In this document: positions 1 through 64,000 of the stretch, piece after piece
How positions within the stretch are numbered: the stretch's first letter is position 1
Layout of the letters: each line of letters opens with the position of its first letter
NCBI GenBank assembly: GCA_017412605.1
Contig: JAFPWY010000008.1
Location: forward strand, 186,001-250,000
Direction: 5' to 3'
Length of the DNA: 64,000 nt
Source: Fibrobacter sp.
Lineage (GTDB): Bacteria; Fibrobacterota; Fibrobacteria; Fibrobacterales; Fibrobacteraceae
Program-made: the position numbers and the translations under genes
The notes under the pieces: generated by a model
What the model was told of the DNA's origin: nothing
Seen by the model: only the letters and a program-made list of their open reading frames with translations
Databases searched by the model: none

Positions 1-1876
1 AAAGCACCTCCGGAGACGGAACGCTTGTCACAGCATTTTCCTGTTGCACCCAAAAAGCAGGGTGCCAAAGCTCGTCACCATAGGCTAAATCTGTAATAAA
101 GCCATTGGTCATGTTTACAAGAACAATCTTTTCATGGACACCATCAGGGGTCACCTCAATCGCAATAACAAAGTCTTTCAAACCGACAACCCACTCGGTA
201 TGGTCAAAGACATAAGGCGAAGGAGCAGAAACCATCTGAATCAAAGTTCCACTACTGTCGACCACCAGGATTTTTTCGTGCCCTTTATAGACTTCACCCG
301 AGAATGCCCGTCCCATTTTTCCAGTAAGGTCCAGGAACAGCGTGCGCATGCTCCCATCCTTGGCAAGGGATGCATTGCAAATCTGTTCTCCTCCATACCA
401 TATCGTATCACGATCTCCTATGTGGGCACGAAATAAAGAAGATCCCGTCACAGCAAACAAATTGTCCGTACTGACCCCACCATGATAAGATCCATCAAGA
501 ATTTTTTCGGGGATACCAAATTTACCATCAGAAAACTTCACTTGCCATGTAGAGCCCGACTTGAACTCTGCATCATCATTGACCGCCGCATTTGTCACAT
601 AAACAATGACCGTATCTCCATTTTCAAGAACGCGCCAGCGCGGGATGGCAGCCGACTCCACCTCAAGCCTCACCAAGTTCGTTCCTTCTGCGTTGAAGTC
701 TCGCACATAGAGACTCGAAATGCCCTTCAGCCCCTCGTGTTTCGTGCAGAAAGCAACCTTCTTCCCGTCGGGAGAAATGTCCGGATGAAACACATCGATA
801 CGATCCTCGATTTCGGCCATCAACGGAGAATCACCTGAATAATCAACAAGGACCAAATTCCTTGTCATGTCATTACGGAAGGCCAATTTCACTTGAGACG
901 CCCCCACCAACGAACGGACTTCCAATGAATTGAGCAGAAGAAGCACATGGCTATTCGCCGGATTCTCCGTGAACGACACATTGGGAATTTTTCCAAAAGC
1001 AAGCCTAAATCCAATAATATCCGCCTTCATCGAAGAGAGATACAAACCAATATCGTCACGCGAATAGTAGGTCATATCGGCAGCATTCATAAAGTAGGAG
1101 CCCCCCTTCAGAATACGCCCGCCCAGAAAACCGACATCCACTCCTCCCACATAATTTGACATTGCGGTATCCTGAAATTTTCCGAGCCAGTCATTTACCC
1201 ATTCCATCGCATTCCCTGCCATATCACAGGGCAAATCCTCCTTAGCAGCGATAGTACAGACTTCATGCACTTGAGAACCGGAATTGCTAAAGTTCCAGCT
1301 TGAATCGGGGGTCCAATTCTGCACAGCGGCAAAGATCCATTCAGCTTCTGTCGGCAAACGGAAGCCCTCTACTTCAGGATGGAAAGCGTAGTTTTCCAAT
1401 CCTAAGCAATGGTAATTGGAATCAAGTACCGCATAGGTATAGGTATAAGCGGTATCGAGATTTTTCGCCTTGCTCAGCGCATTGGCAAACAAGACCGCAT
1501 CATTAAAAGTCAAATCCGTTGCAGGGAGATTTTCACTTGCACATTGCAGCGTAAGGCCCGTTGTCAGCGGCATCAGTTTATTAAACTCACCACAGGTCAC
1601 TTCGTGCCGACCTATTGAGAAATCATAATCGAAACGCACCTGCATTATCGGACGCTCAATGGCTTTCGCAGTCTGATCATTCGTTCCCAACGAGACAACC
1701 TGATTGAACGATTTCATTTGAAGCATTTCCACAGAGACCTGAGGCCATTCCACAGGAAACGGTTCTCCAACGCTGGAACTTGACAAAGAAGAATCCAAGC
1801 CCGAAGAAGAATCATCAATAAAGCCACATCCAGCAAAAAGACTCACTAGAAGGACAAGGAATATGCTCCACCTCAT
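1..1876 (-). CDS. TIGR02171-family lipoprotein (FGE-sulfatase + propeller), 3' part missing
   Basis: The gene starts at the ATG complementary to 1874-1876 and runs off the window start, so about 625 residues are visible. The N-terminus is a lipoprotein signal (MRWS, hydrophobic core, lipobox LFAGC with Cys17) followed by a Ser-rich linker. A formylglycine-generating-enzyme-like (SUMF1) domain follows, with typical motifs SIGRHEVTC, GFRLPTEAEW and CDMAGNAMEWVNDW. After it come TolB/WD40-like repeats (HPDISPDGKKVAF). The order and motifs match the downstream paralogue at 4645-7512, whose C-terminal SGNH-like part would lie outside the window here. It is probably the last visible gene of a minus-strand operon. 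These FGE domains are usually non-enzymatic sugar- or protein-binding folds in such lipoproteins; the actual function is unknown. Confidence 0.85.
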   Translation of the reverse strand, partial: MRWSIFLVLLVSLFAGCGFIDDSSSGLDSSLSSSSVGEPFPVEWPQVSVEMLQMKSFNQVVSLGTNDQTAKAIERPIMQVRFDYDFSIGRHEVTCGEFNKLMPLTTGLTLQCASENLPATDLTFNDAVLFANALSKAKNLDTAYTYTYAVLDSNYHCLGLENYAFHPEVEGFRLPTEAEWIFAAVQNWTPDSSWNFSNSGSQVHEVCTIAAKEDLPCDMAGNAMEWVNDWLGKFQDTAMSNYVGGVDVGFLGGRILKGGSYFMNAADMTYYSRDDIGLYLSSMKADIIGFRLAFGKIPNVSFTENPANSHVLLLLNSLEVRSLVGASQVKLAFRNDMTRNLVLVDYSGDSPLMAEIEDRIDVFHPDISPDGKKVAFCTKHEGLKGISSLYVRDFNAEGTNLVRLEVESAAIPRWRVLENGDTVIVYVTNAAVNDDAEFKSGSTWQVKFSDGKFGIPEKILDGSYHGGVSTDNLFAVTGSSLFRAHIGDRDTIWYGGEQICNASLAKDGSMRTLFLDLTGKMGRAFSGEVYKGHEKILVVDSSGTLIQMVSAPSPYVFDHTEWVVGLKDFVIAIEVTPDGVHEKIVLVNMTNGFITDLAYGDELWHPAFWVQQENAVTSVPSPEVL

Positions 1877-1907
1877 ATTTTTCAATCTAAAAAAATAATC
1901 CACTTCT

Positions 1908-2657
1908 CTATAATGAATCCGGCAATCGTTTCTTGACAATTTCCTGATTCACCGAAATGCCCGGATACGCAGGGAAAAATTCCTCCGCCATCCGGTACCA
2001 GGCCAATGCCCGGCGAGGTTCAGAATCCATATACAGGTTTCCCAAATCAAATGCGGCAAGGCCAACAAACTCGCGAGTTTTCAAAGGCTTGAATTCAAGT
2101 CCTGTCCACGGGCCGTTCTTGTACTTTTCACGATATTCCTCGTCCGTGTAAGAATACCCACGACGATTCGGCTCCAAGTTTACCGTCTTGCGCGCAAAGC
2201 CAAACTCTTCCAGCCCGTTCAATTTCCCGTAACGCAAAAAGACATGACCAGGCAATAGAATCACGTTCAATGGCAGGTTCCTGGCCTCGGCGACCATCAT
2301 GGCAAGCCAGGCAAGGCCCATGCAGCCGGACTTTCTGTTCTTCAGCACCTGCAAGGGGAGCACAGCATCTTTCGAAACAGCGGCCTTCCCCGCCCCGGCA
2401 AACTCAATGTTCCAATAATCCCAGAGAAGCGCCGTCAAGGATTTGAGAGGATCCCTGGACACAGCCACGGCACTATCGTAAAAGGCAAGTCCCGATTTCC
2501 AGTCGGCAATCGAGTCGACACACCCCGTTGGTTTTTCCTCGAACAAGCAGGCCATCTCGGCATACGTCGGCTCAGCCGCGCGGCCACTCCACAGAGCAGC
2601 GGCGAGCGCAGCGGTCAAAAGCACTACGAGGCACGGCCAGAACAGTCGCTTCAGCAT
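1908..2657 (-). CDS. Transglutaminase-like (SirB1/Transglut_core2-type) envelope protein
   Basis: The protein has about 249 residues with one N-terminal hydrophobic segment (residues 8-22), so it is exported or membrane-anchored. The core shows the Cys-His arrangement of transglutaminase-like proteins: NRKSGCMGLAWLAMM (Cys112) and LLPGHVFLRYG (His138), followed by an acidic segment NLEPNRRGYSYTDEEY that could complete a triad. A C-terminal helical part resembles TPR-like packing (DLGNLYMDSEPRRALAWYR). I chose the ATG at 2657, which follows a G-rich purine tract; a GTG at 2669 is in frame and possible. It lies 7-19 bp after the AlgJ-like gene and 32 bp before the TIGR02171 gene, so co-transcription is likely. 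The substrate is unknown. Confidence 0.75.
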   Translation of the reverse strand: MLKRLFWPCLVVLLTAALAAALWSGRAAEPTYAEMACLFEEKPTGCVDSIADWKSGLAFYDSAVAVSRDPLKSLTALLWDYWNIEFAGAGKAAVSKDAVLPLQVLKNRKSGCMGLAWLAMMVAEARNLPLNVILLPGHVFLRYGKLNGLEEFGFARKTVNLEPNRRGYSYTDEEYREKYKNGPWTGLEFKPLKTREFVGLAAFDLGNLYMDSEPRRALAWYRMAEEFFPAYPGISVNQEIVKKRLPDSL

Positions 2658-2675
2658 AGCCCCCCGCACTCCCGA

Positions 2676-4616
2676 TTACAGTTTATCCCACTCCATGGGA
2701 GACTGCCAGAAGTCCCTGGCCGTCATCATGTAAATGACAAGACGCTTGCTCTGCATGTCCTTCGTCATCTTCATCATGCGGCTGCGCACGCCGGGACCGC
2801 CGCCCCAGCTTGTCGCCACCTGCACGTCGAGGCCGACAGCATAGGCCAGCAGCGAACCCGGGCCGCCACTCTTCTGGTCAACAGATTCAAACACGCCCGT
2901 GAACGAATCGCCCATCAGGAGAATCGGGGCATTCTTGTCACCCTTGTAGGCCTTGTCGCCCTTGTAAATCTTCATGCCGGCGAGCGTGTCGGCAGGATAC
3001 TTCGACTTTTCGGCATCCGGCAGGTGAGCCACCAGGTCGCCTTCGCGCAGCACGACCGTATCCTTCATGACAAGGCTTCCCGGACGGGCACCGGATTCCG
3101 CATACCAGGCGTACTGCGTCACCCTGGCAGCAAGCAGTTCCATGGCAGCAAGCATTCCAGGCAGCGCCCAGTGCGTGTCGTAGCGCTGGTAGCTGTAGTG
3201 CGGAGGTTCATCGCCGGAGCGAGCAGCCTTCAGTGCCGGGTACAAATCCAGCACATCGATTCCGGCGGCAAGCATCTCGCGCATGAACTCACGGCCGCTC
3301 ACACTCACGCAAAGGTCTTCCGGCGTACCGGCAATCATCTTGTCGGCATAGATTTCTTCCTTCACGGGGACCGGCACCACAAGCAGCTGGATGTTGAGGG
3401 AATCCAGGTGCTGCTTCAGTTCAATCATACGCGGCAGCGGATTGTGCAGACTGTCCTGTGCGCTAATCTTGTCGGCAACCAGGTAATTCGCATTGCGACG
3501 GAACCAGAGCATTCCATTGTCGGACCAGGCATTCTGTTCCTTGGGAAGCTTGTCGAGCTTGGCCTTCAAGGCCTTCTGGAACTTGGCGGTCGCATCGTTC
3601 GCCGGGCAGCTATTTTCCATCGATTCCAGCGTGGCCAGTCTAGCCGCCGAACTCGTATCCAGCGTGCGGTCTACGGGCACGACCTCACCCGCAGCAAGCA
3701 AGGAATCGGCCTTGCGCTGTGCGTAAATGTCTTCGTCCGTCATCCTGAACGCGGGCACCTCAAACGCAATCCACATCGGCTTGCCCATCGGGTTTCCGCG
3801 CATCACGGCGAAAGGTCTATTATTCTTGTCAAGCCAGGAATCTCCAGGAACGTGCTGTTCCAAATCGGTATTCAAAGTCGGGTACCAGTAAGACGAAAGC
3901 GTACGCGCCCAGTTCATGGCATCTTCGGAATTCATCTCGGCAGTCAAATAATAATTGAGCACCTCGGCCGTCTCTCCGCCCGAGACAAGTTTCAGCTTTC
4001 CGTAAAACGCCTGGCGCTTGGTCCACGAAGCCGGCAACACCTCGATCCACCATTCTACGGAATTGTCCTTTTTCACGCCCCATAAACGGGTGACGCTCTG
4101 GAAAGCGCGGAACACCTCGGGTTCGCCCCACTTGACCGCTTCCACGGAATTCAAGACGCTTGCAAGCGAATCGGAACCCGTCTGGGCATACAGAATCTTG
4201 GAGAACGGCTCCCACGCAATCGGCGAAACCCCGGCAACGGCCTGCGGCATATACGCAAGGATCGTGTCGAGCATCGGGAACGGATAATCGGCAATTTTTA
4301 CCCCTTCCATCGAGCCCTTGTAGTTTTCGGGAACTTCGTCCTTACCGGCCAAGCGGATAGGGTTGCTCGAATAGGCGGCAAAGTCGAGAGCGGCAAGGGT
4401 CGGCTTTTTCACGACACGCACCTGGCGGTCGGCATCGACAACCTTTATCTCGAAAACAGCCTCCGGCGTCACGTCGGCCCCGATCGGTCCGAACTCGGAA
4501 CGCGCTGCCTCGACAGCGGGCGGCACGGAATTGCTAGACGCGCAAGAAATGAAAACCAATGCAGCGGCTATACCAACTGCAGAAAAAAGCGGGAAAAAGA
4601 GATATTTCATATTCAC
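2676..4616 (-). CDS. AlgJ/AlgX-type SGNH-hydrolase-like lipoprotein
   Basis: The 646-residue protein has a lipoprotein signal with lipobox FISC (Cys25). The C-terminal half carries AlgX/AlgJ SGNH-like motifs: RYDTHWALPG (Asp-His pair, about residue 480) and LLMGDSFTG (catalytic-Ser position, about residue 567), preceded by an N-terminal catalytic segment with NIQLLVVPVPVKEEIYADK. Members of this family O-acetylate exopolysaccharide in the periplasm, normally with an MBOAT partner; no MBOAT gene is in the window. The N-terminal 300 residues are not recognised. It sits between a TIGR02171 lipoprotein and a transglutaminase-like gene on the same strand. The acetyltransferase or esterase role is inferred from motifs only. 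Confidence 0.78.
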   Translation of the reverse strand: MNMKYLFFPLFSAVGIAAALVFISCASSNSVPPAVEAARSEFGPIGADVTPEAVFEIKVVDADRQVRVVKKPTLAALDFAAYSSNPIRLAGKDEVPENYKGSMEGVKIADYPFPMLDTILAYMPQAVAGVSPIAWEPFSKILYAQTGSDSLASVLNSVEAVKWGEPEVFRAFQSVTRLWGVKKDNSVEWWIEVLPASWTKRQAFYGKLKLVSGGETAEVLNYYLTAEMNSEDAMNWARTLSSYWYPTLNTDLEQHVPGDSWLDKNNRPFAVMRGNPMGKPMWIAFEVPAFRMTDEDIYAQRKADSLLAAGEVVPVDRTLDTSSAARLATLESMENSCPANDATAKFQKALKAKLDKLPKEQNAWSDNGMLWFRRNANYLVADKISAQDSLHNPLPRMIELKQHLDSLNIQLLVVPVPVKEEIYADKMIAGTPEDLCVSVSGREFMREMLAAGIDVLDLYPALKAARSGDEPPHYSYQRYDTHWALPGMLAAMELLAARVTQYAWYAESGARPGSLVMKDTVVLREGDLVAHLPDAEKSKYPADTLAGMKIYKGDKAYKGDKNAPILLMGDSFTGVFESVDQKSGGPGSLLAYAVGLDVQVATSWGGGPGVRSRMMKMTKDMQSKRLVIYMMTARDFWQSPMEWDKL

Positions 4617-4644
4617 GTGAAAAATATATTAAAAAGATTCACGT

Positions 4645-7512
4645 CTACTTATTCTTTTCCATGACGCGAATTAGGGAATCCAGTTGTACAGAGAAAAGAA
4701 TAGCCCCTTCATGGCAAAGGTGGTCATAATCCGTGGCATATTCATCCCCATATCCATGGTCCCCCATCTTATTCCTGTCCCAGAACACAAAATTGGAATA
4801 AGTGTGCGTCAAGTCCTCAATTCTCTGAATCACTTTCTTGGCAAGGCTTCTCCGCATTCCATAGCGGCCAAAAGCACCCGTTTTCTTGTAGGCGGGACTT
4901 TGCGGAAAGATGATTCCAATAACAGTCACGTTCTTGTTCGCGGCGACACGGATTATCGAATCTAGAGCGGCCATGCTGTTGTCGATCAATTCCGGATTGT
5001 CATCGAACATCGTCGAGTCCTGCTCGATTTCCGGTTTTTTTCCGCCCCAGCCCTTACCACAGCCATTCGCTATATAGCGTCCGCGTTCGGTCGTATAAAT
5101 ACGTCTCGCAAGCGTGTCATCAACCGGAGCGTCTCTCGTAAGTTTGTAAAGGTTCTGCGGATTGTTGTCCGCCCAGTAGTTGTGGTTCTTGTCGTACACA
5201 TATCCCGGATAACGCTTATACTCCCTAGCAAAGAAGTTGTCATCCTTGGAACCTTCATCCTTCTTGTTCCAGAAATCGATATCAAGCGAAATTATCAGGT
5301 ATTTCAGATTGAAAAGATGGTTGTTGACATAGTGCAAATAATAATCCCTGATTGCATAAATTGAGTTCGGTGCATGTGCAAGGTTTATCGCAAAATGATT
5401 TACATCAAAAAAGCTGGGAGACACGGCATACAAAGGCCTGGACGATCCCATAATAGCAATACGCGTTGCACTCCGATACCTCCAGAGCAGTTCCATTTTG
5501 TAGCGGAGCATCACTGCAGAAACAGGATCGTCAAGAGAATTCAAATACACTCCGGCACTATCGGGATCAAGCGTTGCGGCATTCCTCTTGGACATGGAAG
5601 AACTCATCCACAATGACGGATGCCACAGTTCAACCCCGCTCACAAGTTCAGTAAGACTGCTATCGGCCATGTTCAGCAAAACAATTTCCGAATGCATCCC
5701 GTTCGCATTAGCCAAAGTTGCAACGGCTATTTCTCTTGTAACTTCATTCGAGTAGTTCAGCGCCCATTCAGCATGGTCAAAGGAATATCCCTTGGGAGCA
5801 GCAAAAGAATTCACAAGCTTTCCTTCAAGGTCCATCACGAACAAGCGCTCATGTGCGCCATACTTTTTTCCAACAAACTTTTTCCCGGATTCCGAACCGA
5901 AATCCAGGAAAAGGATTCGTTTGGTCCGTTCCCTGGACAAGGACACGTTGCAAGCCTGTTCCCCATTGTACCACACAGAATCCCGATCATCGGTCCTTAC
6001 CCGGAGAAGCTGGGAGCCCGAAACAGCAAAAGAGCCATCCGTAAATATACCACCATGATACGCCCCGTCAAAAAGTTTTTCCGGTTTCCCGAATTTTCCT
6101 TTTTCAAACTTGACTTTCCAAGTACTTTTCGAACGCCATTCCGCCTCATTCCTGTTGTCGCCAGAATCCGATACATAAACAATTACCGTATCCCCATTGG
6201 ACATCACATACCAGCGAGGAATCGACGCATTATCCACATCCAATTTTACAAGATTCGATCCTTTCGCATCCAAGTTGCGCACATATACGCTAGATGGGCC
6301 CGACACGCCTTCGAGTCCCGTGCAGAATGCAACCTTAGAGCCATCCGGCGAAACATCCGGATGGTATGCATCCAACGTATCCTTTATTTCCGTAAGGCCA
6401 ATCACGCCCATCGAATAATCAACAAAGAACAAGTTCCCGGTAAGGTCATCTCGGAACACTAGCTTCATCTTGTCCATATTCGCAACTTTCTTTACCGTTG
6501 ATGAATTAGCGACAATGAAGGTTTTCGAGAATTGCACGGCACCGGACGCATCAATCCATTCCGGAGAAGGAATGCGTCCGCGAGCAAGACGCATTCCGAC
6601 ATAAGCCGCCTTCGTGGCAGACGTCACCGTATAAACATCCCCACGAGCATACAGGTTGATATTTTCTTTCTGGTTCTTGAAACCGCCCCCCTTGAGAATG
6701 CGTTCCCCGACACCATTACGTTCCGAGGCACCCATAAAATCATTTACCGTGGTATCGCGCAAGGGGCCCATCCAGTCATTCACCCATTCAACGACATTTC
6801 CGGCCATATCGCACAAGCCCAAGTCATTCTTCTTTTTTTCGCAAACTTCGTGGGATCGATATTTCGAATTCGATGCGTTCCAAGATTCCGAGGAATTCCA
6901 TCCCTGGCTTGCCGCAAGGACCCATTCGGCCTCGTTCGGCAACCTGTATCCATTCGTTTCGGTCCTAAACACAAGGCCTTCCAGATTGATACAGACCCCA
7001 TCATCGTCATAAATCGTCTGCAAGTATGTATAGGCAGTATCAAGCCCCATCGAAACGCTCTTGGCATTGGCATACAGCACGGCATCGAAATAGGTAATTT
7101 CCGTAGCAGGTAGTTTCGCCGACTTGCATGCGACACGGTTCTTGAGCGCCGACTTCTTTGCACCGACAAGCTTGTTGAACTCGCTGCACGTCACCTCGTG
7201 TCTGCCGATGGAAAAATCGTAATCGAACTCCACCCTCATTTTTGTTCGTTCGTTCGCCTTGACCGTAGAATCATCCGTACCAAGCGTCGCATGGGCATTC
7301 TTTGCAAATATACGGACCATGTCCTTATCCAACGAATCCTGGCCGAAACCGACCGAGGAAAACTCGTCCGGCAAAAGATTCCCGGCAGCATCGGTATACA
7401 CATCGGAACAGGAGACAAGGAACAGCGCCAAAACGGACAATGCGAAAAAGAAGGGCATTGAGGTGACGGCCCTTAACCAAGCTGATTTCACAATCGTACG
7501 ATCCAGCGACAT
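4645..7512 (-). CDS. TIGR02171-family lipoprotein (FGE-sulfatase, propeller and SGNH-like C-terminus)
   Basis: The 955-residue lipoprotein has lipobox LVSC (Cys35). A SUMF1/FGE-like domain spans about residues 90-320 (SIGRHEVTCSEFNKL, YRLPNEAEW, CDMAGNVVEWVNDW). TolB-like propeller blades follow at about 330-640 (YHPDVSPDGSKVAFC). The C-terminal third (about 670-955) looks SGNH-like (AIMGSSRPLYAV; YDHLCHEGAILFS). I kept the first ATG because its n-region is charged; an ATG at 7458 would put Cys at position 17 as in the paralogue at 1-1876 but leaves no positive charge before the core. No strong ribosome-binding site is visible for either. It heads a four-gene same-strand group and is separated from the upstream FISUMP gene by a terminator. 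Function is unknown; a cell-surface binding or assembly role is plausible. Confidence 0.87.
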   Translation of the reverse strand: MSLDRTIVKSAWLRAVTSMPFFFALSVLALFLVSCSDVYTDAAGNLLPDEFSSVGFGQDSLDKDMVRIFAKNAHATLGTDDSTVKANERTKMRVEFDYDFSIGRHEVTCSEFNKLVGAKKSALKNRVACKSAKLPATEITYFDAVLYANAKSVSMGLDTAYTYLQTIYDDDGVCINLEGLVFRTETNGYRLPNEAEWVLAASQGWNSSESWNASNSKYRSHEVCEKKKNDLGLCDMAGNVVEWVNDWMGPLRDTTVNDFMGASERNGVGERILKGGGFKNQKENINLYARGDVYTVTSATKAAYVGMRLARGRIPSPEWIDASGAVQFSKTFIVANSSTVKKVANMDKMKLVFRDDLTGNLFFVDYSMGVIGLTEIKDTLDAYHPDVSPDGSKVAFCTGLEGVSGPSSVYVRNLDAKGSNLVKLDVDNASIPRWYVMSNGDTVIVYVSDSGDNRNEAEWRSKSTWKVKFEKGKFGKPEKLFDGAYHGGIFTDGSFAVSGSQLLRVRTDDRDSVWYNGEQACNVSLSRERTKRILFLDFGSESGKKFVGKKYGAHERLFVMDLEGKLVNSFAAPKGYSFDHAEWALNYSNEVTREIAVATLANANGMHSEIVLLNMADSSLTELVSGVELWHPSLWMSSSMSKRNAATLDPDSAGVYLNSLDDPVSAVMLRYKMELLWRYRSATRIAIMGSSRPLYAVSPSFFDVNHFAINLAHAPNSIYAIRDYYLHYVNNHLFNLKYLIISLDIDFWNKKDEGSKDDNFFAREYKRYPGYVYDKNHNYWADNNPQNLYKLTRDAPVDDTLARRIYTTERGRYIANGCGKGWGGKKPEIEQDSTMFDDNPELIDNSMAALDSIIRVAANKNVTVIGIIFPQSPAYKKTGAFGRYGMRRSLAKKVIQRIEDLTHTYSNFVFWDRNKMGDHGYGDEYATDYDHLCHEGAILFSVQLDSLIRVMEKNK

Positions 7513-7523
7513 CGCTGTAAATA

Positions 7524-7578
7524 TAAAAAATCCACTGAACCGAAGAGAGAGAGAGGTGATTATCGGTTCAGTGGATCT
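7524..7578 (-). terminator. Intrinsic terminator after the FISUMP lipoprotein gene
   Basis: A perfect inverted repeat ATCCACTGAACCGA / TCGGTTCAGTGGAT encloses a GA-rich loop and, read on the minus strand, is followed by a T-run. It separates the FISUMP gene from the TIGR02171 gene. Confidence 0.8.
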
Positions 7579-7595
7579 GTCTAAGAAGACAATCG

Positions 7596-8489
7596 TTAAT
7601 TCTTTATGCAGCGGACATAGAACTCGTTGGTTCTCTGGTCGCCATGCATGAGGGCATCGGCCTCCGTATCGGAAACTGCAAAGTAGTAGGCCCCGGATTC
7701 CCCGAACTCTTCCGTAGTCCAGAAGCGCCCGAAGTGTTCAGACCAGCCAAGATCCCTGACCCGCTTGGAGCCGTCCGTAATGATGCCGATTCCGTCATTT
7801 TCTCTGCCCACGATAGAGCCGTCCGCGGCCATGTGGAGCAGGCTATCCACTTCCCCATACGTCGGAACGTGGAATCCGGCCGGGCAAACGCCCGCAGCCA
7901 TCGCGGCCTCCCAAGTGAGCGCCTGTCCGCCCGCAGCAAGTTTCTTCATCCACACCTGCGAACCGATAGTCACCGTTTCCACCACGGACGGGTCGAACGG
8001 AATGTACGACGAGTCCTTATCGACAGTATCCGCAGGAGTGATCGGAGAGCCGCCCATACCCGAAGAATTGGAAGAAGATACCGACATATTCACCGTAGAG
8101 GAAGAACTTTGCATAGAGGCATACGACGAACTGGGCACCGCGTAAGAACTGGGGCTCACGACCATCGAACCCGAGGACACGCCGCCCTTGGGCAAGTCGA
8201 AATCAATCACGTGACCACTACTCGGTTCGTCCGCATTCGGACTGGAAGCCGGCTCAACAGTAGTACCCGCATTAACATAACCATTGGAATACGCAACAGA
8301 GGAATACTTGACATCGGCCGAACTGGAACTTTCCGTGGAAATAGGATTCTCTTCTTCACCCGATCCCGCTGCATTTGTCGCATCGGCCACAGGACTAAAC
8401 GCATTCGTTTCTTCCCACGAGCCGCCCGAACAGCCGATTATCGCTAACAGCGATGCCGCACCAGCAATTACTACAAACCTTTTCTTCAT
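7596..8489 (-). CDS. FISUMP-domain lipoprotein
   Basis: The 297-residue lipoprotein has lipobox AIIGC (Cys20), then a long Ser/Pro-rich low-complexity linker (about 25-165). A C-terminal Fibrobacter succinogenes major paralogous domain (TIGR02145, FISUMP) spans about 168-297, with VWMKKLAAGGQALTWEAA, CPAGFHVPTYGEVDSLL and the closing FYVRCIKN. Domains of this family are surface-exposed modules of unknown role in Fibrobacter. The start codon overlaps the stop of the TIGR02147 gene by four bases (ATGA), so the two are translationally coupled; the TIGR02147 protein may control this lipoprotein. A terminator follows. Confidence 0.88.
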   Translation of the reverse strand: MKKRFVVIAGAASLLAIIGCSGGSWEETNAFSPVADATNAAGSGEEENPISTESSSSADVKYSSVAYSNGYVNAGTTVEPASSPNADEPSSGHVIDFDLPKGGVSSGSMVVSPSSYAVPSSSYASMQSSSSTVNMSVSSSNSSGMGGSPITPADTVDKDSSYIPFDPSVVETVTIGSQVWMKKLAAGGQALTWEAAMAAGVCPAGFHVPTYGEVDSLLHMAADGSIVGRENDGIGIITDGSKRVRDLGWSEHFGRFWTTEEFGESGAYYFAVSDTEADALMHGDQRTNEFYVRCIKN

Positions 8490-9313
8490 ACCGCCTCTCT
8501 CTTATTTCTGGTCAACGGAAAAAGTTGTAAATTTAATCTATAAACCTGGTCCATACCATCTTCTTCCGTCGCAATGGCAATGATTTTACGACGGAACGAA
8601 TCCAATTCCGTAACGATGCGCTGGTAAGCCCTTCCCGTAAGCCCCAAAGTAAGCCCCGTAATGTTGCGTTCGGTAGGAGGAATCTCGTCTACAGCCTTCA
8701 CGGCGAATTCGGCCATCTGCCGATGCATGGCCCTCACGGCAACGGGCATCGCTTCACCAGAAACCTTCACGCTCTTTTCGCTCTGCTCATAGGAATTTTC
8801 GGAAGTCTTCTTGAGAAGCCCCGCCTTCACAAGGAAAGCAAGCGTATCCTTCACCTCCTCCGCAGAAATTTTCTGATAGCACAGATGCGCTAAATCACTG
8901 GGCTTGGCCCCGGGCATGTTCGCCGCCAGTTCGCGAAGCACGGAATTCTTCCACGATTCATAGAACGCGAAGGCGATGTTGTCCAGAACACGCACCTTAT
9001 GGGCGTTGGCGATTTCCATCATTCCCTCGTAAGCGCGCTTTTTGTCGGCGTCCTTCTTCGCCTGGTCAAAAGCCACTAAGGAACGGAAATAGACAAGTTC
9101 ATACCCGGCAAGCCCCATGGCCACGGCCACACGCTCCACCCCAATTTGGCTTAGATTGCTTTTCCCTTCGCAAACCAATTTGAGGTATATGGGCGAAGAG
9201 AACCCCGCCAAACGAGAAAATTCACGCCACGAAAACGCAGAACAGCGCTTGCGCTGATCATAAAAGTCCTGCATGTAGGCGCGGTAACTCTCGTATTCGA
9301 TAATGGGCTTCAT
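8486..9313 (-). CDS. TIGR02147-family (DUF4423) putative regulator
   Basis: The 275-residue protein matches the TIGR02147 family known almost only from Fibrobacter: an N-terminal helical segment YESYRAYMQDFYDQRK, a lambda-repressor-like helix-turn-helix at about residues 20-60 (WREFSRLAGFSSPIYLKLVCEGKSN reads as HTH, quoted here in parts: FSRLAGFSSP, YLKLVCEG), and a C-terminal winged-helix-like DUF4423 region ending in a motif rich in basic residues. The acidic/basic mix and lack of signal peptide indicate a cytoplasmic DNA-binding protein. It is the first gene of a two-gene operon with the FISUMP lipoprotein (4-base overlap) and is divergent from feoA. Targets are unknown. Confidence 0.85.
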   Translation of the reverse strand: MKPIIEYESYRAYMQDFYDQRKRCSAFSWREFSRLAGFSSPIYLKLVCEGKSNLSQIGVERVAVAMGLAGYELVYFRSLVAFDQAKKDADKKRAYEGMMEIANAHKVRVLDNIAFAFYESWKNSVLRELAANMPGAKPSDLAHLCYQKISAEEVKDTLAFLVKAGLLKKTSENSYEQSEKSVKVSGEAMPVAVRAMHRQMAEFAVKAVDEIPPTERNITGLTLGLTGRAYQRIVTELDSFRRKIIAIATEEDGMDQVYRLNLQLFPLTRNKREAV

Positions 9314-9423
9314 AATAACCCTAATATATATTTTCCCTTTCGAAAGTCAATAGGCTATGATACAAATATTTAAAAAATTTACAGAAAACGCCATTTTTGT
9401 AGTTAAAAAAGCCATTTTTTAAT

Positions 9424-9435
9424 GTATCATGATAC
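9424..9435. promoter_or_regulatory. Palindrome in the TIGR02147/feoA divergent promoter
   Basis: GTATCATGATAC is a perfect 12-bp palindrome in the AT-rich 195-bp gap between the divergent TIGR02147 and feoA starts. A related half-site, CTATGATACAAA, lies at about 9354-9366. It is a candidate operator; it does not resemble the TTAG..CTAA boxes elsewhere in the window. Confidence 0.45.
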
Positions 9436-9465
9436 GTTTAAAGCTACACGGGCCATCCACGGTCC

Positions 9466-9476
9466 AATTGGAGTAG
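9466..9476 (+). promoter_or_regulatory. AATTGGAGTAG motif upstream of feoA
   Basis: One of eight complete upstream copies of the (A/C)NTTGGAGTAG motif in this window; it ends 32 bp before the feoA ATG. Function is unknown. Confidence 0.5.
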
Positions 9477-9508
9477 TAATTTTTGGCCTTTGCATCTAGC
9501 TTTGGCCC

Positions 9509-9760
9509 ATGCAGCAAGAAAATTTCCCAAACATCATTTCATTAAACGAAATGCGCGAAAATACGGGCGGGAACATCGAACGGATTGAAGGGGATTCCCG
9601 CTTTATTTCAAGAATTGTCTCTATCGGCCTCACACCGGGTTCCACTTTTTCACTCCTTAAAAATGATGGTCGCTCCCCCCTACTCGTTTTTTGCCGAGAC
9701 ACGGTTATCGCCGTAAACCGCAAGGAAAGTTCGCAAATTCTTGCGAAGGTAAACGCATAA
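9509..9760 (+). CDS. feoA: Ferrous iron transport protein FeoA
   Basis: This 83-residue protein is a single FeoA (SH3-like) domain: ISLNEMRENTGGNIERI, then RIVSIGLTPGSTFSLL and CRDTVIAVNRKESSQIL, the usual hydrophobic beta-barrel pattern. FeoA is a small cytoplasmic partner of the FeoB Fe(II) permease. The gene ends one base before feoB (stop at 9758-9760, ATG at 9762), so they form a tight operon. It is distinct from the second, Cys-rich FeoA at 41753-42037. Confidence 0.9.
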   Translation: MQQENFPNIISLNEMRENTGGNIERIEGDSRFISRIVSIGLTPGSTFSLLKNDGRSPLLVFCRDTVIAVNRKESSQILAKVNA

Positions 9761-9761
9761 A

Positions 9762-11792
9762 ATGACAACAACGAAAACGATTGCACTGCTTGGGCAGCCC
9801 AATTCAGGCAAATCTACCCTGTTCAACAACCTTACCGGACTCCACCAGCACGTAGGCAACTGGCCCGGAAAAACGGTGGAACGCGCCGAGGGGTTTTTCG
9901 ATTATAATGACGTACAATATAAGGTAGTCGACTTGCCCGGCAGTTACGGGCTTTCGGCAAATTCCGAAGAAGAAGTCGTTACACGCAATTTTATTTGGGA
10001 CGGGAAAGCAGACCTGATTTGCATTCTGGTGGACGCTTCACAGCTGGAGCGCAGTCTCTACATGCTCGCCGATTTTGTGGGCATCAAGGCCCCCGTGATG
10101 CTTGTGCTGAACATGATGGACGTGGCCGAGGCGGCAGGCAAGAAGATTGACGTGAAGGCCATCGAGAAAAAGTTGGGCGTTCCTGTTCTCGGGTTCAGCG
10201 CAGCCGACACAAAGCGGTATCCCGACTTCTTAAAGAAACTGGATGAAGCCATTTCTCACCCTTCGTACATTGATTCTGCGGGTCTCCGTGAAGAAATGAT
10301 TGGCGGAAACGACTCTCCGGTATATGTGATTGAAAAAATACTGGACGACACGCAATTGGGCAATGTCGAGAACATCTGGCTCGCCGTCAAGCTTCTTGAA
10401 AACGACAAACTCGTGCAAAAAGTGGTGAATGACAGCCTTCCGTTTGCCAGACGCAATGCGGTAAAATGCATTTTGAGTAGTGCGGAGGGCCGCGAAGGCG
10501 GAATCGCGACGGGCGAAGCCAAGTACCGCTGGATTTCAAAAATTTTGAAAGAAACTTGCAGCGAAAAAACACCCGACAAGGTGTTCGGCAAGTGGGATCG
10601 CATCGCGACGCACCGTATCAAGGGCAAGATTTTCTCGTTCGTCATCATGGTAGTGGCACTCCTAGCATGCATGATTCTCGCATTCCCTGGCATGGGAATC
10701 GGTTTCGGTTTGCAGCCGGTCTTGCAGTCGCTTGTGGAAAAAGTGGGCGAAGCGCTCGGCTTGTGGACAGTGGTGGTATCGTTCATCAACAACGTGTTGG
10801 TAGGCGGAACATGCATTACCATCTGCATGACAAGTTTCATTTTCTCGATAATATTTGTCTTCCGCATTCTCGAAGAAATCGGCTACATGGCGAGATTCTC
10901 TTATGCGTTCGACAACTGGCTTTCGCGTTTGGGCCTGCACGGCAAAGCCATCATGCCGCTTTTCTCGGGAATCGGCTGTACGGCGGGGGCCGTCTGCGGC
11001 ACGCGCGTTCTTGACACCCGCGGGCAACGTCTGTTTGCCCTGGTACTCCTGTGGGCGATTCCGTGCGGAAGCAAGGTGGCCGTGGTGCTGTTCCTGGCAT
11101 CCACATTCTTCGGTTCTGCGGCGCCGTTCTTTGCCATCGGTTACGTGGCATTGATTTTCCTGTCTTTCTGGCTTTCTTCCTTATTATTCGGCAAAAAACT
11201 CATCCCCGAAAACGAGCGCGTGGGCATGATCATGGAATTGCCGCCTTACCACAAGCCGCATTGGAAGATGATCGCCGCAATGGTCGGGCGCAGCACCTGG
11301 GGCATTTTCAAGAAAGCACTCAAGATGATTCTTATAGTGGCTGCGATTTTCTGGGCACTTTCTTATGCGAGCGACGGCAACGTCGAAAATACGATTCTGT
11401 ACAAGATTGGCAACGCGATTGAACCCGTGACGATGTTCTTCGGCATGCGCTGGGAGCTCTTCGTCTCTTACCTGGGAGGAATGTTCAGCAAGGAAGCCTC
11501 CCTCGGCATCATGAGCACACTTTTCAACCATACCGGCGAGGCGTTCTCGTTGGTGACCCGTGTGGCAGCAAGCGAAAATCTGGGCGAAGTCTTGGCCAAA
11601 ACGATTTCAAAACCCGAAGCTCTGGCATTCCTTTTCGCATCCATGTTCAACGTGCCTTGTGTACTTGCCATGGGTACCACCTACCGCGAAGTAGGCACCA
11701 TCAAGTGGCTAGCAACAATCATGGGCTACTACATTGCACTTTCGCTGGGTCTGGCCTTTATCGGCTACCATATCGGGCTTCTTATTTTCTAA
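9762..11792 (+). CDS. feoB: Ferrous iron transporter FeoB (compact form)
   Basis: The 676-residue permease has an N-terminal G domain with G1 GQPNSGKST (residues 10-18), VGNWPGKTVE switch I, G3 DLPGSYGL and G4 NMMD, followed by a helical GDI-like segment and a membrane domain from about residue 290 with the FeoB core motifs (GCTAGAVCGTRVLDT, LPPYHKPHW, FSKEASLG). Length is below that of E. coli FeoB (773). It moves Fe(II) across the inner membrane in a nucleotide-dependent way. It follows feoA with a one-base gap and precedes an ECF transporter operon by 12 bp, so iron entry and the ECF system may be co-expressed. It lacks the acidic insertion found in the second FeoB of this window. Confidence 0.95.
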   Translation: MTTTKTIALLGQPNSGKSTLFNNLTGLHQHVGNWPGKTVERAEGFFDYNDVQYKVVDLPGSYGLSANSEEEVVTRNFIWDGKADLICILVDASQLERSLYMLADFVGIKAPVMLVLNMMDVAEAAGKKIDVKAIEKKLGVPVLGFSAADTKRYPDFLKKLDEAISHPSYIDSAGLREEMIGGNDSPVYVIEKILDDTQLGNVENIWLAVKLLENDKLVQKVVNDSLPFARRNAVKCILSSAEGREGGIATGEAKYRWISKILKETCSEKTPDKVFGKWDRIATHRIKGKIFSFVIMVVALLACMILAFPGMGIGFGLQPVLQSLVEKVGEALGLWTVVVSFINNVLVGGTCITICMTSFIFSIIFVFRILEEIGYMARFSYAFDNWLSRLGLHGKAIMPLFSGIGCTAGAVCGTRVLDTRGQRLFALVLLWAIPCGSKVAVVLFLASTFFGSAAPFFAIGYVALIFLSFWLSSLLFGKKLIPENERVGMIMELPPYHKPHWKMIAAMVGRSTWGIFKKALKMILIVAAIFWALSYASDGNVENTILYKIGNAIEPVTMFFGMRWELFVSYLGGMFSKEASLGIMSTLFNHTGEAFSLVTRVAASENLGEVLAKTISKPEALAFLFASMFNVPCVLAMGTTYREVGTIKWLATIMGYYIALSLGLAFIGYHIGLLIF

Positions 11793-11804
11793 GGGAGAAA
11801 GCAT

Positions 11805-12416
11805 ATGTCTAATGTGAAAACGACCGGAAAGAAATCTTCGAACACCTTGGTGCGCGACCTAGTGAATGTCGGAATTTTTGCGGCACTCTACATCGTACTC
11901 GGATTCATTTCATCGAGTATAGGCTACATTCCGGCGTTTATTGTTGTCTCGACATGCAGTATTAGCCTGGTAACGAGCATTCCTGTATTTTTATTCTTCT
12001 CAAAAATAGATAGGCCGATTCCCTGTTGCATGCTGTTTTGCGGCATTTTCGGGGGTGCAATGCTGGTTATGGGACAGGGCATTTTGATGTTTGCAATTAG
12101 TCTGGCTGTCGGCCTTGTGGTTGGCTCGTGTCTGAAATTCATCGGCAAGGGCTTTGCAGGTTGTTACTCCGCAAATATCGTACTAAGCCTCATGTCGTCT
12201 TCGATGATGCTTCCGCTTTGGACTTCTACTGAAGAATACCTAGAATATACGCGCACTATGTGCGACGCAGGCTACGTGGCGAAACTGAAGGAACTATCTC
12301 AAAGTTCTTGGCCTTTGGTTGCAATCTACGCTTTCGGCATTTTGGGTGCCGTTGTGGGCGGGCTCGTGGCGCGTCGCGTGATGAAAAAGCATTTTGAACG
12401 CATCGGACTTGCATAG
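11805..12416 (+). CDS. MptD-family ECF transporter S component
   Basis: The 203-residue membrane protein has about six hydrophobic segments and the look of the MptD/Trep_Strep S-component family: VRDLVNVGIFAALYIVLGF at the start, GYIPAF, a central FGGAMLVMGQG loop, and a C-terminal GAVVGGLVARRVMKKHF. S components bind the substrate and dock on EcfT-EcfA-EcfA'. The family substrate is not established; in mycobacteria the namesake gene lies in a siderophore-transport cluster. A GGGAG ribosome-binding site precedes the ATG. EcfT and the ATPase follow directly, so this is a group-I type dedicated ECF transporter. Confidence 0.85.
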   Translation: MSNVKTTGKKSSNTLVRDLVNVGIFAALYIVLGFISSSIGYIPAFIVVSTCSISLVTSIPVFLFFSKIDRPIPCCMLFCGIFGGAMLVMGQGILMFAISLAVGLVVGSCLKFIGKGFAGCYSANIVLSLMSSSMMLPLWTSTEEYLEYTRTMCDAGYVAKLKELSQSSWPLVAIYAFGILGAVVGGLVARRVMKKHFERIGLA

Positions 12417-12419
12417 AAT

Positions 12420-12453
12420 TGTCATTGCGAAAAACGAGGTGACGAAGCAATCT
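12420..12453 (+). repeat. REP-like dispersed repeat, family A, between S component and EcfT
   Basis: TGTCATTGCGA....GAAGCAATCT matches copies at 16107, 51699, 60835, 60881 and 61502. It lies in the ecfS-ecfT junction and is in frame with ecfT if a far-upstream TTG start is used. Confidence 0.8.
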
Positions 12454-12465
12454 AGGGCTGAATTT

Positions 12466-13194
12466 GTGATTACGTTAGACCCGCGGACAAAACTTTTCTT
12501 GGCGATAGTGGCGAACAGCGTCATTATTTCGGCTCCGCTTGTTTACAGCGCTTTGATGTTTGCGGTTCCTGCGATTTTACTTTTATTCGAAAAAAAGTGG
12601 AAATTTGTCCTTGCATTCTTCTCGTTGTATCTAGCGGCGGCACTGGGTTTTGAACACCTGAAGACGATGGATGTCGGAAGAGTAGGAACGCTGGCCGTTT
12701 CGACGATGATGCTGATTTCCCATATGATGCCTATCGGCATTGTGCTTTATTATGTCATGCAGACGACCAAGGCGAACGAATTCATGGCGGGAATGTCAAA
12801 GATGCATATTCCCAACAAGGTGACGATTCCCTTGACGGTAATGATTCGTTTTTTCCCGACAGTATTCGATGAATCGCATGCCATCAGCAACGCAATGAAA
12901 ATGCGCGGAATTCGTTTATTCAGTTTGCAGACGCTGAAGAACCCGTTTACAATTTTGGAATACCGGCTAATCCCCTTGCTTGTCTCGCTGACGAAAATAG
13001 GTGACGAACTTTCGGTTGCTGCATCAACTCGCGGACTGGTCCCCGAAACTAAGCGCACCTGCGTTGTGCCGATCGGTTTTCACGTGCAAGACGCAGTAGT
13101 ATTTGTTTATTGTATTGCGGTTTTAACATGCTTTTTCATTACGAGCAAATCGAAGCAATCCATTATAGATATTGTAAGTAATCTTTTCAGTTAA
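12466..13194 (+). CDS. ECF transporter T component (EcfT/CbiQ family)
   Basis: From the GTG at 12466 the protein has about 243 residues and begins at the conserved ITLDPRTKLFLA segment where EcfT proteins usually start; an AGGG tract lies 8 bp upstream. A TTG at 12394 is in frame but would overlap the S-component gene and translate the REP repeat. Five to six membrane segments and two Arg-Gly coupling motifs (AMKMRGIRLF and AASTRGLVPE) identify the scaffold that links the S component to the two ATPase domains. The stop lies one base before the ATPase start, so the genes are coupled. Confidence 0.88.
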   Translation: MITLDPRTKLFLAIVANSVIISAPLVYSALMFAVPAILLLFEKKWKFVLAFFSLYLAAALGFEHLKTMDVGRVGTLAVSTMMLISHMMPIGIVLYYVMQTTKANEFMAGMSKMHIPNKVTIPLTVMIRFFPTVFDESHAISNAMKMRGIRLFSLQTLKNPFTILEYRLIPLLVSLTKIGDELSVAASTRGLVPETKRTCVVPIGFHVQDAVVFVYCIAVLTCFFITSKSKQSIIDIVSNLFS

Positions 13195-13195
13195 A

Positions 13196-14665
13196 ATGAA
13201 CATCACCCTCAAAAAAGTTTCGTTCTCCTACACCGACAGCATTTACGATGCCGTTCTCAAGGACATAAGCTTACAAATAAATTCTGGTGAATGTGTGGTG
13301 CTGGCAGGAGAATCGGGTTCTGGGAAAACAACGATTTCCAAGTTGATTAACGGATTGATTCCACTTTACCACTCGGGAACGATGGCAGGCGACGTGCTCT
13401 TGGGCGACAAGAATACCTCCGACATAACGCTCGCCGAGATTTCGAAGTACGTGGGCTCCGTGTTTCAGAATCCGCGATCGCAATTTTTCAATGTCGACAC
13501 GGATAGCGAAATTGCGTTCGGTTGCGAAAACTTGGGCATTAAACCGGAAGAAATCCGCCGCCGTATAGAAAAAACGGTCACGGATTTTCATCTGGAATCA
13601 TTGCTGGGTCGTAATATTTTCCACCTTTCGGGAGGCGAAAAGCAGAAGATTGCCTGTGCTTCAGTGGATGCTACGGACCCGGATATTTTCGTACTCGACG
13701 AGCCCTCCGCCAATCTTGACTTGAAAACCGTTGCAGACCTTGCCGAAATCATCAAGATTTGGAAATCACGAGGTAAGACCGTTGTCGTGGTGGAACACCG
13801 ACTGCATTACTTGCGAGATGTCGCTGACCGCATTATCTATGTGAAAGAAGGACACATTGAATGCGAATGGACTCCCGCCGAACTCGAATCGAAGGGCACT
13901 ACATATACAGCAAGTCTCGGGCTACGCTGCATGAATTTGGAGTCGCTTGGCGAGCCTAATCGTGAAGATTGTCATTCCCGCGAAGGCGGGAATCTCCCTT
14001 CTTGCTCACAAACCTCGAATATCGTCTTCAAAGACCTTTGTTTCGCCTACAATCCCAAGTTTCCTATTTTAGAGATTCCGACGTTCACGCTCCCTCGCGG
14101 TCAAATTACAGCTCTTATCGGCCATAACGGCGCCGGAAAATCGACCCTCGCGCAATTGGTATGCGGCCTTTGCGGTTCCCGGAGCCAAAAACGCGCCGTC
14201 CGCAAACTGGGAACCTACCTGATTATGCAGGACGTGAACCACCAATTGTTCACCGAAAGCGTGCTTGACGAGGTCCTGCTGGGCATGAGCCCAAAAGACA
14301 AATCAGCCGCTCTTGAAATTCTCGACTCCCTCAATCTTAAAAGCTACGCCGAAAAGCACCCGATGGCTCTTTCGGGCGGCCAAAAGCAGCGTGTCGCCAT
14401 CGCAAGCGGAGTCAGTTCGAACCGCGACCTGATTGTATTCGACGAACCTACCAGCGGTCTCGATTATCGACAGATGCTTGCCGTTTCTGCAACGTTAAAA
14501 ACGCTTGCAAACCGTGGCAAGACGCTCTTCGTGATCACCCATGATCCCGAACTCGTTCTGAACTGCTGCCATCACGTCATCCATATGGACCATGGCCGCA
14601 TTGTCAACGAATTTCCCCTACAGGGAAACGAAAACAAACTTATCCATTCATTAATGTGCAAATAA
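13196..14665 (+). CDS. ECF transporter fused double ATPase (EcfA-EcfA')
   Basis: The 489-residue protein contains two complete ABC ATPase domains in tandem. Domain 1 has Walker A GESGSGKTT (38-46), Q-loop SVFQNPRSQFF typical of ECF ATPases, signature LSGGEKQK and Walker B FVLDEPSANLD. Domain 2 has Walker A GHNGAGKST (about 308-316), signature LSGGQKQR (about 392) and LIVFDEPTSGLD, ending with an H-loop ITHDPE. The linker (about residues 255-275) contains CHSREGGNLPS, which is the translation of a REP-like repeat. It energises the S and T components encoded just upstream. A bidirectional terminator follows. Confidence 0.93.
   Translation: MNITLKKVSFSYTDSIYDAVLKDISLQINSGECVVLAGESGSGKTTISKLINGLIPLYHSGTMAGDVLLGDKNTSDITLAEISKYVGSVFQNPRSQFFNVDTDSEIAFGCENLGIKPEEIRRRIEKTVTDFHLESLLGRNIFHLSGGEKQKIACASVDATDPDIFVLDEPSANLDLKTVADLAEIIKIWKSRGKTVVVVEHRLHYLRDVADRIIYVKEGHIECEWTPAELESKGTTYTASLGLRCMNLESLGEPNREDCHSREGGNLPSCSQTSNIVFKDLCFAYNPKFPILEIPTFTLPRGQITALIGHNGAGKSTLAQLVCGLCGSRSQKRAVRKLGTYLIMQDVNHQLFTESVLDEVLLGMSPKDKSAALEILDSLNLKSYAEKHPMALSGGQKQRVAIASGVSSNRDLIVFDEPTSGLDYRQMLAVSATLKTLANRGKTLFVITHDPELVLNCCHHVIHMDHGRIVNEFPLQGNENKLIHSLMCK
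13971..13998 (+). repeat. REP-like repeat, family B, inside the ECF ATPase gene
   Basis: GTCATTCCCGCGAAGGCGGG followed by AATCTCC is a short palindromic repeat; a near-identical copy is at 25884-25910 inside the restriction gene. Here it encodes the inter-domain linker. Confidence 0.85.
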
Positions 14666-14670
14666 AAATA

Positions 14671-14702
14671 GTCACCCCACATTGTAGGGTGACCATTTTG
14701 TT
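14671..14702. terminator. Bidirectional terminator between convergent operons
   Basis: GTCACCC....GGGTGAC hairpin with an upstream A-rich and downstream T-rich flank, placed between the ECF operon (plus) and the XusB-like lipoprotein gene (minus). Confidence 0.75.
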
Positions 14703-14725
14703 CCAGGATTGGAGCACTACACAAA

Positions 14726-16168
14726 TTAGTCTGCAATCGGGACGATGTAGTAAGCGGTTCCTGTAGTCACATCCATTTCCTTAGTGACCTTGCCGCTGGC
14801 GATGTCGTAGCGGTAAATGCCACCACCCTTGCTGTCGGCGTGACCCACGAGGACGCTCTTGTCGTCGGCATCGCGGTGGATGGAGGGCGCAAACCACGGA
14901 ATGGTCGGAGTTAGACCTTTGACTTTTTCAACTGTCTTTTCATAGACATTGACCACCACAAATTCCCATTCAAAGTTGTTAAAATTGGTCGGATCAGCGA
15001 AGTTGCCGAAGAAACCGAAGAATTTGCCGTCACCTATGTAGGTACCACCGACCATCAGGCTGTTGTTGTTGGTTTTCTTGCCGTTGTAGGCGGCATCGTG
15101 CATGCGGAAAACCCAATTCTTATCGAATTCAGACTTTCCTTTCTTAATGCGCACCCAGCCTTCCTGATAACCTTCGATAAAGCTGTAGGAAGCATTGGAA
15201 TAGAAGTAGATATCGCCCTTTTCGTCTACAAATGAGGCAGTTCCGTTCATGTCGTCCATGCCACCGAGAGCCGCCACCTGATCGGTGTAGATGACCTTTT
15301 CTACTTCGTCTGCATCCAAATCGATAATCACTACGGAACCACGCGGGCCCGCAATCAAATTGGTAAAATCAACGAACTGGTTAAGCGATACATACATTTT
15401 ATGTCCATCAATGACTGCGGAACCCGGAACCGTACTCATGGCACCGCTTTCTTCATCCAGGTAGTCAGAAAGGTCGATTGTCTTAACCGTCTTGAGGGTC
15501 TTCACATCGACAACCGTGATTGCATCGCCCAGAGCCTGTTCCACGTAAAGTTTTCCTTTCGAGTCCTCTGTACGGAAGAACTTCATGGCGATGGCGTTTG
15601 TACCCGTGAACCTTGCTGTAGCTGCAGGCTTGTCTGCCATCTTGAGGTCCTTAACCTCGTAACGGGAAAGCGTACTGTTCATGGCGTCATCCGTTGCAAG
15701 CACATAGACGGAACCGTTGAAATAGGCAACGGAGCCAGCGTTCGGGGCTTCAATAAAGTCCTTGACTACCTTTTTCTGGTTTGCAGAAAGCGGAGCAATA
15801 CCCACAAACTGCGACGTTTCCATCATAAAGGAGAGAAGGTAATTGGATTCGCCCTGCTTTTCTACTTTTTTAGAAGAACTGGAGTTTTTGTCTTCCTTTT
15901 TAGAAGAAGAGCTTGATTCATCATCATCCTTAACCGAAGAGGAACTCTTATCCTTCTTCTTCGAAGAAGAGCTTTTGGCATCGGCAGCTTTAGCATTAGT
16001 TATTACGATCTCGGCGGAACTGGAACTTGTCGGTTCGTCAGCAGAGGCGTTAGAACTGGAATCGTCACCACAGGCAGCGAGCATTCCTGCCAAAGTTAAA
16101 GCAACTAGAGATTGCTTCGCTACGCTCGCAATGACATTGCGTGATATTTTGTTTTTGAAGAGGTTCAT
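14726..16168 (-). CDS. DUF4374/XusB-like propeller lipoprotein
   Basis: The 480-residue lipoprotein has lipobox LAAC at about residue 33, a Ser/Lys/Asp-rich linker (about 40-105) and a C-terminal beta-propeller-like domain (NAGSVAYFNGSVYVL, DAITVVDVKTLKTVKTIDL, VVIIDLDADEVEKVIY, ending AYYIVPIAD). The fold pattern and position next to a TonB receptor resemble DUF4374 lipoproteins such as Bacteroides XusB, which capture ferric siderophores at the surface; this assignment is an inference. It is downstream of, and probably co-transcribed with, the TonB receptor (16-bp gap). Residues 11-20 of the signal peptide are encoded by a REP-like repeat. A paralogue is at 56486-57823. Confidence 0.72.
   Translation of the reverse strand: MNLFKNKISRNVIASVAKQSLVALTLAGMLAACGDDSSSNASADEPTSSSSAEIVITNAKAADAKSSSSKKKDKSSSSVKDDDESSSSSKKEDKNSSSSKKVEKQGESNYLLSFMMETSQFVGIAPLSANQKKVVKDFIEAPNAGSVAYFNGSVYVLATDDAMNSTLSRYEVKDLKMADKPAATARFTGTNAIAMKFFRTEDSKGKLYVEQALGDAITVVDVKTLKTVKTIDLSDYLDEESGAMSTVPGSAVIDGHKMYVSLNQFVDFTNLIAGPRGSVVIIDLDADEVEKVIYTDQVAALGGMDDMNGTASFVDEKGDIYFYSNASYSFIEGYQEGWVRIKKGKSEFDKNWVFRMHDAAYNGKKTNNNSLMVGGTYIGDGKFFGFFGNFADPTNFNNFEWEFVVVNVYEKTVEKVKGLTPTIPWFAPSIHRDADDKSVLVGHADSKGGGIYRYDIASGKVTKEMDVTTGTAYYIVPIAD
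16107..16136 (-). repeat. REP-like repeat, family A, inside a signal-peptide coding region
   Basis: On the minus strand it reads TGTCATTGCGAGCGTAGCGA then AGCAATCTCT and encodes VIASVAKQSL of the XusB-like lipoprotein. Same family as 51699 and 60835. Confidence 0.85.
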
Positions 16169-16183
16169 TGGGTTTCCTTTTGT

Positions 16184-18454
16184 TTATAGTGTAAACTTGA
16201 TTTTGGTCGCAAAAGCACGACCGGGCTTGGATTCGCCATACTTGTCGTAAACGAGTTCATCCATAAAGTTGCGCACTTCGAAATTCCACGAGAGTGTGTT
16301 GGCAAGAATTGAATACTCCACACCTAAATCTTGCGAGAAGGAACTAGGAATGGTTCGATCCTGTTTGTTGGAAACTTTCCACGAGTAGTAATATTCATCG
16401 GTGTAATTCGCAAGCCAGTAAAGCTTGAAGAAATCATCGCGGAAGAGCAAGTCGCCAATATGGAATTCCGCACCAAAATTCATATAGAGCGTGGGAATAT
16501 TCGGCACAGTCAATCCCTTTGCAATACCAAACGCCAAATCCGTTTCTCGGCTTTCTGCATCTTGCTTGGTCAAGTTGTAAGAAAGCGAAATGTATTCGTT
16601 GATATCGACGGCTGCGTCAATTTCAAAGCCAGTCGTCTTTGTTCCGACGCTATTATAATACGGACGTGGAATAGCAGCGTAATTATTCCAGAAAATACGG
16701 TCGTCCATAAGCATGTAGAACCAGTTGAATTCCAAGTGCAACTTGAGCAGCAACGGAATCTGTCGCAAGTCAAGTTCAGTACCCGCCGTAAAGTTGTCGG
16801 ATTTTTCGGGTTTCAGGTTCGGGGCACACTGCACGTACATGCCGTCGCCAAAGATTTCTTCGCGCGTCGGGAATCGCAGGCTATGCTGGTAGCCACCCTT
16901 GACCGCAAACTGATCAATAACAGCCACTTGATCCAGGATTTTCACGCGCAGGTTTTCACTATAACCAAAATCCTTATTGTCAGCATAGTCATCAGTAAGT
17001 TGCTGAATTCGATCTTCACCATCATTTTCAGCTTCGATAACGTAATAATACCCCTTGACACCCGCCACATTCTGAATACGTTCATTCCAGAAATTATTTT
17101 CGAGAGAAAGGCCCGATACTAACGAATGGCTATGCCCCGGGAACCCTGCGTTGTTGAGTTTTTGGCCTTTAACGGAGCGTTTATCCGTCGGATCCTGCGA
17201 TTCGTAACGATACAACCCGCTCCAGATGAGAATGTGATTTTGGGTAAAGGCGTAATCAAAGTTCCAAGGAGCGACAAAAGTCTGGTTTTCGCGTTCTATG
17301 TGCGAGGCCCCACCCAGTGAAATTTCGCCAAAAGCTTTCTTGCTTTCGCGGAAATTATCCCTCCCCCAGCCATAGTAATACGTGTGGCTTGTATCCACAA
17401 TAGATTCTTCGCCATACGCATAGCTCAGCGAAAGACCCATCGAAAGTCCCTTCACAAACAGGTTCGCCTTTTCAAGGGAAAGGTTCACTCCATATGACTG
17501 CGCATTGGCTGTAGCATTCTCGACGCGGTGGGCATTCGACTGGATTTCTTTATCCATCGCGTTGTAAATCACGCCCAACGTCGACTTATCAAAAAAGAAC
17601 CTTTCGAACGAGACATACGGCAACAGATTGTAACTGTAATAGCGGTCGTGGTCGCGCGTTACGGTCGTATCCATGTAAGGCGTGGTAAATTCGTAATCGT
17701 TGTCGGAGTAGTTGAAGTAGGCCGAAATACCCGTGGCGACGGAGCGGCTCTTGAGCGAATCGACTACCCACACGTATTTTGCATCGAGCGAAGCCTTGTG
17801 CGTATTGAAACTCCCGAAGCTATAGGAACCCGTTATGGAACTCTTGGGCAGGTCATGCGTCACGATGTTGATGACTCCGCCCATGCCGTCGGTCGCAAAG
17901 CGTTCGGGCACATAACTCTTGTAGATTTCGATGCGGTCAATCTTGTCAATGGGAATATCGTTGACCGAGAAATTACCGTTGCCGTTATCAACCGGGACGC
18001 CATCGACAAGAACTTTTACGTTCTTGCCTTCCATGCCGCGGATGTTGATTTTACTCTCGCTGCCCATGCCCCCCGACTGGCGGATTTTCACGCCTGAAGA
18101 ACGGTTCGTGGCATCAGCGATGGTGGCGCTGGAGCCCTGTAATTCCGTAGCGTCCATCACCTTGACCGATTCGGCCTTGGTTTTCTTGTCGACCGGAGCG
18201 GCTTCGTTGAACCCTTCGCCCTCGATGCCCATTTCGTCAAGAACGGTTACATTCGAGTTCTTTCCCGGCGCACTTGCAGGAGCAACTTCATTTCCAGAGG
18301 GTTCCTCAGCAAAAATGTCATCGAAATTCGTCACTTCCTCGGAGTTCTCACCAGGGTTCGTCCCCATCGATTCCTGCGCTCGCGTTGCAACCGCCGCGAT
18401 AGCAATCAAAATAATGGCAATGGTTATCAGTTTGTATACAAAAAAACGTTTCAT
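16184..18454 (-). CDS. TonB-dependent outer-membrane receptor
   Basis: From the ATG at 18454 (MKRFFVYKL) the protein has 756 residues; a TTG nine codons upstream is less likely. A signal anchor is followed by an acidic spacer, then the plug with IADATNRSSGVKIRQSGGMG, IRGMEGKNVKVLVDGVPV and RFATDGMGGVINIVT, and a beta-barrel ending in FATKIKFTL. It imports ligands, probably ferric chelates, using TonB-ExbBD energy. The XusB-like lipoprotein follows 16 bp downstream and the ABC pair lies divergently upstream, so ligand uptake from outer membrane to cytoplasm could be encoded here. The plug is close to that of the receptor at 61960, indicating duplication. Confidence 0.93.
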   Translation of the reverse strand: MKRFFVYKLITIAIILIAIAAVATRAQESMGTNPGENSEEVTNFDDIFAEEPSGNEVAPASAPGKNSNVTVLDEMGIEGEGFNEAAPVDKKTKAESVKVMDATELQGSSATIADATNRSSGVKIRQSGGMGSESKINIRGMEGKNVKVLVDGVPVDNGNGNFSVNDIPIDKIDRIEIYKSYVPERFATDGMGGVINIVTHDLPKSSITGSYSFGSFNTHKASLDAKYVWVVDSLKSRSVATGISAYFNYSDNDYEFTTPYMDTTVTRDHDRYYSYNLLPYVSFERFFFDKSTLGVIYNAMDKEIQSNAHRVENATANAQSYGVNLSLEKANLFVKGLSMGLSLSYAYGEESIVDTSHTYYYGWGRDNFRESKKAFGEISLGGASHIERENQTFVAPWNFDYAFTQNHILIWSGLYRYESQDPTDKRSVKGQKLNNAGFPGHSHSLVSGLSLENNFWNERIQNVAGVKGYYYVIEAENDGEDRIQQLTDDYADNKDFGYSENLRVKILDQVAVIDQFAVKGGYQHSLRFPTREEIFGDGMYVQCAPNLKPEKSDNFTAGTELDLRQIPLLLKLHLEFNWFYMLMDDRIFWNNYAAIPRPYYNSVGTKTTGFEIDAAVDINEYISLSYNLTKQDAESRETDLAFGIAKGLTVPNIPTLYMNFGAEFHIGDLLFRDDFFKLYWLANYTDEYYYSWKVSNKQDRTIPSSFSQDLGVEYSILANTLSWNFEVRNFMDELVYDKYGESKPGRAFATKIKFTL

Positions 18455-18488
18455 CGACCCCAAATTGAGAAATTGGGGCAAAAAACAT

Positions 18489-18526
18489 CTACTCCAAAAG
18501 GTTTAATGGAAATCCGTTTGGAGTAG
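18489..18526. promoter_or_regulatory. Inverted pair of TTTGGAGTAG motifs in a divergent promoter
   Basis: Minus-strand copy CTTTTGGAGTAG at 18489-18500 faces the TonB receptor; plus-strand copy CGTTTGGAGTAG at 18515-18526 faces the ABC pair. Distances to the start codons are about 35 and 55 bp. Confidence 0.55.
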
Positions 18527-18580
18527 AAAAAAAAGTTGATTTTTCCAAAATTTGATTGAGCCCATTTTGGGAGGAAAATA

Positions 18581-20347
<1,767 letters not shown>

Positions 20348-22096
20348 ATGTTCGATACTCTCATCAAGTTCTTCAATTTCTGCAATGCAGAAAACCGCCA
20401 CAAGTTCTACGGCTCTATCATCGTGGGAATCTTCAATTCCTTCTTCATGGCGCTCCGCATCGGTGCCATGGCCGTCATGTTGCAGGGCGTCATTCGCCAT
20501 GTGCAGGGAATCGCGCCGTTTACCATGGACACCGTCTGGCTTTCGCTTGGGATCATGGTGGCAAGCCTTATCGGCGCGACCGTCACCAAGCGCGTCATGA
20601 GCATGTGGCAAACCGAGGGCGGTTACCGCACTTGTGCCTCCAAGCGCATCGAAATCGCCGAACACCTGCGTTACCTGCCCATGGGCTACTTCAACAAGAA
20701 CAGCCTCGGCTACATCACCTCCGTCACCACCAACACCATGGAACAGCTTGGCGATGTGGCAACACGCGTTGTCATGATGGTCACGCAGGGCATTCTCGAC
20801 ACCATTCTCATCATCGTGATGATCGCCTTCTTCGATTGGCGAATTGCGATTGTCGCGACCATCGGTTTTGCGATTTTCCAATTCATCAACACGCTCATGC
20901 GCATGAACGTCCGCGCCGTGTCGCACGAAAAAGTGGAATCCGACAGCAAGGTGGTCGAAAAGGTTCTTGAATACATCCAGGGAATCGCCGAAGTCAAGGC
21001 CTACAACATGACCGGCAAGCGTTCCAAGGAACTGAACGAAATCATTGACAGGAATACCAGCGCCAATATCGGCATGGAACTCAAATGCGTCCCGCTTTCG
21101 AACTTGCAGACTTTTGTCGCCAAGCTCACGGGCGTTGCCATCATGATGTTCTCGATTCATTTCTACCTGAACGGTTCCATGGAACTTGCCAACTGCGCCG
21201 TCATGCTGGTGTGCTCCTTCATGCTCTTTGCGGCCCTGGAACTGGGCGGCAGCTACGCGGCACTCCTCCGTGCCGTCGACATTTCGGTCAACCGCGCAAA
21301 CGATATCTTGAACAAGCCCACCATGGACATCGACGGCGAAGACATTGCCCCCGCCAATCACGACATCAAGGCCGACACAATCGATTTCGCCTACGACAAA
21401 CGCAAAATCATTGACAACGTGACGCTTTCCATTCCCGAAAAGACGACTACGGCCATCGTGGGCCCAAGCGGTTCTGGCAAGACGACGCTTTGCCATTTGC
21501 TCTCTCGCTTCTGGGACGTAAACGCAGGTTCGGTAACATTGGGCGCCCGCCGCGTGCAAGATTACAGCATGGACAGCCTCATGAAGAATTTCAGTTTCGT
21601 GTTCCAGAATGTGTATCTATTCCGCGATACGATTGAAAACAACATCAAGTTCGGGAATCCGAGCGCCACGCACGAGCAAGTCGTAGAAGCCGCCAAGAAA
21701 GCCTGCTGCCACGACTTCATCGAAAAGCTCCCCGACGGTTACAATACGGTCATTGGCGAAGGCGGCGCAAGCCTCAGCGGCGGTGAACGCCAGCGCATCT
21801 CGATTGCACGCGCCATCATGAAGGATTCTCCGGTCATCATTCTGGACGAAGCGACCGCGAACGTGGACCCGGAAAATGAACGCGACTTGATGCTTGCCAT
21901 CCAGGAACTGACCCGCGAAAAGACGGTCATCATGATCGCGCACCGTCTAAAGACCGTGCGCCACGCCGACCAGATTATCGTCTTGGACAAGGGCCGCATC
22001 GTGGAACAGGGCAAGCACGAAGAACTCGTGAAGAACGGTGGAATCTATGCCCGGTTCATCGATTCCCGCCGTGAAGCCGTCAGCTGGAAACTGTAA
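20348..22096 (+). CDS. ABC transporter, fused permease-ATPase (IrtB/YbtQ-like half 2)
   Basis: The 582-residue partner subunit has a six-helix membrane domain followed by an ATPase with Walker A GPSGSGKTT, signature LSGGERQR, Walker B VIILDEATANVDPE and H-loop MIAHRLKTV. Both catalytic sites of the pair look intact (Glu after Walker B present in each half). The ATG directly follows the stop of the first half and its own stop overlaps the MATE start by one base (TAATG). Similar in layout to the pair at 51737-55247, which is on the opposite strand. Confidence 0.88.
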   Translation: MFDTLIKFFNFCNAENRHKFYGSIIVGIFNSFFMALRIGAMAVMLQGVIRHVQGIAPFTMDTVWLSLGIMVASLIGATVTKRVMSMWQTEGGYRTCASKRIEIAEHLRYLPMGYFNKNSLGYITSVTTNTMEQLGDVATRVVMMVTQGILDTILIIVMIAFFDWRIAIVATIGFAIFQFINTLMRMNVRAVSHEKVESDSKVVEKVLEYIQGIAEVKAYNMTGKRSKELNEIIDRNTSANIGMELKCVPLSNLQTFVAKLTGVAIMMFSIHFYLNGSMELANCAVMLVCSFMLFAALELGGSYAALLRAVDISVNRANDILNKPTMDIDGEDIAPANHDIKADTIDFAYDKRKIIDNVTLSIPEKTTTAIVGPSGSGKTTLCHLLSRFWDVNAGSVTLGARRVQDYSMDSLMKNFSFVFQNVYLFRDTIENNIKFGNPSATHEQVVEAAKKACCHDFIEKLPDGYNTVIGEGGASLSGGERQRISIARAIMKDSPVIILDEATANVDPENERDLMLAIQELTREKTVIMIAHRLKTVRHADQIIVLDKGRIVEQGKHEELVKNGGIYARFIDSRREAVSWKL

Positions 22097-23427
22097 TGCA
22101 GATTCAACTTTCGGACCACTTCACTTACGGGAGGCTTCTTCGCTTCGTCTTTCCGTCTATCTTGACAATGTTTTTTACCACCATCTACAGCATTGTCGAT
22201 GCCGCATTTGTTTCGAACTTTGTCGGAAAGACTTCTTTTGCTGCCGTAAACCTCGTCATGCCGGTCCTTATGCTTATTGCCGCTCCCGGCGTGATGATGG
22301 GGGCCGGCGGCAGCGCGCTCGTCGCAAAATTCCTCGGCGAGGGCGACAACGGAAAGGCGAACAAGGCTTTTTCAACAATCGTGTATGCGACAATCGCTTA
22401 CGGAATTACCGCAAGCATCACGGCATCCTATTTTATGGAAGGATTAGCCGCATTCTTGGGTGCCGACGGCGAGTTCCTTTCGCAGGCGACTCGTTACGGG
22501 CGCATTGCTGCCCTTGGCGGAATCGCCTTCGTGTTGCAGCATCTCTTTTACTGTTTCATGATTGTGGCAGAAAAGCCTAAGCTGGGTTTTGCGCTTACGG
22601 TTTTAGCGGGCATCACAAACATTGTACTGGACCTGTTGTTCATTGTCGTTTTAGAGTGGGGCATTTCCGGAGCGGCCTTGGCGACCGTTATCGGTCAGTC
22701 CGTCGGAGGTTTCACCCCGTTCGTATTTTTCCTATTGCGAAACAAGACTCCCCTCCGAATCGTGAAACCCGTTTTCGATGGCCGCGCGTTGTCGAAAGCC
22801 ATGTCGAACGGTGTCTCCGAGCTGGTCACAAACATCGCCATGTCCATCGTAAGCACGCTGTACAATTTCCAGCTCATTAGAATTGCCGGAGATACGGGCG
22901 TTGCCGCCTATGGGGCAATCATGTATGTAAGCTACATTTTTTCGACATTCTTTACGGGCTATTCGTTTGGACGCGCTCCCATCATAAGCTACCATTACGG
23001 AGCCCGCAACACAAACGAACTCAAAAATCTATTCCGTATGGACTGCATGATTGTTGCGGTTGCGGGTGTCGTGCTCACCGCCTCGTCAGAAGCGTTGGCG
23101 TTACCTTTGGCAAAAATTTTCGGCGGCTACGATCCAAACTTGTTCGAAATGATTCGCCACGGCATCGTCATCTATTCATTCGCCTACTTGCTGATGGGTG
23201 CGAACTATGCAGGTTCCTCTTTCTTTACGGCCCTGAACAACGGCCTGGTTTCGGCACTCATTTCGTTCTTGCGGACATTCGTGTTCGAAATCATCGCCGT
23301 GCTTGCGCTCCCCATTTTCTTCGGGCTTGACGGCATCTGGAGTTCGTGCGCTGTCGCTGAAATCGCCTCGTTTGCGGTTACTGCAATCTGCGTCGTGGCC
23401 TTCCGTAAAAAATATGGCTACTGTTGA
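22096..23427 (+). CDS. MATE-family efflux transporter
   Basis: The 443-residue protein has about twelve hydrophobic segments in two similar halves with MATE features (GGSALVAKFLGEGDN in the first half; SFGRAPIISYHYGARN in the second). MATE proteins export cationic drugs or secondary metabolites by Na+ or H+ antiport. Start and stop overlap with the upstream ABC gene (TAATG) indicates coupled translation, so the ABC pair and MATE probably act on related molecules. Substrate unknown. Confidence 0.88.
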   Translation: MQIQLSDHFTYGRLLRFVFPSILTMFFTTIYSIVDAAFVSNFVGKTSFAAVNLVMPVLMLIAAPGVMMGAGGSALVAKFLGEGDNGKANKAFSTIVYATIAYGITASITASYFMEGLAAFLGADGEFLSQATRYGRIAALGGIAFVLQHLFYCFMIVAEKPKLGFALTVLAGITNIVLDLLFIVVLEWGISGAALATVIGQSVGGFTPFVFFLLRNKTPLRIVKPVFDGRALSKAMSNGVSELVTNIAMSIVSTLYNFQLIRIAGDTGVAAYGAIMYVSYIFSTFFTGYSFGRAPIISYHYGARNTNELKNLFRMDCMIVAVAGVVLTASSEALALPLAKIFGGYDPNLFEMIRHGIVIYSFAYLLMGANYAGSSFFTALNNGLVSALISFLRTFVFEIIAVLALPIFFGLDGIWSSCAVAEIASFAVTAICVVAFRKKYGYC

Positions 23428-23460
23428 TTTAATATTCATGCAAAATTCTACATTTAAATC

Positions 23461-24354
23461 ATGGACAAGAATGTCATTGCGATTGGTTATGCTATAGCGG
23501 CGGCCGCATTTTATGCACTGAATGTTCCCTGCTCCAAAATGTTGCTGACCCACATTTCGCCAGTATTCATGGCGGGACTGCTCTATATTGGTGCGGGGCT
23601 CGGAATCGGCATCCTCTACCTGTTCCATATCAAGCACGAGTCCCAATCGGAACGGCTCTGCAAAAAAGATTTCCCCTACACGCTGGGCATGGTCCTGCTC
23701 GACATTGCCGCCCCCATACTGCTCATGTTCGGCGTCAAGTACGGAACATCCAGCAACGCATCACTGCTCGGAAACTTTGAAATCGTCGCGACAACACTGA
23801 TTGCGCTATTCATCTTTAGAGAAAAGGTGTCTACGCGTTTGTGGATTGCCATTTTATTTATAACGTTATCCAGTTTCATTCTCTCGTTCGAAAATGCCGA
23901 TGGATTCAACTTTTCAATCGGTTCCATCTTCGTTCTCGGAGCGACCATCTGCTGGGGGCTAGAAAACAACTGCACCCGCAAAATTTCGGACAAAAGCACA
24001 TACCAGATTGTGACCATAAAAGGCCTCTGTTCTGGAATCGGCTCCATCGTCGTTTCGCTTACCACAGGCGAAATGCATTTTGCCGCAAAATACATCCCGC
24101 TCGCCCTGCTGCTCGGCTTTGTGGCTTACGGCCTGAGTATTTTCACCTACATCCGCGCGCAACATTACCTGGGAGCCGCAAAGACCAGCGCCTTTTACGC
24201 ATTCGCGCCCTTTATCGGTGTTCTTTTTTCTGTTGTGCTCCTGAACGAAAAAATCACGCTGCAATACGTCGTGGCGTTCCTGGTCATGATCGCCGGAACC
24301 ATTTTCGTGGTCTGCGATACGCTTTTGCAAAAATCCAAAAAAACAACAGTATGA
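23461..24354 (+). CDS. EamA-family (DMT superfamily) permease
   Basis: The 297-residue protein has ten predicted membrane helices made of two EamA repeats (AAAAFYALNVPCSKMLL at the start of repeat 1; GATICWGLENNCTRKIS at the start of repeat 2; LNEKITLQYVVAFLVMIAG near the end). DMT permeases export or import small metabolites. It lies 33 bp after the MATE gene and may be the last gene of that operon. Substrate unknown. Confidence 0.85.
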   Translation: MDKNVIAIGYAIAAAAFYALNVPCSKMLLTHISPVFMAGLLYIGAGLGIGILYLFHIKHESQSERLCKKDFPYTLGMVLLDIAAPILLMFGVKYGTSSNASLLGNFEIVATTLIALFIFREKVSTRLWIAILFITLSSFILSFENADGFNFSIGSIFVLGATICWGLENNCTRKISDKSTYQIVTIKGLCSGIGSIVVSLTTGEMHFAAKYIPLALLLGFVAYGLSIFTYIRAQHYLGAAKTSAFYAFAPFIGVLFSVVLLNEKITLQYVVAFLVMIAGTIFVVCDTLLQKSKKTTV

Positions 24355-24422
24355 TTATATGATTTTCATAAATCGGACTATATGATTTTCATAAACTAGA
24401 CTATTGCTTTTTCATAAAAAAT
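24354..24422 (+). repeat. Three ~23-bp direct repeats before the DUF4143 AAA gene
   Basis: Units share TATATGATTTTCATAAA with a period of 22-23 bp (two close copies, one degenerate). Each core, ATGA-TTT-TCAT, is itself an inverted repeat, so the array looks like tandem operators. It ends 30 bp before the probable start codon. Confidence 0.7.
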
Positions 24423-24452
24423 ATGCTATATTTAAAGAAAAAGGGCGTTTTT

Positions 24453-25613
24453 ATGATAAAAAGGGCAATTTCAGATACAATTCTAGATGTGGCGACGAGA
24501 TTTCCCGTGGTAACGTTGACGGGACCAAGGCAAAGTGGCAAATCTACATTGCTGAAGTCATGTTTTGCAGACTATAAATATATTTCGCTAGAAGATCCTG
24601 ATGTCCGCCAACTTGCCGAAAACGACCCCCGCGGTTTTCTAAGAGAATGCGGAACAAAATGCATTATAGACGAAGCGCAACGCGTTCCGGACTTGTTCTC
24701 TTATCTACAGACAATCGTGGATTCTCACGATCAATGCGGGCAATTTATTTTGTCCGGTTCGCACAACTTTCTGTTAATGGAACGCATCTCGCAAAGCCTT
24801 GCCGGCCGCACAAGCGTCCTCAAACTTTTCCCGTTTTCCGCCGATGAATTACGGGAGGCCGACAAGCTTCCTAGCGATCTAGACGAGTTTTTGCTCAAAG
24901 GGTGCTACCCAAGACTCTATGACAAGAAAGTTACGGCAAAGGAATACTTTACATCATACCTGCAGACGTATGTCGAACGGGACGTACGCCTATTGCGAAA
25001 CATAACGGACATGGCCGCATTCAAGCGCTTCCTCAAGTTATGCGCCGCAAATGTGGGCGCCGTAATGAACGTCGCTTCGCTCGCCAAAGATGCAGGGATA
25101 TCCGTCACAACTGCAAACTCCTGGATTTCGATTTTTGAAGCTAGCTTTATACTTCTCCGCCTCCCTCCGTACTATAAGAATTTTTCGAAAAGAGTCGTTA
25201 AATCATCTAAAATTTATTTTTGCGACACCGGGCTCCTGTGTAATCTGTTGAACATTTTTAATCAAAAACAGTTGCAAAAAAGCGGATTACGCGGGGCAAT
25301 TTTTGAAAATTTCGTAGTTGCCGAATACATGAAAAACGCCTTGTTCAAAGGCGAAGAACCGCAACTCTATTTTTGGCGGGATTCAAATCAGAATGAAGTT
25401 GACTTGCTTTGCGAAACCGACGGAGAACTGCACGCAATAGAAATCAAGTCCGGCGAAACAAAAAATCAGAAATTCTACGACGGACTGAAAAAATTTGCCG
25501 AGGTCTCGGGCATCCCGCTTTCTAACACAAGCGTCATCTACGGCGGAGACGATTCATATCGCGGTGAAAATCAGAAATTCATCAGCTGGAAAGAAATAGC
25601 GCCAGCCGTCTGA
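24453..25613 (+). CDS. AAA ATPase with DUF4143 C-terminal domain
   Basis: From the ATG at 24453 (preceded by AAAAAGGG) the protein has 386 residues. The N-terminal AAA_14 domain has Walker A GPRQSGKST (24-32) and Walker B CIIDEAQRVP; the C-terminal DUF4143 domain contains the PD-(D/E)XK-like FWRDSNQNEVDLL and HAIEIKSGE. Such proteins are common, often multicopy, and of unclear function; links to defence or toxin-type systems have been suggested. It is convergent with the restriction operon with only 8 bp between the stops. The upstream repeats suggest autoregulation. Confidence 0.85.
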   Translation: MIKRAISDTILDVATRFPVVTLTGPRQSGKSTLLKSCFADYKYISLEDPDVRQLAENDPRGFLRECGTKCIIDEAQRVPDLFSYLQTIVDSHDQCGQFILSGSHNFLLMERISQSLAGRTSVLKLFPFSADELREADKLPSDLDEFLLKGCYPRLYDKKVTAKEYFTSYLQTYVERDVRLLRNITDMAAFKRFLKLCAANVGAVMNVASLAKDAGISVTTANSWISIFEASFILLRLPPYYKNFSKRVVKSSKIYFCDTGLLCNLLNIFNQKQLQKSGLRGAIFENFVVAEYMKNALFKGEEPQLYFWRDSNQNEVDLLCETDGELHAIEIKSGETKNQKFYDGLKKFAEVSGIPLSNTSVIYGGDDSYRGENQKFISWKEIAPAV

Positions 25614-25621
25614 CCTGACTC

Positions 25622-26998
25622 TTATCTGATCAACTCCGCGAGTTCGCTTTGCGCAGCGGGGTTGTTTGCGTAGTTCCGCATGACAGATTTCATGTCGAGG
25701 AAGATGCAGTGAATTTTGTGATAAGGTCGGTTTTCGTCCTTCACGTTTTTCCAGTCACCATAGATATAGCCGACGCGGCACATGCTAAACAAACCACTTT
25801 CAGAGAACACCGCGTTGGGAAATTTTTCCTTCACATTTTCCGCACAACACGGCATAATGAATGCATTGTAAACCCCGTGCGATGTCATCCCCGCGAAGGC
25901 GGGGATCTCCTTTAGACGCGTTTCCACATATTCCGCATAAGCCATCTGCTTACACACGGATTCGGCCCCCGGCAAATGCGAATTGAAACCAGTCAAGCCG
26001 TATTTGTAGTACTTGGAGTCGAGAACGAATGTTCCCTCTCCACACACCATAATCGTATCGGGCCGGAGTGTGGAACGTTTCAAGTCGTTCAGGACTATTT
26101 CTTCTTCAGATTCATCAAGTTTTTCATCGCGGCATCCGTCATTCCACCGCAAATGCGGATTAAATTTATCCTTGGCAACTCCCTGCGGCAACTTCCCGAA
26201 AATTCTATCAACCATCGCTTCCCACACGGGGGCGAACTTGTTTACCCCAAAATAAAAATCATCTGCCGTTTTCCCGTCTTCGGTTTTATGCCCGGCAAGA
26301 TACTCCACAATTCGGGCCAAGTCGGCGAGCAAGCGTAAATCACGGTCGTTAAATGTCTTTGCTAGTTTGGAATGAATTGCGTTACAGAACAAGTCGTAAT
26401 CAAAATCCAACAGCGGCTCTTCGGATGGGTCTATGCCAAACAAAAATCCGAGTTTCATAAGAGCGTCATGAACGCAGAACTTATGGACCTGCGTAATGAG
26501 CGTATCTTCGTTATAGCTGACTTTACGGGCGATAAAATCTAGGTACACGAGATTCTGGGCATCTTCGGTAATGACAGGTTGCACGGCCTTGATTGTCCGG
26601 CCCCAATGGATTTTCCCGTTTGCGCCCTTTTTGTACAGAATTTCCTTTTCGTCAAGGTAACCGAAATCAAGAAAATTCCGGATAACATTCAAGTACGAAA
26701 CCATCGGAAATTCAGATTCGCCATATTCTTCTGCAAATGTGGAAATGGACGAATCCTGATGAATCTGTTCCTGCAGCGAAGGGTCAGAAAGTACCATAAA
26801 AAGATTGACGACACATTCCCGTAATTCTTCTTCGGGGAGCTCGCGCAAGGCCGGGTCGTCTTTGAAATATCCCAAGGGAAAGGTGATACTTGTTTCCAGC
26901 GCTCCATCTTCCTTTGATTTTTCACAACGAATGCCGACGAACTCGGTCTCCGAATTCGCCTTGGATTCGCAGGAACATATTTCGTTTAGCTTTTGCAT
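25622..26998 (-). CDS. LlaJI-type restriction endonuclease subunit (McrC-like role)
   Basis: The 458-residue protein resembles the R2 subunit of LlaJI-type systems. A PD-(D/E)XK nuclease core is visible: RPDTIMV (Asp), then FVLDSKYYKYG (Asp-x-Lys). The N-terminal half is probably the DNA-recognition region. I chose the ATG at 26998; a TTG one codon earlier is also in frame. It follows the McrB-like GTPase by a few bases. About ten residues (KEIPAFAGMT) are encoded by a REP-like repeat inserted between ETRL and the segment SHGVYNAFIMP, downstream of the nuclease motif, so activity may be retained. Confidence 0.8.
   Translation of the reverse strand: MQKLNEICSCESKANSETEFVGIRCEKSKEDGALETSITFPLGYFKDDPALRELPEEELRECVVNLFMVLSDPSLQEQIHQDSSISTFAEEYGESEFPMVSYLNVIRNFLDFGYLDEKEILYKKGANGKIHWGRTIKAVQPVITEDAQNLVYLDFIARKVSYNEDTLITQVHKFCVHDALMKLGFLFGIDPSEEPLLDFDYDLFCNAIHSKLAKTFNDRDLRLLADLARIVEYLAGHKTEDGKTADDFYFGVNKFAPVWEAMVDRIFGKLPQGVAKDKFNPHLRWNDGCRDEKLDESEEEIVLNDLKRSTLRPDTIMVCGEGTFVLDSKYYKYGLTGFNSHLPGAESVCKQMAYAEYVETRLKEIPAFAGMTSHGVYNAFIMPCCAENVKEKFPNAVFSESGLFSMCRVGYIYGDWKNVKDENRPYHKIHCIFLDMKSVMRNYANNPAAQSELAELIR
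25884..25910. repeat. REP-like repeat, family B, inside the restriction gene
   Basis: GTCATCCCCGCGAAGGCGGG plus GATCTCC; encodes KEIPAFAGMT on the minus strand. Sister copy at 13971-13998. Confidence 0.85.
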
Positions 26999-27004
26999 CA
27001 AGGA

Positions 27005-28456
27005 TTACAACGTTGGCGATGCTACAAAAGCGACAAGATTCGCCTTGTCCTTGAAAACGTCAAAGCGTTCTTTCCCTTCAGACGGTTTTTCAAAGGAGTT
27101 GATCAACTTTTCCAGAGTATCAATTCCTTCGGCAAATACTTGCGGACGCTTGAATTTGAAAACGTCATCCCACAGGAACTTCAGGACCTTTTCGCCAAAG
27201 ACCTTGTCGTCAATAATGCCGCCCGCGTTGCTCACGAACCACACGCCAAGCCGTTTATCTTCGGTGCTGGAAAGACCCTTGAGGGTGGCCGTAATTTTGG
27301 CGTTGATCCATCCCCAGAATTGTCCCCATTTAATACCGGTATCGTCAATTTCCGCGTTGTACTGAGCATTGACGGTAGGCTTAGTGAGGTCAAATTCGTT
27401 GCGGACTAGTTCCATGTCGAAACGGCGCTGGAAGGCATTATCCAAGGTGAACACATTCTGGTCGCTGGTGTTCATCGTCGCTAAGATGGAAAGGTTAGGC
27501 GGCAAGCGGATAGCCGTATTCGAATCAAAGCGAATATTCCCAATCTGAATGCTATTTTCAGTTCCCCGAATATAGGCGTTGACATCATCGTTCTGGACAA
27601 AATACTGGCTCCAGCCTTCTGTAAACGTATTTGCCGCCGCATTTGCAGGGTCGTTGCCGAGAGAGTCTGTTTCGCCTGTCTTGAGCCTGTCTAACAACTG
27701 GAAGGTGTCACCGAAAATGGCAGCCGCATTACCACGGTTGATTTCTTCGATAACCAGGTAAAAATGTTCATTAGGATTAAGGTACGCCCGCTTGATAATT
27801 TGCGTAAACGGCCCAGGAGTAAATTCGTAAGTAACATGCCCGTTGACCTTAGGCAAAATCTGCCCGATGAATTCGGCATTAGTGTATTCCGGGTGGAATA
27901 CGACGCGAATCTTGTTCTTCTCAGGAACATTCTTCAGATTCTCCCTGATTTTATTGCTCTTACCGCAGCCTGGAACACCGTAGTAGATGATTTGGGAGGG
28001 GGTGAAATTAGGTAAACTAGAGCCAAGGCCATTATCTGTCCCTGAATCATCTTTTTTCACATCATTGATGGTTGTGTCAACAACCTCTTGAATACTGTCA
28101 AAAAAATTTTTTAACGTTATTGCGTCGTAAATCTTTCTGGGATTATTTGGGGAATTTCCTTGATAAACTTCCCATAATTCGCTTTCACGATTTTGATGAA
28201 CTAATACATATTGATCAGCTCGTAACTGTGTAACTCCTGAAAAAGTTTGATTTGACAAAGGTTTGCCATTTAAAGAATCTAAAAGTAGTAAAAATTGATT
28301 GCGTAAAATTCCGCTATTCAATCTGTTTCGGCTTGAGCCAATATATTCATTGGAATCAAATGCTTTCGCTGTATTGATGATGGTCTCATCATTTTTTTGT
28401 TTTTGATTAAATCCATATTGACTAAATAATCTATCTGCATCGTATTTTCCAAACAT
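27005..28456 (-). CDS. McrB-like AAA+ GTPase of a LlaJI-type restriction system
   Basis: The 483-residue protein has Walker A GVPGCGKSN (160-168), Walker B YLVIEEINRGN and the sensor-like ILATMNTSDQNVF with QRRFDMEL, all typical of McrB AAA+ motors. The first ~150 residues form a separate, AT-rich-coded domain that probably contacts DNA. I chose the ATG at 28456, which overlaps the methylase stop by one base (TGATG); a GTG at 28468 is in frame. With the nuclease downstream it would translocate on and cleave unmethylated DNA. Confidence 0.88.
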   Translation of the reverse strand: MFGKYDADRLFSQYGFNQKQKNDETIINTAKAFDSNEYIGSSRNRLNSGILRNQFLLLLDSLNGKPLSNQTFSGVTQLRADQYVLVHQNRESELWEVYQGNSPNNPRKIYDAITLKNFFDSIQEVVDTTINDVKKDDSGTDNGLGSSLPNFTPSQIIYYGVPGCGKSNKIRENLKNVPEKNKIRVVFHPEYTNAEFIGQILPKVNGHVTYEFTPGPFTQIIKRAYLNPNEHFYLVIEEINRGNAAAIFGDTFQLLDRLKTGETDSLGNDPANAAANTFTEGWSQYFVQNDDVNAYIRGTENSIQIGNIRFDSNTAIRLPPNLSILATMNTSDQNVFTLDNAFQRRFDMELVRNEFDLTKPTVNAQYNAEIDDTGIKWGQFWGWINAKITATLKGLSSTEDKRLGVWFVSNAGGIIDDKVFGEKVLKFLWDDVFKFKRPQVFAEGIDTLEKLINSFEKPSEGKERFDVFKDKANLVAFVASPTL

Positions 28457-29463
28457 CACGCACCCCACTTTTTAAGATTCTCTTTTTTCTGCGGTTCAGG
28501 GGAACTTGCACCCAACGGGAATCCCATCAAGTATTCAGCATTCTTTGGAGCCGGTTTTCCAAAAACCTCTTTGAAATTTCTACAACCTTGATGTTTCATC
28601 ATTGATGGGGCTGAGTAGTTTGCCATCGTAGTTGGCGTATGAACTAACCCCATCTCTTCACCATAGGTTTTCCTTATCCAAGTTTTCTGTTTTTCAAAAA
28701 CCTGGAATATTTCTTTTTCCGAAACATCTTCTGTATACGTTCCATTTTCAATGTGGCGATTTACCAAAATCCTAAATGCACTTGCGGCAACAAAAGGCGA
28801 TTGGGCGTTTCCGACTCCTTTCAGTTGTTCTCGGCGGTCCGCAATAGGAACATCTACACCAAGGTCATCAGGATTCTTACTCCAGTAAGAACCTTTAAAT
28901 TTGGGAAGGCTAATGATGTGGTCTTTTATCTTTTCAAAAACTTTCTGATTCTTGACCGCCAACAACCAGAAACGGTTACGCTGATGATCGGCTCCAAGAT
29001 TTGAACAGCTCAAGCGGCAAAACTGAACTTTGTATCCAATAGACTCCAAATCTTCCTTTGCTTTTGAAATAGCGCGTAATACAACATTTTCACCGAAAAC
29101 AACCGGAGCATCAGATTCTTTGGCAAAGCGCAACATTTCATCCCAAAGGTTTTTCTCTGCGATATTTTTACCATGGGCCGCAGTACTGAAAGCTTGACAA
29201 GGAAAACCTCCGCACAGGACATCAAATTTTCCTTTGAATTCTTTGCCCTTTAATGCGCGAAGATCTCCGTAAATTTCAAACGGATTCATCCATCCGTCTT
29301 TTTGACGTTGTTTCAAAACCTTCTGACAAAAATCACTGATTTCAACGCCAGCACAACATTCGTGGCCTAATAGTTCACCTCCATAAATACCACCACCAAT
29401 TCCAGCAAAGAGATGAAATTCTTGAATTTTGGCTTCGGTTGTTGCGGCTTTTTTCTGCGCCAT
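28456..29463 (-). CDS. DNA (cytosine-5) methyltransferase
   Basis: The 335-residue enzyme has motif I LFAGIGGG (18-25), motif IV GGFPCQAFS with catalytic Cys89, motif VI GENV (124-127), motif VIII QRNRFW (161-166) and motif X GVGNAQSPFVAASAF (216-230). Unusually, about 100 residues follow motif X and include YLMGFP (311-316), a segment that normally precedes motif X. It protects host DNA from the co-encoded LlaJI-like nuclease; it is the promoter-proximal gene of the three-gene operon. A GGAG site precedes the ATG. Only one methylase is present, whereas LlaJI itself has two. Confidence 0.9.
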   Translation of the reverse strand: MAQKKAATTEAKIQEFHLFAGIGGGIYGGELLGHECCAGVEISDFCQKVLKQRQKDGWMNPFEIYGDLRALKGKEFKGKFDVLCGGFPCQAFSTAAHGKNIAEKNLWDEMLRFAKESDAPVVFGENVVLRAISKAKEDLESIGYKVQFCRLSCSNLGADHQRNRFWLLAVKNQKVFEKIKDHIISLPKFKGSYWSKNPDDLGVDVPIADRREQLKGVGNAQSPFVAASAFRILVNRHIENGTYTEDVSEKEIFQVFEKQKTWIRKTYGEEMGLVHTPTTMANYSAPSMMKHQGCRNFKEVFGKPAPKNAEYLMGFPLGASSPEPQKKENLKKWGA

Positions 29464-29691
29464 CTTTTCGCTCCGTGTTGAAAGTGAACGAGTTCACTCT
29501 CGCGGGAGCGGTTCTGGCCGATTCGCTTGGCCGGGGTGCGGACAAAAAAGAATGGGCGGGGAGCCGACTCACTCCTCGCCTAAAAGCGCGACATTTTCAA
29601 AAGAATACAATACACCCGCAAAAACCCGAGCGGATACAGTACGCCCAGGGTACACTACGCCCATGCAACTCACGGGCGACGGCGAGTTATT

Positions 29692-29749
29692 GTCTTATCC
29701 TTAATAACCTTGAAAGTGTCTAGTTTTCAGATGAAGAACAAGAGCAAAA
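29692..29749 (+). repeat. Direct repeat copy 1 (partner at 29982-30039)
   Basis: Shares GTCTTAT and then the 42-bp core beginning CCTTGAAAGTGTCTAGTTTT with copy 2, with one mismatch in the core. The two copies are exactly 290 bp apart. Confidence 0.85.
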
Positions 29750-29809
29750 CTCAGCGAGCGTTCGCCCCTGTTCAAGCAATCAAAGTACGCATTTTCTAAA
29801 AACAAAAAA

Positions 29810-29883
29810 GGCGTGGAGTTGAATGCACTTACCATCTGAAGGCCTAGACTGCCCGGTTACAATAAGCACAAACAACTCACGCC
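29810..29883 (-). other. Long hairpin with T-run on minus strand, possible small RNA
   Basis: Arms GGCGTGGAGTTG and CAACTCACGCC pair with one bulge; read on the minus strand the hairpin is followed by TTTTTTGTTTTT (29798-29809). The loop contains CCATCTGAAGGCCTAGAC, an inverted relative of the GTCTAGTTTTCAGATGG in the flanking direct repeats. Confidence 0.5.
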
Positions 29884-29981
29884 CCAAAAGGCCGCTTGCA
29901 TACAGGCGAACTGCGATAAATCAATAAGCCATGTAGCGAGACGATGCGGCTGGCATACGCCGGTCGCAGACGTGAGCGTTC

Positions 29982-30039
29982 GTCTTATTCTCCGCAGCCT
30001 TGAAAGTGTCTAGTTTTCAGATGGAGAACAAGAGCAAAA
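29982..30039 (+). repeat. Direct repeat copy 2
   Basis: Second copy of the 58-bp segment at 29692-29749. Confidence 0.85.
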
Positions 30040-30266
30040 ACTCTATTTTCATTCAAAATATAGATTATTCCGCTATCAAAAGGTGACGCCACGCCCGGAA
30101 GGCAAGAAAAAAGCAAAAAAAACGCAGAATTCAACCGCCTGCAGGGGTCAATTTTCCTCAAAATTGCCAAAATTTCCGCGAAAATCGCCGATTGTCATAA
30201 TATGACATACGAGGAATGTATATTTGTATCGAGAACACTTTACCCCGCCTTTTTTTGCTTGTAGGC

Positions 30267-30278
30267 GGATTGGAGTAG
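30267..30278 (+). promoter_or_regulatory. GGATTGGAGTAG motif before the ORF6N pseudogene
   Basis: Here the motif ends three bases before the ATG, so its GGAG could also act as the ribosome-binding site. Confidence 0.4.
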
Positions 30279-30281
30279 AAG

Positions 30282-30757
30282 ATGAATAACGAAAACACGT
30301 TTTCGATTTTAATGCGCAATGTGGCAGACCGAATTGCATCCGTTCGAAATCATAAAATCATTTTGGATGCCGATGTCGCTTTGTTATATGGTGTAGAGAC
30401 AAAGCGAATCAATGAGGCGGTCAGGAACAATCCTGACAAGTTTCCCTCGACATATATGTTCCAGTTGTCAAAGGACGAAGTTGAAATTTTGCGGACGAAA
30501 ATTTCGTCCACAAATTATTCGGCCAAAAGCAGATCTTTACCCTACGCTTTCACAGAAAAAGGCCTCTATATGCTTGCGACAATCTTAAAAAGCAAGACGG
30601 CGACAAGGAGGAAAAGCATTCGAAAATGCAGCATTTCGGAGAGATTCTCACAAACATCGTTATGCCGGATTTAGAAACAACGGAAACAGAATCCTCGCTG
30701 GAACTGAACTTTATCATAGGCAAGATAAAACATTCCGTAAAGCGTGTTAAGCGATAG
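30282..30757 (+). pseudogene. ORF6N-domain protein, frameshifted with central deletion
   Basis: The N-terminal ~105 residues are a good ORF6N domain (VALLYGVETKRINEAVRNN, FQLSKDEVEIL, YAFTEKGLYMLATILKS). After KSKTAT the frame shifts and the original frame ends at 30674. In another frame, 30615-30757 encodes MQHFGEILTNIV and LELNFIIGKIKHSVKRVKR, which fits the usual C-terminal end of such proteins. The connecting coiled segment (roughly 40 residues) is missing, so this is a deletion or frameshift remnant. ORF6N proteins occur in phages and mobile islands. Confidence 0.75.
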
Positions 30758-30869
30758 ATGAAAAACGGTGCAATCAGCAAGCCGCCATCCTTTAAGACGC
30801 GGCGGATTTCCGCGTGCGCATCGAGAATTCATAAACCGGTGCGAAAACATCCCAAATATTCTTGTTCAT
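30758..30869 (-). pseudogene. Remnant of a class I SAM-dependent methyltransferase gene
   Basis: From an ATG at 30869 the minus strand reads MNKNIWDVFAPVYEFSMR, a typical methyltransferase N-terminus. Directly after, in a shifted frame, it reads DAHAEIRRVLKDGGLLIAPF, the conserved strand after the SAM-binding core. The ~80 residues that should separate them are deleted. It is a short decayed fragment. Confidence 0.65.
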
Positions 30870-30877
30870 AGCAACCT

Positions 30878-32071
30878 CTACCGAGGTAAAATATAGTTAT
30901 AGGCAAATACCGCATTTTTGCGTGCTACGGCATTATCGAGAAATTCGAACATCGTGCGGTAAGCGAAATCGCGAACGTCCTTACGGGAAAGGAATACGTC
31001 GTGCATTCCGTCTTCAACAGTCACTGTCGTAACATCAGGCCCTAGCTTGGGAGCCCATTTTTCTAAGAGATTCACATCGAGCAAGCAGTCGCAGCGCATG
31101 TAGTCTTCGTCCCATTTAACGTTGTTGACCGTGCATCCGCTACGCATCATAAGTATGGGAGACTTGATTTGCATCCCGTTATGGATCCACTTGATTCCCC
31201 TTGTGGTCGCGCGAAGGAAACCGAAGTATTGCTGCGGCCATTCGGCGCTCTTTAATTCCGTGTTGAATTCCCATTCGCCTCTTTCAGTCTTCAAAAGAGA
31301 CGTGTTGTACTTGGGAGATTCTTGTTTTGGTGCCGGAGCATCGGGCATGAGGAGCGCGACGTCCGAAAGAACGGGGAATGCCACATTACGGACAAACCAG
31401 CTGTTTTTGTAGTCGAGGAAGGGACTGTTCAAGACAAACGCCGCAAAATCTTCGCTATTGCGCTCATTCAGGTAATTCGGCGTAATCAAGCCTCCATTGG
31501 AATGCGCGATAATGACAAACGGCAGATTGCTCGAAATGGAATTCCCAGCAATCTTTTTACTGAGCGCCACAGCGGCATCTAATTCGGCATAGTATTCCTT
31601 GACGCTGCGCATATCGGAACGCGGTTCCCCAGCGCGGTACGAACGTCCGTTGTAATGCAGGTCTATCGCAAAGAAAGCGAACCCGGCAGAATCGGACTTT
31701 TCGGCCAATTCTTCTTGGAAAAAGTAATCGTTGTATCCGTGTACATACAAAATAATTCCACGCGGGCTAGAAATCGGCGACACAGCGCGCGGCGAACTCC
31801 CGAAGGGATATTCAATTAACGTCGAATGGAAAACCTTGTCGTAGGGTTTCACTTCAATCGGATAAATCGTGTAAGGAGCGCCAAGTTCCGGATCTACCGA
31901 CTTTTGCGGCAGGGAATTATCAACAAGGGTCTGCAAAGCCGATGTCGTAAGGGGTTTACTGTAGGCCTCATCACGTTTCTTTTCTTTGCAGGCAGCAAGG
32001 CATGCGTTAGCTGATGTGGCAGAAATTAATACGGCTAAAGCCGAGGCAGCGATTATTTTTAATTTGTTCAT
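30878..32071 (-). CDS. Alpha/beta-hydrolase (serine aminopeptidase S33-like) lipoprotein
   Basis: The 397-residue protein has an export signal with a possible lipobox LAAC at residues 25-28. The hydrolase core shows IILYVHGYNDYFFQ (oxyanion region), nucleophile elbow VIIAHSNGGLI (Ser) and a late EDGMHDVFLSRKDVRDFAY with the catalytic His, as in monoglyceride-lipase-like S33 enzymes. It probably hydrolyses an ester at the cell surface or in the periplasm. It is a single-gene unit; the ATTGGAGTAG motif lies 33 bp upstream. Substrate unknown. Confidence 0.83.
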   Translation of the reverse strand: MNKLKIIAASALAVLISATSANACLAACKEKKRDEAYSKPLTTSALQTLVDNSLPQKSVDPELGAPYTIYPIEVKPYDKVFHSTLIEYPFGSSPRAVSPISSPRGIILYVHGYNDYFFQEELAEKSDSAGFAFFAIDLHYNGRSYRAGEPRSDMRSVKEYYAELDAAVALSKKIAGNSISSNLPFVIIAHSNGGLITPNYLNERNSEDFAAFVLNSPFLDYKNSWFVRNVAFPVLSDVALLMPDAPAPKQESPKYNTSLLKTERGEWEFNTELKSAEWPQQYFGFLRATTRGIKWIHNGMQIKSPILMMRSGCTVNNVKWDEDYMRCDCLLDVNLLEKWAPKLGPDVTTVTVEDGMHDVFLSRKDVRDFAYRTMFEFLDNAVARKNAVFAYNYILPR

Positions 32072-32103
32072 GCCAGAACAATAATAAAGCGGGCAAATCC
32101 GTT

Positions 32104-32115
32104 CTACTCCAATTA
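32104..32115 (-). promoter_or_regulatory. TAATTGGAGTAG motif upstream of the hydrolase gene
   Basis: Minus-strand copy of the repeated motif, ending 32 bp before the start codon at 32071. Confidence 0.5.
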
Positions 32116-32141
32116 GGCCAAACGAAATCCGTAGGGATTAT

Positions 32142-33164
32142 TCACACAAGACATTTTGATGACAAGGCGAATTTTATTTTTTTTATAATATTCCCATTCG
32201 TCTTCCGCATAGCATTAGAAAGTCCACGGAAATACTTTAATGTAAGGGCAACCAACGAATCCCCTTCGGGGCGAAGGCTCGCAACGCATTGCGAAAGCGC
32301 CGATACCGCGGAAAGTTTCATAGCTTGCAATATCCCGACAAGCAAGGCTCCTTCTGTTATGCCAAAAGAAAATACAGAATAAAGAACCTTGCCAGAGGGG
32401 ACTAGAATATTTGCAAAGACAACGAAAAGCCACATAACAAGATGCGGAGTAAGCAGAATTTTTCGTCCCGAAACTCTTTGAGCAATTACAGAAGCGACAA
32501 GGCACACCCCTAGGATTTTCAAGTCATCCAGCATCAAGATAAACACAGCAGCAATTGCTATTACGACAGCAGTTGTAACCACAAAGGATTTTTTATGAAG
32601 GCAAATTTTCGATGCATTTTCACTCAATGTCGGGGCAATTTGGGGAATATGTAAGTGAAGTGCCATAAAAGCCGTAAGGATTCCCGCAAAAAGCGAAAAA
32701 AGAACCATAGGGCCAAGCAATGCATACGTACCCTCACCCAGATAAAGGCTCGCCAAGGCTATTTGCACAACAGAACTTGCCGAAGCACCCGCTATCGAAA
32801 TTCCATAAAGAGAAATAAATCTTATTTTCCCTGAATTTCTCCAGCTAAAGAGGTGATAAAGAGTATACATGACAATCGCTGAACTCACAGACTGCCCCAA
32901 CGAAAGCAAGAAAAACGGAGTAAGTAACGTCCCCGCCATAAGGGATGCCGCAAACGCCTTTATCACCGAAAGCAATATGTAAGAAGGGAATGGCAGTGTG
33001 AAGGACAAAAGCATTACGACATTGCCTAGCCCAAGCCTAAAAAAGGGAAGCGTTCGTGGAAGGAACATCTCGGCATACGAGAAAAGCAGAGCCAAAGCGC
33101 CTAGATAAGCGATATATTCTTTTTCACGCATCCATTTCGATGTCTGTTCATTGAGCAATGGCAT
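32142..33164 (-). CDS. Gx transporter / heptaprenyl-PP synthase component I-like membrane protein (EetB-like)
   Basis: The protein (340 residues from the ATG at 33164) has an N-terminal block of about five helices matching the Hpre_diP_synt_I / Gx transporter family (EYIAYLGALALLFSYAEMFLP, FFRLGLGNVVML, LSVIKAFAASLMAGTLLTP) and a C-terminal block of further helices. I prefer the ATG at 33164 because GGAGGG lies 6 bp upstream; a start at 33194 is in frame. It overlaps the NusG-II gene by 17 bp. The same pair, Gx plus NusG-II, forms the EetB/EetA membrane unit of flavin-based extracellular electron-transfer loci; that role is inferred from the neighbouring ApbE and flavo-lipoprotein. Confidence 0.82.
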   Translation of the reverse strand: MPLLNEQTSKWMREKEYIAYLGALALLFSYAEMFLPRTLPFFRLGLGNVVMLLSFTLPFPSYILLSVIKAFAASLMAGTLLTPFFLLSLGQSVSSAIVMYTLYHLFSWRNSGKIRFISLYGISIAGASASSVVQIALASLYLGEGTYALLGPMVLFSLFAGILTAFMALHLHIPQIAPTLSENASKICLHKKSFVVTTAVVIAIAAVFILMLDDLKILGVCLVASVIAQRVSGRKILLTPHLVMWLFVVFANILVPSGKVLYSVFSFGITEGALLVGILQAMKLSAVSALSQCVASLRPEGDSLVALTLKYFRGLSNAMRKTNGNIIKKIKFALSSKCLV

Positions 33165-33522
33165 CGTAGCCCTCCGAATCTTCGACATGGACAATAACCT
33201 TGTTGGGGAGGCAAACTAGCGTTTTACCGAATCCTTGGCGGATGCAAGTTTTGTTCTTGCATGGAGAACTTATAATATGCGTGCGCCCACCCTTAATTTC
33301 TATGACCGTTTCACCAAGATGTCCTTTGACGCGATGGATTCCGTCTTCCTTTAAACTGAACTCATAAACACCGCCTTCAGCATGCACCGTAATCTTATCA
33401 CCCGACACGCGCAGGGAATCTTGCATGACATAAATTGCACCAACGAGAATCAAGGCAAAAAGCAGATAATCTAAAGGTCTTGTCTCTTGAAAAATTTTTG
33501 TAAAAATCCATTTTGCACGCAT
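33148..33522 (-). CDS. NusG domain II-containing membrane protein (EetA-like)
   Basis: From the ATG at 33522 the protein has 124 residues with one membrane anchor (PLDYLLFALILVGAIYVM) and an extracytoplasmic NusG_II domain ending with the conserved pair SSPCKNKTCIRQGFG (two Cys) and CLPNKVIVHV. NusG_II proteins pair with Gx/HepS-I proteins in Rnf-, ApbE- and EET-linked loci. The operator-like palindrome at 33555-33571 lies 33 bp upstream, shared with the divergent apbE gene. It overlaps the Gx gene, so the two form a coupled unit. Confidence 0.85.
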   Translation of the reverse strand: MRAKWIFTKIFQETRPLDYLLFALILVGAIYVMQDSLRVSGDKITVHAEGGVYEFSLKEDGIHRVKGHLGETVIEIKGGRTHIISSPCKNKTCIRQGFGKTLVCLPNKVIVHVEDSEGYDAIAQ

Positions 33523-33554
33523 CGACACCAAATATAAATTCTAAATTAAGATTT

Positions 33555-33571
33555 GTTTAGACCAGTCTAAC
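33555..33571. promoter_or_regulatory. DtxR-type operator between eetA-like gene and apbE
   Basis: GTTTAGACCAGTCTAAC is a near-perfect inverted repeat in the 51-bp divergent gap. It ends 2 bp before the apbE ATG. Confidence 0.65.
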
Positions 33572-33573
33572 TT

Positions 33574-34617
33574 ATGAAGTTCATTATCGCAAAAAAATAT
33601 CTACCATTCACATTGGCCGCGTTGTTTTTTATTTCTTGTTCCAAAGAAGAAACCGCAAAGCCGGCCCCCTCGCCATCGGAAAACGTAAAATCCTTTGAAG
33701 CCATGAACACCTTCATGACCATCAAAAGCTACGGCCCAAATGCCAGCGAGGCAAACGATTCCGCAGAAGTTCTTGTACAACAACTGGAATCATTACTTTC
33801 TACCACTAGGGATTCTAGCCATATTTACAAGCTGAACCACTCCGAAAGATATCCCGTGCAAGTCGATGCCAAGGTTAAGAAACTAGCCGATTTCTCCTTA
33901 GAAATGGCCAAAGAGACAGACGGAGCTTTAAATCCCGTACTCTATCCCATTGTACACGCCTGGGGGTTTACCACCGAGAATTACAGGGTTCCCTCTGACA
34001 GTGAAATACAGAATATTTTGCCCTTGACTGACTACAATCAGGTCAAAATTTCGGAAACCGGAATTTCAATGAAACCTGGAATGATGATGGATCTAGGAGC
34101 CGTCGGAAAAGGATACACCGGAGACCAAATTCTTGCCTTGTTAAAATCCAAGGGAATGACTTCGGCCATTCTGGATTTAGGCGGCAACGTCCAGACTCTC
34201 GGGTGCAAAAAAGACGGGAAAAAATGGAAAGTGGGTATCACCAATCCTTGGGACGGTCCCCCTATCGGAGGCATAGAAGTCTGCGACATGGCCGTTATTA
34301 CCAGCGGAGGTTACGAAAGATTCTTTGAAAAGGAAGGAAATCGTTACATTCACATCTTTGACGGAAAAAAAGGAAAAACCGTAGAAAACGGTTTGTCGGC
34401 GGTTACAATTATCGCAAAAAGCGGACTTTATGCCGATGCACTGAGCACCGCCCTATTTGTCATGGGCGAAGAAAGCGCCATTGAATTTTGGAAAAAAAAT
34501 CGTAACAAATTCCAGATGCTTTTGTTGCGCGAAGACAAAAGTGCTATTTACACTAATGAACTTGAGTCTGTTATAAAATTTACCTATAACATAAACAATA
34601 GAATAGTCATCGACTAG
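33574..34617 (+). CDS. apbE: FAD:protein FMN transferase (ApbE) lipoprotein
   Basis: The 347-residue lipoprotein (lipobox FISC, Cys22) has the ApbE motifs in order: MNTFMTIKSYG, HAWGF, DLGAVGKGYTGDQIL, AILDLGGNVQTLG, TSGGYERFF, and the metal-site region YADALSTALFVMG. It transfers FMN from FAD to Thr/Ser of target proteins on the outer side of the membrane. The downstream lipoprotein carries two Asp-x-x-Thr-x-Ala-Thr sites that fit its target motif. No ribosome-binding site is seen; the operator abuts the ATG, so the mRNA may be leaderless. Confidence 0.95.
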   Translation: MKFIIAKKYLPFTLAALFFISCSKEETAKPAPSPSENVKSFEAMNTFMTIKSYGPNASEANDSAEVLVQQLESLLSTTRDSSHIYKLNHSERYPVQVDAKVKKLADFSLEMAKETDGALNPVLYPIVHAWGFTTENYRVPSDSEIQNILPLTDYNQVKISETGISMKPGMMMDLGAVGKGYTGDQILALLKSKGMTSAILDLGGNVQTLGCKKDGKKWKVGITNPWDGPPIGGIEVCDMAVITSGGYERFFEKEGNRYIHIFDGKKGKTVENGLSAVTIIAKSGLYADALSTALFVMGEESAIEFWKKNRNKFQMLLLREDKSAIYTNELESVIKFTYNINNRIVID

Positions 34618-34663
34618 TTATTTATTGGCGACAAAATTTTATCGCACATCAATTTTTTTTAAA

Positions 34664-34699
34664 TTAGCCTCATCTAACAATAACTTAGCCCAGTCTAAC
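34664..34699. promoter_or_regulatory. Tandem DtxR-type operators before the flavo-lipoprotein gene
   Basis: TTAGCCTCATCTAAC (34664-34678) and CTTAGCCCAGTCTAAC (34684-34699) are two imperfect palindromes of the same class as 33555, spaced two helical turns apart. Confidence 0.6.
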
Positions 34700-34726
34700 C
34701 ACGACTGGCAGTCCAATGAGGTAAAA

Positions 34727-37267
34727 ATGAAAAAAACAACCGCTATAAGAACGGCAGGATTATCCTGCGCGCTCGCATTCGGCCTGACCGCATGCGGTGA
34801 CGATGTCACCAAGTACTACGATTCCGAAGGGAGAGAAATGTCAGTTACTGACACTCTTCTAGTAAAGGAAGTCATCACAGACTACGATACCATCGTGGTA
34901 ACCGAGGTGATTACTAAAAAAGACACCATAAAGGCGACCGATGTCATCACGAAAAAAGACACCATAAAAGTGACCGACGCCATCACTAAAAAAGACACCG
35001 TGAAAGTGACCGACGTGATTACGAAAACGGACACTGTGAAAACAACCATTGTCATAAAGGACACTATCCGCGATACCATCAAGGTGGAAGTCATTCCCGA
35101 GATCCCGGAAGCAGACCTAGTCTATGGTACAGTAAATTTGACCTATGCTCAGTTCTACTATGGAGAAGTAAACAACGTAGATCCAGAATTGTACGCTACA
35201 ACTGGAATTTACGACAAAGCAAGCATCCCCGATTCATTTGATGGTTATGACGCATTCACCAGCGCAACCACAAACAAGTACAAGAATTTCGGCCAGCTCG
35301 ACGCAGACGTTGGAGAAAAAACGACCGAACTGAAGGGAGTCAAGGCTGTAAATGTGGCCATCAGCAAAGCCCTTTACGACGAAGTGAAGAACAATGGATC
35401 TGAAAACGATAATAGTGATTTGTACAAGCTCGTTTCCGCAATAACTGTCATCGAAGACGCTCCAGCCGAATATAAGGTCATCAACTCCAGCGGCGTATTG
35501 AGCAAAACCATCGGAAAGACCATCACGCGAGCAGCCTCGCCTACAATCACCTCCAGCTCTAACTGGGGTAATTACATGGTTGTCATTCCAGGCATAGACA
35601 TTACGGAAGCCAACACGAACAATTTACAAGGTATCGTTTTGGAAACCGAAGACGGCGAAAGCTACGGACTCATTCACCTCGGAAACATCTGGATGGACGT
35701 CCGCGAATTCGCATTCAGCGTCACCGAATTCATGGGCGGACACGGTGCGCAGCCATACAAAGCGACCACAGATATCGCAGGCAAGCGCATTTCTTCCATC
35801 CGTTACCTGCTCAAGGACGCTCCCGACGTCGTCTTGTCTACGAGTCTCTATATTCCCGTACAGGTTCCCGTTACGGCTGCCGTCGCCGAAGATAACGGCA
35901 GCATAACCTTCACGGCCGACGCTGCTATCGGCAATTACCGTTCTGCCAGCCTGAAGCTGGTCAGCTACTCCGTTGGTTCTGGCAGGAACGCGGTGACAAC
36001 AAATATCGCTAACGGTAGCGCCTTCAGCACTCGCTCAACCAGCATTAAATTCCCGACAGACGGTCTCAAGGCTGGCAGTTATACATTCACATTCGAAGAT
36101 GTCAACGGAATTGCCGCTACATGCAATGTCAAGGTAACACTCGAACAGGACGGAGCACCGGTTGAAGACCTGTCCGGTATACTTTACGGCACGGTGAACC
36201 TGACTTATGCGCAGTTCTTTAATGGCGAAATCAACGATATTGCCGCAAACGAAACCGCGACTGCCGGAAACTACAACGCAACAAGTGTTGCCGCTTGGGT
36301 CGAAGAAGATTACGACGCATTCACCAGTGCGACAAAGAGCAAGTACACCTTCTACGGTCAGGTTGACGCAGAAGTCGGCGAAGCCACATCTCAGTTGAAA
36401 GGCGTAAAGGAAGTGAATGTCGCCATCAGCAAGGCTCTTTATGCCGATGTGCAGAAGAAAATTGCAGCAGACGCCCAAGAAACCGACGGAAACGATCTCA
36501 TCGCTTTGGTCAAGGCCGCCACATGGGGAACAGAAAAGCCCGCAGAATACAAGGTCATCAACCCTGACGGATCCGTCAGCAAGACCCAGGGTGTAACCTA
36601 TAGCAGAAAAGCATCCACTGAACCCACCATATCAACTTCGTCCAACTGGGGTAATTACCTGGTTCAGGTGAATGGAATCGACATTGTCGAAGCCAACATG
36701 AAAAATCTGCAATCCATTATCCTTGAAACCGAAGATGGAGTAAAATACGGCCTTATTCACTTGGGCAACATCTTTAACAACGCTGGTGAGTTCGCATTCA
36801 GCGTAGCTGCCATGACGGAACCTCACGGCAACCATGTTCCATACTTGTCGACTGAAGATATCGAGGGCAAACGCATCGTCAAAATTCTTTACATGCTGAA
36901 GGACGCTAACGACATAGAACTTTCGACTAGCATTTATGTGCCAGTTCGCATTGGCGTAAGTGCAAATGCTGAATCCGTTTCCGTGGGCGATGAAATCACC
37001 TTTACGGTCGATGACGCGATTTCCAACTACACAAGCGCCAAGCTCAAGTTGGTAAGCTACACAGTGGGATCCGGCAGAAATGCAAAAACAACTGCTATCG
37101 AAAATGGGGGAACGTTCAGTTCTAGGGCAAAGAGCATTAAATTCGACACCTCCGTGTTGACAGTCTCCGAAGAAACCTCTTACAAGTTCAACTTTACTGA
37201 TGCCTCCGGAATCCTCTCCGGGACGTCGGTAACGGTAGCTGTTAAGCCAGCATCTTCTGAAGAATAA
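34727..37267 (+). CDS. Two-domain lipoprotein with predicted flavinylation sites (PplA/Tp47-C-like)
   Basis: From the ATG at 34727 (GAGG ribosome-binding site) the protein has 846 residues: lipobox LTAC (Cys23), five 12-residue repeats of the type VITKKDTIKVTD (49-108), then two homologous units starting YGTVNLTYAQF (about 132 and 486). Each unit holds a DAFTSAT site (Asp175-Thr181 and Asp530-Thr536) in the register of the DxxSGAT sites flavinylated by ApbE in NqrC/RnfG. The unit resembles Tp47 domain-C proteins of gut bacteria. It follows apbE by 109 bp with its own tandem operators. Likely an outer-surface electron carrier; alternative, a heme- or peptidoglycan-binding lipoprotein. Confidence 0.72.
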   Translation: MKKTTAIRTAGLSCALAFGLTACGDDVTKYYDSEGREMSVTDTLLVKEVITDYDTIVVTEVITKKDTIKATDVITKKDTIKVTDAITKKDTVKVTDVITKTDTVKTTIVIKDTIRDTIKVEVIPEIPEADLVYGTVNLTYAQFYYGEVNNVDPELYATTGIYDKASIPDSFDGYDAFTSATTNKYKNFGQLDADVGEKTTELKGVKAVNVAISKALYDEVKNNGSENDNSDLYKLVSAITVIEDAPAEYKVINSSGVLSKTIGKTITRAASPTITSSSNWGNYMVVIPGIDITEANTNNLQGIVLETEDGESYGLIHLGNIWMDVREFAFSVTEFMGGHGAQPYKATTDIAGKRISSIRYLLKDAPDVVLSTSLYIPVQVPVTAAVAEDNGSITFTADAAIGNYRSASLKLVSYSVGSGRNAVTTNIANGSAFSTRSTSIKFPTDGLKAGSYTFTFEDVNGIAATCNVKVTLEQDGAPVEDLSGILYGTVNLTYAQFFNGEINDIAANETATAGNYNATSVAAWVEEDYDAFTSATKSKYTFYGQVDAEVGEATSQLKGVKEVNVAISKALYADVQKKIAADAQETDGNDLIALVKAATWGTEKPAEYKVINPDGSVSKTQGVTYSRKASTEPTISTSSNWGNYLVQVNGIDIVEANMKNLQSIILETEDGVKYGLIHLGNIFNNAGEFAFSVAAMTEPHGNHVPYLSTEDIEGKRIVKILYMLKDANDIELSTSIYVPVRIGVSANAESVSVGDEITFTVDDAISNYTSAKLKLVSYTVGSGRNAKTTAIENGGTFSSRAKSIKFDTSVLTVSEETSYKFNFTDASGILSGTSVTVAVKPASSEE

Positions 37268-37285
37268 CCTCTAAATTCCACCTAC

Positions 37286-37320
37286 AAAAGCCGCAAAGAG
37301 AAATCTTTGCGGCTTTTTGT
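37286..37320 (+). terminator. Intrinsic terminator after the flavo-lipoprotein gene
   Basis: AAAAGCCGCAAAGA / TCTTTGCGGCTTTTT hairpin followed by T-run. Confidence 0.9.
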
Positions 37321-37332
37321 ATAGACAGAAAA

Positions 37333-37357
37333 CCCGCCGCGGCATTCGCCGGGCGGG
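37333..37357 (-). terminator. Probable terminator of the minus-strand OM protein gene
   Basis: CCCGCC....GGGCGGG hairpin; on the minus strand it is followed by TTTTCTG. Confidence 0.6.
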
Positions 37358-37441
37358 AGATCAACCCATCTTTCGCCTTCAAGGAGACACAGCCAAAAAA
37401 ACGAAAGAGGAGATTTTATGGCAAAAAGTATTAGTTTTTAA

Positions 37442-38569
37442 CTAGAAGCTGAAAACGGATTCAAGTCCAAAGGTAAGCCCTGTATCGTCGCCAGCGTCAT
37501 CCCCAACAGGGATATCCACCATGGCAAAGCCTGTGACTTCAAGACCTTCCACCGGAGTGAAGTAAACACGGAGACCGAAATCGAACGTTGAAGTATCGTC
37601 ATTCTTGTCCACGGTATTCGTGTGATATTCCAGCGGGAGTCCCAAGGCCAGCGCATCCATGACACTTACACCCGGTTCTGCGTAGGCAAAGAAGTATTCC
37701 GGAATTTCTTCGCCATGATCAGTCGGTTCGTCTTCGTCAAAGTAAGCGTAGAAAGCAGCGCCCTTCACGTTCACATTGCCAATTTCGAGCGAGGGTTCAG
37801 CCAAGAAAGCGTGCGTCGCCTTCGGAGAATCCTCACCGAGGTAATCCGAATGCAGGCCATAGACGGCATGCAGGCCGAAAGCACCGAACTTCAGATTCGC
37901 ATCGAGACCGGCGTGCAGCTCATTGTGTTTCGCTTCCTGATAGGACTTGTAGTCCACATAGGGGCGCAGCACATGTTCGCCGAGGCCGAGTTCGTAAGCA
38001 AGGTGGGCATCGTAAGCAACGCCTACACATTCCTCTTCATCTTCTTCTCCGGTGCAAACCTGGTTGTCGTTATCACCACGACCAAAGCCGAGGCCGACAA
38101 TCAAGCCATTGTAATCGACTTCAACGCCGCGGATATCGTGTTCTGCCATGCCAGCCGCATTGTCAGCCGGATCGTCATAACCGTAATAATTCAGGAATGC
38201 GCCTTCCGAGAAGGTCAAATCGCCGAACTTCACCGCAGCATTTTCGCCATGCGTATACTGGATAAATGCTCCATTGTAAATGGCAGTGGGGTCAGTCGTC
38301 TCGCCATCGGCTTCGAGCTGCACCGATGCAGACCACTTTTCATTAAACTGGACATCTACATTAAAGTCAAAGGTCGATGCGTAACTATGGCTCTGTTTAT
38401 CGTCATTCAACACATCACCTGTATAGGCATCAAATTCTACTTCGCCAGAGAATTTGACTTCGGGGCCCTTAGATTCCGCAGCAGCAGATTCCTGAGCAAG
38501 CGCGGGCATTGCGAGGATTGCAGCGGCAGCAAGGCTGAATAAAAGATTAGACGACAAACGGTTTTTCAT
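37442..38569 (-). CDS. Outer-membrane beta-barrel protein (porin-like)
   Basis: The 375-residue protein has a Sec signal cleaved after ALA (PALAQESAA) and alternating hydrophobic beta-strand pattern throughout (VKFSGEVEFDAY, FDFNVDVQFNEKWSASVQLE, VKFGDLTF), ending with the C-terminal Phe typical of barrel proteins (GLESVFSF). Length and acidic loops suit a general or specific porin. An operator-like palindrome at 38718-38732 lies 149 bp upstream, which suggests metal-responsive expression. No specific family recognised. Confidence 0.75.
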   Translation of the reverse strand: MKNRLSSNLLFSLAAAAILAMPALAQESAAAESKGPEVKFSGEVEFDAYTGDVLNDDKQSHSYASTFDFNVDVQFNEKWSASVQLEADGETTDPTAIYNGAFIQYTHGENAAVKFGDLTFSEGAFLNYYGYDDPADNAAGMAEHDIRGVEVDYNGLIVGLGFGRGDNDNQVCTGEEDEEECVGVAYDAHLAYELGLGEHVLRPYVDYKSYQEAKHNELHAGLDANLKFGAFGLHAVYGLHSDYLGEDSPKATHAFLAEPSLEIGNVNVKGAAFYAYFDEDEPTDHGEEIPEYFFAYAEPGVSVMDALALGLPLEYHTNTVDKNDDTSTFDFGLRVYFTPVEGLEVTGFAMVDIPVGDDAGDDTGLTFGLESVFSF

Positions 38570-38717
38570 GATTTACTCCTTTGACGGATTTCTGTTTTTT
38601 GTCATTTTTGTAACACTCCGTCTACTGTTTTACAGTTCATGTTACAAAAACGGTTGGCATTCATTCTTTCACGTATAACGATGCAAAATGCATGCCAATT
38701 TTTGTTCATTACATTTA

Positions 38718-38732
38718 TTAGTCTAGTCTAAC
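38718..38732. promoter_or_regulatory. DtxR-type operator upstream of the OM protein gene
   Basis: TTAGTCTAGTCTAAC, in the 235-bp gap between feoB2 (stop) and the OM protein start. Confidence 0.6.
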
Positions 38733-38747
38733 TCAAACTTTTTAATT

Positions 38748-38780
38748 AAGGGCTGGCAGGTTTCGGGCCTACCAGCCCTT
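38748..38780 (-). terminator. Hairpin after the second feoB
   Basis: AAGGGCTGG / CCAGCCCTT stem of nine pairs, 25 bp past the feoB2 stop; followed on the minus strand by TTAATTAAAAA, a weak U-tract. Confidence 0.6.
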
Positions 38781-38804
38781 AATGATTCTTGATTCTAAGA
38801 ATGA

Positions 38805-41753
38805 TTAATCTTCGAAGCGTTTTTCCTTGTTAGCCTTCATACCGAAGAGCTTGAGGAAAATTCCCGTACCCACGAGCACTGCGATGGCTGCGACAATCCA
38901 CGTCACGTTTCCGCCAACAGGCACTTGGTAAAGGAGCACTGCAATGGCCCAAGCAAGCAGTGTCTGCACGGTCGCCATGAGAACAGCGAGGCCGAGGCCG
39001 ATTTCGCGGGCGACGACACCCATCGCAGCAAGGCAAGGCACGTAAAGCAAGATGAAGATGAGGAACGCAAACACCTGCCAATTAAAGCCATCCACCGGGG
39101 TACCGTTCTTATCCGGATTGTGGAAGTAAGAGCGGAGGTTCGCGTAAATGTCGGCAGTTTCGGAAAGGTCGCCTTCTTCGAGAGCGCCCATTTCGTCTTC
39201 GGAGAGTTCGAGGCCTGCGGCAGCGAGTTTTGCAAACACGGCTTCGCGGGTCTTTTCATCCTCTTCTTCTTCGCCGAAGGTTTCGATGGCTGCATATTCT
39301 TCGCAGGTCAGCACCTTGGCGTCGGTAATCTTGTCAAGAGTTTCCTTCTTGAGTTCGGCAGCTTCCTGGCCTTCCAATTCGCCGGTGGTTCCGAGCGGGT
39401 CGGTGAGCGAGCCAAAGACTTCGGCGAGGTTAGCGGGAATCGAACCGAGGGCTTCGAGCACGGCCTCCTTGATGTCGGGAGCGCCGCCTTCTTCCTCTTC
39501 TTCGGCGGGGCATTCGTCGATGCCTACGATAAGGGGCTTTTCTTCGGCAGGAGCGGCTTCGGCAACAACTTCTGCGGATTCAGCAGGTGCTGCGGCACTA
39601 TCGGCAACCACTGCGCTATCGGTTACAGCGGAATCAGCAGCTGCAACAGTCGAATCGGCCTTCACGATATCCGTAGCGACAGAGTCAGCAACCGCCACTT
39701 GTTCCGGGGCGGATTCTTCAGCCTTCGGTTCTTCAACAGGTTCCGCAGCCTTATTTTCTTCTGCAGGCTTAGCCTCTTCAGCAGCCTCTTCGTTCTCACC
39801 CACCATCGAATACAGCGAGTTCATGGTACCGATAACGGCTTCCTTGGCCAAAAGGCCCGTGAACAGAGACACAGAGGCCGGCCAGTTTTCCTTTTCGACA
39901 CCGAACGGTTCGAACACCGGCGTAATGGCCTTACCGATTACAGAGAGCAAGCTGTTTTCGGAGTCCCCGTTACCGGCAGTGAATTCATTAGCAGTGGAAA
40001 TCTTGGATTCATCAACCATGAATCCTTCGGGGAGAGCGACATTTTCAGCTTCGCCTTCCTCGTTTTCCTTAACCATCTGGAAGCCATCTTCAGACTTGAC
40101 GATTTCAGTCTCGGTACCGTTCACATCGACATACATCTTTTCCACGATGCCGAAACTGTTGAGGAAGCCGAGAACAGCAACCGCAAGCGTAATCACCTTA
40201 CCGGCACGCCAAATGTAGTCACGCAGGCGCTGCCAGCAGTGGATCATCAAGGACTTGAATTTGGGCAAATGATACGGCGGAAGTTCCATCACAAAGTTAG
40301 AGGCCTGACCCTGGAACAGGGACTTCTTCAAGAAGAGGCCGTAGGCAACGGCGAACAGCACGCCAGCGAGGTAAAGCAGGAACACGACCGTGCCCGCCAT
40401 CTTGCCAAAGAATGCCGCCGCGAACAGCGCATACACCGGGAGGCGAGCGCCGCAGCTCATGAACGGCACCAGGAAGATGGTGAGGAAGCGTTCACGCTTG
40501 GATTCCAGCACGCGAGAGCCCATAATGCCCGGCACGCCGCAACCGAAGCCCACCATCATCGGCACGAAGGCACGACCCGGGAGCCCGAGGAATCTCATGA
40601 AGCGGTCCGCGACGAAAGCCGCGCGGGCCATGTAACCCGAGTCTTCGAGGAACGAAAGGCACAGGAACATGAAGAAGATGACCGGAATGAAGGTCGAAAC
40701 CGTCTGGATACCGGCACCGATACCGTCGGCGAGAATTGCCGTGACAAAAGACGGGCAACCAAGCACATCGCCCAGCACGTAGCCGAGGCCATCCACGAAA
40801 ATCGCACCGAACAACACATCAAAGAAATCAATGAATGCAGAACTGATGGTGACCGCAATCCAGAACACCAAATACATGATGACAAGGAAAATCGGGAGAG
40901 CGGCCCAACGGTTCAAAAGTACGGCGTCAAGCTTGTCCGAGAAAGTTTTCTTGGCACGCTTCTCCACAACAGCCTTCCCCGCCACTTCATGCGCAATGGA
41001 ATAGCGGTTTTCGGCCATCGCGAACTCCGGCTCTTCGCCCAGAATCTTCACGACATCGGCCTTATGAAGCGTTACGCCCGCTTCGGCAAACTTGTCCGCA
41101 TAACTCTTCTGGTTGCCCAAGTACATGAGCGAAACCCAACGGGCATCCGTCGCCAAGAGTTCTGCAACCGGAGCCACCTTCGGCTCCAAGACCTTCACAG
41201 CCTCTTCGACCTTATCGGCATAGGCAATCTGCTTCGGGACCGGCATCGGGCTTGCTAGCACATGGCCCATCTGGCTGATAAAGTTAGTGACGCTCTTTTC
41301 GCTCACAGCAGAAAGCGGAATGCACGGTACGCCGTAGAAATCAGAAAGTTCATCGAGGTCCAGCTGGATTCCACGATTTTCGGCGATGTCCATCATGTTG
41401 ACGGCAATCACCATCGGAATCTTCATGTCGGCAAGCTGGCTCGTGAGGAACAGGTTACGTTCGAGGTTCGTTGCATCGACAATGTTGATGATCAGGCTTG
41501 CTTCGCGGCTAAGCAGGTAGTCGACAGCGGCGCGTTCGTCTTCAGCATTTGCGAACAAAGCGTAAGTACCCGGAAGGTCCACCAGGCGAATCTGGCGGTC
41601 ACCTAGTTCAAAGTAGCCTTCCTTCTTTTCGACAGTCACGCCGGGCCAGTTACCCACATGCTGACGGGCACCCGTAAGCGCGTTGAAGAGCGCCGTCTTA
41701 CCGCAGTTCGGGTTACCGGCAATCGCAATCGTCAAAAGTTTTCTTGCGGCCAT
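38805..41753 (-). CDS. feoB: Ferrous iron transporter FeoB with large acidic insertion
   Basis: The 982-residue protein is much longer than usual FeoB (about 700-800). It has G1 GNPNCGKTALFN (13-24), VGNWPGVTVE, G3 DLPGTYALF, G4 NMMD and the membrane core motifs GCGVPGIMGSRVLES, LPPYHLPKF and GLLAKEAVIGTMNSLYS. Between two membrane blocks (about residues 652-889) sits an insertion of Ala/Glu/Pro/Asp-rich low complexity followed by a helical acidic segment (LTCEEYAAIETFGEEEE). It is the last gene of a dtxR-feoA-feoB operon with TAATG coupling to feoA. The insertion may be an external or cytoplasmic metal-binding or regulatory region. Confidence 0.94.
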   Translation of the reverse strand: MAARKLLTIAIAGNPNCGKTALFNALTGARQHVGNWPGVTVEKKEGYFELGDRQIRLVDLPGTYALFANAEDERAAVDYLLSREASLIINIVDATNLERNLFLTSQLADMKIPMVIAVNMMDIAENRGIQLDLDELSDFYGVPCIPLSAVSEKSVTNFISQMGHVLASPMPVPKQIAYADKVEEAVKVLEPKVAPVAELLATDARWVSLMYLGNQKSYADKFAEAGVTLHKADVVKILGEEPEFAMAENRYSIAHEVAGKAVVEKRAKKTFSDKLDAVLLNRWAALPIFLVIMYLVFWIAVTISSAFIDFFDVLFGAIFVDGLGYVLGDVLGCPSFVTAILADGIGAGIQTVSTFIPVIFFMFLCLSFLEDSGYMARAAFVADRFMRFLGLPGRAFVPMMVGFGCGVPGIMGSRVLESKRERFLTIFLVPFMSCGARLPVYALFAAAFFGKMAGTVVFLLYLAGVLFAVAYGLFLKKSLFQGQASNFVMELPPYHLPKFKSLMIHCWQRLRDYIWRAGKVITLAVAVLGFLNSFGIVEKMYVDVNGTETEIVKSEDGFQMVKENEEGEAENVALPEGFMVDESKISTANEFTAGNGDSENSLLSVIGKAITPVFEPFGVEKENWPASVSLFTGLLAKEAVIGTMNSLYSMVGENEEAAEEAKPAEENKAAEPVEEPKAEESAPEQVAVADSVATDIVKADSTVAAADSAVTDSAVVADSAAAPAESAEVVAEAAPAEEKPLIVGIDECPAEEEEEGGAPDIKEAVLEALGSIPANLAEVFGSLTDPLGTTGELEGQEAAELKKETLDKITDAKVLTCEEYAAIETFGEEEEDEKTREAVFAKLAAAGLELSEDEMGALEEGDLSETADIYANLRSYFHNPDKNGTPVDGFNWQVFAFLIFILLYVPCLAAMGVVAREIGLGLAVLMATVQTLLAWAIAVLLYQVPVGGNVTWIVAAIAVLVGTGIFLKLFGMKANKEKRFED

Positions 41754-42037
41754 TATACCCTCCTCAGCTTAAGAACGTTTGCTTCTTCCTTGCGCAGCGA
41801 AAGCCTGTACGAAAGTACTGCCACCTCGATCGGGTCGCCGAGAGGGGCCGCCTGCAAGACTTCAATCTGCACGCCACGCACAAGCCCCATCGAAAGGAGC
41901 TTGGACTTGTAAGCGGAATCGCCTTCGTTATAGCCGACGATTTCCACCTTGTCGCCACGTTTTAAGTCTGAAAATTTGGGATCCATATCCCATTTCTTTG
42001 CAGGGGTTTTGCCTCCGCATCCACAATTACAACTCAT
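41753..42037 (-). CDS. feoA: FeoA-domain protein with Cys-rich N-terminus
   Basis: From the ATG at 42037 the protein has 94 residues. It begins MSCNCGCGGK, with three Cys in alternating positions that could bind a metal, followed by an FeoA SH3-like domain (FSDLKRGDKVEIVGYNEGD, KLLSMGLVRGVQIEVLQAAP, EVAVLSYRLSLRKEEA). The start overlaps the dtxR-type stop by four bases (ATGA), and its stop overlaps the feoB start by one, so the three genes are translated as a unit. The longer in-frame start at 42127 lies inside the regulator gene and is rejected. Confidence 0.92.
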   Translation of the reverse strand: MSCNCGCGGKTPAKKWDMDPKFSDLKRGDKVEIVGYNEGDSAYKSKLLSMGLVRGVQIEVLQAAPLGDPIEVAVLSYRLSLRKEEANVLKLRRV

Positions 42038-42432
42038 TTTTTCCTCTTTTTGAGATGTTCCACAGATTTCATATACTCTTCGATTTTGGCGAGCGTCTCG
42101 GCCGAAAGGATATGTTCCATATTGCAAGCGTCCTCGTTTGCCGCTTCCTCCGACACTCCCAAATGAATCAAAAACTGCCTCAGTAAAAGATGTCGGCTCA
42201 AAATGGTAACCGCGACTTTTTTCCCTTCTTCGGTGAGTTCCACGCCGCTGTAAGGCTCCTGCGACACGAGCCCCTGTTTCTTGAGTTCCGCCACAGCGCG
42301 CGCCACCGAAGGCATTTTTACGGTTAGGGCGGCAGCAATGTCCCTGATTCGGGCGATTTTGTTGGTCTGGAGCAAAACGTGAATCACTTCCAAATAATCT
42401 TCAAGACTCTGAGTTAGCTTTGATCGTTTCAT
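42034..42432 (-). CDS. DtxR/MntR-family metal-dependent regulator 1
   Basis: The 132-residue protein has a winged-helix DNA-binding domain (QSLEDYLEVIHVLL, IRDIAAALTVKMPSVARAV, EPYSGVELTEEGKKVA) and a dimerisation/metal domain (SRHLLLRQFLIHLGV, DACNMEHILS) but no SH3 tail. Likely metal ligands are Asp12, Glu15, His81, Cys103, Glu106 and His107: the Asp/Glu pair is MntR-like while Cys-x-x-Glu-His is DtxR-like. It leads the feoA-feoB operon and probably represses it and its own gene through the palindrome at 42455-42477. Confidence 0.92.
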   Translation of the reverse strand: MKRSKLTQSLEDYLEVIHVLLQTNKIARIRDIAAALTVKMPSVARAVAELKKQGLVSQEPYSGVELTEEGKKVAVTILSRHLLLRQFLIHLGVSEEAANEDACNMEHILSAETLAKIEEYMKSVEHLKKRKK

Positions 42433-42454
42433 TCTACGCCTAAAAATGTTTTCC

Positions 42455-42477
42455 TAGTCTAATTAGACAAGGCTAAT
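42455..42477. promoter_or_regulatory. DtxR-type operator(s) before regulator 1
   Basis: Overlapping palindromes TAGTCTAATTAGAC and ATTAGACAAGGCTAAT, 23-45 bp upstream of the start. A further half-site GTCAAGGCTAAT is at 42499-42510. Confidence 0.65.
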
Positions 42478-42620
42478 GTAGAAAAAACAGAATAGTTCGT
42501 CAAGGCTAATATTGTTGGTTTAGGAAAATTTACTTAGATTTAGCTAAAATTGTATCAAAATAAAAAGAAAGGACGAAACAACCCATTTCGCCCATATATA
42601 TGTATTGATTACGATTATGC

Positions 42621-43046
42621 CTATTTTTTCGTGTTTTTTGCGGCCTTGGCCTTCTTGCCCGCAGCAGGTCCCTCGGCAGGGCCCATGAAGTCCTCGATTT
42701 TGCCCAGTGTTTCGCCCGAAAGGATGTGTTCCATGCAGCAGGCGTCCTTGTCGGCAATGGCTTCGGAGACGCCCAGTCGAATCAGGAAACTTTTGAGCAA
42801 AAGATGTCGGTTCAGAATCGCGGCGGCAACGCGCTGGCCTTCTTCGGTGAGTTCCACCCCGCCGTACGGTTCCTGAGTCACGAGCCCCAGCTTCTTGAGT
42901 TCAATCATCGCCTTGGCCACAGACGGCATTTTGACCGAAAGAGAGGCCGCGATATCCTTGACACGGGCAATTCCGTGGGCGAGGCGCAACATGTGCACCA
43001 TCTCCAGGTAGTCTTCAAGACTTTGGCTGAGTTTTGTGTTTTCCAT
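42621..43046 (-). CDS. DtxR/MntR-family metal-dependent regulator 2
   Basis: The 141-residue protein is a paralogue of regulator 1 with the same ligand positions (Asp12, Glu15, His81, Cys103, Glu106, His107; motif DACCMEHILS, with an extra Cys104) and a Lys/Ala/Pro-rich C-terminal tail (PAEGPAAGKKAKAAKNTKK). It sits between the Feo operon and a P1B ATPase, each of which has its own spacing, so it could sense a different metal or control efflux. Its own promoter contains a palindrome (43063-43080). A 188-bp gap separates it from regulator 1. Confidence 0.92.
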   Translation of the reverse strand: MENTKLSQSLEDYLEMVHMLRLAHGIARVKDIAASLSVKMPSVAKAMIELKKLGLVTQEPYGGVELTEEGQRVAAAILNRHLLLKSFLIRLGVSEAIADKDACCMEHILSGETLGKIEDFMGPAEGPAAGKKAKAAKNTKK

Positions 43047-43062
43047 TCGCGTCCTCTTTTGA

Positions 43063-43080
43063 GGTTAAACCGACCTAACC
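43063..43080. promoter_or_regulatory. DtxR-type operator before regulator 2
   Basis: GGTTAAACCGACCTAACC, a near-perfect palindrome 17 bp upstream of the start; a second half-site AGGAAGGCTAGAA follows at about 43086-43098. Confidence 0.65.
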
Positions 43081-43118
43081 AATATAGGAAGGCTAGAATG
43101 TTCGGTCAAGGGCGCTTT

Positions 43119-45221
43119 TTACGGAATACGCCGTTTTAGCGGCGTCATGCTCTTGGCACAAATCGCCATGGTCGAGAGGTTGTGCAGCAGGGCCGAGGTC
43201 GAGGGGGCCAGCAGGCCGAAGAAGCCTGCCACGAGCAGCGACGTGTTGAAGGCGACGATAAAGCGGTAATTCGCCTGGATACGTTCCATAAGCTGGACGC
43301 TCAATGTACGGAGTTCCGCAAGGTCGCGCAGGTCTTCGCTGCGGAGCGTCACGTCGGCGGTTTCGCGGGCAATGTCGCTCGCATCGCTCATGGCAACCGA
43401 CACGTTCGCAGCAGCAAGAGCAGGAGCATCGTTGATTCCGTCGCCCACCATAACCACGCGGCGGCCTTCGGCCTTCATTTTTTCCACATAGCGGTGCTTG
43501 TCTTCGGGCAGCACCTGCGCAAAGAAGGTATCGATGCCCAAAAGTTGCGCCGTGCGTTCGGCGGACTTCTGGCTGTCGCCGGTAATCATCGCCACATGCT
43601 TGATTCCGCGTTCACGGAGCATGCGGATCGCTTCGGCCGCTTCGTCCCGCGGAGGATCGCTAATGCAAAGCACACCCGCAAGGTTCCCGCCAATGGCAAG
43701 GTAAATCACGGATGCGGCTCCGGCGAGTTCGTCGATCCTTTTCTGTTCCGCCTCGCCCACTGCAATCTTCTCATCTTCGACAACGAAATGCTTGCTACCG
43801 ATGACGGCACGTTCCCCGTTCAGTGTGGTCGCAATTCCATGCGCAACGATGTACTGAACGTCGGCGTGCTCTTCTTCGTGATCGATTCCCCTGTCGAGAG
43901 CCCCGCGCACAATGGCACGAGCCATGCTGTGCGGGAAATGCTCCTCGATACAGGCCGCGATGCGAAGCACCTCCTCTTCGCTACGGCCTTCAAAGGGAAT
44001 GACACGTTCGAGCTTAGGTTCTGCTTTGGTGAGAGTCCCCGTCTTGTCGAAAATGATGGTGTCGGCAAGCGCAAATTCTTCCAGATACTTGCCGCCTTTT
44101 ACGGTCATGTTGCGGTCGGCCGCTTCGCGCAGCGCCGAAATCACCGAAATCGGGGTGGATAGCTTGATGGCGCAGGAATAGTCCACCATCAGAATCGAGA
44201 CGGCCTTGGTGATGTTGCGCGTAAACAGGAGCGTGAGTCCAAAACCGATAAAACTGAACGGCACAATTCCGTCGGCAAGCCTTTCGGCCTTGCTCTGGAT
44301 AGAGGCCTTGAGGTCTTCGGACTGGTCGATGAGTTCGATGATTTTTTGAATTTTTGTGTTGCCATTCACGGCCCGCACCGAGACAACAATCGAGCCTTCG
44401 TCGAGGATGGTCCCTGCAAATACGGTTTTCCCGGCGGACTTGTGGACAGCCTGCGATTCGCCCGTCATGGTCGCCTCGTTCACGAAGGCATCGCCATCGA
44501 CAACGGTTCCATCCACAGGAATCATGCTGCCGGAACGAACGCGCACAAGGTCGCCTTCCTTGACATCTTGCATACGCACCTGGACATCGACGCCGTCACG
44601 GACCACCCACACACGGTCCACCTTCACGGCAAGGCTTGCGGTAAGGGCCGTGCGGGTACGCGCCTTGGTGTAATCTTCCAGAAGACTGCTGACACTCAAC
44701 AGGAACATGATGGTTCCCGCCGAATTGTAATTCCTCTGCAGAATGCTTGCCCCGATGGCGGCCCCGTCCAACACTTCGACGGTGAGCTTGCCCTGCGAAA
44801 GAATGTCCAGCCCCTTCACGACGTATTTCAGTCCTTTGTAAACATGGACAGCCGTCCTGATGGGCAGCGGGACAATCCACTTGAACAGGTAACGGCGAGC
44901 AAGCATGAACGCAAGCCGGTTCTTGAACTTGGAATCCAGAGCCTGCAGCTGATAGTCAGTATCCGGCTCCCCCTCGGGCAACGCCGCGGGATTTAGCTTT
45001 TTAACGAACTCAATTAGCTGTTCATGATAAAACTGTTCACGAGAACCGGTTTCATATTCAATGAGAATACCTCCGTTTTCAGAGTGGACGACGGCGCGTT
45101 TTACAAAGGGATACGCCACGCACGCCTTGTGAATGCGCGGCTCATGTTCCGGTTCAAAAGCGTACGCCCCCGCGCGAAAGCGGATTCGCCCCGGCTGATC
45201 GTAAACAATTTTTGTGCGCAT
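43119..45221 (-). CDS. P1B-type heavy-metal-translocating ATPase (CtpC-like metal motif)
   Basis: The 700-residue pump starts with a degenerate HMA-like region (QPGRIRFRAG, no CxxC), then membrane helices, actuator TGES (254-257), metal-site helix DYSCAIKLSTP (347-357) in place of the usual CPC/SPC, phosphorylation DKTGT (392-396) and GDGINDAPAL. The Ser-Cys-Ala motif argues against a standard Cu or Zn pump and is closer to Mn/Fe-type P1B exporters; specificity is an inference. It lies 6 bp after the DUF6110 gene and upstream of a DtxR-type gene, which fits metal-overload relief. Confidence 0.9.
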   Translation of the reverse strand: MRTKIVYDQPGRIRFRAGAYAFEPEHEPRIHKACVAYPFVKRAVVHSENGGILIEYETGSREQFYHEQLIEFVKKLNPAALPEGEPDTDYQLQALDSKFKNRLAFMLARRYLFKWIVPLPIRTAVHVYKGLKYVVKGLDILSQGKLTVEVLDGAAIGASILQRNYNSAGTIMFLLSVSSLLEDYTKARTRTALTASLAVKVDRVWVVRDGVDVQVRMQDVKEGDLVRVRSGSMIPVDGTVVDGDAFVNEATMTGESQAVHKSAGKTVFAGTILDEGSIVVSVRAVNGNTKIQKIIELIDQSEDLKASIQSKAERLADGIVPFSFIGFGLTLLFTRNITKAVSILMVDYSCAIKLSTPISVISALREAADRNMTVKGGKYLEEFALADTIIFDKTGTLTKAEPKLERVIPFEGRSEEEVLRIAACIEEHFPHSMARAIVRGALDRGIDHEEEHADVQYIVAHGIATTLNGERAVIGSKHFVVEDEKIAVGEAEQKRIDELAGAASVIYLAIGGNLAGVLCISDPPRDEAAEAIRMLRERGIKHVAMITGDSQKSAERTAQLLGIDTFFAQVLPEDKHRYVEKMKAEGRRVVMVGDGINDAPALAAANVSVAMSDASDIARETADVTLRSEDLRDLAELRTLSVQLMERIQANYRFIVAFNTSLLVAGFFGLLAPSTSALLHNLSTMAICAKSMTPLKRRIP

Positions 45222-45227
45222 GGGAGA

Positions 45228-45449
45228 TTACTTCTTCGCTTCTTTCTTTGCGTCGTTGCAGATGTCGGCAGCTTCGTCCTTCATATCCTGGAAGGTGGCC
45301 TTGGCATCGGCGGTAAACTTCATGCCGTGAGCAAGTCCCTTGACTGCATATTCGCGAGTCTTGGGAGCCTTGAGAACTTTCTTTGCGATGGCAGAGCCAA
45401 CGGCGCCGGCGACCACGCACCAGAATTTTTCGTTATGCCAAATAGACAT
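45228..45449 (-). CDS. DUF6110-type small protein linked to P1B ATPase
   Basis: The 73-residue protein has one short hydrophobic glycine-rich helix (FWCVVAGAVGSAIAKKVL) and an amphipathic Lys/Asp/Glu-rich tail (KATFQDMKDEAADIC). Such small proteins are found next to P1B ATPases with degenerate HMA domains and may be accessory or regulatory subunits. AAGGAG lies 7 bp before the ATG. It is 6 bp from the ATPase start and first in the operon. Confidence 0.75.
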   Translation of the reverse strand: MSIWHNEKFWCVVAGAVGSAIAKKVLKAPKTREYAVKGLAHGMKFTADAKATFQDMKDEAADICNDAKKEAKK

Positions 45450-45576
45450 GATAAACTCCTTGGTTGAGTGTTTGTTGAATTGACGATGTATAAAATCTAT
45501 GTATTTTGCAACCTGCCGTTAATTGCATACAAACTAATTTAAAACTCCGCAAGGCAGTTCGTTTTCACGCGCATTT

Positions 45577-45592
45577 GACTAACTTTGTTAGG
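45577..45592. promoter_or_regulatory. Operator-like inverted repeat between DUF6110 and RND genes
   Basis: GACTAACTTTGTTAGGA: inverted CTAAC-TTTG-TTAG, weaker match to the TTAG..CTAA boxes. It lies in the 293-bp divergent gap. Confidence 0.4.
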
Positions 45593-45680
45593 ATATTTGA
45601 AATTTGTTTTGTAGTTAAAAGTTTCTTAGCGAAAGAAAAGTCTATTTGGATTCTTTTACGTCCGAATGGATTATAAAGCC

Positions 45681-45692
45681 CATTTGGAGTAG
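45681..45692 (+). promoter_or_regulatory. CATTTGGAGTAG motif upstream of RND exporter 1
   Basis: Complete copy 50 bp before the ATG; a partial copy TCTATTTGGA lies at 45641-45650 and TATAAA lies 8 bp upstream. Confidence 0.5.
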
Positions 45693-45742
45693 AAAAAAAT
45701 TCGTCTTCTACCTAATTTCGCACCAAAAAATGGACATGGTGT

Positions 45743-48106
45743 ATGCAAGTTTCCCGTATTAACAATTTTTTTGCCCGCATGGGGCATTTTCAGGTAGCTC
45801 ACCGCTGGCAAATCCTCGCGGCGGCTTTGATTTTTACTATAGCGGCATGCCTCGGGCTTCCGCACCTTTCGATGTCGAGCAGCGATGACGAATGGTTCGA
45901 TGACTGGGATCAGGTAAAGCTGAATCAGGAGCATTTTTACGATATTTTCGGCAGTGACGATTCCTTCATGGTGTTAGTCCGTGCCGACGACGTCTTTGCA
46001 CCCGATGTGCTTTCGGCTATCGACCGGCTTTCAAGAAGGCTTGAAAACGAAGTTCCGTACGCTGAACGCGTCGTCTCCTTGACACGCAACCTTTCGATTC
46101 CCAAGGCGAACGACGAAGGCTTTGAAGTCATCGACCCATTTGAAGACGGAATCCCAACGGATTCTCAGGAACTTGCCGCCAAAAAGTCTCTCGTCATGAG
46201 CCGCCAATCATTGGTTAACGGCATCGTTTCGGACGACAGCAAAGAAACTTGGGTCATCCTCTCCCTAAAAAAATACGAAGGCGGCGTGGAATTCGGCAAA
46301 GACAGCATCGCTCCATTCGCCCGCAAGATTATTGAGTCCGAAGAATTCAAGAGCGATCGCTATCGGCTTTTGCAGACGGGCATGAGCTACACCGAAATGG
46401 AAGAGGAAGAAATCATCACGCATGAATGCATTATGCGCATCGGCGTGGGTTTTGCGGTGATGCTTTTGAGCCTCATTCTCTTTGTAAGATCGCTACGTGG
46501 TGTGGTCGTGCCTGCCGTTGCGACGGTTTGTGGCATCGCATCTGTCTTGGGAATCAATGCATGGCTAGACATTACGGGAGACTCCTCGATGGTGGCGCTC
46601 CCGGTGCTTTTGGGCATGGCGCTTTCAGTGGGCTATTCCATCCACTACATCAACGCATTCCGTATGCAATTCCGCCGTTCCGGCAAACGCAAGGAATCGG
46701 TGGTGTTTGCCATTCAAGAAACGGGCTGGCCCATCTTCTTTACGGTCATTACTACGGTCGCCTCGCTCCTTTCGTTCCTATTTGCGGGCATTCGGCCTAT
46801 CCGTTGGATTGGTGGCATCTCGGCGGGCATCGTGTCTATGGTTTGCCTCTATGTGATGGTGCTGATTCCCGTTCTCATGAGCTTCGGGCGCGATACGGAA
46901 CCTAAACCCGACATGGTCAAGGCGGCGGGAGCCACCAAGGCCGACATTCTCTTTGAATTTTTCGGACGCAAGGTTTGCCGACACAGCATCATTATCGCCA
47001 TCATTGCAGGCGCAATCATGCTGTTCCAGGTTCCGGGAATCGCACACATCGACGTGAACATGGACTACACCGAGACCATGGGCCAAAAGATTCCTTATGT
47101 GGTGCGGCTCTTGGATATGCTCAGCGGAAAACTCGGGAGCCTTTACGACTTCAACGTGATGGTGGAATTCGACAATCCCGACGCATTGAAGGACCCGGCG
47201 AACATGAAGAGAATCGAGGAACTGGAAGATAAACTCGGAACCCTTCAGCTGACCAAAATTTCTGGCGGAAAACCGCGAGTCCAGTCGGTCACGAGCCTCG
47301 TAAAAGAGATGAACCGAACCCTGAATAGCGATGACACCGCGTATTACGCCATTCCTGCCGAAAAAGACATGCTCACGCAGCTGCTGTTCCTCTACGAAAT
47401 CTCCGACCCCGACGCCATTTTCAGCTGGATGGACGAAGATTACAAGACAACGTACATTCACGTGGAACTTTCGGGCTATGATGCAAATAAAATCGTCGAA
47501 GACCTGGACAGTGCGAAGAGCTATATGACAAGTATTTTCCCGGAAGCGAAAACTTCGGTGGTAGGAGACGTCATCAACTACGCCGAAATGAATGGAAAGT
47601 TGGTGGGCGGATTGCTCCGTTCCTTCGGCGGTTCATTCGTGATTATCGCCATCATGATGATACTTGCCTTCGGGAGTATCCGAGCGGGGCTTATCGGCAT
47701 GATTCCGAACGTGGCACCGGTGCTGTTGATTGGCGGGCTAATGGGTTACCTGAATATGCCGCTTGACATGATTACAATGATTATCATGCCAATGGTTTTG
47801 GGCATCGCCGTCGACGACACCATCCACATGAATAACCATATCAAGTACGGCTACGAAAAAACGGGCAGTTACAGGCAAGCGCTCCTGCTCTCTTACCGCG
47901 AAATCGGCAAGACGATGGGCATGACCACGTTCATTCTGTGCGCGATGTTCTTCGTATTTATCTTCAGCCCGATGGGAGCGCTCCACAACGTGGGCATTCT
48001 TTCCATTTTGGGTCTCGGCGGAGCTCTCTTGGCGGACTATACGCTTACCACGGCGCTTGTCTACCTATGCAAACCGTACGGGGCATCGAAAAACCATTTG
48101 GAGTAG
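45743..48106 (+). CDS. RND-superfamily (MMPL/COG1033) exporter 1
   Basis: The 787-residue protein has the duplicated RND layout: a first helix, a large external loop (about 40-230), five helices with a sterol-sensing-domain-like region (GFAVMLLSLILFVRSLRG, LPVLLGMALSVGYSIHYINAF), a second loop, and a second helix set with GIAVDDTIHMNNHIKYG. COG1033 exporters move hydrophobic molecules such as lipids or polyketide-like compounds. It is directly followed by a paralogue, and an OM lipoprotein-sorting (LolA-like) gene and OM barrel with the same upstream motif lie at 58-60 kb. No clear ribosome-binding site was seen. Confidence 0.87.
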   Translation: MQVSRINNFFARMGHFQVAHRWQILAAALIFTIAACLGLPHLSMSSSDDEWFDDWDQVKLNQEHFYDIFGSDDSFMVLVRADDVFAPDVLSAIDRLSRRLENEVPYAERVVSLTRNLSIPKANDEGFEVIDPFEDGIPTDSQELAAKKSLVMSRQSLVNGIVSDDSKETWVILSLKKYEGGVEFGKDSIAPFARKIIESEEFKSDRYRLLQTGMSYTEMEEEEIITHECIMRIGVGFAVMLLSLILFVRSLRGVVVPAVATVCGIASVLGINAWLDITGDSSMVALPVLLGMALSVGYSIHYINAFRMQFRRSGKRKESVVFAIQETGWPIFFTVITTVASLLSFLFAGIRPIRWIGGISAGIVSMVCLYVMVLIPVLMSFGRDTEPKPDMVKAAGATKADILFEFFGRKVCRHSIIIAIIAGAIMLFQVPGIAHIDVNMDYTETMGQKIPYVVRLLDMLSGKLGSLYDFNVMVEFDNPDALKDPANMKRIEELEDKLGTLQLTKISGGKPRVQSVTSLVKEMNRTLNSDDTAYYAIPAEKDMLTQLLFLYEISDPDAIFSWMDEDYKTTYIHVELSGYDANKIVEDLDSAKSYMTSIFPEAKTSVVGDVINYAEMNGKLVGGLLRSFGGSFVIIAIMMILAFGSIRAGLIGMIPNVAPVLLIGGLMGYLNMPLDMITMIIMPMVLGIAVDDTIHMNNHIKYGYEKTGSYRQALLLSYREIGKTMGMTTFILCAMFFVFIFSPMGALHNVGILSILGLGGALLADYTLTTALVYLCKPYGASKNHLE
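48095..48106 (+). promoter_or_regulatory. CATTTGGAGTAG motif overlapping the RND 1 stop
   Basis: The motif forms the last codons (His-Leu-Glu-stop) of RND 1 and lies 50 bp before the RND 2 ATG. Confidence 0.5.
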
Positions 48107-48155
48107 TTTTTTAAGGGAGTCTCATCTACCTTTGCGGCTGAAAAAGGAGTTTAAA

Positions 48156-50537
48156 ATGAGCCTTCCAAAGATCAACATTGAAAGAATCAACGAGCGGTTC
48201 GGCCGTTTTGGCGAATTTTTGCTCGCACACCGCGCCATTTTGCTGGTGGCGTTTATCGTTTTGCTTGCGGTATCGATCGTTGGCATGAAAAAAATCTACG
48301 TCGAGGCGTCTTGGGACAGCTACTTTATCGAGGGCGACCCGATGCTTGTCGAAACGGACAAGTTCAAGGAAACTTTCGGTAACGACTATTTCGTGGGCGT
48401 GCTGGTCGAGAGCGACCATTCCATCTTGACGCCGGACAACCTGAAGCTTTTGCGCGAGCTTTCGAACGAACTGCGCGATAGCCTTTCGTATTCCGACGGC
48501 AAGGCAACTTCGATTGTCGATTTGGAATACATGCTCGGTACCGAAGAGGGCATGGAAATCACGCAGATTGTGCCCGAAGAAATCCCGACAGACGAAGCGG
48601 GACTTGCCGAAATCGAAAAGCGTCTGACCGATAAGCCGGAACTGGCGAAGAAGCTGATTTCGAGCGACCGCAAGCAAGCCTTCATCAACATCAAGCTGCG
48701 CCCCTTCCCCGAAGATTCCGTGTGGAAGGCCGAAGGCGAAGCGAAGGGCGTGAAGGCAGAAGCGCCCGACATGAAAACGGGCCGCGAAACGGCTGAAATC
48801 ATCGCGAAGGAAAAGTATGCTCCGTTGCACCCGCGTGCTACGGGCATGCCTTACCTAAGTTTCGAAAAACTGAAATACATCGGCGAAGAAATGGGTCGCA
48901 TTTTCATCATGACGATTCTCTGCGCCATCATCGTGATGTTCTTGGTGACGCGTTCGCTCCGTGGCATTGTCTCTCCGCTGATTACGACTTTTGCAGGCGT
49001 CATCATGACCTTCGGCTTGGTGGGTTATCTCGGGCTTTACATGGATGCGACCAACATCATGGTGCCCGTGATTTTGGCCTTCGCCGTTTCAATTGCATAC
49101 AACATTCACATCAACTCGTTCTTCCGCAAGAACATGATGCTTACGGGCAAGCGCAAAGAATCGGTGCTCTACGCCATGCGTGAAACCGGTTGGTCGGTGC
49201 TATTCTCGGGCCTTACCACGATTGTCGCGTTGCTCAGCTTCCTTTCGGTGATGCTCAAGCCGATCCGCTCCGTGGGCATTCTCTCGTCGATTGCTATTGC
49301 GTTTATTCTGCTTGTAGCGCTAACGGTTTCACCGATTCTCCTGAGTTTCGGCAAAGACAAGAAGCCGAACGCCAAGGTGCTTGAACGCGGCGACACGCGC
49401 ATGGGAATCATTCTCGATTCTATCGGCAAATTCGTTCTCGGGCACGGCAAGCCGATTGCGATTGTATTCGCCATCGTGACTGCAATTTCTGTTTTCGGAC
49501 TCACCAAGATAGAACCCGCCTTTGACGTAGAACGCACCATGGGCCGCAAGGTCGAATACGTGAACAAGATGCTCTACGTGGCAGAATCCGAAATCGGAAG
49601 CTTCTATTCGTACGACTTGGTGATTGACTTTGGTACAAACGACAAGGCCAAGGAAGTCGAGAACCTGAAAAAACTTGAACAGTTGCAGGATCATGCCGGC
49701 AAGTACCCGCTCACCAAGCGCTCCACCTCGATTCTTGACATCGTCAAGGATTTGGACCGCACGCTGAACGAAAACCGTCAGGAAAAATACGCCATTCCCG
49801 AAACGGAAGAAGAAGTCGCTCAGCTGCTTTTGCTCTACGAAAACGCGGGCGGCAGCGAAGCGAGCTACTGGATGGATTACGATTACAGGAAGCTCCGCCT
49901 GATGATTGAAATTTCAAGCTACAACTCCAACGAACTCCAGAAGGAAATCGAGGACTTGCAGAATTTTGCACGCAAACTTTATCCGGACGCGAAGGTGACT
50001 GCCGTGGGTAACTTGCCGCAATTCACCGCCATGCAGCAGTACCTGGAAGTGGGCCAGATGACGTCGTTCCTGATTTCTGTGGTGATTGTGGCAGTCCTTT
50101 TGATGATTGTTTTCGGCAGCATCCGCACGGGCCTTATCGGCATGATTCCGAACATTGCGCCGGGTATTTTCGTGGGCGGCTACCTCGGGCTCACGGACAT
50201 TCCGCTTGACATGATGACGGCGACGCTCATTCCGATGATTATCGGCCTTTCCGTTGACGACACGATTCACTTTATCAACCATGGGCATGTGGAATTTGAC
50301 CGCACCCACGATTACCGCGAGTCCATTCTCAACGTATTCCGCACGGCGGGCCCGGCTCTCGTGATGACGACGATTATCATGGTGGCGACCTTTGCGGGCT
50401 TTACCACCTCGGCCGCAACGCAGATGTTCAACTTCGGTTTCGTGGTGTTCGTGGGCCTTGTCTCGGCATTGCTCGCCGACCTGTTCGTGACACCGCTTTT
50501 GATCAAGAAATTCAAGATTTTCGGTAAAGAACATTAA
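48156..50537 (+). CDS. RND-superfamily (MMPL/COG1033) exporter 2
   Basis: From the ATG at 48156 (GGAG 7 bp upstream) the protein has 793 residues and the same architecture as exporter 1: FLLAHRAILLVAF first helix, external loop, VTRSLRGIVSPLITT, AFAVSIAYNIHIN, and second half GLSVDDTIHFINHGHVEF. The two are probably subunits of one complex or alternative pumps from a duplication. A strong terminator follows. Longer in-frame starts upstream overlap RND 1 and are rejected. Confidence 0.88.
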   Translation: MSLPKINIERINERFGRFGEFLLAHRAILLVAFIVLLAVSIVGMKKIYVEASWDSYFIEGDPMLVETDKFKETFGNDYFVGVLVESDHSILTPDNLKLLRELSNELRDSLSYSDGKATSIVDLEYMLGTEEGMEITQIVPEEIPTDEAGLAEIEKRLTDKPELAKKLISSDRKQAFINIKLRPFPEDSVWKAEGEAKGVKAEAPDMKTGRETAEIIAKEKYAPLHPRATGMPYLSFEKLKYIGEEMGRIFIMTILCAIIVMFLVTRSLRGIVSPLITTFAGVIMTFGLVGYLGLYMDATNIMVPVILAFAVSIAYNIHINSFFRKNMMLTGKRKESVLYAMRETGWSVLFSGLTTIVALLSFLSVMLKPIRSVGILSSIAIAFILLVALTVSPILLSFGKDKKPNAKVLERGDTRMGIILDSIGKFVLGHGKPIAIVFAIVTAISVFGLTKIEPAFDVERTMGRKVEYVNKMLYVAESEIGSFYSYDLVIDFGTNDKAKEVENLKKLEQLQDHAGKYPLTKRSTSILDIVKDLDRTLNENRQEKYAIPETEEEVAQLLLLYENAGGSEASYWMDYDYRKLRLMIEISSYNSNELQKEIEDLQNFARKLYPDAKVTAVGNLPQFTAMQQYLEVGQMTSFLISVVIVAVLLMIVFGSIRTGLIGMIPNIAPGIFVGGYLGLTDIPLDMMTATLIPMIIGLSVDDTIHFINHGHVEFDRTHDYRESILNVFRTAGPALVMTTIIMVATFAGFTTSAATQMFNFGFVVFVGLVSALLADLFVTPLLIKKFKIFGKEH

Positions 50538-50542
50538 CATAG

Positions 50543-50578
50543 AAAGGGCCGTTATAAATAACGCCCTTTATTTTTTAT
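50543..50578 (+). terminator. Terminator of the RND operon
   Basis: AAAGGGC-GTTAT / ATAAC-GCCCTTT stem followed by ATTTTTTAT. Confidence 0.9.
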
Positions 50579-50585
50579 ACAATAA

Positions 50586-50611
50586 AAAGCATCGGTAATA
50601 ACCGGTGCTTT
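50586..50611 (-). terminator. Terminator of the flavodoxin operon
   Basis: AAAGCATCGGT / ACCGGTGCTTT stem; on the minus strand followed by TTTTTATT. Confidence 0.75.
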
Positions 50612-50650
50612 GTCTTATGAGGTGGTATATTGGAAAGATTTTGCTATCTA

Positions 50651-51079
50651 TCAAGCCTGAAGCAATGTCTTGCCCAAATCTGCACAGGCTGTTTTGCCTG
50701 CATCGTCAGGAGCACTTTCGATAGCAAGCGGTTCTGCGACAAGGACAAGGCCAGCAGCTTCGGCATCGGCCTTCCACGGATTCATCCATTCGCCGCCACC
50801 CCAGCCGTAAGAACCGAAAAGTGCGACTTTCTTGCCGGCAAGGGACGGTTTGACCGCATCGTAGAAGGGTTGAAATTCGGAATCTTCCAGTTCCTCGGCA
50901 CCCATAGCAGGGCATCCAAGCGCAAAACGGGCGTAATCGGCCAAATTGCCTTGAGAGAAATCCGAAACGCTGAAAACATCGGCTTCCCCACCGGCAGCCT
51001 TGACACCTTCGGCGATATACTTCGCCATCATTTCGGTGTTACCCGTTCCGCTCCAGTAAATGACTGCAACTTTATCCAT
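50651..51079 (-). CDS. Flavodoxin
   Basis: The 142-residue protein is a short-chain flavodoxin: FMN phosphate loop YWSGTGNTEMMA (9-20), FALGCPAMGAEELED (50s loop) and GSYGWGGGEW (90s loop). It carries low-potential electrons in the cytoplasm. It is the last gene of a minus-strand operon with AraC, an ABC pair and DUF3793, and could reduce imported ferric chelates or serve iron-poor growth in place of ferredoxin; this is an inference. A 37-bp gap separates it from DUF3793. Confidence 0.95.
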   Translation of the reverse strand: MDKVAVIYWSGTGNTEMMAKYIAEGVKAAGGEADVFSVSDFSQGNLADYARFALGCPAMGAEELEDSEFQPFYDAVKPSLAGKKVALFGSYGWGGGEWMNPWKADAEAAGLVLVAEPLAIESAPDDAGKTACADLGKTLLQA

Positions 51080-51116
51080 TATGATTCTCCTATTTGATTA
51101 TGTTAAATTCCTTTTT

Positions 51117-51686
51117 TTATCCAACGGCGAGCATGGGCAAAGAATAGCCTCGCTCAAAAAGTGAACTCATGACAGCAAAGCACTTCCTAAAGCACTCAAA
51201 TATCCGTTCAGAATTTTCGACATCACCATACACTTTCCAATAGCCCGTACTTTTGCAATTTTGCCCACCATTGGCGATAAAACCTTTGACATCTTCAAGC
51301 GGATATCCCAGGAAGACGCCGATTTCATGAGGAAAGCAATGACATCGCGCAATCCGGTGAGTCAAATTCGAGAGAAGCCGTTCTTCATCGAAATGCTTGT
51401 AGTCGTACTGTTCAAGGAATCGCCGGATTTCAGCCGTTTCAAACAACCGGTTCAAGAGATTCCTGCGATAGACGTACACAAAACTGCGTCCGCAACGTTC
51501 TGCAACGATACGCACGAATATGCCCGACGGATTCAGTTCGCGGTTCCAGCGGGCAAGAATGGCACAAAGCGGTTCGTGTTCTGCGAGCGCTTTTTCCATG
51601 CAGAAGAGGCTACCGACCTTGCGGGCGGCAAGGGTTGGCGCGCATTGGCGAACCAGTTTGTAATCCATCAATCGCTGTGCGGTCAT
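51117..51686 (-). CDS. DUF3793-family protein
   Basis: The 189-residue cytoplasmic protein has the DUF3793 pattern: CAPTLAARKVGSLF near the N-terminus, a central FVYVYRRNLL, then FPHEIGVFLGYPLEDVKGFI and a closing Cys-Lys-Ser-Thr-Gly-Tyr-Trp-Lys-Val-Tyr segment. The family has no known function but recurs next to flavodoxin and iron-transport genes, as here. A REP-like repeat separates it from the upstream ABC gene. Confidence 0.85.
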   Translation of the reverse strand: MTAQRLMDYKLVRQCAPTLAARKVGSLFCMEKALAEHEPLCAILARWNRELNPSGIFVRIVAERCGRSFVYVYRRNLLNRLFETAEIRRFLEQYDYKHFDEERLLSNLTHRIARCHCFPHEIGVFLGYPLEDVKGFIANGGQNCKSTGYWKVYGDVENSERIFECFRKCFAVMSSLFERGYSLPMLAVG

Positions 51687-51698
51687 CGTTATTCCTCT

Positions 51699-51728
51699 AG
51701 AGATTGCTTCGCTTCGCTCGCAATGACA
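51699..51728 (-). repeat. REP-like repeat, family A
   Basis: AGAGATTGCTTCGCTTCGCT then CGCAATGACA in the ABC-DUF3793 gap. Confidence 0.85.
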
Positions 51729-51736
51729 AGACGAAG

Positions 51737-53470
51737 TTATGCGTTCGAGACTTCCTGAAGTTCCAACATCTTGCTGAACAGGCCGCCTTTCGCCTTGAGT
51801 TCGGCAGGGGATCCTGTCTCGGCGATGTGACCGTCCTGCAGCACAACGACCTTGTCGGCGTTTGCGATGGTACGCATACGGTGTGCAATGATGATGACGG
51901 TCTTGCCCTTCACCAACTGCGAGATGCCGCGCTGGATCTTGGATTCGTTTTCTACGTCAAGGCTTGCGGTCGCTTCATCGAGCAAGATAATCGGGGCATC
52001 CTTCAACAGGGCACGCGCAATCGAGATTCTCTGACGTTCACCACCCGAGAGCGTGTCACCATTTTCACCGATGACGGTATCGTAGCCCTGCGGCATCTTC
52101 TGCACGAATTCGTCACAGCCGGCAAGTTTTGCCACCTTCAGGATTTCCTCGTCGCTGGCATCGCGCTTGCCGATACGGATGTTATCCTTGATGCTCGTGT
52201 TGAATAGCACCACGTCCTGAAAGACAATGGAGAAATTCTTGAGGAGCGTTTCGGGGTCAATCTTGCTAATGTCCTGCCCGCCGAGGGTCACCTTGCCGCT
52301 CTGAATATCCCAGAAGCGAGCTGCAAGTTTTGCTGCAGTCGTTTTTCCGCTGCCGCTCGGGCCCACAAGTGCGGTGATTTCGCCCTGCCTTGCCGAGAAC
52401 GAAACATTCTTCAGAACTTGCTTGTTCTCGTTGTAGTTAAAGTCAACATCCTTGAATTCGATATCATAATTAGCGGGCGTGAATTCCGTTACGCCTTCCT
52501 GAGGTTTCATCTGGTCCATTTCGCGGAACCGGCGCAGGCGCACATTCACAAAGAACAGTTCGGCGAGGTTGTTGAACACCAGATAAACCGGGTTGTAAAC
52601 AGTCGCCGCGCACACGATGAACACCAAGTAGGTAAACACGTCGATTTCTCCCTTGGTCCAGAGTCGTGCGCCCGTAATCAGCACCGTGGCAAGGCCCATC
52701 TTGAGAATGCCTTGTGCCGAATTCAGGAACATGCCGACCTTGATGTCGGAATCCATCTGCGTTTTTTCGTAGCGGATGCAGTCCTTGTCAAAATGATTGA
52801 GGTAGGCGGTTTCACCCGAATACGAGCGGATTTCCTGCACGTTTTCGAGACCTTCCTGGATATCTTCCATAATCACGCGGCGGGCGTTATATGAATTTTC
52901 GAACCAGCGGTCCTGAATTTTCTTGGAAAGCGCAATGAGCAATGCCGCTGCGGGTACCACCCAGAAAAGCGCGATAGACATTTTCCAGTTGTAGCAGAAC
53001 AGCATAATGCCAATTATGGTGACGCTTCCGATAGCGGCGAAAAGTTCCGGCACCGCATGCGAGAAAATCATTTCGAGTGCGTTGCAATCGTCCATGATGG
53101 TCGATGTCAAGTCCGAAAGGTTCTTTTTGCCAAAGAACGAGAGCGGCAGCTTGCGGAGCTTTTCGGCAATCGAGACTCGGCGGCGCATGCTTTCGTCGTA
53201 AACGCTGCTGTAAGTCGCACTGTACGAAAACCTGTAAATGACTAGCATCACGATAAACAGGACTACCGCAATTCCTACGTAGAATAAGGTTCCGTGCGGA
53301 GTTTTGCCAGCAAATTCACCAATGCCCATCTGCTCCATCAAAAAATAAAAGAGCATCATCATCGGGAACATGAGCGAAACAAAGTGCAGGAATGTCCAGA
53401 CAACGCCACGGACAAACGTGCGGGAGCCTTCTTCCGAAAGAGCAAAAGTATTCTGAACCCACTTATACAT
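51737..53470 (-). CDS. ABC transporter, fused permease-ATPase (second pair, downstream half)
   Basis: From the ATG at 53470, which has an ideal GGAGG site and overlaps the upstream gene by eight bases, the protein has 577 residues: six-helix membrane domain (about 1-300) and ATPase with Walker A GPSGSGKTT, signature LSGGERQR and IILLDEATASLDVE. The 48 extra residues of the longer open frame lie inside the upstream gene and are rejected. With the other half it forms an exporter-fold heterodimer like YbtPQ/IrtAB; the AraC gene upstream and flavodoxin downstream support a siderophore link. Confidence 0.88.
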   Translation of the reverse strand: MYKWVQNTFALSEEGSRTFVRGVVWTFLHFVSLMFPMMMLFYFLMEQMGIGEFAGKTPHGTLFYVGIAVVLFIVMLVIYRFSYSATYSSVYDESMRRRVSIAEKLRKLPLSFFGKKNLSDLTSTIMDDCNALEMIFSHAVPELFAAIGSVTIIGIMLFCYNWKMSIALFWVVPAAALLIALSKKIQDRWFENSYNARRVIMEDIQEGLENVQEIRSYSGETAYLNHFDKDCIRYEKTQMDSDIKVGMFLNSAQGILKMGLATVLITGARLWTKGEIDVFTYLVFIVCAATVYNPVYLVFNNLAELFFVNVRLRRFREMDQMKPQEGVTEFTPANYDIEFKDVDFNYNENKQVLKNVSFSARQGEITALVGPSGSGKTTAAKLAARFWDIQSGKVTLGGQDISKIDPETLLKNFSIVFQDVVLFNTSIKDNIRIGKRDASDEEILKVAKLAGCDEFVQKMPQGYDTVIGENGDTLSGGERQRISIARALLKDAPIILLDEATASLDVENESKIQRGISQLVKGKTVIIIAHRMRTIANADKVVVLQDGHIAETGSPAELKAKGGLFSKMLELQEVSNA

Positions 53471-55247
53471 TTTCGCCTCCTTCATTATCCTTGGAATTGT
53501 CGAGGGTCCATGTGACAGACTGCTGGTATTCGGCCCACATCTTGGCATAAATGCCGTTCTTTTCAAGTAATTCGCTGTGCGTTCCGCGTTCGGCGATTTC
53601 GCCATCTTCGACAACGATAATCTGGTCGGCGTTCACCACGCTTGTAAGCCTGTGGGCGATCATCAGAACGGTCTTGCCTGCGGCCAGTTTGTGCAAGGCT
53701 TCTTGAATCAGGCGTTCGTTTTCGGGGTCAGCAAAGGCGGTCGCCTCGTCTAGCACCACGATGGGGGCGTTCTTCAAGATAGCGCGCGCAAGTACCACTC
53801 GCTGCTGCTCGCCACCCGAAAGATAAGTTCCCTTGCTCCCGATAACGGTGTCGATACCGCCCGGCAGCTTGTCAATGATTTCACGGCACTGCGCAAGGTC
53901 AAGAGCCTTGTTTACCTGCTCGAGAGTCGCATCGGGCATGCCGTAGCGAACGTTATCCAAAATGCTCATCTTGAAAAGGCGCGTATTCTGGAACACGAAC
54001 GAAACGTTCTTCATCAGTTCCTTCGGGTCAATCTGCTTTACGGGAACACCGCCAATAGTAATCTCGCCGCTATCGACATCGAAGAATCTCGGCAGGAGTT
54101 TTGCAATCGTACTCTTGCCGCCGCCCGAAGGCCCGACAAGAGCTACCGTATGGCCCGCCGGCACCGAGAGGGAAATATCGCTCAGTACCTGCTTGTCGGT
54201 ACCTGGATAGGTAAAATTCACGTTCCGGAATTCCACATCAAACTTTTGCATCGGAACAGGATTTGTGCATATTTCCAAATCCTTGGTACGTGCTATGTCG
54301 TTGATGCGGTCAATCGCGATGCCCGCCTGGTTCGTGGCGTTACTCAGGTACATGCTGCGCATCACGCACTGCGAGAACAGCGGCGTCACCAGCACATAAA
54401 TCATCATGTTCACGATAGTTTGCTGCACGTTGTCGCCATTACCGATAATCAAAACCGCCGTCGGGACTAGGAAGAGTACGAAGCCGTTTACGAGTGTGGT
54501 GTAGATGCAGTAAGGGACTTTCCAGTTGTTGGAATAGGCTGTGACCATCTTGTGGTAAGTCACGATGCTGTTGTAGAAACTCTTGAACGAAAAAATCGTC
54601 TGCTGGAAAACCTTGACTACAGGAATTCCGCGCACATATTCCACCGCTTCGGAGTTCATCTCTTCGAGTGCCTGCATGTAGCGTTCCATGAACTTGGTTC
54701 CCCTGCGGCCAAGGGTGCCCAAAATGAACAAGGCGTATGCGATAGGCACCAAAGAGGCAAGGCCGAGTCGCCAATCGAAAACGAACATCATCACAAGCGC
54801 CACGATGGGAATCAGGATGGTGCCCGAAATATCGGGCATTTCGTGCGCGACGAAGGTGTGCGTAATCGCGGCGTTGTCGTCAATAATCTTGCGGAGTTTG
54901 CCTGTCGGGTTCTTGTCGAAAAATCCAAGCGGCGCGCTCATCAGTTTTTTCATGGCGAATCGACGCAGGTCGCCTTCGAGCCTGAATGCAACCATGTGCG
55001 AGCAGGCGAGGGCCGCAAAGTAGAGCAATACGCTTGTGACCGAGGCGAGAACCGCTCCGATGGAGTAGTCAAAAATCTTGATGTTCGTCATGTCGCCGCC
55101 AGAGATCACCTCGCGGACAATGAGCCACATCAGTAAAAACGGCACGAGCCCCGCGATGGCGCTCAATGCCGAGAGAATCAATGCTAGCGGGAACAGCGGC
55201 TTTCGCGAACCCATGTATGCGTATAGTTTAGAGAATGTCTTTTTCAT
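53463..55247 (-). CDS. ABC transporter, fused permease-ATPase (second pair, upstream half)
   Basis: The 594-residue protein has six membrane helices and an ATPase with Walker A GPSGGGKST, signature LSGGEQQR and Walker B VVLDEATAFADPE. The signature and Walker motifs are intact, so both halves could hydrolyse ATP. It is the first transporter gene after the AraC regulator, separated by a 75-bp gap filled with a dispersed repeat. Paralogous in layout to the pair at 18581-22096. Confidence 0.88.
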   Translation of the reverse strand: MKKTFSKLYAYMGSRKPLFPLALILSALSAIAGLVPFLLMWLIVREVISGGDMTNIKIFDYSIGAVLASVTSVLLYFAALACSHMVAFRLEGDLRRFAMKKLMSAPLGFFDKNPTGKLRKIIDDNAAITHTFVAHEMPDISGTILIPIVALVMMFVFDWRLGLASLVPIAYALFILGTLGRRGTKFMERYMQALEEMNSEAVEYVRGIPVVKVFQQTIFSFKSFYNSIVTYHKMVTAYSNNWKVPYCIYTTLVNGFVLFLVPTAVLIIGNGDNVQQTIVNMMIYVLVTPLFSQCVMRSMYLSNATNQAGIAIDRINDIARTKDLEICTNPVPMQKFDVEFRNVNFTYPGTDKQVLSDISLSVPAGHTVALVGPSGGGKSTIAKLLPRFFDVDSGEITIGGVPVKQIDPKELMKNVSFVFQNTRLFKMSILDNVRYGMPDATLEQVNKALDLAQCREIIDKLPGGIDTVIGSKGTYLSGGEQQRVVLARAILKNAPIVVLDEATAFADPENERLIQEALHKLAAGKTVLMIAHRLTSVVNADQIIVVEDGEIAERGTHSELLEKNGIYAKMWAEYQQSVTWTLDNSKDNEGGENV

Positions 55248-55276
55248 AATTGTTTTACGCGAAGCGTCTTTTTTAT

Positions 55277-55321
55277 CTTTCGTCTTTCGTCTGTAGGCTC
55301 GAAGAGCCGTTCTTTCGTCTA
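55277..55321 (-). repeat. Dispersed repeat family D, copy 1
   Basis: On the minus strand reads TAGACGAAAGAACGG, a short TTCGAG-type hairpin, then CCTACAGACGAAAGACGAAA. Copy 2 is at 58781-58826. Confidence 0.85.
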
Positions 55322-55322
55322 A

Positions 55323-56159
55323 TCACGCGACGTTTGTCATCCTGTATTTTTTCCTGTATTCCTTGGGGGTCATGCCCATCACGTCTTGGAAGGCGTGGGC
55401 AAATTTACTCCCGTTGTTGTAGCCGACCGTGCCTGCAATCTCAAGGATTCCCCGGTCACATTCGCGAAGCTGTCTTGCGGCACGCTTCATTCGCTCACGG
55501 CGAGCATAGGTAAATACAGGGAGACCGAATACGTTCTTGAAGCAGACCTTCATTGCAGTAGGCGGCATGTCGAACTTGTCGGCAAGTTCCTCGATGGTGT
55601 AGTGGGAATCGATGTTGTCGCAAATGAAGGAACGGATGCCGTAAACCTTTTCTGCCTGGAGCATTGAGATGTTGCAATCGCGACAGACCGATTCGCGCTG
55701 GGCATCCATATTCTTGAGAGTAACCAGGATTTCAAGGAGCCCGAGTCGGCCATATTCCTGACAAACATTTTTCTGGGTGTGTGCGAACTTCGAGAAAACC
55801 GCCTGGATTTCTTCGTGCGTGTGCACGATAAAGGGCTTTTCGTGAATGTTGAATTTTTTCTGGATGGAATCCAGGTCGATGTCGAAGCCCCCGAAATTCT
55901 TGCGGATTGCATCTACCGCTTCTTCATAGAACAAGATGATGTCTCCGCAGTAATCTGCCGAACGCTTGAGACCGCTCAAGATCCAACCATCGCAAACGAT
56001 CATTTCACCCGGTTCCATGTGGTTGCAGGGCAAGAGCCCTCCAGCCCATTCCACGCGTCCCTGCCGGCAGAATTCCAGAGCAAGTACAGGAACCTTAGAA
56101 GAAATTACACCGGCCGTACCGATGTTTTGGCGCCATTCTATTCCAACGATATTTAACAT
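55323..56159 (-). CDS. AraC-family transcriptional regulator (YbtA-like context)
   Basis: The 278-residue regulator has a C-terminal double helix-turn-helix (YTIEELADKFDMPPTAMKVC; ILEIAGTVGYNNGSKFAHAF; MTPKEYRKKYR) and an N-terminal sensor-like part. Its position before an exporter-fold ABC pair matches YbtA-type regulators that sense siderophores. Two DtxR-type palindromes lie upstream (56187-56202 and 56237-56250), so it may itself be repressed by iron. Effector unknown. Confidence 0.9.
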   Translation of the reverse strand: MLNIVGIEWRQNIGTAGVISSKVPVLALEFCRQGRVEWAGGLLPCNHMEPGEMIVCDGWILSGLKRSADYCGDIILFYEEAVDAIRKNFGGFDIDLDSIQKKFNIHEKPFIVHTHEEIQAVFSKFAHTQKNVCQEYGRLGLLEILVTLKNMDAQRESVCRDCNISMLQAEKVYGIRSFICDNIDSHYTIEELADKFDMPPTAMKVCFKNVFGLPVFTYARRERMKRAARQLRECDRGILEIAGTVGYNNGSKFAHAFQDVMGMTPKEYRKKYRMTNVA

Positions 56160-56186
56160 AATAAACCCCTTGGCTTTCGCCTTTAT

Positions 56187-56250
56187 GTTAGCCTTGGCTT
56201 AAAAAGTGAGATAAATCTAACTTCATGCAAAAACTTTGTCAAGGCTAACT
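56187..56250. promoter_or_regulatory. Two DtxR-type operators upstream of the AraC gene
   Basis: GTTAGCCTTGGCTTAA at 56187-56202 is a near-perfect palindrome; TTGTCAAGGCTAAC at 56237-56250 is a weaker one. Confidence 0.65.
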
Positions 56251-56391
56251 TATGGGATAAAAAGGTTCATTTCTATAATTTTTTTCTTACGTCCCCCACT
56301 TTCTTATGTCTATTTGGAGCCAAAACAACCCATTCGGGATAATTTCTAAAAAAATTTCACATTTCTTAGGCTAATCGGATTTTATGATTTC

Positions 56392-56403
56392 CATTTGGAG
56401 TAG
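56392..56403 (+). promoter_or_regulatory. CATTTGGAGTAG motif upstream of the XusB-like gene
   Basis: Complete copy 82 bp before the ATG, six bases after TATGAT. Confidence 0.5.
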
Positions 56404-56485
56404 AACGCCATATTTGACATTTCTAAAATGCACCGCAAAATTTATTCAACAAGCGGATTCACAGTAATCCCTACAGGAGCATTCA

Positions 56486-57823
56486 ATGAAATCTAAAATT
56501 CTTGCCGCCATAGTGGCGTTATCGACCTGCATGGCCTTCGTCGCCTGCGGAGACGATTCCTCTTCCTCTGCTTCGGACGATCAGGAACTTTCCAGTTTCT
56601 CTACCGGAAAATCGGGGAAAGACGCTAAATCCAGCAGTTCTTCCAAGAAAGAAAAGAACAGCAGTTCTTCCAAGAAAGAAAAGAACAGCAGCTCGTCCAA
56701 GAAAGCAGAAAAGGGCGCATACACTCGCGATTTCGTAACAGCCATTGCTGCCGGCAACACCATGTTCATTGGCACCATGTCGCTGGACCACACGGACGAT
56801 ATCGGCAAGGACTTTATCGAAGTCGGTACCCGTGCAGGCGTAGTCTACTATGATGGAGCCATCTTCATCAACGATATGGATGTCGGCACCACAACCCGTT
56901 ACAGCCTTGATGGAAACAACAAGATTGGTAAAAAACAGGGCGAAATCAACCTGAGCGGCGTGTGGGCAAACCACATTTACTTTGTGAACGAAGAAAAGGC
57001 CTACCTGGGTGGCGCTGTCGACTCCCTGATTATCTTCAACCCGAAAACTATGAAGGTGACAGGCTCCATTGACTTGTCCAAGTATAAGGATAAGGACGCC
57101 TTTGCCGTTAGCCCGGGAACCGGAGTCATTGTGGATGGCCGTCTTTATGTGGGTCTTCTGCAGAACGTGAGCGATTACGAGACCGGTTATACCGCTGAAG
57201 TCGCCATTATCGATGTGAAAAAGGACAAGGTACTTGCCGTCGCCAAGGACGATCGCATTGCCGCCGTGGGCTCCCTGGACGATAGCCAGAGTTCCGCATT
57301 CGTTGTCGCCGGCGATTACATCTACACCTACTGCAACGGTTCCTGGGGCTACGCTCCCGGCCAGGTCGACGGTTTCCTCCGTATCAAGATCGGCGAAACG
57401 GAATTCGACAAGGATTACGTGTGGAAAGTCTCTAAAGAAGTGGGAATCAAGGGCCTTACCGAGAAAGGCGTGTTCAAGTACCTTTCCCCGTTCACCAAGG
57501 CTGACGGCAACGTGGTTTATTCCTACCTCAACGTGATGATGGACATGAAGAAGGAATGGGCCTCCGCCGAAAACTACTACGATTACACTTGCAAGGCTGT
57601 GAAAGTCGACCTTGCCAAGAAGAAGATAACTGCCCTCCCCATCGATTATACTTCCAGCTGGGCAAGCTACGGCAAGTACATTGAAGAAGAAGGCACAGTA
57701 CTGTTTGCCGTCTCCACCGAAAAGGATGGAAATGCCTATTTCCGCTATGACCCCAAAAAAGACAAGGCCGAAAAGATTGCTAGCATAGAACAGATTCCGA
57801 TGTGGATCGTTCCGCTCAAGTAA
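56486..57823 (+). CDS. DUF4374/XusB-like propeller lipoprotein 2
   Basis: The 445-residue lipoprotein has lipobox FVAC (Cys21), a Ser/Lys linker with three 9-residue repeats of the type NSSSSKKEK (49-75), and a propeller-like domain (GVVYYDGAIFINDMD, DSLIIFNPKTMKVTGSIDL, VAIIDVKKDKVLAV, closing MWIVPLK) clearly related to the protein at 14726-16168. An AGGAG site precedes the ATG. A siderophore-capture role as in XusB is inferred. It heads the plus-strand block that ends in TonB, ExbBD and a TonB receptor, though a terminator follows it. Confidence 0.72.
   Translation: MKSKILAAIVALSTCMAFVACGDDSSSSASDDQELSSFSTGKSGKDAKSSSSSKKEKNSSSSKKEKNSSSSKKAEKGAYTRDFVTAIAAGNTMFIGTMSLDHTDDIGKDFIEVGTRAGVVYYDGAIFINDMDVGTTTRYSLDGNNKIGKKQGEINLSGVWANHIYFVNEEKAYLGGAVDSLIIFNPKTMKVTGSIDLSKYKDKDAFAVSPGTGVIVDGRLYVGLLQNVSDYETGYTAEVAIIDVKKDKVLAVAKDDRIAAVGSLDDSQSSAFVVAGDYIYTYCNGSWGYAPGQVDGFLRIKIGETEFDKDYVWKVSKEVGIKGLTEKGVFKYLSPFTKADGNVVYSYLNVMMDMKKEWASAENYYDYTCKAVKVDLAKKKITALPIDYTSSWASYGKYIEEEGTVLFAVSTEKDGNAYFRYDPKKDKAEKIASIEQIPMWIVPLK
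56630..56713 (+). repeat. 27-bp tandem repeats in the lipoprotein linker
   Basis: Three units of AACAGCAGTTCTTCCAAGAA plus AGAAAAG (first and last diverged); in-frame, encode NSSSSKKEK. Confidence 0.85.
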
Positions 57824-57853
57824 TCTTGACGAAAACCTTGCTTTCTCTCTAGG

Positions 57854-57886
57854 CTTCCCGGCTTTTTAGCCGGGAAGTTTTTTTTA
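57854..57886 (+). terminator. Intrinsic terminator after the XusB-like gene
   Basis: CTTCCCGGCT / AGCCGGGAAG stem followed by eight T. Confidence 0.92.
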
Positions 57887-57918
57887 TCTCACAAGCCCCT
57901 TTTGGATTTTGCCATGTC

Positions 57919-57930
57919 TATTTGGAGTAG
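57919..57930 (+). promoter_or_regulatory. TATTTGGAGTAG motif upstream of the LolA-like gene
   Basis: Complete copy 65 bp before the ATG; a TTTTGGA half-copy lies about 20 bp upstream and a partial TTAG..CTAA box (AAGACTAACTTTAG) at 57946-57959. Confidence 0.5.
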
Positions 57931-57995
57931 TAAAAAAAATAAGATAAGACTAACTTTAGCGGCAAAAAAAGCCGATTTATCGGCAGGAGATCATT

Positions 57996-58778
57996 ATGGA
58001 TTTGAAAATGGTTAAAAAAGGCGCGATACTGGTTGTCGCATTGGCTTCCTTTGTAGCTGCGGAATCCCTTTCGGGCCGCGATATTGTGCAAAAAGTGAAG
58101 GACCGTCCCGACGGCGATACGCGCAGTTCCGAACTGCAGATGACGCTCATCAACAAGGGTGGATCCAAGCGCGAACGCAAGATCACCTCGTTTGCGATGG
58201 ACGTAGGCAAGGATACCAAGCAGATTATGTTCTTCCGCTACCCCAACGACGTGAAGGGCACGGGATTCCTGACGGTCGATTACGACGACATCAGCAAGGA
58301 TGACGACAAATGGCTCTACCTGCCCGCCATGAAGAAGACTCGCCGCATCAGCGGAAAGAGTTCCAAGACCGATTACTTCATGGGTTCCGACTTCACCTAC
58401 GATGATGTGGGCCAGCGCAACGTAGACGAAGATACGCACACGCTCTTGCGCGAAGAGAAGGTGGATGGCGTAGATTGCTGGGTGATCGAATCGGTTCCCA
58501 AGAAAGGCGACGAAATTTTCTCAAAGAAGATTTCTTGGATCCGCAAGGACTGTTTGATTGCCGCAAAAGTCGAATACTACGACAAGCTCGGCAAGCTGCA
58601 CCGTTTCTTGAAGGTGGAAAAGGTCGTTCAGGTTGACGGCTTCTGGGCTATCGGCAAGATGAGCATGGAAAACGTGCAGACAAGCCACAAGACCATCCTC
58701 GAATTTGGCGAACTCAAGTTCAACATTCCGCTTGACGCAAAGACTTTCACTGTTCCGCGCCTGGAACGCGGTCTGTAA
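57996..58778 (+). CDS. Outer membrane lipoprotein-sorting (LolA-like) protein
   Basis: The 260-residue protein has a Sec signal ([15 protein letters not shown]) and the fold pattern of LolA-like outer-membrane lipoprotein-sorting proteins: [41 protein letters not shown] and the late [19 protein letters not shown]. Such proteins accompany COG1033 RND exporters and OM barrels in hydrophobic-molecule export. AGGAG precedes the ATG. It starts a run of genes through the OM barrel, TonB, ExbB, ExbD and the receptor. Confidence 0.85.
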
Positions 58779-58780
58779 AA

Positions 58781-58826
58781 TAGACGAAAGAACGGACCTT
58801 CGGTCCTACAGACGAAAGACGAAAGA
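58781..58826 (+). repeat. Dispersed repeat family D, copy 2
   Basis: TAGACGAAAGAACGG, hairpin ACCTTCGGT, then CCTACAGACGAAAGACGAAA; matches the inverted copy at 55277. Confidence 0.85.
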
Positions 58827-58828
58827 GA

Positions 58829-58870
58829 GTCATCCTGAGCGTAGTGCGAAGCACGAAGTCGAAGGATCCA
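58829..58870 (+). repeat. Dispersed repeat family C, supplying a ribosome-binding site
   Basis: GTCATCCTGAGC....GAAGTCGAAGGATCCA. Its GAAGGA end lies 7 bp before the ATG of the OM barrel gene. Confidence 0.75.
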
Positions 58871-58873
58871 GTT

Positions 58874-60094
58874 ATGAATAAAATTGCTGTTTTTACGATG
58901 GTTGTTGCGGGGACGGTAGCGAGCCTCGCCATGGCACAGGAATCGCCGTTTCAGTTCAACGGGTTCGTGGATACGTATCATGCCGCGCAGACGGAATGGC
59001 CTCACGACATGACATCTTCCCGAACGCGCCTGCGCACCGAGTTGCGCGTCGATTACGAGAACGCTTACCTGTTCGCAAGCCTGAATGCGACGCATAACAG
59101 CGTACTAGACGATCGCACGGGAGTGCAGCTTCAAGAAGCGTATTTCAACTACACGAACAGCGTCCTGGACATTCGCGCCGGTCGCCAAATTGTCGTGTGG
59201 GGCGTGGCCGACGGTCTCCGTGTCACTGACTTGATTTCGCCTGTAGACTACACGGAATTCATGTCAAGCGATTACGACGACTTGCGCATGGCTGTAGACG
59301 GTTTCCGCATCAAGTACCCTGGGGAACGCGTGAATGCAGAAATTGTCTATGTGCCTGTACCGCGATACTTCCAAATGCCAATCCAGGAAGACAATCCCTG
59401 GCGTCCGAATATGCCTGAAAACGCGACCTTCGATTTTCCGGAGGGTCCCGATGCCCGTTTTAAGAACGGCGATTTCGGAACACGCCTTTCGTTCTTCCTC
59501 TCGAATTTCGACTTCTCCGTTTCGGCGCTGCATACGCATAACCAGTCACCGGTGACAGTGGCGAGTTACGACATCGAAAAGGATTCCATCATCATCCACG
59601 GCGTTCACGAAACAATGACGATGTTCGGCGGAGACATTTCCATGCCGCTCGGGGAATTCGTCATCCGGGCCGAAGTCGCAGAATATCTAGGCGAGGCTCT
59701 TGGTTATAGGAGTAATTTCGACTATGCCCGCAAGAATACGTTCAATGCGCTCGGAGGTATCGACTGGTACGCAGGTAACAACTGGACATTCATGGTGCAA
59801 TACCTGCACAAATACATCGCCGATTACTCGGATGAACTTTCTGCAGAAAAAAACACCTCCGAAATGACTTTCCGCATTTCGAAGGAACTTTTGAACAATA
59901 CGCTCAAACTTTCGCTTTACGGAATGTTCGATATCGACAACCTTGCCTATTATGGTCGCGCTTCGGGTGATTACGCACTCACGGATCAGGTGACGCTTTC
60001 TGCCGGCTACGACCATTTTGGAGGCAAGCGCGGACAACTAGCTCAGTACAAGAAAAATCGCGAAGTTTGGGCAAAAGCCAAGTATTATTTCTAG
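58874..60094 (+). CDS. DUF1302-like outer-membrane barrel protein
   Basis: From the ATG at 58874 the protein has 406 residues: Sec signal ending AMAQ, then amphipathic strands (FQFNGFVDTYHAAQ, TRLRTELRVDYENAYLFASL) with the IRAGRQIVVWGVADGLRVTDLI segment (quoted in part: AGRQIVVWG, DLISPVDYTEF) typical of DUF1302-like proteins, and a terminal EVWAKAKYYF. DUF1302, LolA-like and RND proteins form predicted trans-envelope exporters. The upstream in-frame ATG at 58844 lies within the repeat and is less likely. It ends directly before tonB. Confidence 0.83.
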   Translation: MNKIAVFTMVVAGTVASLAMAQESPFQFNGFVDTYHAAQTEWPHDMTSSRTRLRTELRVDYENAYLFASLNATHNSVLDDRTGVQLQEAYFNYTNSVLDIRAGRQIVVWGVADGLRVTDLISPVDYTEFMSSDYDDLRMAVDGFRIKYPGERVNAEIVYVPVPRYFQMPIQEDNPWRPNMPENATFDFPEGPDARFKNGDFGTRLSFFLSNFDFSVSALHTHNQSPVTVASYDIEKDSIIIHGVHETMTMFGGDISMPLGEFVIRAEVAEYLGEALGYRSNFDYARKNTFNALGGIDWYAGNNWTFMVQYLHKYIADYSDELSAEKNTSEMTFRISKELLNNTLKLSLYGMFDIDNLAYYGRASGDYALTDQVTLSAGYDHFGGKRGQLAQYKKNREVWAKAKYYF

Positions 60095-60790
60095 ATGAGA
60101 AACCCTTACGCATCATTCCTCATGAAAAACGCCTTCTGGGTGGGCGTCTGTCTTGCGATTGTCTTGCACGCCGGCTTCTATGCCTGGGGATTCTTAAGGC
60201 ATTCGCAGGTGGTCACTACACGTGAGGACGCTGAAGTCATCCATGTGGAACGTCTGCTGCTCACTCCACCGGAACCACCTCCTGAAGTAAAAAAGGTCGT
60301 GCAGAAAGTTGTGCGGGCAAAGATTATCCCGAACATCGTGCAAGATACAGTTCCAGAGCCGGAGCCTGAACCCGAGCCGGAACCGATTATGGTTACGGAC
60401 GCCGAAGTGGTTGAAGCGCCTGTTGTCGAAGAACCGGTTGCACCGCCACCTCCCCCGCCTCCGCCACCTCCGCCGAAACCTTCCAAGGATTCGCTGATGA
60501 AGGTGACGCGTGCCTATCTGATGGGACTTTCGAAGGAATTTGAAAAACGCAAAGATTACCCCGCAACGGCCCGTCGCTTAAAGCAAGAGGGAACTGTTCG
60601 CGTGCAATTTACGGTTGCCAAGGATGGAGTCATCAGTGGCGCCGTAGTCGCAAAGCCATGCCCGTATTCCTCACTGAACGAAAGCGCGCTGGCGGCAGTG
60701 CAGGCTGTTTCCAAGTTCGATCCCATTCCGGCCATTTTGGAAAAAGACACATGGAAAATGGAGATACCTATAAAATACAACCTGCATTAA
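60095..60790 (+). CDS. tonB: TonB energy-transducing protein
   Basis: The 231-residue protein has an N-terminal membrane anchor (FWVGVCLAIVLHAGFYAWGF), a Pro/Glu-rich periplasmic spacer including a run of eleven Pro, and a C-terminal TonB domain (DYPATARRLKQEGTVRVQF, VVAKPCPYSSLNESALAAV, WKMEIPIKYNLH). It transmits ExbBD energy to receptors. Its ATG directly follows the barrel gene stop. The following gap contains a large REP-pair hairpin. Confidence 0.93.
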   Translation: MRNPYASFLMKNAFWVGVCLAIVLHAGFYAWGFLRHSQVVTTREDAEVIHVERLLLTPPEPPPEVKKVVQKVVRAKIIPNIVQDTVPEPEPEPEPEPIMVTDAEVVEAPVVEEPVAPPPPPPPPPPPKPSKDSLMKVTRAYLMGLSKEFEKRKDYPATARRLKQEGTVRVQFTVAKDGVISGAVVAKPCPYSSLNESALAAVQAVSKFDPIPAILEKDTWKMEIPIKYNLH

Positions 60791-60834
60791 CACTATTTTC
60801 ATTGTGCAAGCTTTTCTGCAGCTCTCGGCACCCA

Positions 60835-60916
60835 TGTCATTGCGAGCGTAGCGAAGCAATCTCAATCCAAAATTTGGTAAGAGATTGCCACGGTCACTAA
60901 GTGACCTCGCAATGAC
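60835..60916. repeat. Facing pair of REP-like repeats between tonB and exbB
   Basis: TGTCATTGCGAGCGTAGCGA plus AGCAATCTC (60835-60863) faces GAGATTGCCACGG....CTCGCAATGACA (60881-60916). Together they can fold into one long hairpin in the tonB-exbB mRNA. Confidence 0.85.
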
Positions 60917-60948
60917 AAAGTAAAGACTTAAAAAAAGGAAAGATAAAC

Positions 60949-61557
60949 ATGAACTACATCTTAGACTTTATCCAACAGGGCGGCGTCATCGCCTACGTTC
61001 TCGTAGCCATGAATTTCGTAGGCTACTCCATCATCGTGTGGAAAATCATTTCGCTGATTCTTTTTAACAGGAGCATTCGCAAACGTCTCCCATCCAAGAT
61101 TCTACATCGCGTAGTGACGCACAATACCGATCACCACATCATTATCGAAAGCATCCGCACCGAAATCGCACTCGCCTTCTCTCCGTTACAAAAGGGAATG
61201 ACCACGATTGAAAACATCGCAAGCATTTCTCCACTGCTCGGCCTCTTGGGCACTGTTTTCGGCATCTTCAACGCATTCAGCGTCATTGCCGTTTCTGGCC
61301 TTTCTGACGCAGGTGCTTTTGCCACCGGCATCAAACTCGCCCTCATCACGACCGTGATTGGCCTTGTAGTTGCCATTCCGCATGTCATTTCGTTCAACTA
61401 CCTGAATGCCCGCATGGAATCGGAGCAGGACAATGTGGAAAACGATGTTCTTTTGCAACTGGGCCGCATTCTGAAGGAAAAGGACCACAGACGCTCTCAG
61501 GGGGTTGCCACGTCGCCTTCGGCTCCTCGCAATGACATTATTGATGAGGATGCATAA
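60949..61557 (+). CDS. exbB: ExbB/TolQ-family proton channel protein
   Basis: The 202-residue protein has three membrane helices with the ExbB pattern (QGGVIAYVLVAMNFVGYSIIVW, SPLLGLLGTVFGIFNAFSVI quoted in full-length pieces under twenty residues: LLGLLGTVFGIFNAF; and KLALITTVIGLVVAIPHVISF). It drives TonB with ExbD. The last ~20 residues (GVATSPSAPRND) are encoded by a REP-like repeat. AGGAAAG precedes the ATG. It ends right before exbD. Confidence 0.92.
   Translation: MNYILDFIQQGGVIAYVLVAMNFVGYSIIVWKIISLILFNRSIRKRLPSKILHRVVTHNTDHHIIIESIRTEIALAFSPLQKGMTTIENIASISPLLGLLGTVFGIFNAFSVIAVSGLSDAGAFATGIKLALITTVIGLVVAIPHVISFNYLNARMESEQDNVENDVLLQLGRILKEKDHRRSQGVATSPSAPRNDIIDEDA
61502..61536 (-). repeat. 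REP-like repeat, family A variant, encoding the ExbB tail
   Basis: GGGTTGCCACGTCGCCTTCG then GCTCCTCGCAATGACA; in frame near the exbB stop. Confidence 0.8.
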
Positions 61558-61953
61558 ATGGCAAAGCGAACCCGCCGAATCCGCCCCGACATGACGCCGC
61601 TGATTGACTGCGTTTTCTTGCTGCTGGTATTTTTCCTTGTCACCTCCGTTTTCAAGCAAGACGAATCCGTGCTCAAGTTGATTCTGCCCGAGACGCAAAG
61701 CGAAGTCAAGCGCGATACGCCCGAAGGATTGTATATCGAACTTTCCGAGACAGAACTCGCATTCAATGGAGAGCGCGGCACCCCTGATGATTTACGCGTC
61801 AAGGCAGCATCAGTACAGAATAAGAAATCTCCGGTGGCCATCAAGATTGACAAGGGCACGACTTACGAACGCATCGCCATCGTACTCGACATCTTGCAAG
61901 TCCAGAAACTGTACAACATCCAGTTGATAAACGAACTTGAAAATGGGGAATAA
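61558..61953 (+). CDS. exbD: ExbD/TolR-family protein
   Basis: The 131-residue protein has one N-terminal helix with the essential membrane Asp (MTPLIDCVFLLLVFFLV, Asp17) and a periplasmic domain (VAIKIDKGTTYERIAIVLDIL). It forms the stator with ExbB. The ATG directly follows the exbB stop (TAAATG), and the TonB receptor starts 7 bp after its stop. Confidence 0.94.
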   Translation: MAKRTRRIRPDMTPLIDCVFLLLVFFLVTSVFKQDESVLKLILPETQSEVKRDTPEGLYIELSETELAFNGERGTPDDLRVKAASVQNKKSPVAIKIDKGTTYERIAIVLDILQVQKLYNIQLINELENGE

Positions 61954-61959
61954 AGCACA

Positions 61960-64000
61960 ATGAAGAAAAATCTCGAACTCAAGGTAGTCTCGTTTTTCAT
62001 GGTGGCCCTCTTCATCATCTTTGTGGCGGCCATCTCCGCACGCGCCCAGGAAGATGAAGTCACTTCAATAGATGATTTTCTGGAAGAGACCAGTGACGGC
62101 AATGGCTCTAATTTTGCAGACGAAGCAAACAAGACAAGCAACACAAATAATGCAAGCGATGGCAGCAAGCCTAGCGAAGCCTCTTCTGCGGGAGTGACTC
62201 AACTTGACGAACTTTCGGTAGAAACTGATATCGAAGCGGAACAGGCGAAGCAGGCAAAAAAGGTAGAGACCGTATCGACTATCGACGCAGCGGAACTGCA
62301 GAACACGAGCAAGAGCATTTCGAAAGCGGTAAACACCTCATCAGGTGTTAAAGTGCGCAAGTCCGGCGGCATGGGAAGTGAAGGAAAAATCAACATCCGC
62401 GGCATGGAAGGCAAGAACATCAAGGTGCTCGTGAACGGCGTTCCGGTTGAAACACAAGGCAATATCGGACTTGACGACATTCCCATCGACCAGATTGCCG
62501 ACATCGAAGTGTACAAGGGCTACATTCCGGCACGCTTTGCAACGGACGGAGCCGGCGGTGCGATCAACATCGTGACCAAAAAGCGTCCCGCCAATTCGGT
62601 CGACGCCTCTTACAGCCTTGCAAGTTACAATACCCACAAGGCATCGGTTACAGCAAGCCATACTATCGACAGCATTGTGGGTGCTGCCGCATTGGAAATT
62701 GGCGTATCGGGTTACTTCAACCATTCCGATAACGATTACGAATTCACTTCGCCCTACATGAAAAGCGCCAAGGGCAAGGACACCTCTGTCGTTCGCGATC
62801 ACGACCATTATACTTCGTATAATGTGCAAGCATTTGCCAACTTGATGAACGGCTGGTTCGACAACGTGGCGTTGGGATTGAGTTACGGAGCGAGCGAACA
62901 CCAGGTGCAGGGAGACGCCTACCGCATCACCCAAACGATGGTTGATGGGTATAATTTCGGTTCAACGTTCGGCCTTGACAAGCGAAATCTTTTCGTGAAG
63001 AATTTGGGCTTTAACAATAATTTCGCATTCTCTTATAGCGAAAATACCGTGACGGACACTTCAAGCGTTCGTTGCCGCAACTGGCATACTTGCGACACGA
63101 CAGCGAAAAAGAAGGGAGAACTCTCGCAAATGGGACTCCCGAAATTACGGACGGTGGAAGCCTACGAGTTCAACGACTTACTGAACCTGGATTATGAATT
63201 CCTAAAAAAGCAGTTTGTCTATTGGAATACATTTTTCAAGTATCACAAGGAAACTCCCGAAGACGACTTGGGTGCAAAACTGGTGGGTTTCAATACGGCG
63301 GGATATCCCGGCAAAAGCATTTCTGTGACATCGGGACTTTCGCTTGAAGACCGCCTTTGGAATGACCACATCCAGAACCTGATTGGCTTTAAGTTCCATT
63401 ACATGAAGGCGGAAATTTCGAAACCCGTCTATACGGCTCTCAACGAACCGGAGGTGAAATCCAGTGATTTCAAGGAATTCGGCTACGACGAGAGTCTGCT
63501 TTTCCAGATTATAAAGCCCGTTGCAGTCAAGGCGTCGTACCAGCATGCGGTACGCTTGCCCACGCCTGATGAACTTTTTGGCGATGGAGTGAAAGTGAGC
63601 GCCGCGCCTGGATTAAAGCCAGAAGAAGCGGACAACTTCAACGTGGGACTTTCCCTTGACTTTATGGAATTGCCCTTGGTGGCAAGGCTTCGCTTTGATG
63701 GCGACGTATTCTATTCTTATTACAAGAACAAGATCCACTACATAACATTGGCGCAGGTCGAAACTCCTTACTCGAACTTGAACCCGATTCGCGGCTGGGG
63801 CTACGAAGGCGATGTCAAGCTGGACGTGAACGAATGGATTTTGCTCGGTACGAACTGGACATTCCAAGATTTGCGCAATGTGGATTATGTGGCCAAGCAG
63901 GGGATTCCCGAAGACGCCATTATGCCGAACATCCCGCGCTATTTCATGAACTACCTGGCAGAATTCCATATCGGCGACTTGGTCAACAAGGAAGACTTCC
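61960..64000 (+). CDS. TonB-dependent receptor, 3' end beyond window
   Basis: About 680 residues are visible. A signal sequence (VVSFFMVALFIIFVAAISARA) is followed by an acidic spacer with a possible TonB-box region (TQLDELSVETD), a plug with TSSGVKVRKSGGMGSEGKI, IRGMEGKNIKVLVNGVPV and RFATDGAGGAINIVTKKR, and barrel strands. The plug is highly similar to that of the receptor at 16184-18454. It is the last gene of the LolA-OM-TonB-ExbBD block and should be energised by it. Ligand unknown. Confidence 0.93.
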   Translation, partial: MKKNLELKVVSFFMVALFIIFVAAISARAQEDEVTSIDDFLEETSDGNGSNFADEANKTSNTNNASDGSKPSEASSAGVTQLDELSVETDIEAEQAKQAKKVETVSTIDAAELQNTSKSISKAVNTSSGVKVRKSGGMGSEGKINIRGMEGKNIKVLVNGVPVETQGNIGLDDIPIDQIADIEVYKGYIPARFATDGAGGAINIVTKKRPANSVDASYSLASYNTHKASVTASHTIDSIVGAAALEIGVSGYFNHSDNDYEFTSPYMKSAKGKDTSVVRDHDHYTSYNVQAFANLMNGWFDNVALGLSYGASEHQVQGDAYRITQTMVDGYNFGSTFGLDKRNLFVKNLGFNNNFAFSYSENTVTDTSSVRCRNWHTCDTTAKKKGELSQMGLPKLRTVEAYEFNDLLNLDYEFLKKQFVYWNTFFKYHKETPEDDLGAKLVGFNTAGYPGKSISVTSGLSLEDRLWNDHIQNLIGFKFHYMKAEISKPVYTALNEPEVKSSDFKEFGYDESLLFQIIKPVAVKASYQHAVRLPTPDELFGDGVKVSAAPGLKPEEADNFNVGLSLDFMELPLVARLRFDGDVFYSYYKNKIHYITLAQVETPYSNLNPIRGWGYEGDVKLDVNEWILLGTNWTFQDLRNVDYVAKQGIPEDAIMPNIPRYFMNYLAEFHIGDLVNKEDF

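Follow-up and report, generated by a model that had tools for sequence, protein, structure and literature searches.

One of the closest described counterparts of the locus analyzed here is the extracellular electron transfer (EET) locus of Listeria monocytogenes (EetA, EetB, FmnA, FmnB, and PplA), in which a NusG_II protein, a PF07456 protein, an ApbE, and a two-site lipoprotein are encoded in one cluster. EetB (PF07456) is an FAD-binding ECF-S subunit required for the export of FAD to ApbE, and a clean deletion of eetA in Listeria caused no EET phenotype (PMC9973259). Multi-flavin carriers with FMN_bind domains (PplA, SaFMN3, and CbFMN4) are built of repeated domains with one ApbE-type site each. 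Other flavinylation clusters, namely the Fur-regulated PepSY-like and P19-associated ones, serve iron assimilation, and the P19-associated case has no membrane donor of its own (PMC8238504).

A cluster of the Listeria kind lies in the window, a 64,000-nucleotide stretch of Fibrobacter sp. (GCA_017412605.1, contig JAFPWY010000008.1, positions 186,001 to 250,000, forward strand). Its features, numbered from the start of the window, are as follows.

32142..33194, minus strand: EetB-type membrane protein, 350 amino acids (Pfam PF07456, E 6e-21, residues 31 to 179)
33148..33531, minus strand: NusG_II (EetA-like) protein (Pfam PF07009, E 9e-17)
33557..33570, unstranded: iron box TTAGACCAGTCTAA within the divergent NusG_II/apbE promoter (42 bp), 3 bp before the apbE ATG
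33574..34617, plus strand: ApbE, FAD:protein FMN transferase (Pfam PF02424, E 8e-79; ApbE/FmnB matches in the PDB)
34664..34698, unstranded: pair of iron boxes upstream of the carrier gene (imperfect at 34664, full at 34685)
34727..37267, plus strand: carrier lipoprotein, 846 amino acids (ATG start, signal peptide, lipobox LTAC)
35249..35269, plus strand: predicted flavinylation site 1, motif DAFTSAT, Asp175 to Thr181 (FMN expected on Thr181)
36314..36334, plus strand: predicted flavinylation site 2, motif DAFTSAT, Asp530 to Thr536 (FMN expected on Thr536)
37442..38569, minus strand: putative outer membrane barrel protein, guessed from sequence, with a box before its start (same regulon)
38718..38731, unstranded: iron box TTAGTCTAGTCTAA ahead of the gene for the putative barrel protein
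38805..42432, minus strand: operon of feoB, feoA, and a DtxR/MntR-like repressor, from which the regulator probably comes (not conserved as a neighbor of the module)
42463..42509, unstranded: iron boxes before the DtxR-feoA-feoB operon (full at 42463, one mismatch at 42496)

The NusG_II, PF07456, ApbE, and lipoprotein genes and both DAFTSAT sites were all recovered where the first-pass annotation had placed them, the NusG_II and PF07456 genes overlapping by 47 bp. The locus departs from that of Listeria in having a carrier without FMN_bind, an ECF-T part possibly fused to EetB, and control by feo-type boxes.

The four genes occur in Fibrobacter on an all-or-none basis. The carrier, ApbE, PF07456, and NusG_II were each present in five genomes (G000, G028, G029, G052, and G057) and in no other among 80 Fibrobacter genomes; the naive chance of such co-occurrence is 4e-8 per pair, with fewer independent events behind it (approximately two lineages). 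The module genes stay together in three chromosomal settings and in differing orientations, and the carrier gene adjoins apbE in 5 of 5 genomes. Carrier relatives beyond Fibrobacter were found neither in 168 Fibrobacterota nor in plasmids or viral contigs, and a scan of the genome collection returned a single relative (97%). Weak genome matches at carrier residues of about 10 to 125 were rejected as relatives, this being a signal/stalk region common to other Fibrobacter proteins.

The carrier lipoprotein is very probably a substrate of ApbE, as its sequence and distribution suggest. Its architecture agrees with the one first proposed for it: the signal peptide is followed by a stalk of 12-residue repeats (residues 40 to 125, approximately; in the DNA, a 36-bp unit repeated in tandem 3.7 times) and by two units (residues 131 to 482 and 483 to 846) that are 55% identical and contain one DAFTSAT each. 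At least two D-x-x-[ST]-[GS]-A-[ST] motifs occurred in only 2 of 5,000 shuffles of the carrier (mean of 0.03 motifs per shuffle), and the only other match in the window, among stop-free frames of at least 150 codons, was DSSSSAS at 56555. Across seven carrier units (45 to 99% identity), no invariant run is longer than YDAFTSAT (8 columns, the next having 5), and on this ground the carrier is very probably the ApbE substrate, with two predicted FMN sites as originally claimed. The motif agrees in all units with the published ApbE motif, Dxx[S/T]GA[S/T], except for Ser in place of Gly, a departure that counts against the assignment; in Klebsiella fumarate reductase, a Gly-to-Ala change in the motif halves flavinylation (PMC12052999). 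PplA, SaFMN3, and CbFMN4 have Dxx[ST]GAT, whereas the Fibrobacter carrier has Dxx[ST]SAT and no match to FMN_bind among the Pfam profiles. ApbE itself carries a lipoprotein signal (FISC), and its Ser244, His260, and Asp288, invariant in an alignment of five relatives, are assigned by position as the catalytic triad. FMN_bind was found in 0 of 80 Fibrobacter genomes and NqrB/RnfD in 0 of 8, so that no rival ApbE substrate of these two kinds was found in the genomes searched.

The EetB-type protein, with its PF07456 domain and a gene colocalized with apbE, is a probable subunit of an FAD exporter. It consists of an N-terminal ECF-S-like half and a C-terminal half weakly resembling EcfT/CbiQ; matches of the latter to PF02361 were weak (E 0.18, and 0.016 in one relative), as were PF02361 matches in whole-genome scans (E 0.003 in G057 and 0.008 in G028), and the AF2 model of the protein was poor (pLDDT 45). 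The NusG_II protein has a hydrophobic N-terminal segment and three invariant Cys residues in the alignment (SPCxNKxCIRQG...VCLPNK). The idea of a membrane quinone unit, made up of NusG_II and Gx and supplying the carrier with electrons, had to be abandoned: the role of EetB in FAD export and the lack of an EET phenotype in the eetA deletion speak against such a conduit (PMC9973259). Because EetB is a FAD export ECF-S protein and eetA is dispensable in Listeria, the locus is probably better read as an FAD export and flavinylation module. Neither Ndh2 or quinone genes nor a membrane electron donor was visible in the module, and ndh2 and demethylmenaquinone genes were absent from the annotated window neighbors and were not recognized by eye in the flanks of three other loci (L061, L062, and L063). 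The same observations bear on an energy-conserving EET of the Listeria type, in which the carrier would respire extracellular acceptors (Fe(III) oxides, humics, or quinones) from the quinone pool. Homologs of EetA, EetB, and ApbE next to a multi-site lipoprotein recall the Listeria locus, but the module has no Ndh2, demethylmenaquinone genes, or PplA-type domains, EetB exports FAD, EetA is dispensable in Listeria, and the feo-type boxes described below suggest iron supply over respiration; we consider this explanation unlikely.

Iron control of the module looks real. The palindrome TTAGNCNNGNCTAA has 7 sites in the 3.53-Mb genome, with 4 in this 9-kb stretch, 2 before another feoB, and 1 inside an ORF (on contig C15), the last being discarded as an operator and taken as chance. 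Eight iron-box-like palindromes were observed, compared with 0.83 ± 0.95 expected; genome-wide, the box count equals that of a reversed-pattern control, and the placement alone is exceptional. The same box lies upstream of DtxR-feoAB in G052, G057, and G028 (one to three copies), and in G028 a full box also lies directly downstream of feoB (L079:7151). A box matrix trained only on feo boxes from loci unlinked to the module ranked the apbE promoter top in L061, L062, and L063, which have no feo nearby. Box scores in the relatives' loci exceeded the mean shuffle maximum and stayed under its 95% point, so the evidence from these boxes is their position; the module box of G057 is imperfect. The module thus shares an operator with feo operons independently of linkage, which upholds the coupling to iron that had been proposed from the operators. 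The two FeoB genes of the window (9762-11792 and 38805-41753) had also been offered as evidence. This argument did not survive, since in G052, G028, and G057 the module sits among other genes; the adjacency to Feo is not conserved and appears accidental. The putative barrel protein had no Pfam or PDB relative.

Because the DtxR/MntR-like regulators of the feo operons score best against MntR models, below the cutoffs, manganese instead of iron is possible as the signal. The carrier would then be flavinylated for a task other than iron reduction, such as shielding envelope proteins from oxidation or feeding another reductase, within a manganese or oxidative stress response in which the three conserved Cys residues of NusG_II could be redox active. 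The same boxes stand at feoAB in every genome examined and point to ferrous iron, and we regard such a role as improbable.

The carrier appears to be of a new type, as first suggested: it matched nothing in Pfam or NCBIfam, and its best structural match is Tp47, a major, abundant, and long-enigmatic lipoprotein of Treponema pallidum, which also has an ApbE, Ftp. In a Foldseek search with the AF2 model of unit 1 (pLDDT 64.7 overall, <50 in the motif region, 10 to 75), Tp47 ranked first and second among 350,542 PDB chains, over approximately 300 columns; the superposition was poor (TM 0.3). The N-terminal YG..xL[ST]YA..[YF]xxGE ... DA[VF][ST]xAT of Tp47 (PDB 1o75; PF14889/PF14888) aligns with the carrier, placing DAVSRAT at the position equivalent to DAFTSAT, and the alignment of the N-terminal 80 amino acids scored above 5,000 of 5,000 shuffles. 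Tp47 has one such unit and the Fibrobacter carrier two; the lipoprotein of G052, however, consists of a single unit. PF14889 and PF14888 did not match the carrier at E 10 (HMMER filters drop weak matches; the Tp47 control matched both), nor did a carrier sequence profile match anything in the whole PDB. VIA-align with carrier residues 137 to 345 gave mainly FN3-type beta domains, a common arrangement (Z 7 to 9), among the 50 entries listed, from which Tp47 was absent. Three handmade DNA patterns for Tp47-like motifs retrieved only unrelated proteins from viral contigs, and no literature report of Tp47 flavinylation was found. Homology of the carrier to Tp47 is probable. More tentatively, and as something we would not presume, Tp47-like domains may constitute a new class of ApbE-flavinylated carriers, with the Fibrobacter lipoprotein as an active duplicated member and Tp47 being, or descending from, a flavin carrier and not primarily a penicillin-binding protein. 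That the carrier is not flavinylated at all, with DAFTSAT a structural motif of the Tp47-like domain and ApbE acting on another protein, would accommodate the Ser in place of Gly and the DAVSRAT of Tp47 as a fold signature but is very unlikely, given the strict co-occurrence and adjacency with ApbE, the absence of FMN_bind and NqrB/RnfD from the genomes searched, and an invariance centered on the seven-residue ApbE recognition sequence.

We therefore favor, with moderate confidence, a portable iron-regulated flavinylation module that probably serves assimilatory ferric reduction with a new type of carrier; the assimilatory role is preferred because the operators are common to feo. The EetB-type protein, with its probably fused EcfT-like half, would move FAD over the inner membrane, as its family and co-occurrence suggest. 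ApbE would then place FMN from FAD onto Thr181 and Thr536 of the lipoprotein, a step strongly indicated by the invariant motif and strict co-occurrence of the only candidate substrate found. The stalked di-FMN lipoprotein may take electrons across the envelope, from a donor that would come from outside the module. Transcription would be controlled by the DtxR-type box, probably in response to iron, and since feo operons have the same box, the module would be made when the cell seeks iron. Its likeliest task would be a reduction outside the inner membrane, acting on Fe(III) or on iron bound to ligands, with FeoB then importing Fe(II). As in the PepSY-like and P19-associated clusters, a flavinylated extracytosolic carrier would be tied to iron assimilation; the carrier and the operator differ, and no PepSY or P19 domain occurs among the annotated window proteins.

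Members of Fibrobacter are fibre-degrading gut bacteria, and in this genus, which otherwise lacks ApbE, the module would bring flavinylation under the control of a feo-type iron operator. The short list of ApbE-flavinylated proteins gains a probable new substrate fold, and a simple set of four genes now allows a mechanism for the EetB-ApbE pair to be tested. The link to Tp47, if true, would provide a biochemical lead on an abundant Treponema lipoprotein.

The first-pass annotation had correctly identified and oriented the four genes of the module, including the large lipoprotein (here, the carrier), in which the two DAFTSAT sites were found at residues 175-181 and 530-536. Three of the genes are as follows:

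32142-33194, minus strand, EetB-type PF07456 protein
33148-33531, minus strand, NusG_II protein
33574-34617, plus strand, apbE, divergent from the minus-strand pair

The minus-strand genes overlap by 47 bp and are separated from apbE by a 42-bp gap; the carrier gene lies 3' of apbE, and its start is likely the ATG at 34727 (846 aa) rather than an upstream TTG. Three Cys residues are kept in the NusG_II protein. Elsewhere in the window, an ORF6N-like protein (30282-30674) has 130 aa, compared with 186 aa in a 97% relative (L003), which suggests recent truncation.

Of 168 Fibrobacterota genomes, 5 had a carrier by profile search, and all 5 belong to Fibrobacter: they are the window's own genome, one 97% relative, and three genomes whose carrier has a single unit. 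Searched separately in 80 Fibrobacter genomes, ApbE, PF07456, and NusG_II each occurred in exactly those five. FMN_bind, the usual ApbE substrate and diagnostic of NqrC/RnfG, was detected in 0 of the 80 genomes, and NqrB/RnfD in 0 of 8, with control matches obtained in other organisms. The genus therefore lacks flavinylation as a rule and, where flavinylation is present, has all four genes together.

The two carrier units are 55% identical, and each contains one DAFTSAT; two such motifs were found in only 2 of 5,000 shuffles of the carrier. In an alignment of seven units, no stretch of invariant columns was longer than YDAFTSAT (8 columns; runner-up, 5), which ends in Thr at the position that ApbE modifies. 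In every unit, Ser replaces the Gly of the published ApbE motif, a position where substitution is reportedly tolerated with loss (about 50% for Gly to Ala). Because units 1 and 2 are closer to each other (56% identity) than to single-unit relatives (45 to 48%), the doubling probably arose in the window's lineage. The stalk, a 36-bp tandem repeat, appears to be a general-purpose linker in Fibrobacter, since the similarity of many other proteins of the genus to the carrier is confined to the signal/stalk region.

Of the checks proposed in the first-pass annotation, the family search gave no match to the carrier in Pfam, NCBIfam, or PDB sequences, and structure prediction pointed to Treponema pallidum Tp47, described as a penicillin-binding protein. 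When unit 1 as modeled by AlphaFold2 (7 sequences; pLDDT, 64.7) was the Foldseek query, the two Tp47 chains (1o75) ranked 1 and 2 of 350,542 (E values of 3e-6 and 1e-5; about 300 columns; 13 to 14% identity), with poor superposition (TM about 0.3). Using the sequence of PDB entry 1o75, the carrier profile aligned to Tp47 residues 10 to 68, placing DAVSRAT on DAFTSAT. The N-terminal 80 residues outscored 5,000 of 5,000 shuffles, and the whole chain all but 7 of 5,000. Against homology, besides the poor superposition, Pfam Tp47 models did not match the carrier, and Tp47 was not among the 50 entries of its VIA-align list. We consider homology of the carrier to Tp47 quite likely. T. pallidum has an ApbE (Ftp) (PMC4767422); no paper linking Tp47 to flavinylation was found in the literature searched.

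In Listeria, EetB (PF07456) is an FAD-binding protein similar to ECF-S subunits and is required for PplA flavinylation; the EET consequence of its defect is partly cured by external FAD, and a clean eetA deletion leaves EET normal (PMC9973259). The quinone conduit previously proposed for the NusG_II and Gx-like proteins is therefore not supported. A role of the EetB-type protein in FAD export is likely. At about double the length of PF07456, the Fibrobacter protein has a C-terminal half that is likewise well conserved and gave sub-threshold matches to the N-terminal part of PF02361 (ECF-T; E values of 0.016 and 0.18); in whole-genome scans of two other module-bearing genomes, the same half gave E values of 0.003 (G057) and 0.008 (G028) and was the sole CbiQ-like match there. 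Fusions of EetB with ECF-T domains have been reported (PMC9973259), and a fusion to an ECF-T-like half is probable here. An ECF cassette made up of an MptD/Trep_Strep-type S component, EcfT (CbiQ), and a fused double ECF ATPase comes immediately after a second FeoB (676 aa) elsewhere in the window (9762-14662); its ATPase may be shared with FAD export, or the arrangement may be an unusual pairing of feo with ECF genes.

The proposed coupling to iron held for the operators and failed for Feo adjacency: the iron-box-like operators are conserved, and the module lies elsewhere in G052, G028, and G057, next to thiamine-type genes in the first two and tetrapyrrole-type genes in the third (named by eye from sequence). 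The thiamine-type biosynthesis neighborhood (loci L061 of G052 and L063 of G028) is not kept in other genomes and could tempt annotators to the old name "thiamine lipoprotein ApbE." The box, TTAGNCNNGNCTAA, occurs 8 times in the window with one mismatch allowed (0.83 expected); exact matches number 7 across the 3.53-Mb genome:

two at the module
one 5' of a putative barrel protein
one 5' of the window's DtxR-feoA-feoB operon
a pair on contig 11, spaced 33 bp apart, 5' of a further feoB
one within an ORF

This genome-wide total equals that of the reversed-pattern control; thus, the boxes stand out by placement rather than by number. DtxR-feoA-feoB is preceded by one to three full boxes in G052, G057, and G028. 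These boxes and the contig 11 feo boxes alone were used to train a weight matrix, which was scanned over the three relatives' module loci (14 to 20 kb each). In each locus, the best site fell within the promoter of apbE, and another lay no more than about 60 bp from it; in L061 and L063, the best site is a few bases 5' of the start codon. As L061 and L063 are close relatives, these amount to two independent confirmations. The feo operon regulators are of the DtxR/MntR type; iron would be the natural metal because the shared box targets are feo genes, with manganese a possibility.

Two DtxR/MntR-like regulator genes stand in tandem 5' of feoA-feoB (42034-43046) and may be paralogues specific for different metals; a single such gene is seen in the feo operons of the relatives. 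Toward its end, the FeoB at 38805-41753 (982 aa) has a long, acidic insertion rich in Ala and Glu, and its relatives in G028 and G057 are of similar length (916 to 944 aa). Two iron-box-like sequences, one mismatch each (56188-56248), lie 5' of an AraC-type regulator gene (55323-56159, minus strand), followed by two ABC exporter half-transporters; these genes possibly belong to the same regulon.

Our analyses establish the gene content of the module, its strict co-occurrence, the invariant motif, and operators in common with feo. Other flavinylation clusters that lack their own membrane donor and carry iron assimilation genes have been described (PMC8238504). We judge the module to be a flavinylation system that is under iron control and uses a new type of carrier; in it, exported FAD would supply two FMN per lipoprotein, and the flavinylated lipoprotein would transfer electrons and may reduce Fe(III) for Feo.
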